A stretch of 64,000 nucleotides of DNA from Cupriavidus sp. YR651. GTDB taxonomy: Bacteria; Pseudomonadota; Gammaproteobacteria; Burkholderiales; Burkholderiaceae. Shown piece by piece: positions 1-64,000 of the stretch. Positions within the stretch are counted from its first letter, which is position 1, and each line of letters begins with the position of its first letter. Where the stretch lies: positions 186,001 to 250,000 of the forward strand of contig NZ_FMYZ01000005.1 of assembly GCF_900101625.1 (NCBI RefSeq). The letters run 5' to 3'. The translations under genes and the position numbers were made by a program. A model generated the notes under the pieces. The model worked only from the letters and a program-made list of their open reading frames with translations. It ran no database searches and had not been told where the DNA came from.

Positions 1-780
1 ATGACGGCTCGCGAGATGTGGCGGTGTGACGCGATGAAGCCGCTGCATTCGCGGCATATCGTCGTGGTGGTGACGGGCATCCATACCCTGCTCTATGCCG
101 CGAGGGCATTTGTGCTGCCCTGGCTGGTGGCGGCGTACGGGCAGCCGATACAGTCGCTCGCCAGCAAGATCACGATGTACGAGGGCGTCCTGTATTCGGT
201 CATCTTGCCGATGACCCTGCTGAAGCTCATTCGCGAGGAGACCCACGGCCAGCTCTTGCGGGAATCCCAGACCGATTATCTGACCCGCCTGGGCAATCGC
301 CGATGGTTCTTTGAACAGGGCGCACGCATCATTGGCGGCATGGGAGGATGCGGGCCAGTTTCGGTGCTCGCGTTCGACCTCGATCGCTTCAAGGCCATCA
401 ATGATCGATATGGTCACCAGACCGGTGACAAGGTGCTGAAGTCGTTTGCGGAAATCGCCCGCGGCGTGGTGGGGCCCGACGCGATCCTCGCGCGTATCGG
501 CGGCGAAGAGTTCGCCGCGCTGCTGTCAGGCGACGATGCACGCCGCGCCAAGGCGCTGGGCGAAACCGTCGCGAAGCGTTTCGCCGAGACCATCCCCAAC
601 CAGATCGACGGTATCGGGATACCGACAACGGTCAGCATTGGTCTGGCGCAGTTCGACAATGACGTGCCTGCGCTTGCCGACGGACTTGCCGCCGCGGACC
701 AGGCGTTGTACCGCGCGAAATCGCTGGGTGGCAATCGCCTCGAATTGGCGCAGGCTATCGCGGCTTCCGCCGTCGTCTGA
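1..780 (+). CDS. GGDEF diguanylate cyclase, membrane-linked (possibly 5'-truncated)
   Basis: Makes the second messenger cyclic di-GMP from two GTP. The N-terminal part (residues about 18-75) holds two hydrophobic segments, so the enzyme is probably inner-membrane anchored. A GGDEF domain follows from about residue 90, with the typical TDYLTRLGNRR entry, the DLDRFKAINDRYGH nucleotide/metal region and the active-site motif GGEEF. The inhibitory I-site (RxxD nine residues before the motif) reads GPDA, so product inhibition is probably absent. The reading frame opens at the very first base of the window, so the true start and further membrane helices may lie upstream. The 3' neighbour is convergent. 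Confidence 0.9.
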   Translation: MTAREMWRCDAMKPLHSRHIVVVVTGIHTLLYAARAFVLPWLVAAYGQPIQSLASKITMYEGVLYSVILPMTLLKLIREETHGQLLRESQTDYLTRLGNRRWFFEQGARIIGGMGGCGPVSVLAFDLDRFKAINDRYGHQTGDKVLKSFAEIARGVVGPDAILARIGGEEFAALLSGDDARRAKALGETVAKRFAETIPNQIDGIGIPTTVSIGLAQFDNDVPALADGLAAADQALYRAKSLGGNRLELAQAIAASAVV

Positions 781-804
781 CTCTCAGGGCGGGATCATGG
801 CGAC

Positions 805-1956
805 TCAACGCTCGCCAGCCCGCTCCGGCATTTCTCCGACATAACGTCCCCTCGGACGTATCACCTGCCCCACCCCCAGTTGCTCCAGGCTGTGCGCCAG
901 CAGCCCGATGCTGCGTGCCGTGGCAAACATCCCGAACGCGGCGTCCTCGGGTAGCCCGCAATGGGTGACGAGGGCCGCCAGCGCCACGTCGATATTGGGC
1001 TGCAAGCCGGTCAGGCGGGTCGCCTTCTCGATAAAGCGCGCGATGACTTCCGGTGGATCGAACAGGGCGAGAAGGGTTGTCGCGCGAGGATCGCCCTCAG
1101 GATAGAGGTGATGTCCGAAACCGGCCAACGGCAAGCCGGTGGACAGATGGTGGGCGATCACCTGATCCTCGCCTTGCCGCTCCAGTTCATTGAATAGCGC
1201 CTTGACGCGACCCGAGGCATCGCCATGCAATGGCCCGGACAGCGTGGTCAGGCCGGACAGGAGGCAGGCCGGCAACGATGCGCCAGTGGATGCCGCGATG
1301 CGCGCGGCAAAGGCCGAGCTTGTCAGCTCGTGGTCGACCAGCAGCACCATGGCGGTCCGCAACAGATCCGCCACCTGCGGGGATTGCTTCCAACCTTGCG
1401 CAAAGCGCAGGTGCAGGGGCTGCTGCCCCGTGTGCGCGCCGAAGGCATTGGCCAGTTGGCCCACCAGGCTCTGACATTCGAGATGCAAGACGCGCGTCAT
1501 GCGTCCATGCGTGGAGTGTCCGGTAGCGGCCAGCGCGGCCAGCCCCGTGAACGCCGCCACGCGCCCGGGCTTGGCGATGCGCGCCGAGGATGAAAAGTCG
1601 ACGGCTTGCTCGGCATTCCACAGCAACTGCGCCACCTCTTCCAGGCTGGCCGATCCGGCCAGCGTCACCGCGTCCTGCCCGCGGTAGTAAAGCCGCTCGC
1701 GCAGGAATGTGGAAAGCGCAGTCGGGATGCTGGGCTCCGCGCCAAACAGCGTATTGGTCGCGAGGGTCTCGTGCTTGCGCCCGGCCTGCTTGCGCTTGGC
1801 CAGGTTGGCGACGTCGTCGGCGCGGTAGAGGCTGCGGCGCGTGTCGGCCGGATCGGAAACCGCTTCCAGCTTGCCTCGGCTGACGTAGGCGTAGATCGTC
1901 TGCGGCCGCACGCCGAGGCGGCTGCACACCTCGTCCATCGTTATCCAGGATGCCAT
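805..1956 (-). CDS. Citrate synthase-family protein with N-terminal helix-turn-helix
   Basis: A 383-residue protein. Residues 1-60 form a MerR/excisionase-like winged helix (WITMDEVCSRLGV, then QTIYAYVSRGKLEA). The rest is a compact citrate synthase fold. The three catalytic residues of the family are all present: His244 in GPLHG, His282 in GFGHH followed by DPR, and Asp323 in NID. It could condense an acyl-CoA with an oxo-acid (citrate or methylcitrate synthase-like), but the substrate cannot be read from the sequence. The gene is divergent from a hydroxyacid dehydrogenase/FAH/SDR/Bug operon across an AT-rich 107-bp gap, so the HTH may sense or regulate this operon. That last point is inference. 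Confidence 0.85.
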   Translation of the reverse strand: MASWITMDEVCSRLGVRPQTIYAYVSRGKLEAVSDPADTRRSLYRADDVANLAKRKQAGRKHETLATNTLFGAEPSIPTALSTFLRERLYYRGQDAVTLAGSASLEEVAQLLWNAEQAVDFSSSARIAKPGRVAAFTGLAALAATGHSTHGRMTRVLHLECQSLVGQLANAFGAHTGQQPLHLRFAQGWKQSPQVADLLRTAMVLLVDHELTSSAFAARIAASTGASLPACLLSGLTTLSGPLHGDASGRVKALFNELERQGEDQVIAHHLSTGLPLAGFGHHLYPEGDPRATTLLALFDPPEVIARFIEKATRLTGLQPNIDVALAALVTHCGLPEDAAFGMFATARSIGLLAHSLEQLGVGQVIRPRGRYVGEMPERAGER

Positions 1957-2063
1957 GGTGTCTTGTTACAAGTTTTTATGTTGATTTTATATATCAATAT
2001 TTTCTTGTCAATCAATCATTACTACCATGCAATCAATCTTTAACGCGCCCCTCTTCCCCGGAC
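1957..2063. promoter_or_regulatory. AT-rich divergent promoter region with imperfect palindrome
   Basis: This 107-bp gap separates two divergent genes in an otherwise GC-rich window and is strikingly AT-rich. At 1981-1997 TTGAT and ATCAA face each other across seven A/T bases, a plausible operator. Several TCAATCA-type repeats follow to about 2037. It probably carries both promoters. Which protein binds is unknown; the HTH-citrate synthase is the nearest candidate. Confidence 0.5.
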
Positions 2064-3017
2064 ATGAAGACCCAGATCCTGCAACTCAATCCCATCCTGA
2101 TCCCGGCGATAAATGACGAACTCGCCGCTCTTTACGAGGTTCACAAGCACTTCGAGATCACAGACCAGGCGGCGTGGCTTCAGCAACATGGCGCGTCGAT
2201 CGAGGCCGTGATTACCGGCGGTCACACCGGAATCTCGCGGGAGATGCTGGAACGGTTGCCTGCCCTGAAGGTGGTGGCCATCAATGGCGTGGGGACGGAC
2301 GCGGTGGACCTGGCGTACTGCCGCAGCCGGGGCCTGCCGGTCACCGCCACCCTTGGCGCGCTGACCGAGGACGTGGCTGACCTAGCCATTGGCTTGCTGA
2401 TCGCGGCCTGCCGCAATATCTGCGCCGGCGACCGCTTTGTGCGCGATGGCCAGTGGGAACTGCATCCCCAGCCCAGTGCCATCCCGCTTGCCCGCCGGTT
2501 CAGTGGCATGCGCGTCGGCATCGTGGGCATGGGGCGGGTCGGCCGGGCGGTGGCGACGCGGGCGTCGGCCTTTGGCTGCCCCATCCGCTATACCGACCTG
2601 CACCGCATGGATGATTTGCCCTATGAATTCGTGGCGACCCTGCAAGACCTTGCGCGTAACAGTGACGCGCTGGTGCTGTGCGCGGCGGCTGACAAGGCCG
2701 AAGGCATCGTCGATGCCGCCGTGCTGGATGCGCTCGGCCCACGCGGTTTTCTTGTCAACGTGGCACGCGGCCGACTCGTCAACGAGGCCGATCTGGCCGA
2801 AGCCATTGCGGCCGGCCGCATTGCGGGCGCGGGCCTCGACGTGTTCGTCGACGAGCCGCGCGTGCCGTTGACGTTGCGCCAGTCCGACCGCACGACGCTG
2901 CAGGCCCACCGCGCCAGCGCGACCTGGGAAACCCGTGCCGCCATGGCGCGAATGGTGCTCGACAGCGTCGCCCAGGCCTTGGCCGGCGACCGTCCGACCA
3001 TGAGCCTGACCACCTGA
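2064..3017 (+). CDS. D-isomer 2-hydroxyacid dehydrogenase (NAD(P)-dependent)
   Basis: Cytosolic oxidoreductase of 317 residues interconverting a 2-oxo acid and a 2-hydroxy acid. The nucleotide fold shows GIVGMGRVGRA (GxGxxG) in the middle, followed by the family's NVARGRLVNEADL segment and a late GLDVFVDEP motif. The catalytic histidine usually found near the C-terminus sits in the sequence LQAHRASAT. The start was set at the ATG at 2064, where similarity begins; the frame is open further upstream but reads through the promoter. First gene of an apparent operon with the FAH hydrolase, SDR and Bug receptor genes, suggesting breakdown of an imported hydroxy or oxo acid. Confidence 0.88.
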   Translation: MKTQILQLNPILIPAINDELAALYEVHKHFEITDQAAWLQQHGASIEAVITGGHTGISREMLERLPALKVVAINGVGTDAVDLAYCRSRGLPVTATLGALTEDVADLAIGLLIAACRNICAGDRFVRDGQWELHPQPSAIPLARRFSGMRVGIVGMGRVGRAVATRASAFGCPIRYTDLHRMDDLPYEFVATLQDLARNSDALVLCAAADKAEGIVDAAVLDALGPRGFLVNVARGRLVNEADLAEAIAAGRIAGAGLDVFVDEPRVPLTLRQSDRTTLQAHRASATWETRAAMARMVLDSVAQALAGDRPTMSLTT

Positions 3018-3030
3018 GCGCGTGGTCACC

Positions 3031-3717
3031 ATGACGGATTTCGTTTTCCCACCCGCTGCGCCGCGCTCGCTGCCCGTCACTGGCGGTACGGGTCGGTTTC
3101 CCATCGGCAGGGTCTTCTGTATCGGGCGCAATTACCGTTGGGCCCCGGACGAGCCAGCGCCCCGGGAAATGCCAGCCTGGTTCATGAAGCCCGCCACAGC
3201 CGTCGTGCCGGCCGAGGGCTTATTGCCCTATCCGCCTGGCACGGAAGACTTTTGCCACGAGGTCGAACTGGTCGTCGCCATTGGCCGTGGCGGGCGCGAC
3301 ATCGATCCGGCGCACGCCGAGGCCGACCATGTCTGGGGCTATGCCGTCGGGCTGGACCTGACGCGACGTGACCTGCAACAGCAAGCCAAACGCGTGGGCG
3401 GCCCCTGGGAACCCGCCAAGGCCTTTGACCACTCGGCGCCCTGCAGTCCTGTCGTGCCCGCGGCCATCTGCGGCCACCCTCGGGAAGGGTCGATACGGCT
3501 GACGGTCAACGCCGCCGAACGCCAGCATGCCGACTTGTCCGGCCTGATATGGCCGGTGCCGGAACTGGTCGCCATGCTGTCGCGCTCCGTGACGCTGATG
3601 CCCGGCGACCTCATCTTTACCGGCACGCCGGCCGGCGTAGGCCCCTTGCAGCGCGGCGACGTCGTCAGCGCCAGCGTGGCCGGCATCGGCGAATTCTCAC
3701 TCACCGTCACTCACTGA
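3031..3717 (+). CDS. Fumarylacetoacetate hydrolase-family enzyme
   Basis: A 228-residue single-domain FAH protein. It has the conserved entry FCIGRNY, the metal-binding acidic pair in [12 protein letters not shown], and the closing motif [13 protein letters not shown]. Such enzymes hydrolyse C-C bonds of diketo acids or decarboxylate oxo-acids using Mg2+ or Mn2+. The short length and GRNYRW region resemble fumarylpyruvate hydrolases more than full fumarylacetoacetases. An in-frame GTG lies at 3022, but the ATG at 3031 fits the family start better. It lies 13 bases after the dehydrogenase stop and precedes an SDR. Confidence 0.88.
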
Positions 3718-3775
3718 CTGCAGGACGTCCCCTCGTTCCTGCCTTTCGACCTCACATCGCCACAGGAGACCCCTC

Positions 3776-4534
3776 TTGAACGCTTCCCGAAAAATTGCCC
3801 TCGTCACCGGTGCAGGCAGCGGCGTTGGCCGCCGCACCGCAACGGCCTTGCTCGACGACGGCTGGACGGTCGTGCTGGCCGGCCGGCGCGTCGAACCCTT
3901 GCAAGCGCTGGCCGCCGAGGCCGCCGCGCGCGGCCAGACCGCAGTGGCCGTGCCCGCCGACGTCACCGACCCGGATAGCGTGCAAGCCTTGTTCGACACC
4001 ATCGAACGCGAGTTCGGGCGGCTGGACCTGCTGTTCAACAACGCCGGCGTCAATGCCCCCGCCGTGCCGATGGACGAGCTGCCGCTGGACAAATGGTTCA
4101 ACGTCATCAACACCAACGTCACCGGCGTCTTTCTCTGCGCACGAGCGGCGTTCGGACTCATGCGACGTCAGTCGCCGCAGGGCGGACGCATCATCAACAA
4201 CGGCTCCATCTCCGCGCACACCCCGCGCCCCTACACGGCGCCCTACACCGCCAGCAAGCACGCCGTCACCGGCCTCACCAAGGCACTGGCGCTGGACGGC
4301 CGCGCGTTCAACATCGTTGCCAGCCAGATCGACATTGGCAACGCGCTGACCGAACTGTCGGAACGCATGACGCGCGGCGTCCTGCAGGCCAACGGCACCA
4401 TCGCGCCTGAGCCGATGATGGATGCCAGCCACGTTGCCAATGCCGTGCGCCATATGGCTTCACTCCCGCTCGACGCCAATGTGCTAACGATGACGGTCAT
4501 GGCCAGCGCCATGCCATTCGTCGGGCGCGGCTGA
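3776..4534 (+). CDS. SDR-family oxidoreductase (TTG start)
   Basis: Short-chain dehydrogenase/reductase of 252 residues. The cofactor motif [10 protein letters not shown], the NNAG motif and the catalytic Tyr-x3-Lys (YTASK) with an upstream serine (NNGSIS) are all visible. The start is a TTG at 3776 preceded by CAGGAGA with good spacing; no suitable ATG occurs before the cofactor motif. Probably oxidises or reduces a hydroxyl/keto intermediate of the same pathway as the adjacent dehydrogenase, FAH hydrolase and Bug receptor. Substrate unknown. Confidence 0.88.
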
Positions 4535-4622
4535 CACCGGATATCGCGCCCCCGAGCCGCCTGGCATCGGCGGGGGCGTCGGACTTGAGACATAGCCACC
4601 CAGAACATAAAAGGAGACAACG

Positions 4623-5597
4623 ATGCAATTCACCACGCTGATCAAGACCCTGGCCGTCCCTGCTGCCCTGATGATGGCGGCAGGCCTGGCGTCGGCACAG
4701 AACTACCCGACGCGACCCGTCACCATCATCGTCCCGGCACCGGCCGGAGGCGGCATCGACCTGATCGCCCGCGTCGTCGGCGAAAAACTGTCGGTCAAGC
4801 TTGGGCAGCCCTTTATCGTCGAGAACCGTCCGGGTGCATCCAACAACCTGGGTACCGCAGTGCTGGCCAACGCCAAACCCGATGGCTACACCATCGGCAT
4901 CGTGGGCGGCAGCCACAACATCAATAAATTCCTCTTCAAGAACCTTGGCTGGGATCCGGAAAAGAGCTTCGAGCCGATCGTCTACACCCACGAAATCCCG
5001 CTGGTGTTTGCGATCTATCCGAAACTTCCGGTCAAGACGATGCCCGAACTCGTCAACTGGATGAAGGCCAATCCCGCCGAGGCCAAGGTTGCCACCTCCG
5101 GCCGCGGCAGCGCCCAGGAGATGGCTGCGGAAATGTTCCGCATGGTGAGCGGCGTGCCCATGCTGCTGATTCCCTACAAGGGCTCGTCCGCCGCCCAGCC
5201 CGACCTGGTGGCAGGCCGCACGGTGCTCTACATCGACACCATCAGCGCCATCCAGGAACAGGTCAAGGCCGGCAACGTCCGCGCCGTCGCGGTATCGAGC
5301 CGAAACCGATCCAAGACCTTGCCCAATGTCCCGACCGCCGAAGAACAAGGTCTCAAGGGCTATGACGCCAGCACCAATGGCGGCTTCCTGGCGCCTGCGG
5401 GCACGCCGAAAGACATCGCGGCCAAACTCAACACCGAGATCAATGCCGCGTTGAAGCTGCCCGAGGTACGCGCCAAGCTGGAGGCGGCCGGCATCGAGGT
5501 CCAGGGCGGCACTGCGCAAGCTTATGCGGCGCAGATCAAGTCAGATTTGGCGAAGTGGGGGAAGGTCGTCAAGGAAGCGGGAATCCAGCCGGAATAA
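4623..5597 (+). CDS. Bug/TctC-family periplasmic solute-binding protein
   Basis: Extracytoplasmic receptor of 324 residues with a clear Sec signal peptide ending ASA|QNYP. The typical Bug features are present: YPTRPVTIIVPAPAGGGID near the N-terminus, ENRPGAS, PDGYTIGI, and a C-terminal half with PTAEEQGL and APAGTPKDIA. Bug proteins bind carboxylates for tripartite tricarboxylate transport, but no tctA/tctB membrane genes are in the window. An AGGAGA ribosome-binding site precedes the start. Last gene of the operon from 2064; it converges on a TetR gene. Confidence 0.92.
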   Translation: MQFTTLIKTLAVPAALMMAAGLASAQNYPTRPVTIIVPAPAGGGIDLIARVVGEKLSVKLGQPFIVENRPGASNNLGTAVLANAKPDGYTIGIVGGSHNINKFLFKNLGWDPEKSFEPIVYTHEIPLVFAIYPKLPVKTMPELVNWMKANPAEAKVATSGRGSAQEMAAEMFRMVSGVPMLLIPYKGSSAAQPDLVAGRTVLYIDTISAIQEQVKAGNVRAVAVSSRNRSKTLPNVPTAEEQGLKGYDASTNGGFLAPAGTPKDIAAKLNTEINAALKLPEVRAKLEAAGIEVQGGTAQAYAAQIKSDLAKWGKVVKEAGIQPE

Positions 5598-5652
5598 CGA
5601 TCGCTCGGGCGGGCTTGTTCGGTGGCCGGCGTCCGCCGGCTCACGGTGCGCG

Positions 5653-6354
5653 TCATCGCGCGGCTTCCGAGCATGCCCGCAAGGCCTGCAGGCAGAATTC
5701 GGCGACGACCTCGGCCATCTGGTCGACATCGAGCGGTTCGGCGGAGATGGCCGTCACACGCTCGTTGCTGGCCGTGAGCGTGGCAAGGCCGTGCGCGGCA
5801 ATCCACACCGCGAACGCGAGTTTGTCTTCCGACAAGTGGGCCGGCGTCCGCCCCGCCAGGCATGCCTCCACCGCGTGCCGCACGCGCGAGAACGAGTTGC
5901 CGGCCGCCTCGATCAACTCCGGATATTCGTTGCGCCGTTCGATGGTGGGGCCGAACATCAGGTGAAAGCGCGCAGGGTATGCCTGTGCAAACTCGGCGTA
6001 GCCCACGAGCAGCCCTCGCAGCCGGTCCGCCGGCGTCGCGTTCGGCAGCCTGGCCGCGCGGATGCTCTTGAAATCCTTGAGTTCGCGAAACGCCTGCGCC
6101 GCAATCGCGGCCAGCAGGCCATTGCGATCGTGGAAATGATGGGACGGCGCGCCGGGCGACACCCCCGCGAGCTTCGCTGCCGTCCGCATGCTCATGGCGG
6201 GAATGCCTTCGGTATCCAGCAGATGCAGACCCCAGGCAACCAGCGACGCACGCAGGTCGCCATGGTGCCACTGCCCTTCCGGCTTGGTCGCACCGCCCGG
6301 TGCCGCCTTGCGTGACCGGCGTTGCCGCATGGCGGCGTTGGAGTCTTGGGTCAT
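5653..6354 (-). CDS. TetR/AcrR-family transcriptional regulator
   Basis: A 233-residue repressor-type protein. After a basic, unstructured head, residues about 30-85 form the TetR helix-turn-helix (MRTAAKLAGVSPGAPSHHF). The rest is the ligand-binding, all-helical C-terminal domain resembling TetR_C_33 types. It lies 30 bases downstream of the inner-membrane protein gene and on the same strand as the carotenoid oxygenase, so the three probably form one operon. A palindrome at 8384-8404 in front of the oxygenase is a candidate operator. Confidence 0.88.
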   Translation of the reverse strand: MTQDSNAAMRQRRSRKAAPGGATKPEGQWHHGDLRASLVAWGLHLLDTEGIPAMSMRTAAKLAGVSPGAPSHHFHDRNGLLAAIAAQAFRELKDFKSIRAARLPNATPADRLRGLLVGYAEFAQAYPARFHLMFGPTIERRNEYPELIEAAGNSFSRVRHAVEACLAGRTPAHLSEDKLAFAVWIAAHGLATLTASNERVTAISAEPLDVDQMAEVVAEFCLQALRACSEAAR

Positions 6355-6384
6355 GCCTGAACAGGAAAAGCAAGGGTCGCCATC

Positions 6385-6969
6385 TTACATGGCGATCTGG
6401 CTATCCACGGGCTCCGATGCCTGCGCCGCCGGACGCCTGCGCAGCGCCGCCTTCACGGTGGCGTACTGCACGCAGAACAGCAGCCCCTTGGATGCCGCCG
6501 GAAACACCGCGATGAAGGCCGGCCACGACGCCGCATGCCAGACCGCCACGACCACATTGAGCGCGGCCGACACCAGCATCAGCGCCGCCCAGACATAGCC
6601 GAAGAACGTCATCTCGGGCTGCACGCGCGGGGCCACGGCGGGCGGAACGTAGCGGTTCATCCAACCCTTGCGCAGCATGACCAGTCCGATGATCAGGAAC
6701 AAGACGCTGGGCTTTGCCATCACGAAACGCGGGTCCGACGTCAGCCACGTCGCCACCGACGACACCACGACCGACGCCAGGCTGATCCACTGAAGCACCG
6801 CCACCGGCCGCCGATGCATCAGTTCCCGACCCACCACAGCCAGCGCCACCACCAGCCCCGCCAGCGTGGCGATCCGCACATCCACGCCCAGTGCCATCAG
6901 CACCGCAAACACCAGGACGCCGAGCGTATCGAACACGACCGGCTTTGCCACACGCAAGAGCTGGCTCAT
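6385..6969 (-). CDS. Septation protein A-like (YciB/IspZ-type) inner-membrane protein
   Basis: A 194-residue protein with five or six hydrophobic segments spread over its length and the KPSVLFLIIGLVMLRKGWMNRY loop region (about residues 78-100) seen in intracellular septation A-like proteins. Members are multi-pass inner-membrane proteins with poorly defined function. The start ATG at 6969 overlaps the TGA of the carotenoid oxygenase by four bases, so the two are translationally coupled. The coupling suggests a membrane role linked to the oxygenase substrate rather than cell division. That link is inference. Confidence 0.75.
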   Translation of the reverse strand: MSQLLRVAKPVVFDTLGVLVFAVLMALGVDVRIATLAGLVVALAVVGRELMHRRPVAVLQWISLASVVVSSVATWLTSDPRFVMAKPSVLFLIIGLVMLRKGWMNRYVPPAVAPRVQPEMTFFGYVWAALMLVSAALNVVVAVWHAASWPAFIAVFPAASKGLLFCVQYATVKAALRRRPAAQASEPVDSQIAM

Positions 6970-8369
6970 GCGAACTCTCCTTCCACCCAATTGCCATGGA
7001 AGCCGAATGGCACGCGCTGTGGCAACTCCACCGTCGCCACCGGGCCGGCTTCCATCTCGCGCGCGTCGAAAACCAGCAGCTCGCTGGAATTTGAGGCGCC
7101 GCGCCACACCACGGCCAGGATCCAGCCGTCGCCTTCCTCGGTGCCGCGTGGTACGAACACCGGTTCCGATGTGGCGTCGTCCGATGGCAGCCAGCAGGTG
7201 CGCGATGCACCCGCCGAGACGTCGATATGGACAATGCCGCTCAACCCCTCTTCGCCGGGCCGGGACGCCGCGAACCAGCCATGCCGGTAGCGACGCCCCG
7301 CGAAGCGCTCGTCGATGCGCGGAAATTCGCCGGGGATATCGCACAGGCGCTCGCTTGTGAACGCGCCGCATCCGTCGGCGAGGTCGAACGTCCAGCGAGC
7401 CAGATAGGCCTGTTGCCGCGAGGGGTCGCCGGGCGATCCGTCGGGGCGCGGAAACAACGGCACTTCGTCGTAGACCATCACATCGGCCACCAGCGCGTGG
7501 TCGGTCTCCCAGGCGTTCATCGCGTGAAATACATAGCAGGCGGGGCCTTCATACCAGCGCAGGTCCGCCGCAGGCGCGTCGCGCCGCATGACGCCGATCA
7601 TCGCCGCGCGGCCGGCCTCGAACGCATAGGCCGGCAGCCCCTTCTCCACCCGTTCGCGGCTGCCGGTCAGGGGCAGGATCGGTATCAGCAGATGCCGCGA
7701 CGTCATCATGAAGTCGTGCACCATGCTGCAATACGGCGCATCGAACTTCGCATAGCGCGCGAGGCGCCCGTCGGGGCCGATCGTGCCCACCGTGATGCCG
7801 CGCGTGAGCGGCCCATCGGCGTTGTAGCCAAAGAAAAACATTTCCCCGGTCTGCGGATCGATCTTCGGGTGGGCCGTGAAGGGGCCCTGCTGCGCGCCAT
7901 AGTCCGCATAGCCGAGGGTGTCGAGCGTGCGCGGCGCCATCAGGGTGGGCCGGTGCCCTTCTTCCAGTGCCAGCAACCGGTTGGCGTGCCAGACGATATT
8001 CGTGTTGGCGACGCCCCGGTCATCGCCCACCCACTCGGGCGCGTCCGGCACCTTGCCGGCGAACGTCCGGAACAGCGCGCGCCCGGCCCGGTCCTCGTCC
8101 CGCCACTTCGGCGTGCGGACCCATCGGTTGCGATAGGCGGCACGACCATTGGCCAGCGAAATGGCATGGATCATGCCGTCGCCGCCAAACCAGTGCGTCG
8201 CCGGCGTCGGAAAACGGGGATTGGGGCCATTGCGAAACAGCGTGCCCGTGAGCGCTGGCGGCAGTTCGCCACGAATGACCAGGCTGGACGACTCGATCTC
8301 CCGCGCCACCGGCCCAAAGTTGCCGACCGACCATATGCTCTCCGGCGCACTTGTTTTTTCTTCGCTCAT
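6966..8369 (-). CDS. Carotenoid oxygenase-family dioxygenase (lignostilbene dioxygenase-like)
   Basis: A 467-residue non-haem iron enzyme that cleaves C=C bonds of carotenoids, stilbenes or related phenylpropanoids. The N-terminal GTLFRNGPNPRF and HWFGGDGMIHA motifs are diagnostic. Four iron-ligand histidines are expected, and suitable ones are seen in FTAHPKID, MVHDFMM, YVFHAMNAWE and the C-terminal GFHGNW. In soil proteobacteria these often act on lignin-derived stilbenes; the exact substrate is not readable. First gene of an operon with the septation-A-like and TetR genes. Confidence 0.9.
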   Translation of the reverse strand: MSEEKTSAPESIWSVGNFGPVAREIESSSLVIRGELPPALTGTLFRNGPNPRFPTPATHWFGGDGMIHAISLANGRAAYRNRWVRTPKWRDEDRAGRALFRTFAGKVPDAPEWVGDDRGVANTNIVWHANRLLALEEGHRPTLMAPRTLDTLGYADYGAQQGPFTAHPKIDPQTGEMFFFGYNADGPLTRGITVGTIGPDGRLARYAKFDAPYCSMVHDFMMTSRHLLIPILPLTGSRERVEKGLPAYAFEAGRAAMIGVMRRDAPAADLRWYEGPACYVFHAMNAWETDHALVADVMVYDEVPLFPRPDGSPGDPSRQQAYLARWTFDLADGCGAFTSERLCDIPGEFPRIDERFAGRRYRHGWFAASRPGEEGLSGIVHIDVSAGASRTCWLPSDDATSEPVFVPRGTEEGDGWILAVVWRGASNSSELLVFDAREMEAGPVATVELPQRVPFGFHGNWVEGEFA

Positions 8370-8743
8370 GCCCGCCTCCCGTTGAACTAATCACTGCATA
8401 GTTCGCGGTATTGAAGGTGCCCGATAGCGACAAGTCAAGGAGATTGTTACGGGAGGACGCGGCGCGGATCGGCGCCGGGATGGAAAGATCAACGGCGGCT
8501 TCGGATCGAAAGAGACAAGCATCCCGCTACCGCCGGGCGCCCTCGCGGCAGCGCTCGGCCGAACGACGGTTTGGCACCGTGCGCCCCGTGCATATACTGA
8601 CATTTCCTCGACCGTTCTCCGCAACGCCAGGATGACGGCGGTGACGACGGCTGATGCCAACGCGCAGCGCGCACAGGCATGTCCAACCGATTGACCCGGC
8701 TGGGCATCCGGATGCCGACAGTGAACCAGCAATGGAGACGATG
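8370..8743. other. Intergenic region between carotenoid oxygenase and dctA (374 bp)
   Basis: Divergent promoters must lie here. Apart from the palindrome at 8384-8404 and ribosome-binding-like purines near 8734, I see no gene. Open frames crossing it are extensions of dctA or antisense frames without family motifs. Confidence 0.6.
8384..8404. promoter_or_regulatory. Candidate TetR operator upstream of carotenoid oxygenase
   Basis: GAACTA and TAGTTC face each other across nine bases, starting 15 bases before the oxygenase start codon. Arm length and spacing fit a TetR-type operator. The TetR gene sits at the end of the same operon. Not verified. Confidence 0.4.
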
Positions 8744-10096
8744 ATGGACAAAGCCGATCACCGGAAGCCGCTCTACAAATCCCTCTACTTCCAGGTCATC
8801 ACCGCCATTATTCTCGGCGTCATCCTCGGCCATTTCTATCCGCACGCCGGCGAGGCGATGAAGCCGCTGGGGGATGGCTTCATCAAGCTGATCAAGATGA
8901 TCATCGCGCCGATCATCTTCTGCACGGTCGTGGTGGGCATCGCCGGCATGGAGGACATGAAGAAGGTTGGCAAGACCGGCGGGCTGGCGCTGCTGTACTT
9001 CGAGGTCGTGAGCAGTATTGCCCTGCTGGTCGGCCTGCTGATCATCAACATCGTCAAACCCGGCGCCGGCATGAACGTCGACGCATCCACCCTCGACACG
9101 AAGGGCATCGCCGCCTACACGGGGCCCGGCAAACTGGAAGGCACGGTCGATTTCCTGCTGCACGTCATCCCGAACACGGTGGTGGATGCCTTTGCCAAGG
9201 GTGAGATCCTCCAGGTGCTGCTGTTCGCGGTGATGTTCGGCTTTGCGCTGCACAGGTTCGGCGGCCGCGGCACGCTGGTGTTCGACTTCATCGAGAAGTT
9301 CTCGCACGTGCTGTTCACCATCGTCGGCTACATCATGAAGGTCGCGCCGATTGGTGCCTTCGGCGCCATGGCCTTCACCATCGGCAAGTACGGCGTGGGC
9401 TCGCTGCTGCAGCTTGGCGAGCTGATGGCGACCTTCTACGCCACCTGCCTGTTTTTCATCTTCGTCGTGCTGGGCACCATCGCCCGGGTGCACGGCTTCT
9501 CGATCTGGAAATTCATCAAGTACATCAAGGAGGAGTTGCTGATCGTGCTGGGCACGTCGTCGTCGGAATCCGTGTTGCCGCGGATGATGGCCAAGCTGGA
9601 GAACCTGGGCGCCCGCAAGTCCGTCGTCGGACTGGTGATCCCGACCGGCTACTCCTTCAACCTCGATGGCACCTCCATCTACCTGACGATGGCGGCGGTG
9701 TTCATCGCCCAGGCAACCAACACCGACATGACCCTGACGCAGCAGCTCACGCTGCTCGCCGTGCTGCTGCTGACCTCCAAGGGCGCCGCCGGCGTCACCG
9801 GGAGTGGCTTCATCGTGCTGGCGGCCACGCTGTCGGCGGTGGGACATGTTCCGGTGGCGGGGCTGGCCCTGATTCTCGGCATCGACCGCTTCATGTCGGA
9901 GGCGCGCGCGCTGACCAACCTGATCGGCAACGGCGTGGCCACGGTGGTCGTGGCGAAATGGACTGGCGACCTCGATGTCGAGCGGATGCACCGCAGGCTG
10001 GATGGCGAGTCGGACATCGAGGCCGACGAGCCGGAAGTGGTGCTCGACCAGACCGCAGCCCATATGCCGGTGGCCGACACCACGATCAGCCGGTGA
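8744..10096 (+). CDS. dctA: C4-dicarboxylate:H+/Na+ symporter DctA
   Basis: Inner-membrane carrier of about 450 residues of the glutamate/dicarboxylate symporter family. It imports succinate, fumarate, malate and often orotate. Family motifs are strong: the [11 protein letters not shown] hairpin, [12 protein letters not shown], and [17 protein letters not shown]. Several hydrophobic helices are visible, beginning at [20 protein letters not shown]. Three nearby in-frame ATGs exist (8732, 8741, 8744); the last has GGAG at the best distance. It stands alone between divergent and convergent neighbours, with no DctB/DctD two-component genes beside it. Confidence 0.95.
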
Positions 10097-10108
10097 GCGA
10101 GTCCAGCT

Positions 10109-10444
10109 TCAGCGTCCCATCCGGCGGTCGTAGCTGCGTGAGACGCGGTCGAGCAGGCCGGAATCGCGCGGGTTGGCAGCGTTGAATTCCACGCGCACGC
10201 TGCCGTCACCCTGCTGGCGGACACTGGCCGTCACGGTGTCGCCGCCTTGCGTGCCAACGACGATGCCGCTGCCGGGGTCCTGATTGGTGACCGTCAGGCC
10301 CTGATCCCGCATGGCATCCGCGGCCGCGTAGAACGAACGGTCGTAGCTGGCCGGCGCCCCCGCCGGGGCCGGGTATCCGTAGTAAGTGCAGCCCGGCAGC
10401 GCGAGCACGGCAGCGAATACCAGGGCAATCGGCGTGCGCATCAT
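10109..10444 (-). CDS. Small predicted lipoprotein
   Basis: A 111-residue protein with a lipoprotein signal peptide: a hydrophobic stretch ending in the lipobox LPGC, then a Tyr/Pro/Ala-rich linker. The mature part (from about residue 35) begins with SFYAAADAMRDQGLTVTNQD and contains GTQGGDTVTASVRQ, a compact alpha/beta pattern also seen in small outer-membrane-associated lipoproteins. AGGAGG precedes the start. No functional assignment is possible. It converges on dctA with a 12-base gap. Confidence 0.75.
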   Translation of the reverse strand: MMRTPIALVFAAVLALPGCTYYGYPAPAGAPASYDRSFYAAADAMRDQGLTVTNQDPGSGIVVGTQGGDTVTASVRQQGDGSVRVEFNAANPRDSGLLDRVSRSYDRRMGR

Positions 10445-10595
10445 GATGACATCCTCCTATAGTCGAGGCGGAGGCCAGGGCTGAACCCTGGCCTGGCGCG
10501 CCGATGCCAGCAAAAGTGCCTCAATTTCCTTCCGGCACCGATGGAGGCAACTGTCCACCACCGTCACGGCGCTGTCAATCAGGCGCGAAGCTGGC

Positions 10596-11519
10596 TCAGG
10601 CGAGCCGTCCTCCGTGCACGGGCGCACCGCCCATCGGCATGTCGATGCACAGGATGGCGCCTGTGGTCGATTCGGTCATGAGCAGCGTCTTGCCGTCTTC
10701 GCCGCCGAAGCAGAGGTTGGTCAGCGATGCGCCCGTCGGACTGCGAATCACCTCCACAGGCTCGGCACGATGATTGAGAACCCAGACATAGCCGAGCCCG
10801 GGATTCGCCACCAGCAGATGCCCGTCGGAACGCATGGCGAGGCCATCGGGGCCGCTCGGCCCGTAGGACGTGAAGAACTGGCCGACCTTGCTCACCGAAC
10901 CATCCGCCTGCAATGGCACGCGCCAGACGCAATTGCCGCGTGTCATCGCGACAAACAGCACCTTTTCGTCCGGCGACAGCACCAATCCATTCGGGCTGGG
11001 GGCATTGGCCAGAAGGAGGTCGAGCTTGCCCCCCGGGCTCAGGCGATACACGCGACCGGCAGGATCATGCATGCCGGTCTGGCCCTGGTCGGTGAAATAG
11101 AGATTGCCCGCCGAATCGAACGTCAGATCGTTGACGCCACGGAACCGCTCCGAATTCCTGCGCTCGAGGAAAGGGCTCACGTTGCCCGTCCTGATATCCA
11201 GGCGAACCAGGCCGTTGCGATAGTCGGTGATCAGGAAGTCCCCGCCAGCCAGGCGCTTCATGCCATTCGGCTCGCCGTCATACTCCGCGACGAGTTCCCA
11301 GTCGCCCTGCATCGACACGCGAAACACGCGGCCATAGGGAATATCGGTCACCCAGAGATGATCCTCGGCCCACACCGGCCCTTCGAGGAACGAGTCGATG
11401 GTGGCCCCTCCGCGATTGGCGTGCGCCCACGCATTGTCCTTGTCGTGCCGACGGAATGAATCCGGAAGCGTTGTCAGCACCTTGGCGTCACGCACGACGG
11501 GTTGCTGGGCGAGAAACAT
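10596..11519 (-). CDS. SMP-30/gluconolactonase-family lactonase
   Basis: A 307-residue six-bladed beta-propeller enzyme hydrolysing sugar or other lactones with a divalent metal. All four metal ligands of the family can be placed: Glu in FLEGPVW, Asn in GVNDLTFD, Asn in SPNGLVLSPD and Asp in GPDGLAM. The start at 11519 was chosen because AGGAG sits just before it; an extension upstream overlaps the Bug stop region. Last gene of the IclR-linked operon (15216 to 10596). It contrasts with the degenerate SMP-30 domain fused to an IclR regulator at 45.4 kb. Confidence 0.88.
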   Translation of the reverse strand: MFLAQQPVVRDAKVLTTLPDSFRRHDKDNAWAHANRGGATIDSFLEGPVWAEDHLWVTDIPYGRVFRVSMQGDWELVAEYDGEPNGMKRLAGGDFLITDYRNGLVRLDIRTGNVSPFLERRNSERFRGVNDLTFDSAGNLYFTDQGQTGMHDPAGRVYRLSPGGKLDLLLANAPSPNGLVLSPDEKVLFVAMTRGNCVWRVPLQADGSVSKVGQFFTSYGPSGPDGLAMRSDGHLLVANPGLGYVWVLNHRAEPVEVIRSPTGASLTNLCFGGEDGKTLLMTESTTGAILCIDMPMGGAPVHGGRLA

Positions 11520-11533
11520 GGCTGGCTCCTGGC

Positions 11534-12505
11534 TTATTGCTTTTCGATCTGGGCCCGCTGCGCGACGGGAGCCCACTGCGCGGTTTCCCGCTGGATCAGT
11601 TGCGCAAACGCGGGGCTGTCCATATTGCCTGGCTGCGCGCCCATCGACGCCAGGAATGACTTCATGTCGGGGGCCAGGAGCGCCTTGTGAATCTCGGCTT
11701 GCAACCGGGTCACGACATCGGCTGGCGTGCCCTTCGGTGCGGCCAGGCCGGACCAGTTGAACAGGCTGAAGGCGGGGACGCCGGCTTCCGCAAAGGTCGG
11801 AACGTCCGGAAACACATCCACCCGGCTCTTTCCGCTGATGCCCAGCAGACGCATCTGCTTGCCTTTCACAGGCGCCAGCGCGGTCGGCGTCGACACAACC
11901 AGCAGGTCCACGCTGCCGGACAGCAGCCCGACCATGGCTTCGCCCGCGCCCTTGTACGGAACGTGCATCAGCTTGATGCCCGCTGCCTGCTGGAACGCCT
12001 CGGCGGCGAAATGCGGCGAACTGCCCGGGCCGCCGGTTCCAAATGTCACCTCTCCGGGATGTGCCTTGGCGTAGCTGACCAGCGAGGCGAGGTCCTTGAA
12101 ACGCGAATCGGCCTTGACGCCGAGCACGACCGGCGAGAACGCGAACGGCGCGATCGGCACCAGCGCCGTCTGATGATCCCAGTTCAGCTTCTTGAAGACA
12201 TAGGGCAGCGTCGTATAGGAATTGTCGTTCGCCAGCAGCGTGTAGCCGTCGGCCACCGCGTTGACGACCTGTGACGTCCCAATCGTGCCCGATGCTCCCG
12301 GCTTGTTCTCGACCACAAAACTCTGCCCGGTCTGCTCGGTCAGCTTCTGGGCGATCTTGCGGGTCACCACGTCAACGGCGCCGCCGGGAGGATTCGGCAC
12401 GACGATCCGCACCGGCTTGTCGGGGTAAGCCGCGGCGGCGGGTGCCATGCCGGTGCACAAGAGCGTCGCCATGATGGCGACGTAAGCAACTGTTCGGTGA
12501 ATCAT
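11534..12505 (-). CDS. Bug/TctC-family periplasmic solute-binding protein
   Basis: A 323-residue receptor with a signal peptide ending APAAAA|YPDKP, the Bug entry motif KPVRIVVPNPPGGAVDVV, ENKPGASG, and the late TFAEAGVPAFSL segment. It is the second Bug gene of the same operon (the other starts at 15216). Two receptors suggest two related substrates or paralogue turnover. No transport membrane genes lie nearby, so it must use TctAB encoded elsewhere or act as a sensor partner. Confidence 0.92.
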   Translation of the reverse strand: MIHRTVAYVAIMATLLCTGMAPAAAAYPDKPVRIVVPNPPGGAVDVVTRKIAQKLTEQTGQSFVVENKPGASGTIGTSQVVNAVADGYTLLANDNSYTTLPYVFKKLNWDHQTALVPIAPFAFSPVVLGVKADSRFKDLASLVSYAKAHPGEVTFGTGGPGSSPHFAAEAFQQAAGIKLMHVPYKGAGEAMVGLLSGSVDLLVVSTPTALAPVKGKQMRLLGISGKSRVDVFPDVPTFAEAGVPAFSLFNWSGLAAPKGTPADVVTRLQAEIHKALLAPDMKSFLASMGAQPGNMDSPAFAQLIQRETAQWAPVAQRAQIEKQ

Positions 12506-12589
12506 GATGTTGTCCCCTGGTGCCGCGGCAGACGCGTCTATCTTGCCGCGGCACGCTTGTTTTGACTATCGGAATGCGCCCTGCGGCAC

Positions 12590-13531
12590 TTACGCGAGCT
12601 GGTTCGCGTGCTGCAGGACCGCAAGCACGTTCCGTGCGGCGCCCACCCCCATGTTGACGTAGGCCGCGTCGCTGACGCCTCCGATATGAGGAGACAGGAT
12701 GAGGTTGGGAATCTCGCGAAACGCGTGCACCGCGGGCATCGGCTCGATGGCAAAGCTGTCCAGCCCGGCGGCGTACAACTGGCCCTTTTGCAGAGCCTCG
12801 ACCAGCGCCGGTTCGTCGATCAGGCCGCCGCGCGCCGTGTTGACGAGGATCGCGCCATGCTTGAACGTCGCCAGCGTCTCGCGGTTCAGCATGCCGCGAT
12901 TCTCTTCCGTCAGCGGGCAGTGCAGCGACACCACGTCCGATTCCCGGTACAACTGCGGCAGGTCCACGAGCGTCACGCCGTCCGGCGCCGTCTTTGCATA
13001 GGGATCGAAGGCGATGACGCGCATGCCGGTGGCGACGCCGATCACCGCGGCGCGACGGCCAATCTCGCCGAGCCCGACAATGCCGAGCGTGCGTCCGTTC
13101 AGCTCGATCGTCTTGTGGGTCGCCTTGTCCCAGTGCCCGCCGTGCATCCGGTCGTTCAGGAAGGGGACGGCCTTGGCACACGCGAGGATCAGCGCCCACG
13201 CATGCTCCGCCACCGCGGCGGCATTCGCACCAACGGCTGCCTTCACCGCAATGCCCCGCTCGGCCGCAGCCTGCTGGTCGATCACATCGATGCCGCTCCC
13301 GTGCTTCGAAATCACCTTGAGCGACGGCGCCGCGTCCATGACGCCGGCGCCAACCTTGCCGTAGCGCACGATGATGGCGACGGGATCCTTTTCACGCGCC
13401 AGCGACTCGATGGCGTCCTCGGCTGGCTGCTTGCCGGCGAAGCAGACGTCAAAGTCGGCGAGCAGATGCAGGGCCTCCGGCGCGAGATCGTTCCCCGTGA
13501 CCAGGACGGCGGGCTTCCTGGTTCCGGTCAC
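12590..13531 (-). CDS. D-isomer 2-hydroxyacid dehydrogenase (phosphoglycerate dehydrogenase-like)
   Basis: A 313-residue NAD-dependent dehydrogenase. It shows the Rossmann motif GIVGLGEIGRRA, the NTARGGLIDEPAL segment, GLDSFAIEP and the C-terminal catalytic histidine in SPHIGG. There is no regulatory ACT domain, so it is a catabolic hydroxyacid dehydrogenase rather than SerA. The start overlaps the stop of the RraA-like gene by four bases (ATGA), implying coupled translation and a shared pathway: a hydroxy acid or its oxo form passing between the two enzymes. Confidence 0.9.
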   Translation of the reverse strand: MTGTRKPAVLVTGNDLAPEALHLLADFDVCFAGKQPAEDAIESLAREKDPVAIIVRYGKVGAGVMDAAPSLKVISKHGSGIDVIDQQAAAERGIAVKAAVGANAAAVAEHAWALILACAKAVPFLNDRMHGGHWDKATHKTIELNGRTLGIVGLGEIGRRAAVIGVATGMRVIAFDPYAKTAPDGVTLVDLPQLYRESDVVSLHCPLTEENRGMLNRETLATFKHGAILVNTARGGLIDEPALVEALQKGQLYAAGLDSFAIEPMPAVHAFREIPNLILSPHIGGVSDAAYVNMGVGAARNVLAVLQHANQLA

Positions 13532-14226
13532 AGCGATTCCCCCTCGGCCAGGACACCTGCGGCGCGCAGTTCGCCGTCCAGCCAGCCCGGGCGCAGGTCA
13601 CCGGCCTTGATGGCGGCGATGCGTCGGGCTTCGGCATCCACCTTCTTCTGCGCCAGTTCGAGAATGGCGGGCACGTCTTCACGCGGGATGACCACGACCC
13701 CGTCGGCGTCGCCAACAATCAGGTCGCCGGGGTTGATCGCCACACCGGCCACCGACGCGGGCCAGTTCACCAGGCCGCCAATGGCCTTGGTCGGGCCGCA
13801 CGGGTTGGTGCCGGCGGAGAAGACCGGGAACTTGCCATGGGCCAGCTCATGGGAGTCACGCACGGCCGCGTCGATGACAAAGCCCGCAACACCGGATTCC
13901 TGCGCCTGGGTCGCCATGATCTCGCCGCACAGGGCGGCAGTCTGGTCCCCCTTTCCGTCGACAACGATCACATCGCCCGGCTTTGCAATGGCCAGGGCCA
14001 CGTGAAACATGAGGTTGTCGCCCGGGCGGACTTCCACGGTCAGTGCGGGGCCGGCGATCTTCATCGAAGCCGACAGGCCTTGTACGCGCGCATTCAGCGT
14101 GCCGCGACGGCCCACGACGTCGGCCAGGATGGCGGCCTGGAATTGCGACGCACGCGCCACCAGTTCGGGCGAGACGCGCTCATATTCGCGACGAATCGCG
14201 GGAGATGCTTTGGCTTGGGTGCTCAT
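13528..14226 (-). CDS. RraA-family protein, probable oxo-acid aldolase/decarboxylase
   Basis: A 232-residue protein of the RraA / HMG-CHA aldolase family. The metal-site region is clear: GDVIVVDGKGDQTAALCGEIM, then the GFVIDAAVRDS segment (about residues 75-125) with the catalytic Arg-Asp pair. Active family members cleave 4-hydroxy-4-methyl-2-oxoglutarate or decarboxylate oxaloacetate; RNase E inhibitors lack catalysis. The extended N-terminus and operon setting with a hydroxyacid dehydrogenase, lactonase and Bug receptors favour an aldolase role. Substrate unknown. Confidence 0.85.
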   Translation of the reverse strand: MSTQAKASPAIRREYERVSPELVARASQFQAAILADVVGRRGTLNARVQGLSASMKIAGPALTVEVRPGDNLMFHVALAIAKPGDVIVVDGKGDQTAALCGEIMATQAQESGVAGFVIDAAVRDSHELAHGKFPVFSAGTNPCGPTKAIGGLVNWPASVAGVAINPGDLIVGDADGVVVIPREDVPAILELAQKKVDAEARRIAAIKAGDLRPGWLDGELRAAGVLAEGESL

Positions 14227-14256
14227 GTACGACTCCAGATATTGCAGAAACAGGGA

Positions 14257-15216
14257 TTATTTGGTGGAAGCGGTCTTCCACAGGCCTTCGAACTTGCCGC
14301 GCTGCGTGGCCATGTGCTGGCTCCACGCCGCGCCGGACAGATAGGAGATGCCGCGCGCCTCATTGACAGCGCGCGCCAGGAATTCGGGGTCCCTGGTCGT
14401 GGCTTCGATGGCGGCCTGCAGACGCTTGCTGACGTCCGGCGGCAAGCCGCGCGGCGCGGCGAAGCCACGTTCGGAAGAGATCACGATGTCGAGCTTCTGC
14501 TCGCGGGCGGTCGGCACATCGGCCACGCTTTGACGGCGCGCCTCGCCGAGCTGAGCCAGGATCTTCACGTCCTTCGACGCGCGATCGGCCTCGGTGTATT
14601 CGGTTGTGCTCATGGCCATCACGTCGATGTGATGACCGAGCAGGCTGGTCTTGGTCTGCGACGTGCCGGCGAACGGAATGTGGTTGACCTTGGCGCCCGT
14701 GGACTGCTGCAGCGCCAGCGCCGCCATGTGCCCGTTGGTGCCAATGCCGTTGCTGCCCATCGACAGGCCTTCAGGGTTGGCCTTGAGCTTCGCCACGAGG
14801 TCGGCCAGGGAAGCCAGCTTGCTGTCCCCCGCCACCACGAACATCGCGGGGTCATCGATCACGCGGGCCAGCGGAACGATCGCAGCGGGTTCGTACTTCG
14901 GCTTGCGCTGGATGGGAATGGTGAGGAACGACGGCGTGGAAATGATCCCGAGCGTGTAGCCATCCGCGGCGGCGCGCGATAGCCCCACATAGGCAATCTC
15001 GCCGGACGCGCCGGGCTTGTTCACCACGACGATGCGCGCCTTGCCGCCCAGGTGTTTTTGCAGGTACGGCGCCATCGCACGCGCCAGCAGGTCAGTACCA
15101 CCACCCGCCGCAAAGCCGACATAAACCTCGATGGGCCGGTCGTCCGGCCAGGCCGCATGGGCCGACATCGATGTGGCCGCGAAGGCCGCCAGAAGAAGGG
15201 ATCGCGTCGAACGCAT
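14257..15216 (-). CDS. Bug/TctC-family periplasmic solute-binding protein
   Basis: A 319-residue receptor with a signal peptide ending SAHA|AWPDD and the Bug motifs VYVGFAAGGGTDLLAR, NKPGASGEIAY and DGYTLGI. First gene of the five-gene operon. Its start codon lies 20 bases from the inner edge of an IclR-type palindrome, so its expression is very likely controlled by the divergent regulator. The entry motif differs from most Bugs (PIEVYVGF instead of PIRxVVPF), a minor oddity. Confidence 0.92.
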   Translation of the reverse strand: MRSTRSLLLAAFAATSMSAHAAWPDDRPIEVYVGFAAGGGTDLLARAMAPYLQKHLGGKARIVVVNKPGASGEIAYVGLSRAAADGYTLGIISTPSFLTIPIQRKPKYEPAAIVPLARVIDDPAMFVVAGDSKLASLADLVAKLKANPEGLSMGSNGIGTNGHMAALALQQSTGAKVNHIPFAGTSQTKTSLLGHHIDVMAMSTTEYTEADRASKDVKILAQLGEARRQSVADVPTAREQKLDIVISSERGFAAPRGLPPDVSKRLQAAIEATTRDPEFLARAVNEARGISYLSGAAWSQHMATQRGKFEGLWKTASTK

Positions 15217-15235
15217 TCGTTGTCTCCGTGTTGCG

Positions 15236-15260
15236 TTGTACTCTGTACAACATCGTTGTA
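15236..15260. promoter_or_regulatory. Two overlapping IclR-type operator palindromes
   Basis: TTGTAC-TCT-GTACAA (15236-15250) is a perfect 6+3+6 palindrome. It overlaps TACAAC-ATC-GTTGTA (15246-15260), also 6+3+6. They lie 20 bases upstream of the Bug start codon on the minus strand. The same layout is repeated in front of the IclR gene at 15336-15350. Confidence 0.7.
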
Positions 15261-15316
15261 TTTCCGTGAGACAAATATAATCCGTTCACGCTGCCATTCC
15301 ATTTATCGTTTACCCG

Positions 15317-15350
15317 TGTACGGTACAAAATGGTGTTGTACATCGTACAA
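15317..15350. promoter_or_regulatory. IclR-type operators in front of the iclR-family gene
   Basis: TTGTAC-ATC-GTACAA at 15336-15350 repeats the arms of the operator at 15236. A shorter palindrome, TGTAC-G-GTACA, lies at 15317-15327. The pair sits 28-61 bases before the regulator start, suggesting autoregulation together with control of the divergent operon. Confidence 0.68.
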
Positions 15351-15377
15351 TGCAAAAAACCTGCACTGGAACGATCT

Positions 15378-16106
15378 ATGAGTAACCACGGGGTAGCTGC
15401 AGTCGAGAAAGCGCTCGGCCTGCTCGACTGTTTCCGGCTGGGCGCCGAGATGCTGTCACTCGCGCAACTGTCCGCCGCGTCCGGCATGCACAAGACGACC
15501 GTCTTCCGCCTGTTGAATTCACTGGAACGGATGAGCTACGTGGTGCGCGCGGCTGACGGCCGCTATACGCTCGGCCCACGCGTGCTGTACCTCGGCAAGC
15601 TGTACGAGCAGTCGTTCCAGCTCGGCTCGGTCATCGAACCCGTTCTCCAGGACCTCGCGGCCGCGACGAAGGAGAGCGCCTCCTACTATGTGCTTCACGG
15701 CGACGAGCAGCGGATGTGCCTGTATCGTGCCGAACCGAGTGAAGGCCTCCGCGAAACGCGACTGCCCGGCACCATCCTTCCGCTCGATGACACCGCGATC
15801 GGGTCGGTGCTGAAGTTCTGGGGCAAGGGCGAGGAAACCGCGCAGAAAGCCGACCCGCTCCCGTGGTTCACCTCTGGTGCGCGCGATGTCTATACGGCGG
15901 CGTTCGCCACGCCGCTTTTTGGCGCCGGCGACAAGTTCATGGCAGCGCTGGCGCTCTCGGGGCCGGCTTCGAGACTGGAAGCTGCCGATCGCGCCGAAAT
16001 CGTGCGCGTGCAGCTGGTTGCCGCCACCAAACTGTCACGCATGCTCGGGGCGAGCCCAGGCTGGTGCGAGCGCATCTATGGAGAGCGGGCATCGCAAAAG
16101 CAATGA
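15378..16106 (+). CDS. IclR-family transcriptional regulator
   Basis: A 242-residue regulator. Residues 5-65 form the winged helix (LSLAQLSAASGMHKTTVFRLL), residues 80-240 the IclR effector domain with the late PLFGAGDKFMAALALSGPA strand region (about 190-210). The ATG at 15378 was chosen; an upstream in-frame start at 15330 would place the operator inside the gene. Divergent from the Bug-RraA-dehydrogenase-Bug-lactonase operon and flanked by matching palindromes, so it is the probable local regulator. The effector is likely the imported acid or a pathway intermediate. Confidence 0.9.
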   Translation: MSNHGVAAVEKALGLLDCFRLGAEMLSLAQLSAASGMHKTTVFRLLNSLERMSYVVRAADGRYTLGPRVLYLGKLYEQSFQLGSVIEPVLQDLAAATKESASYYVLHGDEQRMCLYRAEPSEGLRETRLPGTILPLDDTAIGSVLKFWGKGEETAQKADPLPWFTSGARDVYTAAFATPLFGAGDKFMAALALSGPASRLEAADRAEIVRVQLVAATKLSRMLGASPGWCERIYGERASQKQ

Positions 16107-16370
16107 GTGCTTTTCCAGCGCGTCGAATGGCTCCTTTGCGCCGCTTCCGCAATCAGTTCTGACAACGGTATGCATGATGCGTCCCTCCACGGACATGGCC
16201 CCGGATTTCGCGCAGTCGCGCAAAGATCCGCATCAGGACGAGTCTGGTCGCCACGCGCGTAACGAGGGCACTGCCGGGGATTGATAGCGCATCGATGCGG
16301 AGCGAGAATCAGGCACCACGCTGCCAGAGCGTCCCGCGCACGACCCCGGTCGACTTGTCAGGAGTTCCAG

Positions 16371-16610
16371 ATGGACACTTCCTTCCACCATTTCTCTGAT
16401 CTGTTCGCGCAGCTCGGCCTGCCATCCGAAGAAGCCGACATTCGCGCCTTCATCGCCAAACACTCCCCGCTCTCGCAGGACATTGATCTATGGGAGGCGC
16501 CATTCTGGACGCCGGCCCAGGCGACTCTGCTGCGCGATGAGTTCATCGAGGATGCCGACTGGGTGGAGACCGTAGACCAGTTGAATCTCGCGCTGCGCGC
16601 GCCGGCTTGA
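16371..16610 (+). CDS. DUF2789 family protein
   Basis: A 79-residue acidic protein matching DUF2789: MDTSFHHFSDLFAQLGLPS at the start, a central APFWTPAQATLLRDEF motif, then EDADWVETVDQLN. Function of the family is unknown. CAGGAG lies eight bases before the ATG. The neighbouring MerR gene converges 51 bases downstream. Confidence 0.85.
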   Translation: MDTSFHHFSDLFAQLGLPSEEADIRAFIAKHSPLSQDIDLWEAPFWTPAQATLLRDEFIEDADWVETVDQLNLALRAPA

Positions 16611-16661
16611 GCGGCGCGGACGCCAGCTTTCATCAATGATTCCCGGGCGGTGGAATCGCGG

Positions 16662-17129
16662 TCATTCACCGCAACACTGACGAGCGTTTGCCGACGCGGA
16701 CATGGAGGGTTCATGCGAGCCCTCTGATCTCATATTGGCCGACAACGTGTCGATCAGGGGGCAAGACGCCTCATTACCATGGGTGTGGCATTGCCCGATG
16801 AGCGTCTTCAGTTCCGCGCGCAATCGCCGCAGATCCTTCAATCTCTCTTCCACAAGCGTGAGCTTTTGTTCGGCCAGCGCGCGGGCCGTGCCGCATGTGT
16901 TGCCATCGTTCTGTCGCAGCAGTATTCGGACTTCATCCAGGGTGAAGCCGAGCGACTGGGCCTGGCGAATGAAATGAAGCCGCTGCAGGCTCTGTTCCGA
17001 ATACTGGCGAATGGCGCCAAAGGCGCGCTCCGGCACCGGCAGCAACCCGCACCGCTGGTAGTAGCGCACCGTCTCCACGCCAACACCAGCCGCACTGGCC
17101 AGCTTCCCGATTGTCAGTGTGTGCTCCAT
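16662..17129 (-). CDS. merR: MerR-type mercury-responsive regulator
   Basis: A 155-residue metalloregulator. Residues 5-70 carry the winged helix (LTIGKLASAAGVGVETVRYYQ), then a dimerisation helix. Cys79, Cys114 and Cys123 match the three Hg(II) ligands of Gram-negative MerR with identical spacing (35 and 9). The C-terminus SCPLIDTL also follows MerR; the tail is about ten residues longer and ends in an extra CC. It is divergent from a 19-bp-spacer promoter of the mer type. The regulated gene, however, is a GDCCVxC protein rather than merTPA. Confidence 0.88.
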   Translation of the reverse strand: MEHTLTIGKLASAAGVGVETVRYYQRCGLLPVPERAFGAIRQYSEQSLQRLHFIRQAQSLGFTLDEVRILLRQNDGNTCGTARALAEQKLTLVEERLKDLRRLRAELKTLIGQCHTHGNEASCPLIDTLSANMRSEGSHEPSMSASANARQCCGE

Positions 17130-17132
17130 CGC

Positions 17133-17163
17133 TTGACTCCGTACCTGGGTACGGACCTAGGCT
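17133..17163 (+). promoter_or_regulatory. mer-type promoter/operator (19-bp spacer)
   Basis: A -35 box TTGACT (17133-17138) and a -10-like TAGGCT (17158-17163) are separated by exactly 19 bases. The spacer holds the dyad CCGTAC-CTGG-GTACGG, the MerR operator. The overlong spacer is the hallmark of promoters that MerR untwists on binding metal. It points towards the GDCCVxC gene and lies just upstream of merR. Confidence 0.85.
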
Positions 17164-17284
17164 AGGCGTAAACAGCGCATAAGGGAAGGACGGATTGCAT
17201 GTCGATGGGCAACGCCGGGGATCAGGTCGCCAGCCATGGTGGCCGCCTGCCGTCTGCCGCCGATCGGCTGTGAGGTAAAGAGAC

Positions 17285-17524
17285 ATGATGAGCGCCGTCA
17301 AGCTGCAATCCATCATCACCTGCCCCGCGTGCGCGCATGCGAAAGAAGAAACCATGCCCGTCGATGCCTGCCAGTGGTGGTATGAGTGCGAGCGCTGCCA
17401 CGCGATGCTAAGGCCCAAGGCTGGTGATTGCTGCGTCTTCTGCTCGTATGGCACCGAAAGGTGCCCGCCCATGCAGCAGCAGTCTTGTTCGTGCTGTTTG
17501 GCGACAGTTGGGACGCCGCGCTGA
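17285..17524 (+). CDS. GDCCVxC-domain small cysteine-rich protein
   Basis: A 79-residue protein with 12 cysteines, including CPAC near the N-terminus, CERC, the family signature GDCCVFC followed by SYG, and a C-terminal CSCC. The GDCCVxC family occurs near mercury and other metal genes, and some members are selenoproteins; here the final position of the signature is a plain cysteine. The protein has no signal peptide. It is the first gene behind the MerR-controlled promoter, 121 bases downstream of the -10 box, so mercury (or a related thiophilic metal) probably induces it. GAGG/AAAGAG precede two adjacent ATG codons. Confidence 0.8.
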   Translation: MMSAVKLQSIITCPACAHAKEETMPVDACQWWYECERCHAMLRPKAGDCCVFCSYGTERCPPMQQQSCSCCLATVGTPR

Positions 17525-17783
17525 CTCGCATCACTCGCGCAGGCCACAGTCGTTCCGGCCCGGAAGCCGGCGGGCGCGATCAATAAAACGGGTGTACGAA
17601 CCGGCAGCGCTGCTGTTGCCGGCGCAGGGGCAGCGCTGCATGACACATAGCCTCGATGCGGTTCCTTTCGGCAGATCCCGGCTCTTACCCAGCCATGCTT
17701 GTCCACGGTAACGCGTTTTTGCTCGTCAGTACGCCACGCCCGCAATACGTCGAATGACGTCGCGGGACATTCAGGGGGGCTCT

Positions 17784-18008
17784 ATGCAATCGCGGATCAT
17801 TCGTGTTCTACCCGCAGAACGTGGTTGGGCACTGGAGTTCGGCGGCCTCGATATCAAGACCCAGAAATTTCCAACGATGGAAGCGGCAATCGCAGCCGGT
17901 TGGGACGTAGCCAGGCGAGAGAACGCCGAATTGCACATCCATCGTCACGACGGCGACGTGCACCTGCGCGCCGCATGCGGTGACAAGGAACAGGAGCCGC
18001 AGCGATGA
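17784..18008 (+). CDS. DUF2188-like small protein
   Basis: A 74-residue protein. The pattern VLPAERGWALEF, then TMEAAIAAGWDVAR and AELHIHRHDGDVHLRAA resembles DUF2188, a small beta-alpha-beta domain of unknown function. Start chosen at 17784 behind a strong AGGGGGG; an in-frame start at 17754 is less likely. Its TGA is directly followed, in the same frame, by a cupin remnant (18009-18248). Confidence 0.65.
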   Translation: MQSRIIRVLPAERGWALEFGGLDIKTQKFPTMEAAIAAGWDVARRENAELHIHRHDGDVHLRAACGDKEQEPQR

Positions 18009-18248
18009 CGCCGCCCTAGCCCCGTTCCCAAGCACTTCCACAACAGCGCCGACGAGATCCAGTACGTCATTTCGGGCAAAGGCACATTCTGGCTGGGCAC
18101 CGAACAGCGCGAGGTCGGCCCCGGTGACCTGATTGTCATTCCCAAGGGCGCCGCGCACGCGGGTTCGATCGCCACCAGCGGCGAATTCAAGGCACTGGCA
18201 ATCAAGTTGCCACCGCAGGCCGCCGGCGATACGCACCTGCTGCCCTGA
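18009..18248 (+). pseudogene. Cupin-domain protein remnant (N-terminus missing)
   Basis: Translation from 18009 gives about 79 residues ending at TGA 18246-18248. They form the C-terminal part of a cupin: KHFHNSADEIQYVISGKG, then GPGDLIVIPKGAAHAG, the two conserved cupin motifs. No start codon precedes them, and the only upstream sequence in the frame is the DUF2188 gene, separated by a single TGA. The first cupin strand and start appear to have been lost by deletion or replacement. Alternatively the TGA is a sequencing change joining the two. Confidence 0.6.
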
Positions 18249-18664
18249 ACCCTCCACGCGTGAGGCAGCGACTCTGGCTCCCCCAAGTCGAGTTGCTGCC
18301 AGACCGGATTCGCAGTCGCAATTTCCCCGCAATTTCCCCGCAGATGCCCCGAAGATGTCCGTGAGGCCCATGGCAAGTCGACGGCGGCCAGCCGCTGCTC
18401 AGCTGCATCGCAACGTGGCGAGACTTGCAGCCTAGCGCATGAAAAAATCGACTTGTCTGGCGATGATTAATTCATTTTGTGAATCAAAATGACGTCGCTA
18501 CACTGAGTCCTGTACCGCAACAACACCGGTACATCAGCCCCCGGGCAACCCCAGGCAAACATCCATCCAGATTCATCCTTCCGATAACGACGCTCACACC
18601 GTCGTGCTGGTGTCCTGCGCGTCGAAATCGTGGCGCCCAGCGCATCCCCATAGAAATGCACAGA
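18249..18664. other. Non-coding stretch before the DUF4148 gene (416 bp)
   Basis: No convincing gene. It holds an 11-base unit GCAATTTCCCC repeated in tandem (18318-18339) with a degenerate third copy to 18350, and an inverted repeat at 18472-18492. The rest is unremarkable. Confidence 0.55.
18472..18492. promoter_or_regulatory. Inverted repeat upstream of DUF4148 gene
   Basis: TCATTTTG and CAAAATGA are perfect 8-base arms around TGAAT. The AT-rich setting in front of a stress-type small gene suggests an operator or promoter element. No regulator can be named. Confidence 0.35.
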
Positions 18665-18952
18665 ATGAAACTCCTCGCTCTCTCCTCGCTCGCCGCAGCG
18701 CTTCTGGCGTCAACCCTCTCTTGCGCCGCACACGCGGCCGACGCCAACGATCCGATCCATCCCTTGACGCGCGCCGAAGTGCGTGCGGACCTTGAAGCGT
18801 GGCAGCGTGCGGGCCTCGCCGACGAATGGCGCGGCGATGGCACACCGGACATCTACAGCGCGGAATACCTGCGAAAAATGGCCACCTATGAACGCCTGCG
18901 AGCGACCCGAAGTGGGTCGCCAGCCACGGCTCATGCCGCCAGCGTTGGATAG
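18665..18952 (+). CDS. DUF4148 family small exported protein
   Basis: A 95-residue protein with a signal peptide ending AHAADAND and the DUF4148 core LTRAEVRADLEAWQRAGL, then IYSAEYLRKMATYER. These proteins are common, often multicopy, in Burkholderiales and periplasmic; function unknown. An ATG at 18656 three codons earlier is also possible. The 3' end overlaps the convergent Old Yellow Enzyme gene by 22 bases. Confidence 0.82.
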   Translation: MKLLALSSLAAALLASTLSCAAHAADANDPIHPLTRAEVRADLEAWQRAGLADEWRGDGTPDIYSAEYLRKMATYERLRATRSGSPATAHAASVG

Positions 18953-20016
18953 TCCGTGTATCCGCGCTCGGGTGCACCGTCCATGTGATAGAGCGTCGAG
19001 GTATCGACTGGATTGAGTTCGGCACGCTTCCGCAACCGGTCGACCAGATCCGGATTGGCGATGAACGGACGGCCGAACGCGACGGCATCGGCATGGCCTT
19101 CGTCGATGACCTGCTCGGCCGCCTCCAGATCGAACCCGTCGTTCGCGATGATCACGCCGCCAAACTCGCGCTTGAGTCGCGGCAACAATGCGCCCTCGCC
19201 TGCCGTCTCACGCAAGAACAGAAAGCCGATGCCGCGCGCGCCGAGCGCCCGGGCGGCGTAGCCGAAGGTTTCTTCCGGCTCACTGTCCGACATCGAGTTC
19301 ATGGGGGCACGCGTCGACAAGTGCACGCCGACGCGATGGGGCTCCCATACCGTCGTGACCGCGTCGGCCACCTCCAGCAGCAGCCGTGCCCGGTTCTCAA
19401 TCGGGCCGCCGTAGTCATCGGTGCGTCGATTGGTGCCGTCCTGCAGGAACTGATCGAGCAGGTAGCCATTGGCGCCGTGGATCGTCACCCCATCGAAGCC
19501 CGCAGCCTGAGCATTGGCGGCGGCTTGCCGGAATGCGGCGACGATGCCGGCGATATCCTCGCGCGTCAGCGGACGTGGTACGGCATAGGGACGCATCGGC
19601 CGCAACAGGCTGACATGGCCCTCGGCGGCGATCGCGCTCGGTGCCACCGGTTGGCGGCCCTGGATCAGGTCCGGGTCGGAGATGCGACCCACGTGCCAGA
19701 GTTGCGCCACGATACGGCCGCCGGCCTGGTGGACGGCGTCGGTGACCAGCTTCCACCCCGCCACCTGCGCCTCGGACCACAAACCCGGCACGTTCGGATA
19801 ACCCACACCCTCCTCGTTCACCGGAATGCCTTCTGAAATCAGCAGGCCAGCGGATGCCCGCTGGGCGTAGTACTGCGCCATCAGCGCGTTGGGTACATGA
19901 ACCGGGTCCGCTGCGCGCAGGCGCGTCAGCGGCGCCATCACGATGCGATTTGGCAGCGTCAGGCCGCCGAGCTGCAGCGGCTGAAACAAGGCCGAGGCAC
20001 GATTGCCATGTTGCAT
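18931..20016 (-). CDS. Old Yellow Enzyme-family alkene reductase
   Basis: FMN-dependent NAD(P)H:alkene reductase of 361 residues (NemA/OPR type). Diagnostic motifs: LFQPLQLGGLTLPNRIVMAP at the start, the substrate-binding HGANGYLLDQFL, and the DDYGGPIENRAR segment. These enzymes reduce activated alkenes such as enones, maleimides and nitro-compounds, and help detoxify electrophiles. Typical length and no obvious truncation. It probably belongs to the operon that runs from the aldo-keto reductase at 21660 through the SRPBCC gene and a 40-residue ORF. Confidence 0.92.
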   Translation of the reverse strand: MQHGNRASALFQPLQLGGLTLPNRIVMAPLTRLRAADPVHVPNALMAQYYAQRASAGLLISEGIPVNEEGVGYPNVPGLWSEAQVAGWKLVTDAVHQAGGRIVAQLWHVGRISDPDLIQGRQPVAPSAIAAEGHVSLLRPMRPYAVPRPLTREDIAGIVAAFRQAAANAQAAGFDGVTIHGANGYLLDQFLQDGTNRRTDDYGGPIENRARLLLEVADAVTTVWEPHRVGVHLSTRAPMNSMSDSEPEETFGYAARALGARGIGFLFLRETAGEGALLPRLKREFGGVIIANDGFDLEAAEQVIDEGHADAVAFGRPFIANPDLVDRLRKRAELNPVDTSTLYHMDGAPERGYTDYPTLAA

Positions 20017-20085
20017 GATGAAATCTCCAAATCAGGAAACGATGCCCCGCCGCAGCCATGGTGGCCACGGCAGGGTTCCGTCGAT

Positions 20086-20208
20086 TTACTCGCCGTACGG
20101 GAATAGCAGGCGCCCTTCTCCGGGTCGGCCGGCAACCGCGGCAGCGGTATCCGGCAGCGCAACGAGCAGGATCGCAAGGGCGATCCACGCAGCCATGAAT
20201 CCTTTCAT
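20086..20208 (-). CDS. Small hydrophobic protein (40 aa), coupled to SRPBCC gene
   Basis: An open frame of 40 codons: a hydrophobic N-terminal stretch AAWIALAILLVALPDTAAA, then a short polar tail GRPGEGRLLFPYGE. Its ATG overlaps the TGA of the SRPBCC gene by four bases, the usual sign of translational coupling. It looks like a signal peptide with a mini-protein or a single membrane anchor. No homologue is recognised; it could also be a truncated exported protein. Confidence 0.45.
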   Translation of the reverse strand: MKGFMAAWIALAILLVALPDTAAAVAGRPGEGRLLFPYGE

Positions 20209-20630
20209 GGCCGGCTCCCCGCCAACGACGCTTCGAGGGCCTTCAGTCCATCCCGATAAATTCCGTCGAACAGGCGCGAAGCCTCTTCATCGCTCACGCC
20301 AGCCGGCGTGAACTCACCAGACCATTCGACACGCGATGCCTGATCGCCATCGATACCCACCACACGCAGCGTCGAGCGGTAGCCGGTCACCGGAAACGGT
20401 GCCTCGAGAATCGAGTAGCTGTAGCTGCGACCGCTGTTGTCGAAGGCTTCCAGCCGCTCCACGATGGCATCGCCGTCCGGATTGACGAGGCGGCGCACGC
20501 GCCCGCCCTCGCTCGGTTCACTCTTCGGGATGTAGGGCAGCCAGTCGGGTAGCGAATGGAAGCCGCCAATCAGTTGCCATACGCGGTCCGGGGCAACGGG
20601 CAGTGTCAGGGTTGCAAATGCTTGTGCCAT
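20205..20630 (-). CDS. SRPBCC-family (START-like) lipid/ligand-binding protein
   Basis: A 141-residue member of the polyketide-cyclase/SRPBCC superfamily. Visible features: PVAPDRVWQLIGGFHSLPDWLP at the start (about residues 10-32), the central RRLVNPDGDAIVERLEAFD region, and the helix FDGIYRDGLKALEASL at the end, which closes the hydrophobic cavity. Start chosen at 20630, ten bases after the aldo-keto reductase stop. Such proteins bind hydrophobic ligands; the pairing with two reductases suggests a role on the same small molecule. Confidence 0.82.
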   Translation of the reverse strand: MAQAFATLTLPVAPDRVWQLIGGFHSLPDWLPYIPKSEPSEGGRVRRLVNPDGDAIVERLEAFDNSGRSYSYSILEAPFPVTGYRSTLRVVGIDGDQASRVEWSGEFTPAGVSDEEASRLFDGIYRDGLKALEASLAGSRP

Positions 20631-20640
20631 GACGGGCTCC

Positions 20641-21660
20641 TCAAATGCGATCGCCGGGCAGTGGCGCGTTTCCGGCCACCAGGCCCTGCGCACGCAGGTC
20701 ACGCCAGAAGTCGGCGGGAATGGTTTCCTTCAGCGCCGCGACGTCTTCGGCGATGCGCTCGGGCCGGCTGGCGCCAGGAATCACGGCGGCGACGGCCGGA
20801 TTCGCCAGCACGAACTGCAAGGCTGCGGCCTTGACGCTCACACCGTGGCGTTGCGCAACCGCCTTGATACGCTCGACCCTGTCGATGATCGCGGGCGATG
20901 CCTTCTGGTACTCGAAGTGCGCGCCCCCGGCGAGAATCCCGGAGCTGTAGGGACCACCGACCACGATTTCGGTCTTGCGCTCGGCTGCCTTGGGCATCAG
21001 GCGCTGCAGGGCACGCTCGTGATCGAGCAGCGAATAGCGGCCGGCCAACAGGAAGCCGTCGGGCTGCGCTTCGGCGAGGTCCAGCGTCAGCTCGATCGGC
21101 TCGACGCGATTCACGCCCAGGCCCCAGGCCTTGATCACGCCCTCTTCGCGCAGGCGGGTCAGGGCACGGAAGGCGCCCTTGCGGGCGGTCTCGAAGTAGG
21201 AGAGCCACTCGTCACCGTAGAAATCCTGCGCAATGTCGTGGATCCAGACGATGTCGATGCGATCCGTCTTCAAACGCTTCAGGCTGTCCTCGATCGAGCG
21301 CAGCGTGGCGTCGGCGGAGTAGTCATTGACCATCCGGTTCGGACGGCCAGTCGCGAACAAGCCGCTCTTCTCGCCAAGCGCACGCGCGCTGGCGTTTTCC
21401 ACGTCATCCAGAATCAGACGGCCGACCTTGGTGCTGAGCACATAGTCGTCGCGCTTGTGTTTGCTCAGTGCGTCGCCAAGCCGGATCTCGGCCAGGCCCG
21501 CACCGTAGAACGGCGCTGTATCGTAGTAGCGAACGCCCTGCTCCCATGCCGCATCCACGGTGGCCTGCGCCTCCGCTTCCGGGATGTCGCGGAACATATT
21601 GCCCAGCGGGGCGGTACCGAAGCCCAGCACGTTGCCTGCGAGTTTGTCCTTGATGGTCAT
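20641..21660 (-). CDS. Aldo/keto reductase (D-threo-aldose/pyridoxal dehydrogenase-like)
   Basis: NAD(P)-dependent oxidoreductase of 339 residues with a TIM-barrel fold. Catalytic residues are seen in RYYDTAPFYGAG (Asp, Tyr) and LSTKVGR (Lys). The C-terminal half has AALQFVLANPAVAAVIPG, the cofactor region. The pattern GFGTAPLGNMFRDI resembles L-fucose/D-threo-aldose 1-dehydrogenases and pyridoxal 4-dehydrogenases. First gene of the minus-strand group, divergent from a LysR regulator that probably controls it. Confidence 0.9.
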   Translation of the reverse strand: MTIKDKLAGNVLGFGTAPLGNMFRDIPEAEAQATVDAAWEQGVRYYDTAPFYGAGLAEIRLGDALSKHKRDDYVLSTKVGRLILDDVENASARALGEKSGLFATGRPNRMVNDYSADATLRSIEDSLKRLKTDRIDIVWIHDIAQDFYGDEWLSYFETARKGAFRALTRLREEGVIKAWGLGVNRVEPIELTLDLAEAQPDGFLLAGRYSLLDHERALQRLMPKAAERKTEIVVGGPYSSGILAGGAHFEYQKASPAIIDRVERIKAVAQRHGVSVKAAALQFVLANPAVAAVIPGASRPERIAEDVAALKETIPADFWRDLRAQGLVAGNAPLPGDRI

Positions 21661-21717
21661 AACTGCTCCGTATCGAAATGAGTTGAGGTTGAACGCAGTC
21701 TAGGGTTGCGAATTGAG

Positions 21718-21732
21718 TCTGTCCAAGACAGA
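21718..21732. promoter_or_regulatory. Candidate LysR-binding palindrome (AKR/LysR intergenic)
   Basis: TCTGTC-CAA-GACAGA, a perfect 6+3+6 inverted repeat, lies in the 104-base gap between the divergent aldo-keto reductase and LysR genes, 33 bases before the LysR start. Position and symmetry fit a LysR box. Confidence 0.5.
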
Positions 21733-21764
21733 ATATGGAAGACTTGAGTCCCGTGAGGTCTGAA

Positions 21765-22694
21765 ATGTTAGATATCCGACAACTTCACTATTTCGTGGCG
21801 GTCGCCGAGGAAGAGCACGTGGGGCGCGCTGCCGAGCGGCTCCATATCTCCCAATCGCCACTTAGCCGACAGATTGCCCAGCTCGAGGAAAAGCTCGGGC
21901 TGGTGCTGTTCGAGCGCTCCCAGCAACGCATTCGCCTGACGCGGGATGGCCGTACCTTCCTGGCCGAGACCCGCGCCTTCCTGACGCACGGCAATCGGCT
22001 CGAGTCGCTGGCGCGACGCCTTGGCCGAGGCGACGAGGGTGGCCTCTGCATCGGCTATCTCGAGTACGCGATGCACTCCGGCGTGTTGCCCAATGCACTC
22101 CGCGAGTTGCGGGAAGGTCGCCCGGCGGTGCATATCGCCTTGTACAACCAGCAATCGGATGTCCAGCTCGAAGGCTTGCGGCAACGCAGTCTCGATATCG
22201 CACTCGTGTGCGAGCCCCCGCACGCGGACGATCCGGACCTCGATGCCGCCCAGGTCCTCAATGACCCGATGCTGCTCGCCATACCAAAGGGGCACGCGCT
22301 TGCCAGCGCAAAGGCCCTCACGCCGGACGACCTCGCGGCGCAGAAATGGATCGGTGTGATGCACAAGGAGAGCGCGCTGCGGCACGACACGTTCATCGCG
22401 GCCTGTGCGAAGGCCGGCTTCACGCCAGCGATCACGATGGAAGCCACGGAACCGCTCGCTGCGCTTGGACTGGTCGCCGCCGGACTCGGCATCACGACAA
22501 TCCAGCAAAGCCTGCGTCACCAGGCACCGGACGGCGTGGTACTGCGCGAGTTGTCCTGGTTCACCTACCGCACGCCACTATGGGCAGCCTGGCACCGGAT
22601 CAACCTGCGGCCGCTGGTGGAACAATTCCGCAAGACGCTGTTGCAAACCAGCGGCGTGGCGCCGGAGACTGCGCCTGCCGAGGTGGACGGCTGA
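21765..22694 (+). CDS. LysR-family transcriptional regulator
   Basis: A 309-residue activator-type regulator. It opens with MLDIRQLHYFVAVAEEEHVG and carries the winged helix AAERLHISQSPLSRQIAQLE. The HVGRAA segment and the substrate-binding half with the conserved GLGITTIQQSL (residues about 245-255) resemble CatR/BenM-like members. The start at 21765 has GAGG seven bases upstream; an in-frame start at 21735 is less likely. Divergent from the aldo-keto reductase operon, its probable target. Confidence 0.9.
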   Translation: MLDIRQLHYFVAVAEEEHVGRAAERLHISQSPLSRQIAQLEEKLGLVLFERSQQRIRLTRDGRTFLAETRAFLTHGNRLESLARRLGRGDEGGLCIGYLEYAMHSGVLPNALRELREGRPAVHIALYNQQSDVQLEGLRQRSLDIALVCEPPHADDPDLDAAQVLNDPMLLAIPKGHALASAKALTPDDLAAQKWIGVMHKESALRHDTFIAACAKAGFTPAITMEATEPLAALGLVAAGLGITTIQQSLRHQAPDGVVLRELSWFTYRTPLWAAWHRINLRPLVEQFRKTLLQTSGVAPETAPAEVDG

Positions 22695-22755
22695 CGCTCC
22701 GGTCACCCTCATTCCCGTTTCCCCGCCTGCCGCGCCCAACCCACGGAGTCGCTCC

Positions 22756-23451
22756 ATGAGAAAGCTCATCGCATCCACCTTCGTCTCGCTCGATGGCGTC
22801 ATGCAGGCGCCGGGCGGCCCGGAGGAAGATCCCACGGGCGGTTTCGCCTTCGGCGGCTGGGTGTTCAACTACTGGGACGGGAACATGGGCCGCTCCATGA
22901 GCGGCTTTGACGGCAAGGACCGCGAGCTCGTGCTCGGCCGCAGGACCTACGAGATCTTCGAGGCGTACTGGCCGTACCAGCCGGCCGACCACCCGATTGC
23001 GCAGACGCTCAATGCGGCCAGGAAGCACGTCGCCTCCCACACGCTGAAGACGCTGCAATGGCACAACTCGACGCTCCTGCACGGCGACGTTGTCGCGGCT
23101 ATCGCGGCGCTCAAGTCAGAGGCGGGACTCGACCTGCAGATCATCGGCAGCGGGAACCTGATCCAGACGCTGCAGGCCGCGGCGCTGATCGACGAATACA
23201 ACGTGTGGACCTTCCCCGTCGTGCTCGGGCGCGGCAAGCGGCTGTTCGAAACCGATGCGACACCCTGCGCGCTGCAGCTCGTCGCTTCGCAAGTCTCGAC
23301 CACCGGCGTCGTGATGAGCACCTACGTGCCGACCGGCGAGGTCCCGCTCGGATCGTTCGCGCAGGACGAGCCGAGCGCCAAGGAAGTGGAAAGGCGCGCC
23401 AGGCTGGCGCGCGAGGCGGGCGGGTTCAGCCCCACCCCGACACATCGCTGA
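22756..23451 (+). CDS. Dihydrofolate reductase-family (RibD C-terminal) protein
   Basis: A 231-residue protein of the RibD_C/YyaP family. Motifs: RKLIASTFVSLDGVMQAPGG at the start, ELVLGRRTYEIFEAYWP in the middle, and LQIIGSGNLIQTLQAAALID as the cofactor-binding strand-helix. Family members are NADPH-dependent reductases of uncertain substrate. The frame is open upstream into the LysR gene, but AGTC-preceded ATG 22756 with GGAG is the natural start. The C-terminal tail overlaps the convergent LysR gene by 26 bases. Confidence 0.85.
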   Translation: MRKLIASTFVSLDGVMQAPGGPEEDPTGGFAFGGWVFNYWDGNMGRSMSGFDGKDRELVLGRRTYEIFEAYWPYQPADHPIAQTLNAARKHVASHTLKTLQWHNSTLLHGDVVAAIAALKSEAGLDLQIIGSGNLIQTLQAAALIDEYNVWTFPVVLGRGKRLFETDATPCALQLVASQVSTTGVVMSTYVPTGEVPLGSFAQDEPSAKEVERRARLAREAGGFSPTPTHR

Positions 23452-24328
23452 AGCGCGTCTTCAGGAAATCGATGAACACCCTCACGCGGGTCGGCATATG
23501 CTGGCGGCTCGGGAACACCGCGAAGATGTCCAGCACGGTGGGCTGGTAGTCGGGCATCACATGCCGCAGCCGCCCTTCCCGCAGGTCGTCGCTGACCATG
23601 TAGATCGGGTGCATGGCGATGCCGTGCCCGAGGATCGCCGCATGCCGCAGCGCTTCCCCAAAGTTCGCGCGAATCGTGCCGGTCACGCGCACTGACGTAT
23701 TGCCCTCCGGTCCCTTGAAAGCCCAGGTATTGGTCGGCGACTTCAGCGCATGCACGAGGCAATCGTGCCGAAGCAGGTCCTGCGGCGTCGCGGGATGGCC
23801 GCGCGCGGCGAGATAGCGGTCCGACGCCACCAGGATCTGTGGCACCACGGCGAGCTTTTGCGCGACATAGCTCGTGTCCCGCAGCGATGGCGCGATGCGG
23901 ACGGAGAGGTCGAGTCCATCCTTGACCAGATCGACCCGACCATCGTCCAGGTGCAGGATCACCTGCACGTCGGGGTGCAGCGTGGAGAACTCAGTCAGCA
24001 GCGGCACCAGGTGGAACGCGCCGAACGACGGCGGCGTCCCCACCCGCAAGGCACCGCGCGGCGATGTGATCGATCCCTCGATCGCGGCCTGTGCCTGGTC
24101 GTAGCGTTCGAGCAGGTCCGTGCCGGCATCGAGCAGCGACAGTCCGGCATCGGTCAGCGCCACGCTCTTGGTGGTGCGCGTCAGCAGCCTTGCGCCCAGC
24201 GACTCTTCCAGCCAGGCCACATGCTTGGTCACATTCCCCTTGGACATGCCCAGCCGCTCGGCGGCCGCCGAGAAACTTCGGCCCCTGGCGACTTCCAGAA
24301 AGACCTCGATACAGCGCAACCGGTCCAT
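23426..24328 (-). CDS. LysR-family transcriptional regulator
   Basis: A 300-residue regulator starting MDRLRCIEVFLEVARGRSFS, with the winged helix AAERLGMSKGNVTKHVAWLE. The C-terminal effector domain shows LRVGTPPSFGAFHLVPLL and GHGIAMHPIYMV. A GAGGGTG sequence is placed just before the start. Twelve bases further upstream lies a long perfect palindrome (24339-24359), so it is likely autoregulated and controls the divergent operon beginning with the NTF2-like gene at 24456. Confidence 0.9.
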   Translation of the reverse strand: MDRLRCIEVFLEVARGRSFSAAAERLGMSKGNVTKHVAWLEESLGARLLTRTTKSVALTDAGLSLLDAGTDLLERYDQAQAAIEGSITSPRGALRVGTPPSFGAFHLVPLLTEFSTLHPDVQVILHLDDGRVDLVKDGLDLSVRIAPSLRDTSYVAQKLAVVPQILVASDRYLAARGHPATPQDLLRHDCLVHALKSPTNTWAFKGPEGNTSVRVTGTIRANFGEALRHAAILGHGIAMHPIYMVSDDLREGRLRHVMPDYQPTVLDIFAVFPSRQHMPTRVRVFIDFLKTRFSDVSGWG

Positions 24329-24338
24329 ATCACCCTCT

Positions 24339-24359
24339 TTGTTTCCAGTCTGGAAACAA
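24339..24359. promoter_or_regulatory. Perfect 21-bp palindrome, LysR operator
   Basis: Arms TTGTTTCCAG and CTGGAAACAA are exact reverse complements around a single T. It includes a T-N11-A LysR box. It lies 10 bases before the LysR start and about 97 bases before the NTF2-like gene, in the right place to govern both. Confidence 0.68.
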
Positions 24360-24455
24360 CAAATTCTCGTCCATGTGCTTCCCGGTCGCAAGTGGGATCG
24401 GTAGTCTTGGCACCGATGCGAGCGCTTTCGCTTGCTTCCAACACGAAAACAATCG

Positions 24456-24887
24456 ATGTCGCGCCCCCACGCCCTGCTGCCTCTTTGCCAGCAACTGCTG
24501 CACCGCTTCTTCCACTGTCTCGACCAGTCGGATTACGACGGCCTGCTCGCGCTGTTCGATCCGGACGGCATCTGGCACCGGCAAGGGGTGGTGCTGCGCG
24601 GCCACGCGGCGATGGCCGAAGCGCTGCGAACACGTTCGACGACGCAGCGCATCCGCCATGTGCTGAGCAATGTCCTCGTGCACAGGCATGACGACCACGT
24701 CGCCGAGGTGGGCGGCTACATGGCGGTCTATCGCTTCGACAATGGCCAACCGCAGGACGGCCTGGTGACGATCGACGGCCCGTCACAGCTCTACGCCGTG
24801 CAGGCCACGATCCGGCTCGCCGCGGACGATGCCACGTTGGCGGCGCTGACCATCACCCCCGAATTCCGCTTCGTTGCGGCGGCCTGA
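24456..24887 (+). CDS. NTF2-like/SnoaL-type protein
   Basis: A 143-residue protein with the NTF2-like cone fold: helix RFFHCLDQSDYDGLLALFDP, then GIWHRQG, the RHVLSNVLVH strand, and a C-terminal beta-sheet. Such proteins serve as hydroxylation subunits, isomerases/dehydratases or binding proteins. First gene of an operon that ends with an alpha-hydroxyacid oxidase. Gap to the next gene is four bases. The start codon lacks a clear ribosome-binding site. Confidence 0.8.
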   Translation: MSRPHALLPLCQQLLHRFFHCLDQSDYDGLLALFDPDGIWHRQGVVLRGHAAMAEALRTRSTTQRIRHVLSNVLVHRHDDHVAEVGGYMAVYRFDNGQPQDGLVTIDGPSQLYAVQATIRLAADDATLAALTITPEFRFVAAA

Positions 24888-24891
24888 GGCC

Positions 24892-26037
24892 ATGAACGCA
24901 CACGAATTCGCCCACCAGTCCCTGCGCACGCGTCTGGTGCTGCGCGCCGGCGCCGTCCATGCGCTGCGCGAAGAGCTTGACCGCCTTGGCGTGAAGCGCC
25001 CCCTGCTGCTGACCAGCCCGCGCACCGCCACTTCGGCGCTGTATGCCACCGTGCAGGACTTGTTGCAGGATGGCGTCGCACTCTCGGTCAGCGATATCCC
25101 GGCGCATTCGTCGGTGCAGACGGCGACCCGTATTGCCGATGCCGCCCGCCGCGCGCAGATCGATGGTGTCGTGGCCGTCGGGGGCGGCAGCGTCAGCGAT
25201 ACGGCCAAGGCCGTGACGCTGCTGCTGGCCGAAGGTGGCGAACTGGCCCGCCACGCCAGCCGCTTCATCCCGCCGCGCCAGGTGATCATTCCCGCGCTGC
25301 TGGCGCCAAAGCTGCCGATCGTCTCGATACCGGTCACCGCTTCGGGCGCCGAAGTGACACCGTCCTTCGGCATCCGCACCGATGCCGGCACCAAGCTGCT
25401 GTTCTGGGACGCGCAGCTCGCCAGCCGCGTCGTGCTGGCCGACCCGGCGGCCACGCGCGATATCCCGGCGGCACTGCTGCTGAGCACGGCGATGAACGGG
25501 CTGGCGCATTGCATCGAAGGCCTCTACTCGACGGCGCGTTCGCCGATTGCTTCGGTGCTGGCGCTCGATGCCACACGCCGCTTTGGCAGCGCAATGCGAG
25601 ACCTGGCGCGCGACGCACAAAGCGAAGCGGCGCGCGCGGAACTGATGCTGGCTGCGCATATGTCCGGCATGGTGCTGGCCAGCGCGCGAAGCTGTCTCCA
25701 TCACGCGATCTGCCATGTGCTCGGCGCCACCTTCGGCGTGCCACATGGCGCGGCGAATGCCGTGATCCTGCCCCACGCGGTGCGCTTCAACGCGCCGGCG
25801 GCGCAGGCCGAAACCGATGCGGCCGCGCACGCGCTCGGCGGCAACGACCTGCCGGCGTGCCTGATGGCCCTGCAGGCGGACACCGGTGTGCCCGCACGTC
25901 TGCGCGACCTCGGTATCGCCCGCGACGCCCTGCCCGCCGTCGCCCATCACGTGATGGGCGAGCGCGGCCTGGCGTTCAACCCGCGTCCGGTGACAGACCC
26001 CGACGACGTCCTTTCGATCCTGATGGCCGCCTGGTAG
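24892..26037 (+). CDS. Iron-containing alcohol dehydrogenase, maleylacetate reductase-like
   Basis: A 381-residue group III dehydrogenase. It shows the nucleotide-binding GGGSVSDTAK, the middle MNGLAHCIEGLYS and the metal-ligand histidines in SCLHHAICHVLG and PHGAANAV. Where Fe-alcohol dehydrogenases have Asp in the DxxxHxxE pattern, this has Asn, as in maleylacetate reductases. So reduction of maleylacetate to 3-oxoadipate is the likely type of reaction, though substrates may differ. It is followed by a TfdA-like dioxygenase and FAH hydrolase, a set suggestive of aromatic or chloroaromatic catabolism. Confidence 0.85.
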   Translation: MNAHEFAHQSLRTRLVLRAGAVHALREELDRLGVKRPLLLTSPRTATSALYATVQDLLQDGVALSVSDIPAHSSVQTATRIADAARRAQIDGVVAVGGGSVSDTAKAVTLLLAEGGELARHASRFIPPRQVIIPALLAPKLPIVSIPVTASGAEVTPSFGIRTDAGTKLLFWDAQLASRVVLADPAATRDIPAALLLSTAMNGLAHCIEGLYSTARSPIASVLALDATRRFGSAMRDLARDAQSEAARAELMLAAHMSGMVLASARSCLHHAICHVLGATFGVPHGAANAVILPHAVRFNAPAAQAETDAAAHALGGNDLPACLMALQADTGVPARLRDLGIARDALPAVAHHVMGERGLAFNPRPVTDPDDVLSILMAAW

Positions 26038-26113
26038 GGCGTCTTGCCACACAGGCCCCGTATAGGCCCCAATTAAAGGCCCCCATAAAAGCCCCAACAT
26101 GGAGACACACCTC

Positions 26114-26992
26114 ATGAATATCGTGCCCAACGCCGACGGCTTCGGCGCCCGCATCGAAGGCCTGGACCTGTCCCGGCCGCTGACCGACGCCGACCAGACG
26201 CAGGTCGAACAGGTGCTCGGGCGCTATGGCGTGGTCAGCTTCCCGAACCAGTCGCTCGATGCCGCCAGCCTGAAGGCCTTCAGCGAGCGCTTCGGCGAGC
26301 TTGAGATCAACGTGGCCGGCAAATACCAGGAACCGGACATACCCGAGGTGATGATCCTGTCGAACATTGTCGAGGACAGCAAGCCGATCGGGCTCGCCGA
26401 CGCCGGGCAGGACTGGCATACGGACATGTCGTACAGCCGCATGATCGCGTTCTGCAACATCCTCTACGGCATCGAGATCCCGCATCGCGATGGCGAGCCA
26501 CTCGGCTGCACCGAGTTCTGCAACATGCACGCCGCCTACGACGATCTTCCGGCCGACATCAAGGCGCGACTCGACGGCATGACCGTGCTGCACGACTTCA
26601 ACAAGTTCTGGGAAATGATGCGGCGCGAGAAAGGCAGCCAGCGCCCGCCGCTCACCGAGGCGCAACGCGCCGCGAAGCCCCCGGTGTCGCATCCGGTGTT
26701 CCTGACGCACCCAATCACGGGGCGCAAGGTGCTCTATGCAAACCCGGGCTACTCGGTACGTATCAATGAGCTGCCGCCGCAGCAAAGCGACGAGATGCTG
26801 GCGTACCTGTTCGCGCACCAGCTGCAGGACAAGTACCGCTACCGCCACCGCTGGACCGTCGGCGATGTGCTGATGTGGGACAACATGGGCACGATCCACA
26901 ACGCCGTGGCCGACTACCGACCCGACGAGCGCCGGCTGATCAAGCGTTGCCAGGTCATGGCGAACCGCTTTTTCCCGGAGGCCATCGCATGA
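26114..26992 (+). CDS. TauD/TfdA-family 2-oxoglutarate/Fe(II)-dependent dioxygenase
   Basis: A 292-residue oxygenase. The iron triad is visible: His and Asp in WHTDMSY and the distal His in GTIHNAVADY, followed by the Arg of DERRLIKR that anchors 2-oxoglutarate. Start chosen at 26114, eight bases after GGAG; an ATG at 26099 is possible. Such enzymes hydroxylate taurine, 2,4-D or similar acids, releasing an aldehyde or phenol. The neighbours make an aromatic or herbicide-like acid a reasonable guess, not a proof. Confidence 0.9.
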   Translation: MNIVPNADGFGARIEGLDLSRPLTDADQTQVEQVLGRYGVVSFPNQSLDAASLKAFSERFGELEINVAGKYQEPDIPEVMILSNIVEDSKPIGLADAGQDWHTDMSYSRMIAFCNILYGIEIPHRDGEPLGCTEFCNMHAAYDDLPADIKARLDGMTVLHDFNKFWEMMRREKGSQRPPLTEAQRAAKPPVSHPVFLTHPITGRKVLYANPGYSVRINELPPQQSDEMLAYLFAHQLQDKYRYRHRWTVGDVLMWDNMGTIHNAVADYRPDERRLIKRCQVMANRFFPEAIA

Positions 26993-27915
26993 AGATCGCG
27001 ACATACCTGCACGACGGCAGGCCCGGCGTCGGCGTCTTGACCGGGGACGACCGCCTGCTCCCGGTGGCCGACTGGATCCGCGAGACGCAGGTGACGCAAG
27101 CCGTCGCGCAACGCTGTGCCGCCGCTGGCATCGAACCTGCGGCCGGTGGCATGCTGCGGCTGCTGCAGGCTGGCCCCTCGGCGCTGGCCGCGCTGGCCCT
27201 GCATGTGGAAGCCATGCGCGAAACCGGCCACGCCAGAATGATTTCTCGCGATGCCGTGACGCTGCTGGCGCCGGTTCCGCGCCCCGGCAAGATCGTCGCC
27301 ATCGGGCGCAACTATGCCGACCATGCGAAGGAAACCGGCGTGGCGCCGTTCGAGAAGCCGCGCATCATCGCCAAGCTGCCCTCGAGCGTCGCGGCACCGG
27401 GCACGGCCATCCCCTGCCCGCCCGACGTGACCAAGCTCGATTTCGAAGCCGAGCTGGCCGTGGTCATCGGCGTGCACGCAAGGCATATCGAGGCGGATGA
27501 CGTCCCGGCGGTCATCGCCGGCTATACCGTACTCAACGACATGAGCGCGCGCGAGTTCCAGTTCGACGTGTCGCCGCCGCAGACCACGTTTGCCAAGAGC
27601 CACGATGGCTTTGCGCCGATGGGCCCATGGCTGGTCACGCGCGACGAGGTGCCCGATCCCCAGGCGCTCACGGTAGAAGCCTGGCTCAATGGCGAGCCGA
27701 TGCAGCATGGCCACACCTCGGACATGCTGTTTCCCGTCAACACGCTGATTGCCTACCTGTCGCGCTTCATGACGCTGGAACCGGGCGATGTGGTGGCCAC
27801 CGGTACGCCCGCCGGCAGCGGTGCCTTTCGCAATCCTCCACGCTACCTGCGCGCCGGCGACAAGCTGCGCCTGGAGGTTTCAGGCGTGGGCGTGCTGGAG
27901 CACGGCATCGCCTGA
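26989..27915 (+). CDS. Fumarylacetoacetate hydrolase-family enzyme
   Basis: A 308-residue FAH protein with an N-terminal cap of about 95 residues and the core motifs VAIGRNYADHAKE, FEAELAVVIG, NDMSAREFQ and GDVVATGTPAG. The ATG overlaps the TGA of the TfdA-like gene (ATGA), indicating coupling. Length and NDMSARE match hydrolases/isomerases acting on 2-oxo-hept-3-ene-dioate or acylpyruvates. It lies between the dioxygenase and a Bug receptor in one operon. Confidence 0.9.
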   Translation: MKIATYLHDGRPGVGVLTGDDRLLPVADWIRETQVTQAVAQRCAAAGIEPAAGGMLRLLQAGPSALAALALHVEAMRETGHARMISRDAVTLLAPVPRPGKIVAIGRNYADHAKETGVAPFEKPRIIAKLPSSVAAPGTAIPCPPDVTKLDFEAELAVVIGVHARHIEADDVPAVIAGYTVLNDMSAREFQFDVSPPQTTFAKSHDGFAPMGPWLVTRDEVPDPQALTVEAWLNGEPMQHGHTSDMLFPVNTLIAYLSRFMTLEPGDVVATGTPAGSGAFRNPPRYLRAGDKLRLEVSGVGVLEHGIA

Positions 27916-27926
27916 CACAGCGCATC

Positions 27927-27980
27927 AGCAGCAACAACAGCAAAAGCAGCAGCAACAACAGCAAAAGCAGCAGCAGCAAA
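27927..27980. repeat. CAG/CAA-rich imperfect tandem repeat
   Basis: AGCAGCAACAACAGCAAA is repeated with three extra bases (27945-27965) and a shortened third copy to 27980. The repeat lies in the 109-base gap between the FAH and Bug genes. Lacking guanine pairing partners, the RNA would be unstructured, C/A-rich, a possible Rho or ribosome loading spacer. Confidence 0.6.
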
Positions 27981-28024
27981 CCGGCGCACCAGACGCCGCA
28001 TGCACGACATCCAAGGAGACAACC

Positions 28025-29026
28025 ATGAAATGCCCCCCGCACATCGCCGCCTGGCAGCGAATGGCCGCCACGCTCGTCGCAGTCGGCGCACTGTTCGGCA
28101 CCGCGCCTGCTGGCGCCGCCGGCACCTATCCATCAAAGCCCATCCGCATGGTCGTGGGCTTCGCGGCCGGCGGCCCGACCGACGTCATTGCTCGCGTGCT
28201 GGCGCAGGACATGAGCGCCACACTCGGGCAATCGGTACTGGTCGATAACAAGACCGGCGCCAACTCGCTGATCGCCACCAAGGAAGTCAAGGCCGCCGAC
28301 GCCGACGGCTACACGGTGCTGTTCGCCTCGCTTTCGCACAACGTCAACGCGCTACTGATGAAGGAGCGCGCCGGCTACGACCCGCTCAAGGACTTCGTGC
28401 CCGTATCGAACGCGGCGATGCTGCCGCTGGTGGCGGTCACGGCGGCGAATTCGCCCTATCAGACGCTGCCCGAACTGATCAAGGCAGCCAAGACTGGCGA
28501 CGGCGTCGTGAGTTTCGGTTCGGCCGGAAACGGCGGCTCGGGACACCTGGCCGCTGAACTGCTGGGGACGACGGCGAAAGTGCATATGACCCACGTGCCG
28601 TTCCGTGGCAATGGTCCCGCGCTGACCGAAGTGATGGCCGGCCGCGTATCGTTCACGTTCTACCCGATCATCGGCATCGCCGATTACGTGAACCAGAAGC
28701 GCCTGCGCGTACTGGCCGTCGGCACCGCCAAACGGCTGCCCGAGTTTCCCGATGCGCCGACGATGGCCGAATCCGGCTTTCCCGGTTTCGAGGAAACGGC
28801 ACCGTGGGTGGGACTGCTCGCGCCGGCCGGCACGCCCAGGGAGGCCGTCGACAAACTCCATGATGCGATGGTCAAGGCACTGGCCAAGCCCGCGGTGAAG
28901 GAGCGCCTGCGCAGCCTGGGCGCGATCCCGGTTGGCGACACGCCGGCCCAGTTCGCTGCCTACCTGAAACAGGATCAGCAGCGGTGGCAGCGTGTGATCC
29001 AGTCGGCCGGCATCAAGGCAGAGTGA
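28025..29026 (+). CDS. Bug/TctC-family periplasmic solute-binding protein
   Basis: A 333-residue receptor. Signal peptide ends APAGAAG, followed by the Bug motif YPSKPIRMVVGFAAGGPTDV, then NKTGANSLIA and DGYTVLFASL. Start placed at 28025 behind AAGGAG; a longer frame through the CAG repeat gives a polyglutamine head that is unlikely. It is in the operon with dioxygenase, FAH hydrolase and oxidase, so it probably binds the acid that this pathway degrades. Confidence 0.92.
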   Translation: MKCPPHIAAWQRMAATLVAVGALFGTAPAGAAGTYPSKPIRMVVGFAAGGPTDVIARVLAQDMSATLGQSVLVDNKTGANSLIATKEVKAADADGYTVLFASLSHNVNALLMKERAGYDPLKDFVPVSNAAMLPLVAVTAANSPYQTLPELIKAAKTGDGVVSFGSAGNGGSGHLAAELLGTTAKVHMTHVPFRGNGPALTEVMAGRVSFTFYPIIGIADYVNQKRLRVLAVGTAKRLPEFPDAPTMAESGFPGFEETAPWVGLLAPAGTPREAVDKLHDAMVKALAKPAVKERLRSLGAIPVGDTPAQFAAYLKQDQQRWQRVIQSAGIKAE

Positions 29027-29034
29027 GCGCGAAG

Positions 29035-30264
29035 ATGAGCGCGACGAAGAACGCCACGATGAACGCCTATTCGATTGGTGACCTGCGGGAGGCGGCGCGC
29101 AGGTATCTGCCGCGCGCCATTTTCGATTTCTTCGATGGCGGCGCCGAGGACGAAATCACGCTGGATGACAACGTGGCTGCTTTCCGGCGCATTCGCCTGG
29201 CGCCGCACACGCTCGTCGACGTGTCCTCGGTCCACACCGGCACCACGGTGCTGGGCGCCCCGGCGGCGATGCCGCTGGCCATCGCCCCGACAGGCGCGGT
29301 CGGCTTTGGCCGGCACGGCGGCGACGTGGCCATCGCGCGTGCGGCGGCGGCGGCCGGTGTGCCCTATACGCTGTCGAGCACCGCCACGGCCTCGATCGAG
29401 CGGATTGCCGACGCGGCGCCGGGACGGCTCTGGTTCCAGGCCTACATCCTGCGCAACAAGCCGTTCCTGCATGCCTGGATCGACCGCGCCTACGCGGCCG
29501 GCTACGAGGCGTTGGTCATTACGGTGGATCTGCCCGTGGGCGGCAAGCGCGAGCGGGACTTCCGCAACGACTTCCGCGTACCGTTCCGCTTCACACCGCG
29601 CAACCTCCTCGACTTCGCGACGCGCCCACGCTGGGCCATGAGTCTGCTGGCGCACGGCATGCCGGTGATGGAGAACCTGCAGGGCCTGGAGGCGGAAGCC
29701 CGGAGCGCCAGCGCCGTGGCATCGTCGGTCGGCCGCAACTACGATCCCGCATTCGACTGGGATGCGCTCGCCGCGCTGCGCGACCGCTGGCCGCGCAAGC
29801 TGATCGTCAAGGGCATTCTGCGACCTGATGATGCCGTGCGTGCGGCAGCGCTGGGCGCCGATGCGATCGTCGTATCCAATCACGGCGGGCGCCAGCTGGA
29901 CGGCGTACAGGCATCGATCGATGCATTGCCCCATGTCGTTCAGGCAGTCAAGGGCTGCGTGCCGGTGCTGCTGGATGGTGGCATCAGGCGCGGCAGCGAC
30001 ATCCTCAAGGCGCGCGCGCTGGGTGCGCAAGCCGTGCTCGTGGGCCGCGCCACGCTCTACGGCGTGGCCGCAGCGGGCGAGGAAGGTGCGCGCCGTGCGT
30101 TGACGATCCTGCAGGACGAATACATGCGAACGATGCAACTGTGCGGGGTGACGCGCACCGAGGCAATCTCGCGCGACCTGATCCTCGGCGAGCGCCAGGG
30201 GGCCGACGACGGACCGCGCTCAACAGAGTCCACCGCGCAAGCCCGCGTCGCCGTCCGCGCCTGA
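29035..30264 (+). CDS. FMN-dependent alpha-hydroxyacid oxidase/dehydrogenase
   Basis: A 409-residue flavoenzyme of the lactate/mandelate/glycolate oxidase family. Motifs: ARRYLPRAIFDFFDGGAEDE near the N-terminus, then the FMN and substrate regions with TGAVGFGRHG, LSSTATASIE, and the catalytic histidine in SNHGGRQLDG, followed by DGGIRRGSD. It oxidises an L-2-hydroxy acid to the 2-oxo acid. The starts at 29035 and 29059 are both plausible; neither has a strong ribosome-binding site. Last gene of the operon. Confidence 0.9.
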   Translation: MSATKNATMNAYSIGDLREAARRYLPRAIFDFFDGGAEDEITLDDNVAAFRRIRLAPHTLVDVSSVHTGTTVLGAPAAMPLAIAPTGAVGFGRHGGDVAIARAAAAAGVPYTLSSTATASIERIADAAPGRLWFQAYILRNKPFLHAWIDRAYAAGYEALVITVDLPVGGKRERDFRNDFRVPFRFTPRNLLDFATRPRWAMSLLAHGMPVMENLQGLEAEARSASAVASSVGRNYDPAFDWDALAALRDRWPRKLIVKGILRPDDAVRAAALGADAIVVSNHGGRQLDGVQASIDALPHVVQAVKGCVPVLLDGGIRRGSDILKARALGAQAVLVGRATLYGVAAAGEEGARRALTILQDEYMRTMQLCGVTRTEAISRDLILGERQGADDGPRSTESTAQARVAVRA

Positions 30265-30357
30265 CGCCGTCACGTCACCCGGGTTCGGCCGGAGACCCCG
30301 ATAGCCGGTTGGCACCCTTGGCCTTCGGGTCTGCGCGCACGGCGTTGCGCCGCACGA

Positions 30358-31266
30358 CTATGCCTCGTCGATCTCGAGGAAGCGGGCGGCGAGGAAATCG
30401 ATCAGCGCACGAACGGACGGCAAGAGGCCGCGGCGCGACGGATACACGGCATGGATGACGCCACCCCGCGGCTGCCACGCGGGGACGAGATGGACAAGGC
30501 TTCCTTGCCTGAGCTGATCCGTGATCAGCATGGACGGCAAGCACACGGTGCCGACCCCCGCCATGGCCGCGCGAAGCAGCGTGAGCATGTCATCTGTCAC
30601 AAGCCTGGGTACATGCCGCACTTCGGCGGAGGCGCCTTCCGGGCCTTCCAGTCGCCATACGTGGCTGGGCTGCGCCGGACCCAGGTCGAGCGTGGGCAGG
30701 TGTGCCAGATCCGCCGGAGACCGCAGATCGGCCTGGCCCGCGAGGAGGCTGGGGGCGGCCACCACGCACCATGCCCGCTCGGCCAGCACCTTCATCACGA
30801 GATCGCTGTCGTCCAGCGGCGGCACCCGTACCCGGATGGCCACATCGATGCGCTCTGCAATCACGTCGACGCGCCGGTTCGTGGCCTCGAGATGCACAGT
30901 CACCTTGGGGCACGCCGCCATGAACTCCGCCACCATGTCGCCGACTCTCGCGTGAAGCAGCGCCACGGGGCAGGTGACCCGGACAATGCCCGTTGGCTCC
31001 GATCGCGTCTGGTCGATCGCCTGCTGTGCCGCTTCGGCTTCCACCAGCACCGCCTTGCAATGCCCGTAGTAACTGCGCCCGATCTCGGTCACCGAAAAGC
31101 GCCGCGTGGAGCGCTGGATCAGGCGCACACCGAGTCGCTCCTCCAGCAGGGCAATGCGACGGCTGAGCTTGGACTTCGGGATGCCGAGTGCGCGGCTGGC
31201 GGGCGCGAAGCCTTGATGGTCCACCACCTGCGCAAAGTAGAAGAGATCGTTCAGGTCCTGTTGCAT
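30358..31266 (-). CDS. LysR-family transcriptional regulator
   Basis: A 302-residue regulator: MQQDLNDLFYFAQVVDHQGF, then the winged helix ASRALGIPKSKLSRRIALLE, a marker of the PvdL/AaeR-like LysR subgroup, and the effector half with GVGTVCLPSMLI. It is divergent from the pirin gene at 31397 across 130 bases, so it probably controls the pirin and the two isochorismatase-family genes. The C-terminal end near 30358 is close to the convergent oxidase gene. Confidence 0.88.
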   Translation of the reverse strand: MQQDLNDLFYFAQVVDHQGFAPASRALGIPKSKLSRRIALLEERLGVRLIQRSTRRFSVTEIGRSYYGHCKAVLVEAEAAQQAIDQTRSEPTGIVRVTCPVALLHARVGDMVAEFMAACPKVTVHLEATNRRVDVIAERIDVAIRVRVPPLDDSDLVMKVLAERAWCVVAAPSLLAGQADLRSPADLAHLPTLDLGPAQPSHVWRLEGPEGASAEVRHVPRLVTDDMLTLLRAAMAGVGTVCLPSMLITDQLRQGSLVHLVPAWQPRGGVIHAVYPSRRGLLPSVRALIDFLAARFLEIDEA

Positions 31267-31396
31267 CGCGGCATCGTCATCGTCCTATGGATAGAACACA
31301 GAGGATAGCTGACGCGGTCTACCGATATGCGCATTGCATGCCTATGCTTTTGATCACCGCCACCGGACAAACCGGCCGACCAATCAGGAGCATCGG

Positions 31397-32272
31397 ATGA
31401 AGAAGATTCTGGGTATCTATAGCAGTCCACATGGCCACTGGGTCGGCGATGGCTTCCCCGTACGCACGCTGTTTTCGCAAGCAAACCTCGGCAATCGCGC
31501 CAGCCCTTTCCTCATGCTGGACTACGCGGGCCCGGCTCACTTTGCGCCGACGGCCGCGCGTCGCGGTGTCGGCGAGCATCCGCATCGCGGATTCGAGACG
31601 GTCACCATTGTTTATCAAGGCGAACTGGAGCACCGCGACTCCACCGGCCAAGGCGGAAAGATCGGCCCTGGCGACGTGCAATGGATGACCGCCGCGGCAG
31701 GGATTCTTCACGAGGAATTCCACTCGGAGGCGTTCGCAAGACAGGGCGGCACGCTTGAGATGGTGCAGCTCTGGGTCAACCTGCCGGCGCGCGAAAAAAT
31801 GAGCGATCCGGGCTACCAGACGCTGCTTGACGCAAGCATCCCCCAAGTTGCGCTGCCTCGCGGCGCGGGATCGGTGCGAGTGATTGCGGGCGAATTTGGT
31901 GGCGCCCGCGGGCCAGCGCGTACGTTCACGCCGATCGACGTGTGGGATGTCCGCCTGCTGCAAGGGAGTCGTGCCGAGTTCACGGTCCCGGCCGGGCGCA
32001 CCGCGCTGATGACCGTGCTGCACGGCAACGTAACGGTCAACGGCACGCAGTCGGCACATGAGGCCCAGTTGGTCGTGCTTGAACAGGCGGGCACCGGTTT
32101 CACGCTCGAAGCCGACAGCGACGCCACGATCCTGCTGCTCTCCGGTGAGCCGATCGCCGAACCGGTGGTGAGCTACGGGCCGTTTGTCATGAACACACAG
32201 CAGGAGATCGAGCAGGCCCTGTCGGACTATCGCAGCGGTCAGTTCGGGCGCATTCCCGCCGGCATCGCCTGA
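31397..32272 (+). CDS. Pirin-family protein
   Basis: A 291-residue two-cupin protein. The metal-site signature is present: [12 protein letters not shown], and the later [16 protein letters not shown] with the second histidine and glutamate. Bacterial pirins are iron proteins; some are quercetinases or regulators of redox and dehydrogenase complexes. Here the context is a LysR regulator and two YcaC-type hydrolases, so a role in oxidation of an aromatic or in stress response is possible. AGGAG lies 7 bases before ATG. Confidence 0.9.
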
Positions 32273-32385
32273 TATCGCCGCCGAGGTCAACCCACGTCCT
32301 GGCGCGCGGCGGCTCGTCGCGCGCCATCACCTGGCAGCCGGCCCGTTTCCGGCATGCCAAACAACGCAGTTCCAGGAGATTTACC

Positions 32386-33063
32386 ATGAGCGCTCCAGTC
32401 AACTTCAACGGCAAGGTTCCGAAGATCGACCCTGCAGATACCGCCATGCTGCTGATCGATCACCAGAGCGGTCTGTTCCAGACCGTGGGCGACATGCCCA
32501 TGCCAGAGTTGCGCGCACGCGCCGCCGCACTGGCCAAGATGGCCACCTTGTCCAAACTCCCCGTCATCACCACGGCGTCGGTGCCGCAAGGGCCCAACGG
32601 CCCGCTGATTCCGGAGATCCACGAGAACGCGCCCCACGCACGCTACGTCGCACGCAAGGGCGAGATCAATGCCTGGGACAACCCGGAGTTCGTCGCGGCG
32701 GTCCGGGAGACCGGCCGCAAGTCGCTGATCATTGCCGGCACGATTACCAGTGTCTGCATGGCGTTCCCCTCCATCAGCGCGGTGGCGGATGGCTATCGGG
32801 TCTTTGCCGTGGTGGATGCTTCCGGCACATACTCGAAGATGGCGCAGGAAATCACGCTGGCCCGAGTCGTGCAGGCGGGGGTGGTGCCGATGGACACCGC
32901 CGCGGTCGCCTCCGAATTGCAGCAGACCTGGAACCGGCCGGACGCGCAGGAATGGGCGGATGTCTATACCCGGATCTTCCCCGCCTACCAGTTGCTGATC
33001 GAGAGTTACGCGAAAGCGCAGGACGTCGTGACTCATCACGAGATTCTCGACTCGCAACGCTAA
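32386..33063 (+). CDS. Isochorismatase-family hydrolase
   Basis: A 225-residue cysteine hydrolase. Catalytic triad residues: Asp in [10 protein letters not shown], Lys region in [11 protein letters not shown] and Cys in [10 protein letters not shown]. Substrates of the family are amides (nicotinamide, isochorismate, biuret-like) and cannot be deduced. It follows the pirin gene and precedes a paralogue with about the same layout (33092), an apparent tandem pair. The N-terminal ten residues are extra relative to the YcaC form. Confidence 0.88.
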
Positions 33064-33091
33064 TCAAAAGATCCTTCCCTAGGAGTTGATG

Positions 33092-33718
33092 ATGACCAAG
33101 ACCTACAAGCGACTGGACAAGAACGACGTCGCCGTCCTGATGGTGGACCACCAGGCTGGATTGCTTTCGCTGGTGCGGGACATCGAGCCGGACAAGTTCA
33201 AGAACAACGTGCTGGCACTGGCTGACCTGGCCAAGTACTTCAAGCTTCCCACGGTGCTGACCACCAGTTTCGAAGACGGTCCGAATGGCCCGCTGGTGCC
33301 GGAATTGAAGGCAATCTTTCCGCAGGCACCGTTTATTCCCCGGCCCGGCCAGATCAATGCGTGGGACAACGAGGATTTCGTCAAGGCGGTCAAGGCCACG
33401 GGCAAGAAGCAGCTGCTGATCGCCGGCGTGGTGACCGAGGTCTGCGTTGCGTTTCCCGCACTGTCGGCCATCGCCGAGGGCTTTGACGTGTTCGTGGTGA
33501 CCGACGCATCCGGTACGTTCAATGAGGTAACGCGGCATTCCGCATGGAACCGCATGGCCGAAGCCGGTGCGCAACTGATGACCTGGTTCGGCGTGGCATG
33601 CGAGCTGCATCGCGACTGGCGTAACGATATCGAAGGGCTCGGTACGCTGTTCTCGAACCATATCCCGGACTACCGGAACCTGATAACGGCCTACACGATG
33701 GCGAAGGCCGCCAAGTAG
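33092..33718 (+). CDS. ycaC: YcaC-type isochorismatase-family hydrolase
   Basis: A 208-residue protein whose length equals that of YcaC. Catalytic residues: Asp in VLMVDHQAGLLSLV, Lys-like region in PGQINAWDNEDFV and Cys in TEVCVAFPALS. Start at 33092, six bases after AGGAG; alternatives at 33086 and 33089. It is a tandem paralogue of the gene at 32386. YcaC forms octameric rings in Pseudomonas; the substrate is not established. Followed by a strong hairpin. Confidence 0.88.
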   Translation: MTKTYKRLDKNDVAVLMVDHQAGLLSLVRDIEPDKFKNNVLALADLAKYFKLPTVLTTSFEDGPNGPLVPELKAIFPQAPFIPRPGQINAWDNEDFVKAVKATGKKQLLIAGVVTEVCVAFPALSAIAEGFDVFVVTDASGTFNEVTRHSAWNRMAEAGAQLMTWFGVACELHRDWRNDIEGLGTLFSNHIPDYRNLITAYTMAKAAK

Positions 33719-33750
33719 ACCCCGCCAATCGCTCTGCAACTGGCGATCTG

Positions 33751-33784
33751 CGTCGGGAACGGGGCTTTGCCCCCGTTCCCGACG
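33751..33784 (+). terminator. Strong 14-bp hairpin after ycaC
   Basis: Perfect 14-base arms, CGTCGGGAACGGGG and its complement, enclose the six-base loop CTTTGC. There is no T-tract, so it may stop transcription only with help or protect the 3' end. It separates ycaC from the porin gene. Confidence 0.65.
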
Positions 33785-33836
33785 GTCGTCCGCTGTGGGA
33801 CGCCGCTGTCGTGTCGAGCGTGCCAACCGCCTCAAG

Positions 33837-35330
33837 ATGGCCCTGCCCCCTGCAATGCTTCCCGCGCCCCTCACCCTCCTCATCGGCAAGTCGCGCCGAT
33901 TCCCGGTCAGGAAGGCCGCTAGCTGCATTGCGCCATCATCGCTCGTTTGCCTTGCAATGTTGACAGGCAGCAGCGATGCGCTCGCGCAATCGCCGCCGAC
34001 ATCGGCTGGCAGCGCGCCACCGTACAAGCTGCTGCGCTATGACGAGGACTACAGCTACCTGGAGGACACCTCGAAGAGGCAGGATGCCTCGGATCGCATC
34101 AAGCACATTCCGGCAGGCCCGCATGGGTGGTTCCTGAACCTTGGCGGGGAAGTACGAGAGCGCTTCGAGGACTACTCGGCCGCCAATTTCGGCGTGCCGG
34201 GAAAATCGGCGGACAGCTACCTGCTGCATCGCATCCTCCTGCATGCCGATTTGCATGCCGGCGACTATCTGCGTGGATTCGTCCAGCTCGGCAATCAGCT
34301 GGCCCCGGGAAAGACCGCCGCGGCGCCCCCATACCTCGATCGCGTCGACGTGCAGCAAGCCTTTCTTGACGTGCGGATGCCGCTGAACGACCCCGCCAGC
34401 GCCGACCCCGTCTTGCGATTTGGCCGCCAGGAAATGGCATTCGGATCGCAGCGAGTGGTTTCGATCCGGGACGCGCCTAACGTTCGCCGCGCATTCGATG
34501 GCGCTCGCCTGAGCGGCACCGTCGATCAGGTTCGCCTCGACGCATTCGCCACGCGCCCGGTCCTCCTGAAATCGGGGAACTTCGATGACCGGCCCAACCA
34601 ATCTCAAGGGTTCTGGGGCCTCTACGCCACCTTGCCGAGAAGCATCATCCCCGCTTCCGGCATGGACCTCTACTATCTGGGATTCGAGAACAGTCACGCA
34701 CTCTTTGGTGCCAGCAGCGGTGTCGAAAGACGCCACTCCATCGGCACCCGCGTCTTTGGCCAGGCGGCCGGCTTCGACTGGGACTGGGAGACCCTGGTGC
34801 AATTCGGCAGCTTCGGACAACAGGCTATCCGGGCATGGGGATTTTCAACGGATACTGGCTATACGCTCCCCAACTCGGACTGGAAGATCCGCGGCGGCTT
34901 CAAGGCCACCGCCGGTAGTGGCGACAAGGATCCCCATGACGGCACGGTCGGCACCTACAACGGGCTGTTTCCGAAACTGGCCTACTTCAATCAGGCAGGC
35001 CTCATTGGGGCATCGAATGTGATCGACATCCAACCTTCGCTGACCTTGCATCCGGCTGCAAGCGTCAGGCTGACGCTTGCGTGCGACTTCATCTGGCGAG
35101 AGACCACCAACGACGCTGTCTACACGTCTGTCGGCATTCCCGTTGCAGGTACTGCGGGACAACCGGGCAAGTACAGCAGCAGCCAGATTTCACTGGATAT
35201 CTTCTGGCAGGCAAGCCGTCACGTCGCGGTCAATGCTGGCGTCGTCTACGTCGACGAGAGCAAGTTGCTGCGGGCCGTCGGCGGGCACAACACCAGCTTC
35301 ATCTATCTGGCTGCCGGCTATACGTTCTGA
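33837..35330 (+). CDS. Alginate-export-family outer-membrane porin
   Basis: A 497-residue outer-membrane beta-barrel. After an N-terminal signal region ending SSDALAQS, the alginate-export pattern appears: YKLLRYDEDYSYLED, GGEVRERFEDYSAAN, LRFGRQEMAFGSQR and a long series of alternating hydrophobic strands. The protein ends in aromatic GYTF, the usual OMP C-terminal signature. Members export alginate (AlgE) or take up small aromatic or sugar acids. Two starts (33795, 33837) are possible. No regulator is adjacent on the same strand; it lies between ycaC and a LysR gene. Confidence 0.85.
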   Translation: MALPPAMLPAPLTLLIGKSRRFPVRKAASCIAPSSLVCLAMLTGSSDALAQSPPTSAGSAPPYKLLRYDEDYSYLEDTSKRQDASDRIKHIPAGPHGWFLNLGGEVRERFEDYSAANFGVPGKSADSYLLHRILLHADLHAGDYLRGFVQLGNQLAPGKTAAAPPYLDRVDVQQAFLDVRMPLNDPASADPVLRFGRQEMAFGSQRVVSIRDAPNVRRAFDGARLSGTVDQVRLDAFATRPVLLKSGNFDDRPNQSQGFWGLYATLPRSIIPASGMDLYYLGFENSHALFGASSGVERRHSIGTRVFGQAAGFDWDWETLVQFGSFGQQAIRAWGFSTDTGYTLPNSDWKIRGGFKATAGSGDKDPHDGTVGTYNGLFPKLAYFNQAGLIGASNVIDIQPSLTLHPAASVRLTLACDFIWRETTNDAVYTSVGIPVAGTAGQPGKYSSSQISLDIFWQASRHVAVNAGVVYVDESKLLRAVGGHNTSFIYLAAGYTF

Positions 35331-35384
35331 CGTGAGCCCAATCCGCGTCTTTCCAACTACCGGTGGCGCTCCGCCCCTGGAGAT

Positions 35385-36386
35385 TCACTGAGCCTGGTGA
35401 GCATCCTCGCTTGCAGGTGCCGGCGCCCCGCCTCGCCCCTCATGGTCCCTCGCGGCCGCCTTCGACTGCGCCCGGCGTTGAAGATGCGAGATGAAACTTT
35501 CCGCCACTTCCGACAGTGGCTCGTTCTTGCGGGTCAGCATGCCGAACGCCTGCAAGTCCAGCCCGATGACGATCGGCAGCGTGACCAGCAGGCTCGCCCT
35601 GACGTGATCCCGCACGACCGACTCCGGCAACATCGCGACGGCGTCACCGGACTGCAGGAGCTGCAAGGTTGCAAAAATCGAAGAGCACTCGATCACGTCT
35701 TCCGGCGTCGACACGTGCGCCTGCGCGAACTGCCCTTCCAGCATCAGGCGCGCCGGGCTGGTCAGCGTCTGCAGCACCCACGGCCAGCGCACCAGCTCTT
35801 CCCAATCCAGTTGCTCCCTCTGCGCGAGCGGATGCCCATTGCGTACGACGATGCGTAGCGGTTCGTCGGACAGTGCCGAGAAGTCGAACTTGTTGTGATC
35901 CAGCGGGCCAGTGAATCGGCCCACGGCGAGTTCGATCTCGTGCCGCTCCAGCAGAACGCCAATCTGGTCGCTGGTCTCGCCAAGGATTCGCACATTCAAA
36001 CGGGGCCGTTCGCGCTTGATATCCGCCACCGCGGCGGCGACGAGATCCGGGGCCGCCCCCATGATCGCGCCGAAAACAAGCTGGCCATGCCCGCCCCGCC
36101 GCTTGGTGTCGAGATCTTCGAGAAAGCGGGAAAGGCCAGCCTGCGTTTGCCGCGCATACGTCACCACTTCCTGCCCGAGCGGCGTCGCCCGCATGCCGCG
36201 CGCGTGACGCTCGAAAATGGGGAAGCCAAAGGCTTGCTCGATATCCGCCAACATTTTCGTGGCGGAAGGCTGGGTCACATTGATGAGCGCCGCAGCCTGA
36301 TTCAGCGTCGGCGTGTCGCTTAAGGCACTCAGCAAAGCCCAGTGCTTGAGCTTGAGACGGTTCACCAGACGCGGCGTCAGCGACAT
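35385..36386 (-). CDS. LysR-family transcriptional regulator
   Basis: A 333-residue regulator: MSLTPRLVNRLKLKHWALLS, then the winged helix LNQAAALINVTQPSATKML and an effector half with LVFGAIMGAAPDLVAA. The C-terminus is extended by about 20 Ala/Pro/Arg-rich residues. It is divergent from the FAH-SDR-MFS-RhmD genes, with an ATTCCA/TGGAAT palindrome between them, so it probably responds to an aldonic acid such as L-rhamnonate. Confidence 0.88.
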   Translation of the reverse strand: MSLTPRLVNRLKLKHWALLSALSDTPTLNQAAALINVTQPSATKMLADIEQAFGFPIFERHARGMRATPLGQEVVTYARQTQAGLSRFLEDLDTKRRGGHGQLVFGAIMGAAPDLVAAAVADIKRERPRLNVRILGETSDQIGVLLERHEIELAVGRFTGPLDHNKFDFSALSDEPLRIVVRNGHPLAQREQLDWEELVRWPWVLQTLTSPARLMLEGQFAQAHVSTPEDVIECSSIFATLQLLQSGDAVAMLPESVVRDHVRASLLVTLPIVIGLDLQAFGMLTRKNEPLSEVAESFISHLQRRAQSKAAARDHEGRGGAPAPASEDAHQAQ

Positions 36387-36402
36387 TTCCAGCCCCCTTC
36401 CT

Positions 36403-36417
36403 ATTCCAATATGGAAT
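36403..36417. promoter_or_regulatory. LysR box upstream of rhamnonate-type operon
   Basis: ATTCCA-ATA-TGGAAT is a 6+3+6 dyad 17 bases before the LysR start, containing T-N11-A. Further half-sites TTGGAAT (36439) and ATTCCA (36475) occur in the same 116-base gap, typical of LysR regulators that contact several sites. Confidence 0.6.
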
Positions 36418-36502
36418 TGCTTCCTCGTAAATTTTGATTGGAATGATATAGCGCGCCCGCATACAGTTCAACGCATTCCACACAGACAAGACAGGAGACA
36501 CG

Positions 36503-37366
36503 ATGAAGCTGATCCGCTATGGCGCCGCAGGGCAGGAACGGCCAGGGATGGTCGATGCCGAGGGCCGCATCCGCGACCTTTCCGCCCATATTCCCGATGT
36601 CACGGGCGACACCCTCTCCCCGGCATCGGTGGCACGCCTGGCCGCCATCGATCCGGCGACGCTCCCGCTGGTGGAAGGCTCGCCCCGCATCGGCGCCTGC
36701 GTTGGCGCGGTGGGCAAGATGATCTGCGTGGGCCTGAACTATTCCGACCATGCGGCGGAATCCAATATGGCGATACCGACCGAGCCGGTGCTGTTCATGA
36801 AAGCCACCAGTGCAATCGTCGGCCCCAATGACGACGTCGAAATCCCGCCCCGCGCGGAGAAGGTCGACTGGGAAGTGGAACTCGGCGTGGTGATTGGAAA
36901 GACCGCAGGCTACGTGTCGAAGGCCGATGCGCTGGACCACGTGGCCGGCTATTGCGTCGTGAACGATGTTTCGGAGCGCGCCTACCAGCTTGAACGCGGT
37001 GGCCAGTGGGACAAAGGCAAGGGTTGCGACACCTTCGGCCCGCTGGGCCCGTGGCTGGTGACCCGGGACGAAATCCCCGACGCGCAGGCGCTCGCACTCT
37101 GGCTGGAGGTAGACGGCAAGCGCTACCAGAACGGCAACACCAGCACGATGATCTTCGACGTGCCGACGCTGGTGTCCTATATCAGCCAGTTCATGAGCCT
37201 GCAGCCGGGCGATGTGATCTCCACCGGCACGCCGCCGGGCGTGGGTCTCGGCCAGAAGCCGCATCCGGTCTATCTGGGCGTGGGCCAGGTCATGCGCCTC
37301 GGCATCACCGGGCTCGGCGAGCAGCGCCAGCGCACCGTGCCGGCCAACGTGGGAGCCGCACAATGA
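36503..37366 (+). CDS. FAH-family hydrolase, 2,4-didehydro-3-deoxy-L-rhamnonate hydrolase-like
   Basis: A 287-residue FAH protein. Motifs: CVGLNYSDHAAESN, WEVELGVVIG, NDVSERAYQ and GDVISTGTPPGVG with the extra GQWDKGKGCDTFGPLGPWLV loop (about residues 170-190) of the LRA6/ureidoglycolate-lyase-like branch. In the diketo-hydrolase route this enzyme splits 2,4-dioxo-3-deoxy-L-rhamnonate into pyruvate and L-lactate. Followed by an SDR with a four-base overlap, and clustered with an L-rhamnonate dehydratase, which supports the assignment. Confidence 0.85.
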   Translation: MKLIRYGAAGQERPGMVDAEGRIRDLSAHIPDVTGDTLSPASVARLAAIDPATLPLVEGSPRIGACVGAVGKMICVGLNYSDHAAESNMAIPTEPVLFMKATSAIVGPNDDVEIPPRAEKVDWEVELGVVIGKTAGYVSKADALDHVAGYCVVNDVSERAYQLERGGQWDKGKGCDTFGPLGPWLVTRDEIPDAQALALWLEVDGKRYQNGNTSTMIFDVPTLVSYISQFMSLQPGDVISTGTPPGVGLGQKPHPVYLGVGQVMRLGITGLGEQRQRTVPANVGAAQ

Positions 37367-38115
37367 ACCAGCTCGACATGAAAGGTCGCGTGGCCATCAT
37401 CACGGGCGGCGCACAGGGCATCGGATACGCCGTGGCGGAACGCATGCTCAGGTCGGGCGCCGAGGTGGCGCTGTGGGATATCAACGAAGTCCAGCTCGCC
37501 ACGGCGCGCAGCGCCCTGGCCGAGTTTGGCAAGGTCACCACCGAAGTGGTGGAGCTGACCGACGAAGCTTCCGTTGACGCCGCCACCAAAGCGACGCTGA
37601 GCAAGCTCGGCCACATCGATGTGCTGGTCAACAGCGCCGGCATCACGGGCGGCAACGGCACGACGTGGGAACTGGAACCCGACGTGTGGCGCCGCGTGAT
37701 CGAGGTGAACCTGATCGGCAGCTACCTGACGTGCCGCGCCGTCGTGCCCCAGATGATCAAGCAGGCCTACGGACGCATCGTCAACATCGCGTCCGTCGCC
37801 GGCAAGGAGGGCAACCCCAACGCCTCGCACTACAGCGCCTCCAAGGCTGGCCTGATCGGGCTGACCAAGTCGCTCGGCAAGGAGTTGGCCAAGAGCGGCG
37901 TACTGGTCAACGCGGTGACGCCCGCCGCCGCCAGGACGCCAATCTTCAACTCGATGAAAGCCGAGCACATCGAGTTCATGCTGTCCAAGATCCCCATGGG
38001 GCGCTTCCTCGAGGTGGACGAGGCGGCCTCGATGATCACCTGGCTAGGCACCGAAGACTGCGCGTTCAGCACCGGCGCCGTATTCGATCTCTCAGGCGGG
38101 CGCGCCACGTACTGA
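37363..38115 (+). CDS. SDR-family dehydrogenase, probable 2-keto-3-deoxy-rhamnonate 4-dehydrogenase-like
   Basis: A 250-residue SDR with cofactor motif TGGAQGIG, NSAGITG and the catalytic SHYSASKAG (Tyr-x3-Lys), plus an upstream IASVAGKEG serine. ATG overlaps the FAH stop (ATGA). In the L-rhamnonate pathway, an SDR (LRA5) oxidises C4 of the 3-deoxy-2-oxo intermediate between dehydratase and hydrolase; this gene sits between the hydrolase and dehydratase in the same cluster. Cofactor NAD+ is likely because of the Asp at the end of beta-2 (ALWDIN). Confidence 0.85.
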   Translation: MNQLDMKGRVAIITGGAQGIGYAVAERMLRSGAEVALWDINEVQLATARSALAEFGKVTTEVVELTDEASVDAATKATLSKLGHIDVLVNSAGITGGNGTTWELEPDVWRRVIEVNLIGSYLTCRAVVPQMIKQAYGRIVNIASVAGKEGNPNASHYSASKAGLIGLTKSLGKELAKSGVLVNAVTPAAARTPIFNSMKAEHIEFMLSKIPMGRFLEVDEAASMITWLGTEDCAFSTGAVFDLSGGRATY

Positions 38116-38186
38116 GCCAACTACCGAGCCTGGACGCAGGCCTGCATCAGACAGGCCGCGACGCCACGGACCCGACATCATAAAAA

Positions 38187-38217
38187 GGGCGCGCCTGCCT
38201 GCAAGGCCCGCGCGCCC
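38187..38217. terminator. GC hairpin between SDR and MFS genes
   Basis: GGGCGCGC (38187-38194) pairs with GCGCGCCC (38210-38217) across a 15-base loop. The five As just before it would be a T-tract on the minus strand. On the plus strand it ends directly beside the GGAGAC ribosome site of the MFS gene, so it may damp or regulate its translation. Confidence 0.5.
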
Positions 38218-38231
38218 CGGAGACACCCATC

Positions 38232-39548
38232 ATGAATGCCCATCGCCCGACCCTTGAGTCGGTGACCGCCAAGGCGATCGTCCGCCTGGTGCCATTTCTG
38301 CTGCTGATGTACGTGCTTGCCTTTCTGGACCGCGCCAACGTGGGCTTCGCAAAGAAGGCGTTCCAGCTCGACACCGGCATCTCCGATGCCATGTTCGCGC
38401 TCGGTGCCGGTGTGTTCTTCCTGGGCTACGCGTTGCTCGAAGTGCCGAGCAATCTGATCCTGCACCGCGTGGGCGCCCGCATCTGGATGTGCCGCATCAT
38501 GGTGACGTGGGGCATGGTTTCCGCGGCCCTGATGTTCGTCCACGGCGAGATCGCCTTCTATGTGCTGCGCTTCCTCCTGGGGGTTGCGGAGGCGGGATTC
38601 TTCCCCGGCGTCATCTACTTCCTGACCAAGTGGTTTCCGGCGAGCGCACGCACCCGCGTGATGGGGATGTTCTACTTCGGCGCGCCCCTGGCGTTCATCT
38701 TCGGCAGCCCCCTCTCCGGCATGCTGCTCGAACTCGATGGCTTGCTGGGCTTCAAGGGCTGGCAATGGCTTTTCATGGTCGAAGGGCTGCTCGCGAGCAT
38801 CGTGGGCGTGTGGGCGTACTGGTATCTCGACAATGCTCCACGCGATGCGAAATGGCTGTCCCCCGCCGAGCGCGAGGTCCTCGCTTCGGCCATCGAAAGC
38901 GAAGAGCACATCAAGTCCTCGCACGGACCGAGCACGGTATTGCGCGCGTTGGGCAATGGCCGGGTGCTGTTCCTGTCGCTCATCTACTTCCTGATTCAGG
39001 TCAGCGTGTACGGCGTGGTGTTCTATCTGCCGACGCAAGTGGCGGCGCTGCTGGGCAAGAAAGTCGGCTTCGAAGTCGGCCTGGTCACGGCGATCCCCTG
39101 GGTCTGCGCGCTCGCGGCGGCCTACTTCCTGCCCCGGATGGCCGAGCGGCACGGCCACCATGAGCGCATCGCACTCGCCACGCTGGCCGTGGCCGCCGCC
39201 GGCATCGCGCTCTCCGTCAATACGGCATCTCCGGTCGTCGCGCTGTTCGCCCTGTGTCTGGCGGCGGCTGGCTTCATCGGCGTGCAGCCGCTGTTCTGGA
39301 CCTTCCCGACCAACTACCTCGGTGGTGCCGCGGCGGCTGGCGGCATCGCCCTGATCAATTCGCTCGGCGCGCTCGGCGGATTTGTCGCGCCGAACGTCAA
39401 GACGTGGGCGGAGCATGCCTTTGCATCGCCGAGTGCGGGACTGAACATTCTCGCCGTGACCACCGCGATCGGCGCACTGCTGTTCCTGAAACTCCGAAGC
39501 CCGGGTGCTGCCGCTCCGGTGGCGAATCCTGGAACACGCTCGGCCTGA
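38232..39548 (+). CDS. MFS transporter, ACS family (sugar-acid/anion:cation symporter)
   Basis: A 438-residue, 12-helix permease of the major facilitator superfamily. Motifs of the anion:cation symporter branch: [17 protein letters not shown] in helix 1-2, [20 protein letters not shown] in helix 4-5 and WLSPAER in the central loop. Relatives carry L-rhamnonate (RhmT), glucarate or phthalate. The position between the SDR and rhmD makes L-rhamnonate or a stereoisomer the likely cargo. Confidence 0.9.
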
Positions 39549-39613
39549 ACCCAGGCGGTTCGCCCCGAATATCTCCGACCCAACAATCCGAGCTTTTTGC
39601 AGGAGTCCCCAAA

Positions 39614-40801
39614 ATGTCCATGCCTACCATCAAGCACGTTCGCGCCTTCACGCTGCGCGGCGCGGGCGCTGACTACCATGACCAGGGCGATGGTCACTGG
39701 ATCGACGATCACATCGCCACGCCCATGTCGAAGTATCCCGAGTACCGGCAGAGCCGCCAGAGTTTCGGCATCAACGTCCTTGGCACGCTGGTGGTCGAGA
39801 TCGAGGCGAGCGATGGCACCGTGGGCTTCTCGGTCACGACTGGCGGCGACCTTGGCTGCTGGATTGTCGAGAAGCACCTTGCCCGCTTCATCGAGGGCCA
39901 GAAGGTGACGGACATCGAGAAGATCTGGGACCAGATGTTCAACGCGACGCTCTACTACGGCCGCAAGGGCATCGTCCTCAACACCATCTCTGGCGTGGAC
40001 CTTGCGTTGTGGGATCTGCTGGCCAAGGTCCGCAAGGAGCCCGTCCACGCGCTGCTGGGCGGTCCGGTGCGCGACGAGCTGCAGTTCTACATGACGGGCG
40101 CGCGGCCCGACTTCGCCAGAGAGCAGGGATTCATCGGCGGCAAGCTGCCGTTGCACCACGGCCCCGCGGAAGGCAAGGAAGGCCTGAGGAAAAACCTGGA
40201 ATTGCTCGCCGACATGCGCGAGAAATGCGGCCCGGACTTCTGGCTGATGTACGACTGCTGGATGAGCCTGGACGTCGACTATGCGACGCGTCTCGCGCAG
40301 GCCGCCTACAACGAGTTCGGGTTGAAATGGATCGAGGAAGCCTTGCCGCCCGACGACTACTGGGGCTACGCCGAGCTACGTCGCAATGTGCCGCGCGGCA
40401 TGCTCGTGAGCACCGGGGAACATGAGGCAACGCGCTGGGGCTTTCGCATGCTGCTGGAGATGGAGTGCTGCGACATCCTGCAACCGGACGTCGGCTGGTG
40501 CGGCGGGATTACCGAGCTGATCAAGATCTCCGCACTGGCCGACGCGCGCGGCAAGCTGGTGGTTCCCCACGGCTCATCGGTCTACAGCTATCACTTCGTC
40601 ATCACGCGCCACAACAGTCCATTTGCCGAATTCCTCAACATGTCGCCGGGCGCGGACGAGATCGTGCCGATGTTCCATCCTCAATTGCTTGACGAGCCCA
40701 TACCGGTGAACGGGCGCATGAAGGCCTCCGCGCTGGATGCCCCCGGCTTCGGTGTGCGCCTCAACCCCGAACTGCCGTTGCACCGGCCGTTCGCACGCTG
40801 A
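39614..40801 (+). CDS. rhmD: L-rhamnonate dehydratase
   Basis: A 395-residue enolase-superfamily enzyme. It follows E. coli RhmD closely: [39 protein letters not shown]-like region, MTGARPDFA(R/K)[12 protein letters not shown] (metal Asp), KWIEEALPP (Glu), STGEHEATR (Glu/His) and [10 protein letters not shown] (His). It removes water from L-rhamnonate (also L-lyxonate) to give 2-oxo-3-deoxy-L-rhamnonate. The L-rhamnose dehydrogenase and lactonase of the complete route are absent here, so the cell may import the acid through the adjacent MFS carrier. Confidence 0.93.
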
Positions 40802-40831
40802 GGCGCCTCCGGGTTGCCGGCGCCGGCCAGC

Positions 40832-41581
40832 TTACTGCCGATGAATCGCCAGCGGTCCGAACGACTGCGTGACCGGCATGACTTCCACGAAGTTGATGTT
40901 GACGCGCGCGGGCAGCGTCGCGGCCCAGAACACCGTATCCGCGATATCGTCGGGCGTCAGGGCGTCGGCGCCTTCATAGACCTTTTCGACGCGTGCCTGG
41001 TCGCCGCTGAATCGCACCGCCGAAAACTCGGTGCCGCCAACCAGACCTGGCGCCACATCGGTAACGCGTACGCGGGTGCCTTGCAGGTCGGCGCGCAGGT
41101 TCAGCGAGAACTGGCGCACGAATGCCTTGGTCGCGCCATACGCGTTGCCGCCCGGATAGGCGTAAGCGCCTGCGGTCGAGCCAATGTTGATCACATGGCC
41201 CCGGTTGCGCGTGACCATGCCGGGCAGGACGGCACGCGTCATGTACATCAGCCCCTTCACGTTGGTGTCGACCATCGTGTCCCAGTTGTCCAGGTCGGCG
41301 CTCTGTGCCGGTTCCAGCCCGAGTGCCAGGCCGGCGTTGTTGACCAGCAGGTCGATGTCGGCGAAATCGGCCGGCAAATTGGCCACGGCGGCGGCCACGG
41401 CATCGCGGTCGCGCACATCCAGGATCAGCGGCAACACCTTGTCGCGGCCAAGCTCGGCGGCCAGCGCTGCCAGGCGATCCTCGCGGCGCCCGGCCGCGAT
41501 CACGCGATGGCCCGCATTGGCGAAACGTCGGGCAATGGCGGCGCCAAATCCTGAGGTGGCGCCGGTAACGAAAACGATCAT
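40832..41581 (-). CDS. ydfG: NADP-dependent 3-hydroxy acid/serine dehydrogenase, YdfG-like
   Basis: A 249-residue SDR. The cofactor motif VTGATSGFGAAIARRF opens the protein; NNAGLALG, YGATKAFVRQFS and the C-terminal PGLVGGTEFS...VRFSGD region follow. The late LPARVNINFVEVMPVTQSF stretch is a YdfG signature, pointing to oxidation of L-allo-threonine, L-serine or 3-hydroxypropionate-type acids. Start at 41581 with GGAGAG upstream; a TTG at 41593 is an alternative. Convergent with rhmD. Confidence 0.9.
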   Translation of the reverse strand: MIVFVTGATSGFGAAIARRFANAGHRVIAAGRREDRLAALAAELGRDKVLPLILDVRDRDAVAAAVANLPADFADIDLLVNNAGLALGLEPAQSADLDNWDTMVDTNVKGLMYMTRAVLPGMVTRNRGHVINIGSTAGAYAYPGGNAYGATKAFVRQFSLNLRADLQGTRVRVTDVAPGLVGGTEFSAVRFSGDQARVEKVYEGADALTPDDIADTVFWAATLPARVNINFVEVMPVTQSFGPLAIHRQ

Positions 41582-41616
41582 CTTGCTCTCCAACTGGGAC
41601 AGGTTCGGCCAAGATA

Positions 41617-42135
41617 CTACACCTGCCCAAGGCGCAGATGATGGATGAGCTCGAGGCTATGTTGCCCGTGAAACCAGAGGTCATCGGAAACAACCAGGGC
41701 AATCAGCCATGACGCCGCGACGATGAGAAGGTCGCAGCGCCCGCTGTTCCACCAGTTCAGGGAGTGGCGGCCGGCGATCCAGGGCACACCCAGCGGATTT
41801 GGCCAGTCGGCCAGCAGGTGCATGACGCCACCGCAGGCGAAGCCGAATGCCGGCGCAGCCAGCGTATGGGTTCCCAGTGCGCGGTATGCCCACACCAGGA
41901 GGCCGATCCAGGCGATACCCCAGTGCGTCCAGGTCCGATGGGTAATCCACAGGCGGCGCGACTTTGACCACCAGGCCAACTCCAGCCAGTCGGGGGCGGT
42001 GCTGCCGAGCAGCGCCATCACGAAGCCAGCCGCGCTAGCCCAGTGCCACCCTCCACCACCGTGCTTCGCGATCACGGCGGCGGCGATGACGGCCGCCGCC
42101 CATCCGGTGGCGTGGTGTGCTTTGCTTGAGGCCAT
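41617..42135 (-). CDS. Inner-membrane YdjM-type metal-dependent hydrolase-like protein
   Basis: A 172-residue protein of the LexA-binding, YdjM-like family (PF04307). Four or five hydrophobic segments are visible, with conserved polar positions STAPDWLELA, THRTWTHWGIAW and HLLADWPNPLGVPW. Function is uncertain; some members are SOS-linked inner-membrane proteins. The start follows family length; the frame is open far upstream through antisense sequence. It is separated from the LysE-family gene by about 100 bases on the same strand. Confidence 0.8.
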   Translation of the reverse strand: MASSKAHHATGWAAAVIAAAVIAKHGGGGWHWASAAGFVMALLGSTAPDWLELAWWSKSRRLWITHRTWTHWGIAWIGLLVWAYRALGTHTLAAPAFGFACGGVMHLLADWPNPLGVPWIAGRHSLNWWNSGRCDLLIVAASWLIALVVSDDLWFHGQHSLELIHHLRLGQV

Positions 42136-42239
42136 GATGGAGCTGCGCGGGTGAGCCGGTGGTCGATGAAGGGCCGCAATCTTGGCAGATATGCCCGTGA
42201 AACGCCAGCGCCGGGCTGCCTGTCGCCGCGCCCTGCCGC

Positions 42240-42869
42240 TCAGGCCGGACGCACCATCACGATCAACCGGAGGGCCAGCAGCACCAGTACGGTGGCGAGC
42301 CCCAGCGATTGCAGGCGCGCGAACTTCGGATTGCCATCCAGGAAGCGGCGGACGGCGCCGCTGCCCACGCCGAGGGCGGCGTGGAACACGATGGCAATCG
42401 CGGTCAGCACGCTCCCGAGGATCAGCAATTGCCGCGCGACCGGCCCATGGCCCGGCACGACGAATTGTGGGAGGAACACCACGAAGAACAGCAAGGCCTT
42501 GGGGTTGAGCAGGCTGTTCAGCATGGCACGCGCGAACACGGCTTTCAGCGTCGCCTGCGACGCGATGGCGCCGCCCGGTGCCGCCGGTGCCTGCAGGCAC
42601 TTCCAGGCCATCCACAAAAGGTACGCGGCCCCGCAATAGCGAATGACGTCGAAGGCCATCGGCATGCTGCCGACCACGGCTGCGATACCCGTGGCGGTGA
42701 GTATCGTGAGCACCAGGTCCGCCGCGCCAATGCCCAGCGCCGAAGCCACGCCGCCGCTCCAGCCGTAGGTCACGCCATGCGTGACCACGAACATCATATT
42801 GGGCCCCGGGGACATCAGCAGGAACATCACCGCCACGGCGAATACAGAGAGGGTTGCCAGATCCGTCAT
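42240..42869 (-). CDS. LysE/RhtB-family amino-acid exporter
   Basis: A 209-residue transporter with six hydrophobic segments. It opens with LSVFAVAVMFLLMSPGPNMM and has GWSGGVASALGIGAADLV and FARAMLNSLLNPKALLFFVVFLPQF, all signature regions of RhtB/LysE exporters of homoserine, threonine and related amino acids. Divergent from the MocR-type regulator, whose aminotransferase domain may sense the exported amino acid as a PLP adduct. Confidence 0.9.
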   Translation of the reverse strand: MTDLATLSVFAVAVMFLLMSPGPNMMFVVTHGVTYGWSGGVASALGIGAADLVLTILTATGIAAVVGSMPMAFDVIRYCGAAYLLWMAWKCLQAPAAPGGAIASQATLKAVFARAMLNSLLNPKALLFFVVFLPQFVVPGHGPVARQLLILGSVLTAIAIVFHAALGVGSGAVRRFLDGNPKFARLQSLGLATVLVLLALRLIVMVRPA

Positions 42870-42909
42870 GCAGTGCTGCCTGTTGGTTGAATGCTGGTAG
42901 AGTACGACC

Positions 42910-42948
42910 ACAACCTGAAACAACCAAAAAATTGTTCTAGATACAACC
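42910..42948. promoter_or_regulatory. Direct ACAACC repeats before the MocR gene
   Basis: ACAACC occurs at 42910-42915, 42920-42925 and 42943-42948, in direct orientation. The first two are ten bases apart, one helical turn. An inverted half-site (GGTTG) lies at 42884. Such direct repeats fit the binding pattern known for MocR/PdxR regulators, which use the GntR head. Confidence 0.5.
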
Positions 42949-44274
42949 ATGGCCAGGGCGCGATACAAATCGATCGTGGATCGGATAGCCGCACGCATCC
43001 GCGCGGGCGAACTACTGCCGGGCGCGCAGCTGCCCACAGTTCGCGCGCTGATGCGGGAGCATCGCGTCGCGCTGGCCACGGCCTTGCGGGTATATGGCGA
43101 ACTCGAGGCGGTCGGGCTGGTGGTCTGCGAACCCGGCCGTGGCACCTTCGTACGCGATACCTCGCTACCGCGCGGGCTCGGGCTGGAGCAGCACCCGCTC
43201 AAGGCCGGCGCGGTGGACCTGACGTTCAATTACCCTTCGCTGCCGGACCAGGCGGAATTGCTGCGTGAAGGCCTGCGCAGCCTGGCCGTGTCGGGCGATC
43301 TCGATGCGCTGCTGCATTCGGCGCCCCAGGGCGGCCGACTGCACGAGCGGCAGACCGTGGCGAGGCATTTGCGGAACCGGGATATCCGCGTCGGCGGCGA
43401 CCAGGTACTGATCGTCAACGGCGCCCAGCAAGGATTGGCCGTGACGGTCATGGCCCTGCTCAAGCCTGGCGACGTACTGGCTGTCGACGCCCTCACCTAT
43501 CCCGGCATGAAGGCGCTGGCGCACGCGCATCGGCTGGATCTCGAGCCGCTCCCCCAGTCCGCCCGCGGCACTGACCTTGATGCCCTGGCCGCGCTCTGCA
43601 AGCGGCGGCCCGTGCGGGCCATCTATACGATGCCCACGCTGCACAATCCGCTGGGAACGGTCATGCCGGAGCCGGATCGCGCCCGCCTGGCGGCGCTTGC
43701 CGATGCGCACGATTTCCTGATCATCGAGGATGGCGCCTATGCCTTCCTGGCCGAGCCGTCGCCGAAACCCGTCTTTACCCATGCCCCGCATCGGACCATC
43801 TACGTGTCGGGCCTTTCAAAGAGCGTGGCGTCCGGCTTGCGGTTTGGATTCGTCGCGGCACCCCACGCCCATATTCCCGCCCTCGAACAGGCCATTCGCA
43901 TATCCACCTGGAACACCCCTTCGCTGACCGTCGCCCTGGCCTGCCGCTGGATCGAAGCGGGTACGGTGGATGCCCTGGAGGACCGCAAGCGCAAGGACGC
44001 CAGGCAGCGCCAGGACCTTGCCCGCCAGGTCTTGCAAGGCTGCACGGTCATTGCCCACCCTTGCTCCTATTACCTTTGGCTGGAACTCGGAGAAGGCTTG
44101 CGCGCCGACCGTGTCGTAGCCGAACTTGAACGCAAGGGGGTACTGGTGACGACCGCGGAGCCATTTGCCGCAGCGCCTTACGTCCCTCACGCATTGCGGG
44201 TGGCGCTGGGATCGATTGGGCTGGGAACACTGCAGCGGGCGCTTTGCGAAATCCGGGCCGTGGTCAGGCAGTGA
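42949..44274 (+). CDS. MocR-type PLP-dependent GntR-family regulator
   Basis: A 441-residue regulator. Residues 1-65 form a GntR winged helix (YKSIVDRIAARIRAGELLPGA; LPTVRALMREH). The rest is a fold-type I aminotransferase domain with the PLP lysine in GLSKSVASGLRFG and the conserved YTMPTLHNPLG segment. It is divergent from the LysE exporter gene, its likely target. Many MocR proteins activate exporters or biosynthesis in response to amino acids that react with PLP. Confidence 0.92.
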   Translation: MARARYKSIVDRIAARIRAGELLPGAQLPTVRALMREHRVALATALRVYGELEAVGLVVCEPGRGTFVRDTSLPRGLGLEQHPLKAGAVDLTFNYPSLPDQAELLREGLRSLAVSGDLDALLHSAPQGGRLHERQTVARHLRNRDIRVGGDQVLIVNGAQQGLAVTVMALLKPGDVLAVDALTYPGMKALAHAHRLDLEPLPQSARGTDLDALAALCKRRPVRAIYTMPTLHNPLGTVMPEPDRARLAALADAHDFLIIEDGAYAFLAEPSPKPVFTHAPHRTIYVSGLSKSVASGLRFGFVAAPHAHIPALEQAIRISTWNTPSLTVALACRWIEAGTVDALEDRKRKDARQRQDLARQVLQGCTVIAHPCSYYLWLELGEGLRADRVVAELERKGVLVTTAEPFAAAPYVPHALRVALGSIGLGTLQRALCEIRAVVRQ

Positions 44275-44426
44275 TCGGGAGCGCGTCCGGCCCGTTCGAT
44301 GCTGCCAACCGAGCGGCCGGATTGCGTTGCGCGAAGCACCCCAAGGGACAGGCAAGCGCCGTCGCGCCTCCTCTCCCCCGATCTGCCGGGATGATTCCGC
44401 GCACGCATGAGCGCCGGGGACAGCGC

Positions 44427-44445
44427 GGGCGTCCAGCGCCCTTTT
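44427..44445 (+). terminator. Short hairpin with T-tract
   Basis: GGGCG and CGCCC flank a five-base loop (TCCAG), followed by TTTTT. A five-base stem is weak, but composition and U-tract fit an intrinsic terminator after the MocR gene and before the small-protein genes. Confidence 0.45.
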
Positions 44446-44536
44446 TCGTGCGGACATCATGAAATTCTGCCGTGAGAGCTTACAAGCGCGTATGCTGGAA
44501 CTGCCACCTTGGCAAGCAACGCACCAGGAGCCAATC

Positions 44537-44674
44537 ATGGCCAAGAGTCAACTACGCAGCACTCGCGAAGCAAAAAAGCCCAAGCAGCCCAAAAAGCCGT
44601 CAGTGCCAGCAACCCCGTTCAGCACAGTTCATTCGAGGGTTGGCAACGAAGGTGTCGCCAAGAAAAAGTCGTAA
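44537..44674 (+). CDS. Small basic protein (45 aa), unknown
   Basis: A 45-residue lysine/proline-rich peptide (REAKKPKQPKKPSVPATPFS, then KKKS at the end). CAGGAG sits six bases before the ATG. It has no predicted fold and may bind nucleic acid. Similar short, highly basic Lys/Pro proteins are frequent in Burkholderiales. Function unknown. Confidence 0.6.
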   Translation: MAKSQLRSTREAKKPKQPKKPSVPATPFSTVHSRVGNEGVAKKKS

Positions 44675-44789
44675 ATCCGGGGGCCGCGGAGACGCGGCAC
44701 AGTGATCACACGCAACTTGTAGCGCTCACCGCAGGGCATCGATATCTACATTGAAAGTTGAAAGCGCAGACCGCTTCGGGAGGCGCATC

Positions 44790-45107
44790 ATGATTCATCA
44801 CAACACGGACCCCACTTTTCGCGGGCTTCCCCTCACCGCCGAGCAAGACTCGGAAATTCGTCACTACCTGAACAGGAAGACCAGGCTGGGCAAGCCATGG
44901 AATACCCCCGAGCTACGCGGAATGCTTGAGGACATGCTGCTGCCGCCGAGTACCGAGGACGACAACCAGAGCGATATTCCCCGCGACGCGTTCGCCGCCG
45001 CAGAGCGCGCGGCCGCGTTCGTCGACCAGGACATGGAGCCAATCGAGGCGTACGAGGAATTGCATGCCGCGATGGAAGCCGAGAGCATGAAAGGAGATAT
45101 GCACTAG
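44790..45107 (+). CDS. Hypothetical protein, 105 aa
   Basis: An acidic, mostly helical protein of unknown family. It begins IHHNTDPTFRGLPLTAEQDS and has two amphipathic stretches: RAAAFVDQDMEPIEAYEE and AAMEAESMKGDM. The start is placed after GGGAGG; an upstream in-frame ATG would add about 13 residues. It forms a small same-strand group with a basic peptide and a DUF1488 gene. Confidence 0.6.
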   Translation: MIHHNTDPTFRGLPLTAEQDSEIRHYLNRKTRLGKPWNTPELRGMLEDMLLPPSTEDDNQSDIPRDAFAAAERAAAFVDQDMEPIEAYEELHAAMEAESMKGDMH

Positions 45108-45172
45108 CGGACCCGCTTGGCAGTGATCGTAGCGACCCGGTCCGTCAAAGGCGTAGCACACAGGACGACAAC

Positions 45173-45424
45173 ATGGCACTTAGTTTTCCCAACCCCAGCC
45201 GCAGCTATGACGGAGCCCGGCATGGCGTGTGGTTCTGGGGTTATGACAACGCACGCGAGATTACTTTCCTTGTGGAAGACCGCGTGCTGATGAGTCTCGA
45301 CTCCACGCTCAGTTCTGACGAATCCACGGCGCTGGCGTCCTTCGACCGGCATCGCGACGAGATCCTGAGAATCGCGATGGCCCTCTATGCCGAGGGGCAA
45401 CAAACGATCTATACGCTGCACTAG
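45173..45424 (+). CDS. DUF1488 family protein
   Basis: An 83-residue protein: FPNPSRSYDGARHGVWFWGYD, then a EITFLVEDRVLM strand and a C-terminal helix FDRHRDEILRIAMALYAEG. The FPNxSRSYD...VxFWGYD pattern marks DUF1488, of unknown function. It ends 15 bases before the stop of the convergent IclR/SMP-30 gene. Confidence 0.8.
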   Translation: MALSFPNPSRSYDGARHGVWFWGYDNAREITFLVEDRVLMSLDSTLSSDESTALASFDRHRDEILRIAMALYAEGQQTIYTLH

Positions 45425-45439
45425 GAAGCCCCGCCCGAG

Positions 45440-47044
45440 TCAAGGCGATGAGAACGCCAGCTCGAAGAGGCATCCTGACGACACTGCCTTGCCAAGTACG
45501 TCGAGTGGGACCTGCTGCCTCGATGACGTGATGAACAAGCGATCGCCGTTCTCACCGCCAACGCAGACATCAGACGGGCAAGGTACGGGCATGCCGACGA
45601 CACGGTCGAGCGTTCCATCGGGCAGGAAGCGCATCACGGACCAACCCTCGCAGAGCGCGGTCCAGATCCCGCCACCCGCGTCCAGGGCCAGGCCGTGCGG
45701 CTTGCCGGCTCCCTTCGGCACCGTTGCCAGCCGCCGTATGGACTGACTCTCGGGCTCCAGTACGAGGATGGATCCAGATTCAGGCGTGGTGGCATACAGG
45801 CGCCCTTCCTCCGCCGACCATTGCAGCGCCTGCACAGGCTCGGCAATGGTCCACTGCGGTTGCCACGCACCGCCACGGCGATACGAACCGACGATACAGC
45901 TCCCGGAGGAAGCCGCCACCGCCGCCCACAGGACGCCGCTCTCCCCCTCGCATAGCGCCATGGCTTCCCGTACTGTGGCCGGCCATCCTTCGACAGGACT
46001 GACGGTGCCGTCGGGGGCGACGCTGACTACCCCGCCATCGTGCAATACCAGTACATTGCTGCCATCTGGCAAGAGCGCGCGGATCGGTGTCTCTATCCGC
46101 GCAAGCACGCGATCCTGCGAAGTGCCGTCCGGCGCCACGTCCAGGCAACGCACCGCTGGCGCCAGCACATCCGCCCAAAGCAGCCGGCGGGTGGCGGCAT
46201 CCCAGAATGGATAGCCGCCCTGGAATGCCCACGGGCCCGCTACGGGTTGCACCGCAGTGTCATGGATCGCTGGCTTGAGCGCCCCCATTTCCGCACCGAT
46301 GCGCCGGGCGGCCTGGGCGATCTCCGGACCGAGCAGTTCCAGCCTTTCACGGGTCAGGCGGTATGCCGGGCCCGCCACGCTGATCGCGCCGCGCACCGCG
46401 CCCTGCGGATCGACGATGGGCGCGCCCACGCAACGCACACCCAGCACGATCTCCTCGTCGTCGATGGCATAGCCGCGTGCCGCCGTGATGTTCAGCTCGG
46501 CATTGAGACGGCGGCGATCGGTAATCGTGAGGGGCGTCAGTGGCTTCAGCGTGAGATCGCGCACGATGGCGTCTCGCGCAGGACCGGCCATCGCCGAGAG
46601 AATGGCCTTGCCCTGGCTGGTGCAATGCAGTGGCTTGCGTTCCCCCAACGCGGCAGCGGATCGCTCGCTGTGCGCGCCATCGCAGCGTTCAAGCGATATC
46701 ACTTCGAGCCCATCGAGGGTGGCCAGGTAGCACGTTTCGCCGGTCAGGTCGCGCAGGCCACGCATCTCGTTGGCGGCGGCGGCCACGAGATCGGGCATCG
46801 TATAGGCCTGCCGGGACATCTCGAAGCAGCGGAAGCCCAGCCGGTAGACCTTGCGCGCCGGATCACGCCGCAGCATGCCGCGCGCCACCAGCGTTGCCAG
46901 CAATCGGTAGATGGTCGTTCGGGGCAGCGCCAGTTGCGTGCTCAGGTCGGTCTGGCTCAGGCCATCGGGGGCAGCCCCCACTGCTTCGAGCACGTCGATC
47001 GCCTTTTCGATTGCGCCGGTGCCGTCACCAGGATTCGCGGACAT
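45440..47044 (-). CDS. IclR-family regulator fused to SMP-30/gluconolactonase-like domain
   Basis: A 534-residue fusion. Residues about 8-65: winged helix (LSQTDLSTQLALPRTTIYRLL). About 75-255: IclR effector domain (GYAIDDEEIVLGVRCVGAP). About 270-530: SMP-30 beta-propeller, with blades such as LLWADVLAPAVRCLD and MRFLPDGTLDRV. The four metal ligands expected for a lactonase are not at their places: QGGYPFW (Glu to Gln), PVQALQWS (Asn to Gln), KPHGLALD (Asp to His), and no ND motif. So the domain may bind rather than hydrolyse a lactone. Starts at 47080 or 47044 are possible. Divergent from the RraA operon. Confidence 0.85.
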   Translation of the reverse strand: MSANPGDGTGAIEKAIDVLEAVGAAPDGLSQTDLSTQLALPRTTIYRLLATLVARGMLRRDPARKVYRLGFRCFEMSRQAYTMPDLVAAAANEMRGLRDLTGETCYLATLDGLEVISLERCDGAHSERSAAALGERKPLHCTSQGKAILSAMAGPARDAIVRDLTLKPLTPLTITDRRRLNAELNITAARGYAIDDEEIVLGVRCVGAPIVDPQGAVRGAISVAGPAYRLTRERLELLGPEIAQAARRIGAEMGALKPAIHDTAVQPVAGPWAFQGGYPFWDAATRRLLWADVLAPAVRCLDVAPDGTSQDRVLARIETPIRALLPDGSNVLVLHDGGVVSVAPDGTVSPVEGWPATVREAMALCEGESGVLWAAVAASSGSCIVGSYRRGGAWQPQWTIAEPVQALQWSAEEGRLYATTPESGSILVLEPESQSIRRLATVPKGAGKPHGLALDAGGGIWTALCEGWSVMRFLPDGTLDRVVGMPVPCPSDVCVGGENGDRLFITSSRQQVPLDVLGKAVSSGCLFELAFSSP

Positions 47045-47186
47045 ATCGGTTTGTCTCAGTATCTGGAAATCAGCGGCCATTTCCCGATGGGAGACGGCCT
47101 GGCAGTCATTCTAAAACCGCGGAAAGCTGACTAGGATGTGAGCGAGGCAACGGCGTGACGCAGCAACTGGCGCCCGCCAACGCGAT

Positions 47187-47201
47187 TCCCAGTATATGGG
47201 A
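47187..47201. promoter_or_regulatory. Candidate IclR operator upstream of the RraA gene
   Basis: TCCCA-GTATA-TGGGA is a 5+5+5 dyad 43 bases before the RraA start. It lies in the 199-base gap between the divergent IclR/SMP-30 fusion and the RraA operon. Arms differ from those at 15236, so the two IclR proteins probably read different sites. Confidence 0.5.
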
Positions 47202-47243
47202 CAAAACGGTGAATTCCCTCCCTTCCTTCCGACGAGTCCGAGC

Positions 47244-48053
47244 ATGCGTATCACCACTCCGCCCCCGCTAACCAACATTCCGCAACGCGCTCCCGCGCCC
47301 CATGTGCCCGACTCCGTACTGGATCGCCTGGCCAGGGTCACCAGCGGGTCCCTGACTACCCAGCTCTACATCAAGGGCTTCCGGCAACCGGTGCTTCACG
47401 GCCTGACGCCGCTGAACACGAAGATCAAGCCCTTTGCGGGCCGCGCCTACACCATGCGCTTCATACCGGCGCGCGAGGACATCGACGTGTACGGCAACCT
47501 GACCACCGAGCCGTCGGCGGACAATCTGCAGTGGGTGGGCGTCGAGCAGATCGAGCCGGGCCATGTGCTCGTGATCGACAGCAACCGCGACGGCCGTGCC
47601 GCGTCGATGGGCAACATGCTCATCACACGGATGATGATGCGCGGTGCGCGTGGCGTGATCACGGATGGATCGTTCCGCGACGGCACCGAGTTGTCACAGA
47701 TGGATTTCCCGATCTGGTGCACTGGCGTGACCGCCACCACGCGCCTGTCCTACCACCACGTGGCCGATCTCCAGGTGCCGATCGGCTGTGCCGGCGTGGC
47801 GATCTATCCCGGCGACGTCATCCATGGCGATGGCGACAACATCACCGTGGTGCCCGCCCACCTCGCCGAGGAAATGGCCGATCTGTGCGAACGCCGCGAT
47901 GACATCGAAGCCTACCTGGCCCTGCGCGTGCAGGCTGGTGAAGCACTGTGGGGCCTCTACCCGCCCAGCGAAACCACGCGTGCCGAGCATCGCGAGTGGG
48001 TGGCAGCCGGCCGCCCGCCCATCCCCCCGGCAGTTCCCGCCGCCAGCCGATGA
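47244..48053 (+). CDS. RraA-family protein, probable oxo-acid aldolase/decarboxylase
   Basis: A 269-residue RraA-family protein. The metal region reads GHVLVIDSNRDGRAASMGNM, then MMRGARGVITDGSFRD, with the catalytic Arg-Asp of active aldolases (SFRDG). It is longer than RNase-E inhibitor RraA (about 160), with extra N- and C-terminal stretches, like other Burkholderiales sugar-acid paralogues. It heads an operon with an NTF2-like protein, an aldehyde dehydrogenase and a Dabb protein. Probably cleaves a hydroxy-oxo diacid; substrate unknown. Confidence 0.85.
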   Translation: MRITTPPPLTNIPQRAPAPHVPDSVLDRLARVTSGSLTTQLYIKGFRQPVLHGLTPLNTKIKPFAGRAYTMRFIPAREDIDVYGNLTTEPSADNLQWVGVEQIEPGHVLVIDSNRDGRAASMGNMLITRMMMRGARGVITDGSFRDGTELSQMDFPIWCTGVTATTRLSYHHVADLQVPIGCAGVAIYPGDVIHGDGDNITVVPAHLAEEMADLCERRDDIEAYLALRVQAGEALWGLYPPSETTRAEHREWVAAGRPPIPPAVPAASR

Positions 48054-48069
48054 CCCCACGGACACTCAC

Positions 48070-48531
48070 ATGCCCCCAGTCAACGAGACCTTCACCCCCG
48101 AGTACTACGAAGCACTGATCCGCCGCTACTTCGACGCCTGCAACGCGGCCGACTACCAGGCACTGGTGGATTGCTTCACGCCCGACGCCGTGCACTACTT
48201 CCCGGCCGGCCTGCCCGAAGTGCCCTGGCGCTCCGCCGATACGATTGCCAGGAAATGGGTCTGGTGCGTCGACACGCTGGGTTCGCAATGGACCATCGAG
48301 CGGATCCTGATCAGCCACAACCGCCCCGAGGCGATGATCGAATGGACGCACTGGAAGAACAAGAGCGGCACCGCGCTGCGCGGCGCGGAATGGTATGACT
48401 TCGATCCGGCAACGGGCAAGATCAAGGAAATCCGCGCCTACTACGCTTCGCCCGCGGACAAGACAGCGCCCATCAATGAACTGGTGGACTTCGATTACGC
48501 CGCGCGCGGCTATCACCTCAAGAGCGAGTAG
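48070..48531 (+). CDS. NTF2-like/SnoaL-family protein
   Basis: A 153-residue NTF2-like protein: ALIRRYFDACNAADYQALVD helix, CFTPDAVHYFPAG, then the WTIERILISHNRPEAMIEWTH strands. The pocket motif FDPATGKIKEIRAYYASP is typical of SnoaL/ketosteroid-isomerase-like enzymes. In operon between the RraA-like and aldehyde dehydrogenase genes, 16 bases after the former. It may isomerise or dehydrate a pathway intermediate. Confidence 0.82.
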   Translation: MPPVNETFTPEYYEALIRRYFDACNAADYQALVDCFTPDAVHYFPAGLPEVPWRSADTIARKWVWCVDTLGSQWTIERILISHNRPEAMIEWTHWKNKSGTALRGAEWYDFDPATGKIKEIRAYYASPADKTAPINELVDFDYAARGYHLKSE

Positions 48532-48549
48532 TCGCGAGTGCCACAGACC

Positions 48550-50037
48550 ATGACCTTGCAATCCATCGATGCCCGCACGGGACAACCCGTGGGGGAAGCG
48601 TGGCCGGAATCGACACCGGCACAAATCGACGCGGCCGTTACGGCCGCTGCCACCACGGCACCCGCGTGGGCAACCAGCGATGGCGCCGCCCGCGCCCGCC
48701 TGCTGCGCGGCCTGGCGGATGCCCTTGAATCCGCGCGCGAACACCTTGTGCCCCTGGCCGACCGCGAAACGGCATTGGGCCTGCCGCGCCTGAACGGCGA
48801 ACTCGATCGCACCGCGTTCCAGCTACGCGGATTTGCCGACGTCGCCGAACGTGGCGACGCATTTGCCTTTCTGGACGACCCAACCGTGGCCGGTGCACCG
48901 CCGGCAGGCCGGCCTCACCTCACGCGCGTGCGCGTACCGTTGGGCCCCGTGGCCATGTTTGCGGCCAGCAACTTCCCGTTCGCGTTCTCGGTGCTCGGCG
49001 GTGACACCGCATCGGCGCTCGCCGCCGGTTGCCCGGTCGTGATCAAGGGCCACCCGGCGCATCCCGAGTTATCCCGGCAGACCGTGGCGCTCGCGCGGCA
49101 GGTCATTGCATCACAGGGACTGCCCTCCGGCCTGATCGGCTTCGTGGAAGGCACGTCGATCGCAGCCGGCGTTCGACTGGTGCAAGCCGATGGCATCGCG
49201 GCGGTGGCGTTCACCGGCTCCTTCGCCGGCGGCACCGCACTGGCGAGGATCGCCGCGGAGCGCGCGCGGCCCATTCCCTTCTTCGGTGAACTCGGCTCCG
49301 TCAATCCGCTGATCGTGCTGCCCGATGCATTGCGCGAAGGCGGCACCGAGCTCGCGCAATCGCTGGCCGGTTCGATCTGCCTGGGCAGCGGCCAGTTCTG
49401 CACCAGTCCTGGCGTGATCGTGGTCACGAAGGGCGCGGCAGGCGATGCGTTCGTTGACGCGCTCGCCACGCACCTGGCCAGCCTGTCTCCACACGCGTTG
49501 CTGACGCCAGGCATTCGTGGCGCCTTCGAAAAGGGCCTCGTGCGTTGGCGCGATGCGGCCGGCGTTCGGCCGCTGGTGGCCGATATCGCCGAGGCCAATG
49601 CGACGCCGCGTCCGTATCTGGCCGAAGTCGATGGCGGCGACTTCGTGGCTAACGCCTCATTGCATGAGGAAGTGTTCGGCGCCGCAGCGCTCGTGGTGCG
49701 CACCGACACGCCGTCGCAGGCGATCGACATACTGCGTGCGGTGGGCGGATCGCTGACGGTGACGCTGTGGGGCATCGAGAAGAGCGCAACGTCGCCTGAC
49801 GACACGACGCTCGAGCTGGTGCGCGCCGCCACGCAAATTGCCGGGCGCGTGCTGTTTGCCGGCGTACCCACTGGCGTAGCCGTCACGGCCGCCCAACACC
49901 ATGGCGGGCCGTTTCCAGCCTCCACCGCACCCGCCACGACCTCTGTAGGCTACGCCGCGCTCGATCGCTTCCTGCGCCCGGTCGCGCTGCAGGACGCACC
50001 GGCCTGGCTGGTCGACCGCAAGGGGGTGCCATGCTGA
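48550..50037 (+). CDS. NADP-dependent aldehyde dehydrogenase, ketoglutarate-semialdehyde type
   Basis: A 495-residue dehydrogenase of the KGSADH branch. Catalytic residues: Glu in FFGELGSVNP and Cys in GSGQFCTSPG. The GPVAMFAASNFPFAFSVLGG and GCPVVIKGHPAHPE segments are diagnostic of alpha-ketoglutaric semialdehyde and related dehydrogenases of sugar-acid pathways. A GTG at 48538 is an alternative start. It overlaps the next gene by seven bases. In the operon it would oxidise the aldehyde released by the RraA-like aldolase. Confidence 0.9.
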   Translation: MTLQSIDARTGQPVGEAWPESTPAQIDAAVTAAATTAPAWATSDGAARARLLRGLADALESAREHLVPLADRETALGLPRLNGELDRTAFQLRGFADVAERGDAFAFLDDPTVAGAPPAGRPHLTRVRVPLGPVAMFAASNFPFAFSVLGGDTASALAAGCPVVIKGHPAHPELSRQTVALARQVIASQGLPSGLIGFVEGTSIAAGVRLVQADGIAAVAFTGSFAGGTALARIAAERARPIPFFGELGSVNPLIVLPDALREGGTELAQSLAGSICLGSGQFCTSPGVIVVTKGAAGDAFVDALATHLASLSPHALLTPGIRGAFEKGLVRWRDAAGVRPLVADIAEANATPRPYLAEVDGGDFVANASLHEEVFGAAALVVRTDTPSQAIDILRAVGGSLTVTLWGIEKSATSPDDTTLELVRAATQIAGRVLFAGVPTGVAVTAAQHHGGPFPASTAPATTSVGYAALDRFLRPVALQDAPAWLVDRKGVPC

Positions 50038-50324
50038 GACATGTCGTGTTGTTTCGACGCAAGCCCGACGTGGCGCAGGACGCTGCGCTGGAATCCGCAT
50101 TGGCTGCGCGCATGTTGGCGCTCGGCGCCAGGATTCCGGCCATTACGTCCTGGCGCTTCGCGAAGAACGAAATGGACCGGCCAATCTGCTGGGACTACGT
50201 GCTGGAATCCGAAGTCGCCGATGCACAGGCACTTGATGACTATCTGTTTCATCCGCTGCACCAGGCATTGGTGGCGGACCTGAAGCCGTACTTCGAATGG
50301 GCGGCGGCGGATTACACCGTGTGA
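50031..50324 (+). CDS. Dabb (stress-responsive A/B barrel) domain protein
   Basis: A 97-residue dimeric ferredoxin-like fold protein: LRHVVLFRRKPDVAQDA, then ITSWRFAKNEM, DYVLESEVADAQALDDYL and HPLHQALVADLKPYFE, a clear Dabb pattern. Such proteins are often small cyclases or decarboxylases/monooxygenase partners. Its start overlaps the aldehyde dehydrogenase end by seven bases. Last gene of the operon; a terminator follows. Confidence 0.82.
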   Translation: MLRHVVLFRRKPDVAQDAALESALAARMLALGARIPAITSWRFAKNEMDRPICWDYVLESEVADAQALDDYLFHPLHQALVADLKPYFEWAAADYTV

Positions 50325-50360
50325 TCGCGCGACACTGGTTGCGTTGGCCGCAGTAAATAG

Positions 50361-50388
50361 GGGCGCCTGTGAACCAGGCGCCCTTTGT
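50361..50388 (+). terminator. Rho-independent terminator after the RraA operon
   Basis: GGGCGCCTG and CAGGCGCCC form a perfect nine-base stem around TGAAC, followed by TTTGT. It lies 37 bases after the Dabb stop codon, closing the plus-strand operon. Confidence 0.75.
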
Positions 50389-50560
50389 ATGGGGGCTTCG
50401 AAGAATTCCGTGGGAAGGCCGCCTGGATCGGGAGCAATCCGGCTTCTCCAACCAGTATCTCCGCGCGGTGATGCAGGTTCGGGTAAGACGACTGAGAAGC
50501 CGCGGTGGCTTCTCGGTCAGCATCAAAGGTAACGCTTGCAGTACGTCGGATTTGGGACCA

Positions 50561-51379
50561 TCAGCGGCCGGAAAACCGGGCGGGCCTGCGCTCGATGAAG
50601 TGCGCAACCCCTTCCGTAAAGTCCTCGCTCTGGATGCTTTCGAACATCTCGGCATTGGCAACCCGTGTGGCTTCGGCCAATGACTGGAACGGTTGCTCCC
50701 ACAGTTGCCGCTTCATCACGCGGATCGATCGGGGCGAAACGTTCTCGGCCAGGTCGTCGGCATAGTCGAGCGTCGTCGCCATGAGAGCATCCGCATCCAC
50801 TACACGGTCGACCAGGCCGATTCGCAGCGCCTCGTCTGCCAGCACCTTGCGCGCCGAGTACAGCAGGTCGGCCGCATGACCGGGGCCGACCACGCGCGGC
50901 AGTAGCCAGGAGATACCATGCTCGGCAATCAAGCCTCGACGTGCGAACGCAGTACTGAACGCGGCGTTGGCGCTGGCGAAGCGCATGTCGCTGTACAGCG
51001 CGAACACCAGCCCCAGCCCCGCTGCCGCGCCGTTGATTGCCGCGATCACGGGCTTGCGCATGGCCGGGAAGTAGCCATAGCGCGTCTGGTAGTCGGCGCG
51101 CCGGTTCATGTCGAACGGGCGCATCCACTGGGCGGCGCGGATGTCGCCAGGCGGCAGCACTTCGAGTTCGTTGATGTCCATGCCGGCGCAGAAGCCCTTG
51201 CCGGCGCCGGTCAGTACCACCACGCGGACGTTGTCGTCGCGATCAACGGCCTCCATGGCGTCGCGCAGTTCGGCCTCCATGACCTTGGTCAGCGCGTTGA
51301 GCTTGTCCGGCCGGTTCATGGTGACCACGGCGATCCGCTCGCTTTTTCCCGCGCGAGCAACGGTAACCTGACTGTACAT
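50561..51379 (-). CDS. Enoyl-CoA hydratase/isomerase-family protein
   Basis: A 272-residue crotonase. Oxyanion-hole and active-site motifs: VVVLTGAGKGFCAGMDINEL, INGAAAGLGLVFALYSDMRFA and the catalytic Glu region FARRGLIAEHGISWLLPR. Last gene of a five-gene minus-strand operon (Bug, CoA ligase, crotonase, aldehyde dehydrogenase, crotonase). It may hydrate or cleave an aromatic acyl-CoA. Confidence 0.9.
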   Translation of the reverse strand: MYSQVTVARAGKSERIAVVTMNRPDKLNALTKVMEAELRDAMEAVDRDDNVRVVVLTGAGKGFCAGMDINELEVLPPGDIRAAQWMRPFDMNRRADYQTRYGYFPAMRKPVIAAINGAAAGLGLVFALYSDMRFASANAAFSTAFARRGLIAEHGISWLLPRVVGPGHAADLLYSARKVLADEALRIGLVDRVVDADALMATTLDYADDLAENVSPRSIRVMKRQLWEQPFQSLAEATRVANAEMFESIQSEDFTEGVAHFIERRPARFSGR

Positions 51380-51403
51380 GTTGCGATTCCTTTCGATGTC
51401 GTA

Positions 51404-52819
51404 CTAAGGGAGCTGAACGGATCTGGGCTCCAGGAACTCCTCCAGCCCATGCACGCCGCCTTCCCGCCCAACGCCGGACATACCGAAACCGCCAAACGGT
51501 GCCGCCGGGTTGAAGCGGGCGCCATTGACGTCCACCTGCCCTGCCCGCAGCCCGTTGGCGACTACTTCGCCGGCGTTGTCATCGGCAGCCCAGACCGTGG
51601 CGGCCAGCCCGTAGCGCGTGCCGTTGGCCAGCGCGATCGCCTCGTCGACGCTGTCGTAGCACAGCACCGCCAGCACCGGCCCGAAGACTTCCTCCTGGGC
51701 CAGCCGGCTGTCTGGTGCGACGTTGCCGTAGATGGTCGGCGCGACGAAGTAGCCGGTCGCCGGCACAGGTGCGTCGGCACCGCCGGCGATCCGGTCGAAG
51801 CCGGCCTCTTCCGCTGCCGCGATATGTGCCTGCACGCGCTGACGCTGCAGCGCCGACAGCAAGGGGCCGATTCGGGTTTCGCCATCGGCGGGGTCACCGA
51901 GCTTCATCGCCGCGACAGCTTCCGCCAACAGTTGCCGGCAGCGCGGATAGTCCTCGCGTGCAACGATCAGCCGGGTTGTGGCGCTGCAGGTCTGCCCCGA
52001 ATTGAGGAAACAGGAACTGATCGTCGCCTTGACAGCCCTGGCGAGATCCGCGCCCGGCAGCACGACGGCCGCCGACTTCCCGCCCAGCTCCATCGACACG
52101 CGCTTCATGTCGCCGCCTGCCTGCGCGGCGACTTTGCGGCCGACCGCCGTGGAGCCGGTGAACGACACCATGTGGATGTCGGGATGCGAAACCAGCGCCT
52201 CACCGACCGCAGCGCCACCCAGCACGAGATTGAGGACGCCCGGCGGGAGCTTCGCTTGCTCGCAAGCGACCATCAGCCGTTCCGTGACGGCGGGCGCCAA
52301 CTCTGACGGCTTCAGGACCACCGTGCAGCCGGCCAGCAACGCAGGCGCCAGCTTGGCAGTGATCTGGTGCAACGGGTAGTTCCACGGCGTAATGGCGGCC
52401 ACCACACCAACCGGTGCCAGCGTCACGCGGGAATTACCGATGGTCCGGACGAAGGCGAACGTATCGGCCAGCGCTGCCGTGGCGCGCCACGCGGCGATCG
52501 GCGCATCGACCTGGATGCGGCGCGACAGCTTCTGCGGCATGCCAACTTCGCGCGATATCTCATGGGCAAGCTCCGCTGCGCAGCCTTCCAGCGCATCGGC
52601 CAGCGCATGCAGATACGGCGCTCGCCCGCCTGCGCCCAACGCTTGCCAGTCTGGCTGCGCCCGCACTGCCGCCGCGACGGCTTCCGTCACATCGTCCGTG
52701 GTGCCGAGACGGACCTCGGCCAATGGGGCTTCGGTCGCCGAATCGTAGACGCGGATGGATTCGCCACCTCGCATCGGGCGACGTGCGCCGTCTATGTAGT
52801 GTTGGGTCAACTGCTTCAC
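51404..52819 (-). CDS. NAD-dependent aldehyde dehydrogenase
   Basis: A 471-residue dehydrogenase starting at GTG 52819 with GGAG before it and overlapping the upstream crotonase stop by four bases. Catalytic Glu in MELGGKSAAVV, Cys in NSGQTCSATTR, cofactor motif SFTGSTAVGRKVA, and late EEVFGPVLAVLCY. Resembles vanillin/benzaldehyde-type dehydrogenases in length and context. It would oxidise an aldehyde such as vanillin or p-hydroxybenzaldehyde if the operon cleaves hydroxycinnamoyl-CoA. Confidence 0.9.
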   Translation of the reverse strand: MKQLTQHYIDGARRPMRGGESIRVYDSATEAPLAEVRLGTTDDVTEAVAAAVRAQPDWQALGAGGRAPYLHALADALEGCAAELAHEISREVGMPQKLSRRIQVDAPIAAWRATAALADTFAFVRTIGNSRVTLAPVGVVAAITPWNYPLHQITAKLAPALLAGCTVVLKPSELAPAVTERLMVACEQAKLPPGVLNLVLGGAAVGEALVSHPDIHMVSFTGSTAVGRKVAAQAGGDMKRVSMELGGKSAAVVLPGADLARAVKATISSCFLNSGQTCSATTRLIVAREDYPRCRQLLAEAVAAMKLGDPADGETRIGPLLSALQRQRVQAHIAAAEEAGFDRIAGGADAPVPATGYFVAPTIYGNVAPDSRLAQEEVFGPVLAVLCYDSVDEAIALANGTRYGLAATVWAADDNAGEVVANGLRAGQVDVNGARFNPAAPFGGFGMSGVGREGGVHGLEEFLEPRSVQLP

Positions 52820-53586
52820 TGCGACTCCCTTGTCTTGCGTTGATCGAGGAACGCAGCCATCACGCGCTGCGGTTCGCCGTCGGCATAGCATTCGAGCTGC
52901 GCCCGGATGCCGGCGACACAGGCCTCATCAAAACCCGGCTGCGTCATGGCGCGAAGGCGCTGTTTGGACAGGCGCACGGCGGTCGGCGGCAGCGCCGCGA
53001 GCGACCTGGCCTGTGCGAGCGCCTGCGTCATCAGTTCGGTCTCGCCGCACAGCGCCGTCACCAGACCAATGTCGAAGGCGCGCTGGCCACTGACCAGTTC
53101 GCCCGATAGCGACATCTGCACGTTATGCGTGTGCCCCACGTGCAGCGTCATCAGATAGGACCCGACGATGCTCGCCAGGCCTGCCTTGACCTCCGGCTGT
53201 CCCCAGCGGCTATCCGCCGTTGTCAGGCGCCAGTCGGCGCACAGCGCCAACTGGAAGCCCGCGCCGGCAGCCACGCCCCGCACCGCGGCCACACAGGGCT
53301 TGTCCAGGTCGCGGACGGCCTGGTACATCGCCCGCTGCCGGTTCAGCCAGGGCACGAGCTGCTGCCAGGTCACGGTGGCCGCCTCATCGAGGTCCTGCCC
53401 GGCGCAAAACGCCCGCTCGCCGGCACCGGTCAGCATGACGGCGCGCACGGACGGTTCGGCGTTGAGCCGGCCCAGCGCTTCGATCAGCTCGCCGCGCAGG
53501 GCATCGTTGACCGCGTTCATGCGGGTCGGGCGATTTAGCGTGACGATGGCGATCTCGCCATCCTGTTCGACACGTACAGCTTCCAT
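52816..53586 (-). CDS. Enoyl-CoA hydratase/isomerase-family protein
   Basis: A 256-residue crotonase. Motifs: VMLTGAGERAFCAGQDLDEA, VRGVAAGAGFQLALCADWRL and WGQPEVKAGLASIVGSYLM, where the Glu after Gln-Pro is the catalytic residue. It lies between the CoA-ligase gene (gap of three bases) and the aldehyde dehydrogenase (overlap of four), so expression is tightly coupled. Probably handles the acyl-CoA made by the ligase; hydratase versus hydratase-lyase cannot be decided. Confidence 0.9.
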   Translation of the reverse strand: MEAVRVEQDGEIAIVTLNRPTRMNAVNDALRGELIEALGRLNAEPSVRAVMLTGAGERAFCAGQDLDEAATVTWQQLVPWLNRQRAMYQAVRDLDKPCVAAVRGVAAGAGFQLALCADWRLTTADSRWGQPEVKAGLASIVGSYLMTLHVGHTHNVQMSLSGELVSGQRAFDIGLVTALCGETELMTQALAQARSLAALPPTAVRLSKQRLRAMTQPGFDEACVAGIRAQLECYADGEPQRVMAAFLDQRKTRESQ

Positions 53587-53589
53587 GCT

Positions 53590-55686
53590 TCAACTCCCCT
53601 TGAGTTCCACCACGGCATCGACCGCCATGACGCCTTTGCCGGCCGCCATCACCATCAGCGGATTGATGTCGACCGATGCCAGCGCAGTTCGATGACGCAA
53701 TGCCCAATCGCCGAGCGCGACCGCCGACGACGCCAGCGCCTCCAGGTCGAGCGCCGGGATGTCGCGATAGCCGTCGAACAGCGGTGCCAGGCGCAGCCGC
53801 GCGCAGGCTGCCTTGACGTCTTGCGCCGTGAACGGCGCGAGCAGTGTCACGACGTCCTTGCGGAGTTCGAGCAGCGTGCCTCCCTCCCCGATCATGACCA
53901 GCGGCCCGAACACCGGATCGACCGAGACGCCCAGCGCAAACTCATGCTGGCCCTTGACCATCGCCGCCACGACCACCCGTGGCAATGCCACGCCCAACCG
54001 CTGCAGTGTGTCGAGGCAGGCCCGCGTCGCGCGGGCCACGCTCGCGGCATCGGTGAGTCGAAGGTGCACGAGGCCATGCTCGCTCTTGTGCGGGACCTCC
54101 GCCGCGCAACCCTTGACCACCACCGGCACCCCGCCGAGCGCGTCGAACGCCATCACTGCCGCATCCACGCTGTCGCATAGCCGGTGCGGCACGGTCGGTA
54201 CGCCGGCTTCCGCGAGCAAGGCCAGGCTATGGACTTCATCCTGCAGGCCGCTGCCGTCGAGCTGCTGGGCGTCGGGGCAGACCGGCGCCGTCGCCGGTGC
54301 CGCCTCGGCCAGCCGATGATGCGCGGCGTATTGCGCCAGCGCGGCAATGGCATCGGCTTCAGTGACGAATGCGGGCACGCCGTGTCGCACAAAGACCTCG
54401 CGGACCGACTGTTGCGGCGCGCTGGTCACCAACGGCTTGGCCTGGCTCGCGCTGAAGGCGGCGGCGTCGCGCGCCAGTGCCTCGACGTCGTAGCCGGGAC
54501 CTGCCACCGGAATGCCGACCATCACCATGTCGGCCTGCGGATCGGCGCCCAGCGCCTGGAGCACGCGCGGAAACATGTCGCCCTTGCCCAGCAGCGCCGC
54601 GGTCATGTCGAGCGGATTGCTGGCCGTGCCGAACTCGGGCAGGATCGCGCCCAGTTCGCGCAGCGTTGCGGGCTGAAGTTCGGTCAGCGGCAGATCGTGC
54701 CGTTCGGCCAGGTCGGCCGCCATCACACCTACCGCGCCGCTATGGCTCATCACGACCGTGCGGCCCTGCCCCGGGGCGCGCTGCTGCAAATACAGCGGCA
54801 CCGCGCGGACCAGTTCGCCGATGTCGCGCGCACGCCAGATGCCGTGACGGGCCAGGAACGCATCGATCGCGGCGTCGTTGCCGACCAGCGCACCGGTATG
54901 CGAGGCAGCCGCCTTTGCACCCCGCTGGCTGTTGCCGGCCTTGATCGCCACGATGCTCGCGCCACGCGCTCGGGCCACCTCCGCCGCGCGGGCGAGCTGG
55001 GCAGGGTCGGACACCGATTCGAGGTAGACCAGGATCAGCCGCACCTCAGGGTCCGCCGCCACGGCCGCGATCATCGCGCAGGCGTCGAGATCGGCGTCGT
55101 TGCCGGTCGCTACCAGGTAGCGCACGCCGTAGCCGGCCTGGCGCAGCAACGCATAGGGCATGACGCTCGCCGCGCCGCTCTGGCTGATGATCGCGATCGG
55201 GCCGTCCTGGGGTGCCACCTCCATGAACATGGTCGAGAAATTGAGCACCGCTCCGCTGGCAAAGTTGGCCGTGCCTTGCGCGTTCGGCCCCACCAGCCGC
55301 ATGCCGCTGTCTTTGGCCGCCGCCACCAGTTCCTGCTGCCGCTGGCGTCCCGCATCGCCCGTTTCGGCGAAACCGGATGCCATGATGACGGCCGCCTTGA
55401 CGCCGGCGGCGCCGCACTGACGCACCTGTTCAAGCGTGGCATCGCCGGACACGGCAATCACCACGGCGTCCGGCGCCTTGCCGATCGCACCGAGATCGGG
55501 GTACGCACGATAGCCCTGGATGACCTCGCGCCCCGGGTTGACCGGAAACACCTCGCCCGTGTACCCGAAGGTGCGCATGTAGTGGATCGGCCGTCCGCCT
55601 ACCTTGTTGGGGTTGTCCGAGGCGCCGATCACGGCCACCGAGGCCGGCGAGAACAGGGCGTGGAAGGTTGCAGTGGTCTCAGTCAA
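53590..55686 (-). CDS. ADP-forming acyl-CoA synthetase (acetate-CoA ligase family)
   Basis: A 698-residue fused alpha-beta NDP-forming CoA ligase. The N-terminal CoA-binding domain shows SPASVAVIGASDNPNKVGGR; the phosphorylated catalytic histidine sits in AASHTGALVGND; the C-terminal ATP-grasp half has VVVKGCAAEVPHKSEHGLV and a INPLMVMAAGKG end. Start taken at TTG 55686 with GGGAG before it, overlapping the Bug gene by eight bases; no ATG is well placed. This layout matches FerA-type feruloyl-CoA synthetases as well as pimeloyl/acetyl ligases. Context favours an aromatic or phenylpropanoid acid. Confidence 0.88.
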   Translation of the reverse strand: MTETTATFHALFSPASVAVIGASDNPNKVGGRPIHYMRTFGYTGEVFPVNPGREVIQGYRAYPDLGAIGKAPDAVVIAVSGDATLEQVRQCGAAGVKAAVIMASGFAETGDAGRQRQQELVAAAKDSGMRLVGPNAQGTANFASGAVLNFSTMFMEVAPQDGPIAIISQSGAASVMPYALLRQAGYGVRYLVATGNDADLDACAMIAAVAADPEVRLILVYLESVSDPAQLARAAEVARARGASIVAIKAGNSQRGAKAAASHTGALVGNDAAIDAFLARHGIWRARDIGELVRAVPLYLQQRAPGQGRTVVMSHSGAVGVMAADLAERHDLPLTELQPATLRELGAILPEFGTASNPLDMTAALLGKGDMFPRVLQALGADPQADMVMVGIPVAGPGYDVEALARDAAAFSASQAKPLVTSAPQQSVREVFVRHGVPAFVTEADAIAALAQYAAHHRLAEAAPATAPVCPDAQQLDGSGLQDEVHSLALLAEAGVPTVPHRLCDSVDAAVMAFDALGGVPVVVKGCAAEVPHKSEHGLVHLRLTDAASVARATRACLDTLQRLGVALPRVVVAAMVKGQHEFALGVSVDPVFGPLVMIGEGGTLLELRKDVVTLLAPFTAQDVKAACARLRLAPLFDGYRDIPALDLEALASSAVALGDWALRHRTALASVDINPLMVMAAGKGVMAVDAVVELKGS

Positions 55687-56683
55687 GGCTCGCTCCCGAT
55701 GCCTTGACCACCGGCGACCACTTGCCCGCGTCATGCTGGATCAGCCTGGAGAAGTCGGCGGGCGTACCCGGCAGCGGCCGGGCACCCAGCGCGGCAAGCT
55801 GTTTCTGCACGTCTGCCAGCGCGAGCACGGCCTGCAGTTCGCTGTTCAGGCGGCGGATCACGTCTGGCGTGGTTCCTTTCGGTGCCGACAGGCCGAACCA
55901 GATCGTCACGTCGAAGCCCGGCAGGCCGGCCTCGGCAATCGTCGGCACCTTGGGCAGCGCTTCCGAACGGGTCGCGCCGGTCACGCCTAGCGCCTTGACC
56001 TTGCCCGCGTTGATGTACTGCCCCTGGCTCGACACCGTGTCGAACATCATCGAGATGCGTCCGCCAAGCAGATCCGTGAACGCCGCGGCCGAGCCCTTGT
56101 ACGGCACATGGACGATATCAATGCCGGCCATCGACTTGAACAGTTCGCCGGACAGATGGTTGGAGCTCCCGTTGCCAGCCGAACCGAACGTCAGCGTGCC
56201 CGGCTTCTGCTTTGCCAGCGCGATCAGTTCCCTGATGTTGCCGACCGGCAGGTTGTTCGGCACGACCAGCACGTTGACCGTGGAGGCCACCGAGCCTACG
56301 GCATCGAACGACTTGAGGGGGTCCACCTTCAGCGAGCGGTAGAGCCACGGGTTGATCGCCATGGTGCCGGTGGTGGAGAAGAAGAGCGTATAGCCGTCGG
56401 GTGCCGCCTGCGCGGCGGCTTCGGTGGCGATGGTGCCGCCAGCGCCGCCGCGGTTATCGACCAGCACCGGCTGTCCAAGCTGCTGCGACAATTGCTGGCC
56501 GATCAGTCGCGCCATCGCGTCAGTGGGCCCGCCGGCCGGAAACGGCACGACCAGGCGGATCGGTTTGGCGGGATAGCCGGTCGAGGCGGCAGCGGCGGCA
56601 CTGAAGGCGGCCGGGGTGGCAGCAACCAGCAAGGCGCATAACGGTCGCCGGAATGCGCGAAGCACAGCGGAAAGGCACGGCAT
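55679..56683 (-). CDS. Bug/TctC-family periplasmic solute-binding protein
   Basis: A 334-residue receptor with a long signal peptide (AFSAAAAAS) and the Bug motif YPAKPIRLVVPFPAGGPTDA, VDNRGGAGG and DGYTLFFSTT. First gene of the CoA-ligase operon and divergent from a LysR regulator. It likely binds the acid substrate of the ligase. The GTG-start LysR lies 127 bases away across a region with GATATC repeats. Confidence 0.92.
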   Translation of the reverse strand: MPCLSAVLRAFRRPLCALLVAATPAAFSAAAAASTGYPAKPIRLVVPFPAGGPTDAMARLIGQQLSQQLGQPVLVDNRGGAGGTIATEAAAQAAPDGYTLFFSTTGTMAINPWLYRSLKVDPLKSFDAVGSVASTVNVLVVPNNLPVGNIRELIALAKQKPGTLTFGSAGNGSSNHLSGELFKSMAGIDIVHVPYKGSAAAFTDLLGGRISMMFDTVSSQGQYINAGKVKALGVTGATRSEALPKVPTIAEAGLPGFDVTIWFGLSAPKGTTPDVIRRLNSELQAVLALADVQKQLAALGARPLPGTPADFSRLIQHDAGKWSPVVKASGASLD

Positions 56684-56774
56684 GTTGTCTCCAGATGTTG
56701 CGTAGGCCCTCTCTACAGGGAGGGATGCCCTCAGTGTATGGAGTCCCTAGCCAACTCAAAAGAGTAGAATCATC

Positions 56775-56787
56775 GATATCTGATATC
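56775..56787. promoter_or_regulatory. GATATC-T-GATATC operator in LysR/Bug gap
   Basis: Two self-complementary GATATC units flank a T. A wider dyad, GTAGA (56764) and TCTAC (56786), encloses them. The site lies 24-47 bases before the LysR start and 92 before the Bug start, fitting shared control. Confidence 0.5.
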
Positions 56788-56810
56788 TACTTTTTGGATG
56801 GAGCGCCAGC

Positions 56811-57719
56811 GTGAACCTGAAACAGCTCGAAACCGTGGCGTTGGTGGCACAAGTGGGCTCGCTGTCACGTGCGGCACGCTCGCAAGGGATTGCCCAGTCA
56901 CTGGTAAGCCGTGCGATTGCCCAGATCGAGGCGGAATGGGGCGACCGACTGTTCGAACGAACCGGCCGGGGCGTGGTGTTGTCGGAATTCGGCCAGCGAA
57001 TCTTCCCGCATGTCCAGTTGCTGCTGGCCCAGTCGGCACGGCTGCGCGACGAGGTCAAGGATGCGGCGGGCGTCCCGTTCGGGCAGGTAAGAATCGGCGT
57101 GCTGCCGTCAATGGCGCCACGCCTGATCCCGGCGCTGTTCGAGGACCTGCGCGCCACGGCGCCAGGTGTCCGCCTCCGCGTGGCCGAAGGCTTTAGCGGA
57201 CAACTCGACGAGGAACTGGAATCGGGCCATCTGGACCTCGCGGTCATCAATCGCTATGGTCCCGGGCCCCGCCAGGGAGAGGACGTGCTTGCGGAGGTCG
57301 CCACTTACCTGATTTGCACGCCCGGGCATCCGCTCGCCGGTGTGCCGACGGTGTCGTTCCGCAAGCTCGATGGCGCGCCGCTCGTCCTGCCGCCGGCTCC
57401 CAACGGTCTGCGATCGATTCTCGACCAGCACGCGCGTCAACTCGGCATCTCACTGGATGTGCCGCTGGAAGTCGAATCGCTGAATACGATGAAGGAGGTA
57501 GCGCTTTCGGGGAGCGCGTTGACGATACTTCCGATCCTCGCGGTCGATAGCGAAGTTGCCGCCGGACGTCTATGCGCCGTCGAGATTGTCGACCCGCGCT
57601 TGCCGCGGACCATTGCCATGGGCGTCACGCGCCATCATCCATTGTCCCGGGCAGCACGACTCGTTCTTTCTCGCCTTCATGACCTGGTGCCTGAAGTCGC
57701 AAGGAGCGGTACTGCCTAG
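56811..57719 (+). CDS. LysR-family transcriptional regulator (GTG start)
   Basis: A 302-residue regulator: MNLKQLETVALVAQVGSLSR, winged helix AARSQGIAQSLVSRAIAQIE, effector half with VRIGVLPSMAPRLIPALF and MKEVALSGSALTILPILAV. Start is GTG at 56811 after GGAGCG. Divergent from the Bug-CoA ligase-crotonase-aldehyde dehydrogenase operon, its probable target. The effector may be an aromatic acyl-CoA or acid. Confidence 0.9.
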   Translation: MNLKQLETVALVAQVGSLSRAARSQGIAQSLVSRAIAQIEAEWGDRLFERTGRGVVLSEFGQRIFPHVQLLLAQSARLRDEVKDAAGVPFGQVRIGVLPSMAPRLIPALFEDLRATAPGVRLRVAEGFSGQLDEELESGHLDLAVINRYGPGPRQGEDVLAEVATYLICTPGHPLAGVPTVSFRKLDGAPLVLPPAPNGLRSILDQHARQLGISLDVPLEVESLNTMKEVALSGSALTILPILAVDSEVAAGRLCAVEIVDPRLPRTIAMGVTRHHPLSRAARLVLSRLHDLVPEVARSGTA

Positions 57720-57933
57720 TTGGACTCTGCATGGCATCCGCGCGATGACTGCGACCCTATTTTCGATGAAACGCGGACCGGCAAGGTTTCGCGCTGCTGA
57801 GCCAGCCGCCGAGACCATTCTGCAGCGTAGAGCCGTCCTGGATCGCCAAGCGTCAGATGGCAGAGAAGGGGCGGGAAGCGACCATCACCGCTGCCCGCGC
57901 CCCAGTTGACCGAGTTCGGCCAGTCACCGCCGT

Positions 57934-59325
57934 TCACTGACCAAGTGCGGTAACCAAACTCACCTCACTATGAAGTTGCTGTACCTCGGCAATGGATAGT
58001 GCATTCTCTGCTTCAAGCAGCGATCGCTGGACCTGAAGGGTGTCAATAAATGCTGACTCCCCCGCGCGCCAGGATTGGTTGATCTGCTCATACGCGGCGC
58101 GTGCGCTAATGGCTGACTTGCGCAGGCGCGCGACACGATCCCGATTCCTGGCCGTTGCCGCGATAGCACCCTCAACGTCGTTGACCGCCATCAGCACGGT
58201 CGACCGATAGCGCTGTAGCGCCTGCTCCGCTTCGGCCTGACGCAGCAGGACGTTGCTGCGCCGGCGTCCACCGTCGAAGATCGGCGCAGTGGCGCCGGCA
58301 CCAAAGGCCCACGCCAGGGAACGCGCGAGTCCGGCACCAGAGAGGCCGTCCGCCGCCGCACCAATGAAGCCAGCCAGTTGCAGATGCGGCAGCAACTCTG
58401 CCCGCGCCACACCCACACGCGCGTAGGCCGCTACCACGGCAGCCTCCGCCGCCTTCACGTCCGGACGCTGCCGCAGCAGATCGGCAGGCGTGCCGACCCC
58501 TGACGGCGCCTTCCAGTGTGGCATTGCCGCCAGGGCATCCATCTGCGCATAGACGTCCTGTGGGCCGGAAGCCGTCAGTATCGACAGACGATGCAGGGCA
58601 TTCTGCCGCTCGAGTTCGAGAACGGGGAGTTCCGCAAGCGTTGCTTCCGCCTGGGCATCTGCACGGTCCACATCGGCAACAGGGATAGCACCGGCATCGA
58701 ACAACTGCCTTGTGAGCCGTGCTGTCTCCGTCTGACTTCGCGCATTGTCGCCAACCAATGACAGACGATGCTCCAGACTACGCGCCGTCAGGTAGGTCCG
58801 CACCACCTCGCTCGTGATGGCCAGCCTGACTGCGCTGACCATCTCGGTCGCCGACAGGACGTCCGCTTCTGCGGCCGCCACGTTCTGACGAATGTGGCCG
58901 AACAGATCCACTTCCCATGACGCACCCAGCCCACCCTCGAAGTTGTTGTTGACGTTGGCGATGCCGGAGCTTGCCTGCGAATCGGACTGGCGTCGTCGAC
59001 CGGCGCTTGCGCTCAAGTCAACCTGGGGCAAGCCGGCGGACGATGCCCCAAGGCGAATGGCTCTGGCTGCATCGATGCGCGAGACTGCCAGCTTCAACTC
59101 GAGGTTCCCGGATTGCGCCGCATCGACCAGTTGATTCAACACTGGATCGTTGAAGCGTTGCCACCAGTTCGCCATGTCCGGCACGGCGCCAGCCTGCGCC
59201 AGCGACTCGTTGACATAGTTGCTGGCCAGCGGCAAAGGCGTTGGCGTGATCGCCTCCGGTGTCGCGCATGCCGCCAGCAACACACCACTGGCGGCGAGCG
59301 CCGAGATCAATCGTATGAATCTCAT
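57934..59325 (-). CDS. RND-family outer-membrane channel lipoprotein (OprM/NodT-type)
   Basis: A 463-residue TolC-like channel. Lipoprotein signal LLAACATP, then two repeats of the efflux-channel domain: NWWQRFNDPVLNQLVDAAQSG and TPADLLRQRPDVKAAEAAVV, the latter opening the second half. The ATG overlaps the RND permease stop by four bases (59322-59325). It completes the adaptor-pump-channel operon for export across both membranes. Intergenic distance to the convergent LysR gene is 214 bases and holds no clear gene. Confidence 0.92.
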   Translation of the reverse strand: MRFIRLISALAASGVLLAACATPEAITPTPLPLASNYVNESLAQAGAVPDMANWWQRFNDPVLNQLVDAAQSGNLELKLAVSRIDAARAIRLGASSAGLPQVDLSASAGRRRQSDSQASSGIANVNNNFEGGLGASWEVDLFGHIRQNVAAAEADVLSATEMVSAVRLAITSEVVRTYLTARSLEHRLSLVGDNARSQTETARLTRQLFDAGAIPVADVDRADAQAEATLAELPVLELERQNALHRLSILTASGPQDVYAQMDALAAMPHWKAPSGVGTPADLLRQRPDVKAAEAAVVAAYARVGVARAELLPHLQLAGFIGAAADGLSGAGLARSLAWAFGAGATAPIFDGGRRRSNVLLRQAEAEQALQRYRSTVLMAVNDVEGAIAATARNRDRVARLRKSAISARAAYEQINQSWRAGESAFIDTLQVQRSLLEAENALSIAEVQQLHSEVSLVTALGQ

Positions 59326-62300
59326 TGTCCTGCCTCCTGCGCCATGCTCGTCATTGAGACCGCCGACTTCCCCGCACCCGCAAGGTTTCGCACGACGACA
59401 TAGAACACTGGCGTAAAGAGCAGGCCGAAAACGGTGACGCCAATCATGCCGAAAAACACCGCCGCCCCTACCGCCTGGCGCATTTCCGCACCTGCGCCTT
59501 CCGAGATGACCAGCGGCAGCACACCGAGAATGAACGCCAGCGACGTCATGATGATCGGCCGCAAACGCTGCTGGCAGGCTTCCACGACCGCCTCCACGAC
59601 CCTGGCACCTTGCATCTCGAGCTGCCGCGCGACCTCTACAATCAGGATGGCGTTCTTTGCAGCCAGGCCTACGAGCACGATGAAGCCGATCTGCGTAAGG
59701 ATGTTGATGTCCTGCCCCATCGCCCGCACACCAAGCGAAGCAGCCAGCAGGCACATCGGCACGATCAGCAGAATCGACACGGGCAGGCTCCAGCTACCGT
59801 ACTGGGCTGCCAGCACGAGATAGACCAGCAGCACGCACAGCGGGAACACCAGCAATCCCGTATTGCCTGCCGTTGTCTGCTGATAGGACAGGTCGGTCCA
59901 CTCGAACGTGATGCCTGGCGGCAGCACTTCCGCGGCCAGTTTTTCCATCGTGCTGATCGCGTACTCCGAACCCAATCCAGGCAAGGTATCGCCGTTGATC
60001 TCGGTGGCGGGATAGAGGTTGTAGCGCGGGGCACGATCCACACCCAGTCGTTCCCGAACGTGTGTCACGGTGCCAATCGGTACCATCGCGCCATCGTTGT
60101 TACGCACCTTCAGGCGAGCCAGGTCGTCCGCAGTGATTCGGAATGGCAAGTCCGCCTGCGCGGTCACGCGATAGGTGCGCCCCAGAATATTGAAGTCATT
60201 GATGTAGGTCGAGCCGAAGTACGTCTCGACAGCGTCATTGATCTCCTGGCTCGGCACGCCCAGCATCTCGGCTTTCTCGCGGTCCAGTTCCACGAAGACT
60301 TGTGGTGTCGCGGCAGAGTACGGGGAATACACCCCGACCATCCCTGGCGTCTTGTTGGCCGCCGCAATCAGGTCCTCGGTCGCCTTCGCCAGTGCCGCAG
60401 TGCCCAGCCCGCTGCGATCCTCCAGCCGCATCGCAAAGCCCCCCGTACTGCCGAGACCCTGCACCGGCGGCGGCATCGCTACAACAATGGAAGCCTCCGT
60501 GATGCTTGCCAGGCGTTGGCGCAGATCGGCCGCGATCTTCTCGATGGTCAGGCCCAGCGGCTTGCGCTCCTCCCACGGCCGGAACACAGGGAACAAGCCG
60601 GCATTGCTTGCCGAGTTTGTACCCGTCGCAGCGGACACACCCGAGAACACGGGCACACGGGCCACCCCTGGCACCTGGAGGGCGATGTCTTCCACCTTGC
60701 GCGCCACGGCGCTGGTACGCTCGAGCGTCGCACCATCCGGCATGCGGATCAGCACCACCACATAGCCGCGATCCTGAGGCGGGATAAAGCCCTTTGGGGT
60801 GGAGATCATCAGGTACACCGTTCCCGCGATTAGCAGCACATAAAGCACGAGCATGGTCGGCGTGATCGCCACCACACGACGCACGAGCGCGGCGTAGGCG
60901 GTGGACAACCTGTCGAATCCGGCGTTGAAAGCCCCGGCTAACCGCGCGACCCGCGCACGCAGGCCGCCCAGTCGGGACACACCCCCACGGCCGTGATCGT
61001 CCTCTTTCTTGTGAGCCTTCAGGATGGCTGCGGAAAGCGCTGGCGCCAGCGTCAGTGAACTGAACAGCGAAATTGCCGTCGATACGGCAATCGTGATGCC
61101 GAACTGGCGGAAGAACTGACCCGAAATGCCGGTAATAAACGCCGTCGGCACGAACACCGCGCACAGCACCAGCGTAATCGCGAACAGCGCGCCCCCCACT
61201 TCCTTCATGGTCAGCAGCGTGGCTTCCTTCGGCGTGGCACCAAGGGCCAGGTGTCGCTCGACGTTTTCCACGACCACAATCGCGTTGTCGACCACAATGC
61301 CGACAGCCAGCACCATGCCAAACAGCGTGAGGTTGTTGATCGAGTAGCCAAGCATCGCCATGACCGCGAACGTCCCGACCAGCGATACGGGAATCGCCAG
61401 AATCGGGATGATCGACGGTCGCCAGCCCTGGAGGAACACCAGCACCACGAGAACCACCAGCACCACCGCTTCGTAGATCGTCTTCACGAGTTCGCGAATA
61501 CTGTCGCCGATGAACTCCGTGGGGTTGTAGCCGATGTTATAGACAATGCCTTTCGGGAATTCCTTGCTGATCTCCTTCATCTTCTTCTGGACTGCATCCA
61601 TCGTCGCGACGGCATTGGCGCCGGGGCGCTGCAGCACCTGAAGTGCAATGGTCGGATTTCGCAGCATGTAGCTGTCGGTCGAATAGGCGAGAGCTCCAAC
61701 CTCCACGCGAGCAACGTCCTTGAGGCGTACCACGCGGCCGTCGTTGCCCTGCTTGACCACGATGTCACTGAACTTCGCCGGCTCCTTCAATCGGCCCTCG
61801 AAGATCAGGTTCGGCTGGAAGGCCTGGTCCGTCACGGGCGGCTGCGCCACAACCCCGCCGGCCACCTGCGTGTTCTGCGAGCGCACCGCGGCGATCACGT
61901 CGCGCGGGCTCAGATTGAACGATGCGACGCGTTCCGGATCGAGCCAGATCCGCATCGAGTACTCGCGTGCCCCCAGTGGGTTGATGTCTCCTACACCATC
62001 GATGCGCTTGAGCGCGTCGGACACGTTGCGGATCGCGTAGTTGGATACGTAGAGCTGGTCATAGCTCTTGTCCGGGGAGTACAGGAAGATCGTTCCCAAT
62101 TGTGTGGGCGAAGACTTTCGAACCGATACGCCACTGCGCTGCACCGGCTCCGGCAGGCGTGGCGTGGCTAGCGCCACACGGTTCTGCACCAGCACCTGCG
62201 CCTTGTCCACGTCGGTTCCGGGCTTGAACGTTACGGTGAGGTTCAGGCCACCGTCCGAGGTAGCCTGACTGTACATGTACATCATGTCCTCGACCCCGTT

Positions 62301-62513
62301 CACCTCGAGTTCGATGGGAGTCGATACTGTCTCGGACACGGTCTCGGCAGAGGCGCCGGGATAGCTGGCCTGAACGACTACGGTAGGCGGTGCAATCTCC
62401 GGATACTCGGATACTGCGAGCGAAAAATATGCAAGCCCGCCAACAATGGTCATGACGATGGACAGCACGATGGCCAGCACCGGCTGTTCGACGGAGATTC
62501 GGCCGATGTTCAT
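59322..62513 (-). CDS. RND multidrug efflux permease (HAE1 family, AcrB/MexB-like)
   Basis: A 1063-residue, 12-helix proton-driven exporter. It begins IGRISVEQPVLAIVLSIVMTIVGG and shows the proton-relay VGIVVDNAIVVVENVERHL, periplasmic PN/PC domains with SEYPEIAPPTVVVQASYPGA, and the C-terminal GLAAKNAILIVEVARQLE. Length and motifs match MexB/BpeB. It pumps hydrophobic drugs, dyes or solvents. Overlaps both neighbours by four bases, so all three genes are coupled. No local TetR or MarR repressor gene was seen. Confidence 0.95.
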   Translation of the reverse strand: MNIGRISVEQPVLAIVLSIVMTIVGGLAYFSLAVSEYPEIAPPTVVVQASYPGASAETVSETVSTPIELEVNGVEDMMYMYSQATSDGGLNLTVTFKPGTDVDKAQVLVQNRVALATPRLPEPVQRSGVSVRKSSPTQLGTIFLYSPDKSYDQLYVSNYAIRNVSDALKRIDGVGDINPLGAREYSMRIWLDPERVASFNLSPRDVIAAVRSQNTQVAGGVVAQPPVTDQAFQPNLIFEGRLKEPAKFSDIVVKQGNDGRVVRLKDVARVEVGALAYSTDSYMLRNPTIALQVLQRPGANAVATMDAVQKKMKEISKEFPKGIVYNIGYNPTEFIGDSIRELVKTIYEAVVLVVLVVLVFLQGWRPSIIPILAIPVSLVGTFAVMAMLGYSINNLTLFGMVLAVGIVVDNAIVVVENVERHLALGATPKEATLLTMKEVGGALFAITLVLCAVFVPTAFITGISGQFFRQFGITIAVSTAISLFSSLTLAPALSAAILKAHKKEDDHGRGGVSRLGGLRARVARLAGAFNAGFDRLSTAYAALVRRVVAITPTMLVLYVLLIAGTVYLMISTPKGFIPPQDRGYVVVLIRMPDGATLERTSAVARKVEDIALQVPGVARVPVFSGVSAATGTNSASNAGLFPVFRPWEERKPLGLTIEKIAADLRQRLASITEASIVVAMPPPVQGLGSTGGFAMRLEDRSGLGTAALAKATEDLIAAANKTPGMVGVYSPYSAATPQVFVELDREKAEMLGVPSQEINDAVETYFGSTYINDFNILGRTYRVTAQADLPFRITADDLARLKVRNNDGAMVPIGTVTHVRERLGVDRAPRYNLYPATEINGDTLPGLGSEYAISTMEKLAAEVLPPGITFEWTDLSYQQTTAGNTGLLVFPLCVLLVYLVLAAQYGSWSLPVSILLIVPMCLLAASLGVRAMGQDINILTQIGFIVLVGLAAKNAILIVEVARQLEMQGARVVEAVVEACQQRLRPIIMTSLAFILGVLPLVISEGAGAEMRQAVGAAVFFGMIGVTVFGLLFTPVFYVVVRNLAGAGKSAVSMTSMAQEAGQ

Positions 62514-63694
62514 GGCTTGACTCCCTTGGAAGCCTGCAGATCATCCTGCCTTGCGGCGGCGCGTGTGGTGACCTTGACCATTTCTCCTGGCCGCACGCGC
62601 TGGGCGCCTTCGACGATGACGTTTTCGCCCGCCTTCAGCCCTGTGGAGACCTCGCGCAGATTGCCAAACAGTCTGCCAAGCTCGACTGGCCTGACTTCCA
62701 CGGTCTGGTCTGGCTTGACGATATAGAGCACGCGTCGTGTTGCATCGGTGGCAACGGCCACATCCGGCACCAGCAGGGCCTGGTGTGCACCATTCCCCGC
62801 GACATGCGCCCGGCCGAACTGACCCGGCGTCAGTTTCAGCTGGGGATTCGCCAACCGCACGCGCTGCCTGAGCGTGCCGGTGGAGTTGTCCAGGCGGTTG
62901 TCAATAAAATTCATGCCACCGACCAGGCTCGGTTGCGTATCGCCTGGCAGGGAAATCCTGACTTCGCGAGCCGTTGCCTGGCCGCCACCAGCATCTCGCG
63001 TATAGCGCAGGTAGCTTTGCTCATCGACATCAAAGTAGAAATCGATGGGGTCCTGCGAAACGATGGTCGTCAGCAACGTCGCACTGGTATTGCCGCCCGT
63101 GATCAGGTTTCCTTCACTCACGAGCTTGCGGCTGATCCGGCCGGACATGGGTGCGGTAATGCGAGTGAACGACAGATCGAGCTTTGCGCGGGACAAGACG
63201 CCCTCGGCACTGGCCACTTCCGCCCGCGCACCCTGTACCGCCTGCTCACGCTGGTCAAACAGGCTCCTGGCAATCGTGTTGGTACTGATCAGCACCTTGG
63301 CCCGTTCGTACTCCTGCAGACTCAGGCTCAGTTGCGAGCGTGCCCGGGCGAGCGCGCCTTCCGCCTCGGTCACCGTTGCCTGGAATGGCCGCGGATCGAC
63401 GACAAAGAGAAGGTCGCCCTTCTTTACAATCGCCCCATCCTTGAAGGCAATCTTCTCCAGATAGCCGCCCACGCGTGACCGGACCTCCACCGTATCGATG
63501 GCCTCGAACCGCCCGGTAAAGATATCGACGTCGGTCACCTGCCGAACCACAGGCTGGCTCACCACCACTGCCTGGGCGGCAGGTTCGGCGGTGGCCTCGG
63601 ATTTGCAGCCCGTAACGATCGCGACCACGCTCAGCGACAGGATCGCGGCGAGTACCACCCTCTTCAACGCACCGGCGTTCAGTCGTTGCTTCAT
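62510..63694 (-). CDS. RND periplasmic adaptor (membrane fusion protein)
   Basis: A 394-residue lipoprotein of the AcrA/MexA family. Lipobox IVTGC after a hydrophobic stretch, then the lipoyl half-motif VRSRVGGYLEKIAFKDGAIV, a coiled-coil hairpin (ARARSQLSLSLQEYERAKVL) and the second lipoyl half ITAPMSGRISRKLVSEGNLI. The start has GAGGGGAAATC before ATG 63694. First gene of the three-gene efflux operon. A GC hairpin (63718-63756) separates it from the upstream repeat-protein gene. Confidence 0.93.
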   Translation of the reverse strand: MKQRLNAGALKRVVLAAILSLSVVAIVTGCKSEATAEPAAQAVVVSQPVVRQVTDVDIFTGRFEAIDTVEVRSRVGGYLEKIAFKDGAIVKKGDLLFVVDPRPFQATVTEAEGALARARSQLSLSLQEYERAKVLISTNTIARSLFDQREQAVQGARAEVASAEGVLSRAKLDLSFTRITAPMSGRISRKLVSEGNLITGGNTSATLLTTIVSQDPIDFYFDVDEQSYLRYTRDAGGGQATAREVRISLPGDTQPSLVGGMNFIDNRLDNSTGTLRQRVRLANPQLKLTPGQFGRAHVAGNGAHQALLVPDVAVATDATRRVLYIVKPDQTVEVRPVELGRLFGNLREVSTGLKAGENVIVEGAQRVRPGEMVKVTTRAAARQDDLQASKGVKP

Positions 63695-63717
63695 GATTTC
63701 CCCTCTTCAGAACCAGT

Positions 63718-63756
63718 GAGGGAGCACCGGCCAGGTACTCGCCGGACGCTCCCCTC
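63718..63756 (-). terminator. Hairpin between repeat-protein gene and efflux operon
   Basis: GAGGGAGC and GCTCCCCTC pair with one bulged base; an inner GGC/GCC pair tightens the 22-base loop. On the minus strand it lies 17 bases after the repeat-protein stop. Without a T-tract its role as a terminator is uncertain. Confidence 0.4.
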
Positions 63757-63772
63757 AGCAGCCCTTCCGATA

Positions 63773-64000
63773 TCAGACGGTTGTGGCCTGGACGTGGTTG
63801 TCATCTTCCCGGGCAGGCGATGCCGACACGCCCGAACGGTCCATACCTGCCAAACGTGCACCATCAGTGAAGGGGCTGACTTCGCGTGCGCCGTCAGAAA
63901 AGACATCCCGCTGGCGGGACGGATCTGCCGAAGGACCGGTACGGTCCATACCGGCGATTCGTGCGCCATCTGTGAACATGTCGACCTGGCGATTACGGTC
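63773..64000 (-). CDS. Repetitive F(T/S)DGAR protein, 5' end beyond window
   Basis: An open frame of 75 codons reaching the window edge with no break, ending at TGA near 63773. It is built from short repeats: FTDGAR / AGMDR(T/S)G.SA.P.R occurs twice, and a third FSDGAR lies between. The visible part has no signal peptide or cysteine, is hydrophilic and ends NHVQATTV. Such tracts are found in exported, multi-copy proteins of Cupriavidus/Ralstonia relatives; function unknown. An internal ATG at 63979 exists, but the frame upstream of it stays open. Confidence 0.65.
   Translation of the reverse strand, partial: DRNRQVDMFTDGARIAGMDRTGPSADPSRQRDVFSDGAREVSPFTDGARLAGMDRSGVSASPAREDDNHVQATTV

Follow-up and report, generated by a model that had tools for sequence, protein, structure and literature searches.

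Introduction

In the MocR and ROK regulators an enzyme fold, that of an aminotransferase and of a sugar kinase, respectively, is reused as the sensor of a DNA-binding protein. Here we describe a gene that joins a regulator of the IclR family to a six-bladed propeller of the SMP-30 type, and that lies in a window of 64 kb (the whole stretch of DNA analysed). If we are right in reading the propeller as a sensor, then this protein would work in the manner of MocR and ROK; it differs from them in that the enzyme fold has been added to a regulator which already possesses an effector domain, and in that catalytically complete fused relatives exist.

On the regulator side, the described systems to compare are IclR, KdgR, PcaR and AllR, in which, as in the fusion, the helix-turn-helix (HTH) and effector domains are full length and the gene layout is divergent; the fusion, however, carries an extra C-terminal SMP-30 propeller of 270 residues. 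On the enzyme side, the SMP-30/regucalcin gluconolactonases and the Caulobacter xylonolactonase (7plb/7plc) have the same six-bladed propeller, but in the group of fusions to which the window's protein belongs (class B, below) the metal and catalytic residues are replaced, and the propeller is fused to a DNA-binding regulator. The part of the SMP30 study available to us gives Glu18, Asn154 and Asp204 as the ligands of a metal that is needed for activity, Asn103 as a fourth ligand in related enzymes, and Arg101 and Asn103 as substrate contacts (PMC3551927).

Among the open-access papers that our searches listed, none describes an IclR-SMP-30 fusion. The architecture itself is already in the databases, since plasmid copies are annotated there as 'IclR family transcriptional regulator C-terminal domain-containing protein' or as 'SMP-30/gluconolactonase/LRE family protein'.

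Results

One frame holds a full IclR regulator and a complete propeller

The features of the locus are collected in Table 1. Pfam places HTH_IclR (PF09339; E 2e-15, 56.7 bits against a cut-off of 22), IclR_C (PF01614; E 4.9e-39, above its cut-off) and, at residues 279-508, SGL (PF08450; E 1.1e-22, 81.2 bits against a cut-off of 26.3) on the single translated frame, for which an in-frame ATG further upstream, at 47080, offers an alternative of 546 aa. By Pfam the protein has the N-terminal winged HTH and the C-terminal effector domain of the IclR family, and in Foldseek the IclR half resembles structures 1mkm, 8ejv and 1tf1. Because this half keeps an effector domain of its own, two inputs to the protein are possible.

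Table 1. Coordinates in the window of the fusion gene, its parts, the predicted operators and the divergent genes.
Feature	Position	Strand	Details and basis
IclR-SMP-30 fusion gene	45440..47044	-	534 aa from ATG 47044; ORF and translation, Pfam, AlphaFold2, Foldseek
IclR part: winged HTH (residues 11-62) and effector domain (85-249)	46280..47044	-	Pfam; PDB sequence match 1mkm, E 1.9e-28
SMP-30 propeller without catalytic residues	45443..46261	-	alignment of 117 domains, conservation
Predicted operator 1	47186..47202	+	dyad, 1 mismatch to GTNCCA-N5-TGGNAC
Possible operator 2	47053..47069	+	2 mismatches; shortly before the fusion's start codon; would serve autoregulation
RraA-like aldolase-family gene	47196..48053	+	PF03737, E 2e-29; NF006093 above cut-off; divergent from the fusion
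SnoaL/NTF2-like small protein gene	48070..48531	+	PF12680, E 5.6e-13
Aldehyde dehydrogenase gene	48538..50037	+	PF00171, E 1.3e-44
Dabb-domain protein gene	50031..50324	+	ORF; PF07876, E 8.1e-16; overlaps the aldehyde dehydrogenase stop

The AlphaFold2 model, built on an alignment of 52 sequences, has a mean pLDDT of 91.7 and lays out the strands of six blades C-terminal to the IclR part, so that a six-bladed propeller accompanies the SGL signature. Foldseek finds this propeller to resemble human SMP30 (3g4e, E 1.1e-17), and among the 50 matches listed the TMt values to SMP30, xylonolactonase, luciferin-regenerating enzyme and 2ghs are 0.72-0.79. The model is a monomer with a pTM of 0.60, and it therefore does not fix the mutual placement of the two halves. 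Nine NCBIfam models match the protein, none of them at its cut-off. The sequence-only reading, which saw in this frame a full IclR regulator and a complete SMP-30 propeller, is borne out by reading frame, domain profiles, model and structural matches alike.

The metal site of the window's propeller is lost

When 117 SGL domains are aligned, the window's propeller shows Gly277 at the position of Glu18, Val358 at Arg101, Met362 at Asn103, Gln405 at Asn154 and His450 at Asp204. None of the four SMP-30 metal ligands is thus retained. Gln405 and His450 had been named before as the replacements of Asn154 and Asp204, and both stand; the accompanying proposals of a Gln in place of Glu18 and of an absent Asn103 do not. 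For the Glu18 column, the ungapped match of A-F-x-G-[x]-x-P-x-W to A-x-L-G-[E]-x-P-x-W places Gly277, with Gln275 two residues earlier. The Asn103 column falls on Met362, in a stretch where the local alignment is less certain, the window's protein having two extra residues. A stand-alone lactonase at 10.6 kb keeps all four ligands in the alignment (Glu, Asn, Asn, Asp), as the sequence-only reading had said. That protein (window 10596-11576) has Gly at the Arg101 position.

A metal site shifted elsewhere in the fold was considered as well. At the channel positions where the six inner strands start (Gly277, Arg322, Met362, Gln405, His450 and Ser491), which are the positions covered, there is no Glu, Asn or Asp, so a displaced set of ligands, which would have spoken against the earlier reading, was not found there. 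The propeller has the SMP-30 fold but, judged from its residues, is not to be filed as a lactonase.

Fusions with and without an active site

A genome scan, with one genome per species and a class B propeller as seed, returned 78 loci. Both domains lie in one frame in 67 of these (58 of class B, 5 of class A, 3 of class C, and L088); the others are two loci with an in-frame stop (L020 and L021), one that runs off a contig end (L063), two fragments (L068 and L082) and six free SMP-30 proteins. Seven plasmid copies, moreover, are annotated as one protein. A frameshift that joined two genes through sequencing or assembly error, raised earlier as a possible artefact, is refuted by the recurrence of the same single frame in independent genomes, and we give it negligible weight. 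The stops of L020 (2862-2864) and L021 (7082-7084), both from metagenome assemblies, fall between the IclR and SMP-30 parts.

The rows that we compare are the 67 scan loci, the seven plasmid copies, the window and, by hand, L020 and L063. Before counting we removed duplicates of the window and of L014/L015 (L001, L092, L005 and L006), the propeller of L021, whose frame is broken by the in-frame stop, and the fragments L068 and L082; L088 and the three class C rows are excluded from the class B counts. L020 (stop between the domains), L063 (contig end) and L066 (missed by the coordinate rule) were put into class B by hand.

Class A comprises 8 rows, a number that is under-sampled because the seed was of class B only, and all six catalytic columns, Glu-Arg-Asn-Asp-Asn-Asp, are intact in every one of them. 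Loss of the metal ligands, which was to be checked across all fusions, is therefore not general, and the sequence-only reading had missed class A. Class B, in which the catalytic set is lost, comprises 65 rows including the window, related loci not being independent: 43 are mainly betaproteobacterial (the 'beta set', with some gammaproteobacteria, L028, L033, L037 and L042, among them), and 22 mainly alphaproteobacterial (the 'alpha set'). Class C has 3 rows with the pattern Lys-Arg-Asn-x-Ser-Asp, and in L088 the catalytic set is partly lost. The class C rows (L081, L083 and L084, from Sinirhodobacter, Pseudochelatococcus and Paracoccus) have Lys at Glu18 and Ser at Asn154 and keep Arg101, Asn103 and Asp204, a pattern that suggests either an intermediate or a different active site.

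Class A occurs on plasmids of Sinorhizobium medicae, Agrobacterium and Chelatococcus, and in Cognatishimia, Roseomonas/Falsiroseomonas and a betaproteobacterial MAG; its three plasmid copies are annotated solely as SMP-30 proteins. A class A model has a mean pLDDT of 86.6 and a pTM of 0.62. From its intact residues, class A may be a regulator that hydrolyses its own signal. The loci are L011:4098-5849, L012:4140-5849, L013:4167-5849, L069, L074-L076 and L079, the last counted as class A although the start of its IclR part is missing, which keeps it outside the IclR tree.

The fusion is widespread but rare. Three of 60 Cupriavidus genomes carry it (the window's own, L014 from C. gilardii J11, and L015), and the 30 loci fetched from a sample of 250 genomes of the order include no fusion but that of the window. 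When the S. medicae class A protein was compared with 200 genomes of the phylum, at most six candidates per genome being scored, no two-domain match at E<=1e-28 appeared besides the window's own. We call the fusion rare because these order and phylum samples gave no further one among what was scored or fetched.

Across class B the catalytic residues have been replaced in no uniform manner. Mean conservation of the catalytic columns is 0.99 in 44 intact domains against 0.44 in class B. None of the 65 class B rows keeps Asn154 and none keeps Asp204; Glu18 persists in 3 of them and Asn103 in 2. The Asp204 column holds Ser in 33 of 43 beta-set rows, and even the 13 class B loci whose neighbours resemble those of the window differ at position 450, which may be Ser, Gly, His, Cys or Ala.

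Could such a propeller still be an enzyme with altered chemistry, through another metal site or metal-free hydrolysis? Its predicted fold is intact and under purifying selection, and polar residues are frequent at the class B inner strands (Gln or Asp at 405, Ser or His at 450), which would suit this idea. However, with Asn154 and Asp204 gone throughout, Arg101 and Asn103 degenerate, and no one set of replacements common to the class, we consider it improbable; SMP30 itself, according to the same partial source, is active only with a metal held by Glu18, Asn154 and Asp204 (PMC3551927).

A likely single origin

Both halves of the protein group class B together. In the SGL tree, built without the catalytic columns, class B forms one clade (66 rows, SH-aLRT 87) and the 36 free intact lactonases another (96*); the very long P0002 falls on the fused side. 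In the IclR tree class B is again one clade (65 rows, support 98*), classes A and C and L088 group beside it (85), and a branch with an unstarred support of 91 separates all 76 fused domains from 30 free rows (26 distinct). The trees were made by a quick method, the sample of free IclR proteins is small, and the program warned of long branches that meet. That class A is a separately arisen fusion is not supported by this tree.

Compared with the window's protein, class A fusions thus have the same domain order and a neighbouring place in the IclR tree, and share with it five residues of the propeller's entrance face (below), but they differ in their complete active site and in their gene neighbours. 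The trees are compatible with a single fusion to a complete enzyme, followed by one catalytic loss at the base of class B; this is the simplest history, and has moderate support, 'one loss' referring to class B only, as class C and L088 have partial losses of their own. A single origin of the fusion is likely.

The propeller is retained under purifying selection

In class B, 15 of 20 pairs have dS below 0.7 in both halves, and in these the dN/dS of the propeller is 0.08-0.27 and that of the IclR half 0.03-0.22; in all 20 pairs the propeller stays below 0.4. The pairs among the window, L014 and L015 give propeller values of 0.17, 0.33 and 0.38; their dS is close to 1 or higher. Three class A pairs give 0.13, 0.15 and 0.22. 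In 19 of the 20 class B pairs (the exception being L051-L053) the propeller exceeds the IclR half in dN/dS, by 1.3-5 fold; for the three pairs of class A the corresponding factor is 1.1-1.5. Because this excess is larger, we regard the constraint on the class B propeller as real but looser than that in class A.

These values bear on the possibility that the propeller is a decaying, functionless remnant. The looser constraint relative to the IclR half would fit decay, as would the in-frame stop between the domains in the two metagenome-assembled copies. Against it stand the low dN/dS in every class B pair, the single open frame in most scanned loci, and a conservation that is specific to one face of the propeller, so that we rate a remnant as very improbable. 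By its substitution pattern, the dead propeller is under purifying selection, and is not decaying. Alignment, trees and dN/dS therefore agree with the lactonase ancestry proposed earlier: a former lactonase domain inside a regulator has lost its catalytic set and has been retained. As the predicted fold is kept under selection while the catalytic residues are lost, the propeller has this mark of a pseudoenzyme sensor domain.

A conserved entrance face and new residues beside the old site

We assigned the loops of the cavity-entrance face from the strands of the model, and checked them against the entrance residues named in the available part of the SMP30 study (PMC3551927). Mean conservation in class B is 0.60 for the entrance loops against 0.43 for those of the opposite face, a difference of +0.17; in the beta set (42 rows here, L055 missing) it is 0.68 against 0.45 (+0.23). 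None of 20000 permutations reaches the class B difference, and none of 20000 the beta-set difference. In the 44 intact domains, of which 36 are free and 8 belong to class A, the order is reversed, with 0.47 at the entrance and 0.55 opposite (-0.08).

Class A alone, however, does not follow the free enzymes: its entrance and opposite-face values are 0.775 and 0.699 (+0.075), while free lactonases drawn at random in 100 sets of 8 average -0.069 (sd 0.020, maximum -0.017). In addition, five residues of the entrance face, Leu294, Pro296, Trp468, Arg509 and Ala520, occur in every one of the 8 class A rows and in 61-65 of the 65 class B rows. The part of the entrance face common to classes A and B may therefore be a domain-docking surface and not a sensor pocket.

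These observations give substance to the main rival of the sensor reading, in which the dead propeller has no ligand of its own and serves for docking or oligomerisation: it would be a scaffold that contacts, through its entrance face, either the IclR effector domain or an adjacent subunit, and the sensing would be left to the IclR domain. Class A shares both the entrance-over-opposite trend and the five conserved residues in spite of its intact active site, and class B is variable at the positions that once held the metal, which would be unexpected if all its members sensed one compound. Conversely, a whole six-bladed propeller is a large scaffold, the monomer model does not fix the arrangement of the domains, and three residues near the former Arg101 and Asn154 in sequence are absent from all 44 intact domains, class A included. 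Trp398, present in 59 of 65 class B rows, lies 7 residues N-terminal to the lost Asn154 column, and Glu402, in 42 of 43 beta-set rows, lies 3 residues N-terminal to it; Trp354, in 40 of 43 beta-set rows, lies 4 residues N-terminal to the lost Arg101 column. Neither Glu402 nor Trp354 occurs in the 22 rows of the alpha set. The appearance of new Trp and Glu residues beside the old site favours a new cavity, and we hold the scaffold to be somewhat unlikely.

Sugar-acid type neighbours

Divergent from the fusion lies the putative operon of RraA-like, SnoaL, aldehyde dehydrogenase and Dabb genes listed in Table 1. The RraA-like gene more likely starts at ATG 47244, since 47196 falls within predicted operator 1. 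The counterparts of the aldehyde dehydrogenase at L008 and L009 are annotated 'aldehyde dehydrogenase (NADP(+))'.

In 62 class B fusion loci other than the window, an RraA gene is found in 37 (on the opposite strand in 35), SnoaL/NTF2 in 36, aldehyde dehydrogenase in 31, Dabb in 24, an aldose-epimerase-like gene in 16, an enolase-superfamily gene in 15, and a uronate-dehydrogenase-like gene in 15, the last in two distant subclades; these counts are lower bounds (flanks of at most 7 kb) and depend on score thresholds. At the thresholds used, none of these seven kinds of neighbour appears at the 8 class A and 4 other loci, where weaker enolase-type matches occur. The class A plasmid copies lie with runs of sugar ABC-transporter genes, with SDR genes and with dehydrogenases of the epimerase family.

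Compared with PDB sequences, the uronate-dehydrogenase-like protein encoded at L008 matches the uronate dehydrogenases 6mfh (E 1.3e-33) and 3rft (E 1.2e-32), its top match being 3ay3, named an NAD-dependent epimerase/dehydratase. In the oxidative hexuronate pathway, as outlined in the part of PMC6353982 available to us, uronate dehydrogenase makes an aldarolactone, which in one variant is opened by the lactonases UxuL and UxuF. The gene content thus supports the statement that many class B loci sit with genes of sugar-acid type. A uronate-dehydrogenase link to the window's own operon was rejected, the gene being absent there. The window's genome has one uronate-dehydrogenase-like match at E<=1e-15, on another contig and with 33% identity to that of L008. 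This gene (contig C28:274053-275638, in L177) adjoins an intact SMP-30 gene that is the genome's strongest SMP-30 match.

A predicted operator between the divergent genes

Between the two divergent genes lies operator 1, the only site in the 64-kb window with at most one mismatch to the dyad. Operator 2 is weak taken alone, as the window holds many sites with two mismatches. Among class B genes, counted with the window and with L020, L021 and L063 left out, the predicted dyad lies upstream, at no more than one mismatch, of 35 of 42 in the beta set and of 6 of 21 in the alpha set; the figures are 1 of 8 for class A and 0 of 4 for the others. The pattern was read off some of the loci on which it was counted, and mononucleotide-shuffled controls contain it in 0.4-1.0% of cases (0.75% for the beta set). 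It resembles the consensus GKTYCRYW3-4RYGRAMC given for IclR group 1 in the part of PMC8222616 available to us. A whole-genome search for perfect dyads found 7 against 7 in the control, which is chance level, and we claim no extra regulon members. Two of the perfect dyads share the fusion's contig, at a distance of 25-27 kb, and are not tied to promoters.

Discussion

The reading that we prefer, to which we give slightly better than an even chance, is that of an autoregulated IclR regulator of the divergent RraA-SnoaL-aldehyde dehydrogenase-Dabb operon, with the pseudo-lactonase C-terminus as a second, metal-free input. It would descend from a fusion of an IclR regulator in which the SMP-30 lactonase was still complete, a condition that class A has preserved. 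The founding lineage of class B would then have lost the metal site together with the catalytic residues, and retained the fold as a second input domain. The metal-free cavity would then bind an intermediate of a sugar-acid pathway, such as an aldonolactone, an aldarolactone or an acid; the ligand state of the propeller would be transmitted to the IclR part; and the regulator would act on itself and on the divergent operon through the GTNCCA-N5-TGGNAC dyad. Such a protein might also read lactone and free acid separately, as the sequence-only reading had proposed. Regulation of that operon, binding of a ligand by the propeller, the identity of that ligand and its coupling to DNA binding are all steps that we infer.

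One may go further, and derive a two-input family from a self-resetting one. Class A would both regulate and hydrolyse a lactone that signals flux, while in class B the disarmed propeller would read the lactone and the IclR domain would read another metabolite. We think this extension rather unlikely; if it were true, living relatives would carry one and the same fused protein both as an enzyme and as a dead sensor.

Catalytically complete and degenerate forms of one regulator-enzyme fusion do occur in living bacteria, with the loss of catalysis presumably lying between them. Since classes A and B both exist, the step from enzyme to sensor is directly testable by comparison. For this group of regulators an operator and a target operon can now be proposed, together with a few candidate ligands.

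Two further observations concern the window at large. A MocR-type regulator (GntR plus an aminotransferase domain) is encoded at 42949-44274, its best NCBIfam match being EhuR with 349 bits against a cut-off of 480. Five frames, at 4611-5594, 11537-12565 (the query itself), 14260-15285, 27773-29023 and 55682-56746, match one substrate-binding-protein query, and we take them to be putatively of the tripartite tricarboxylate type.
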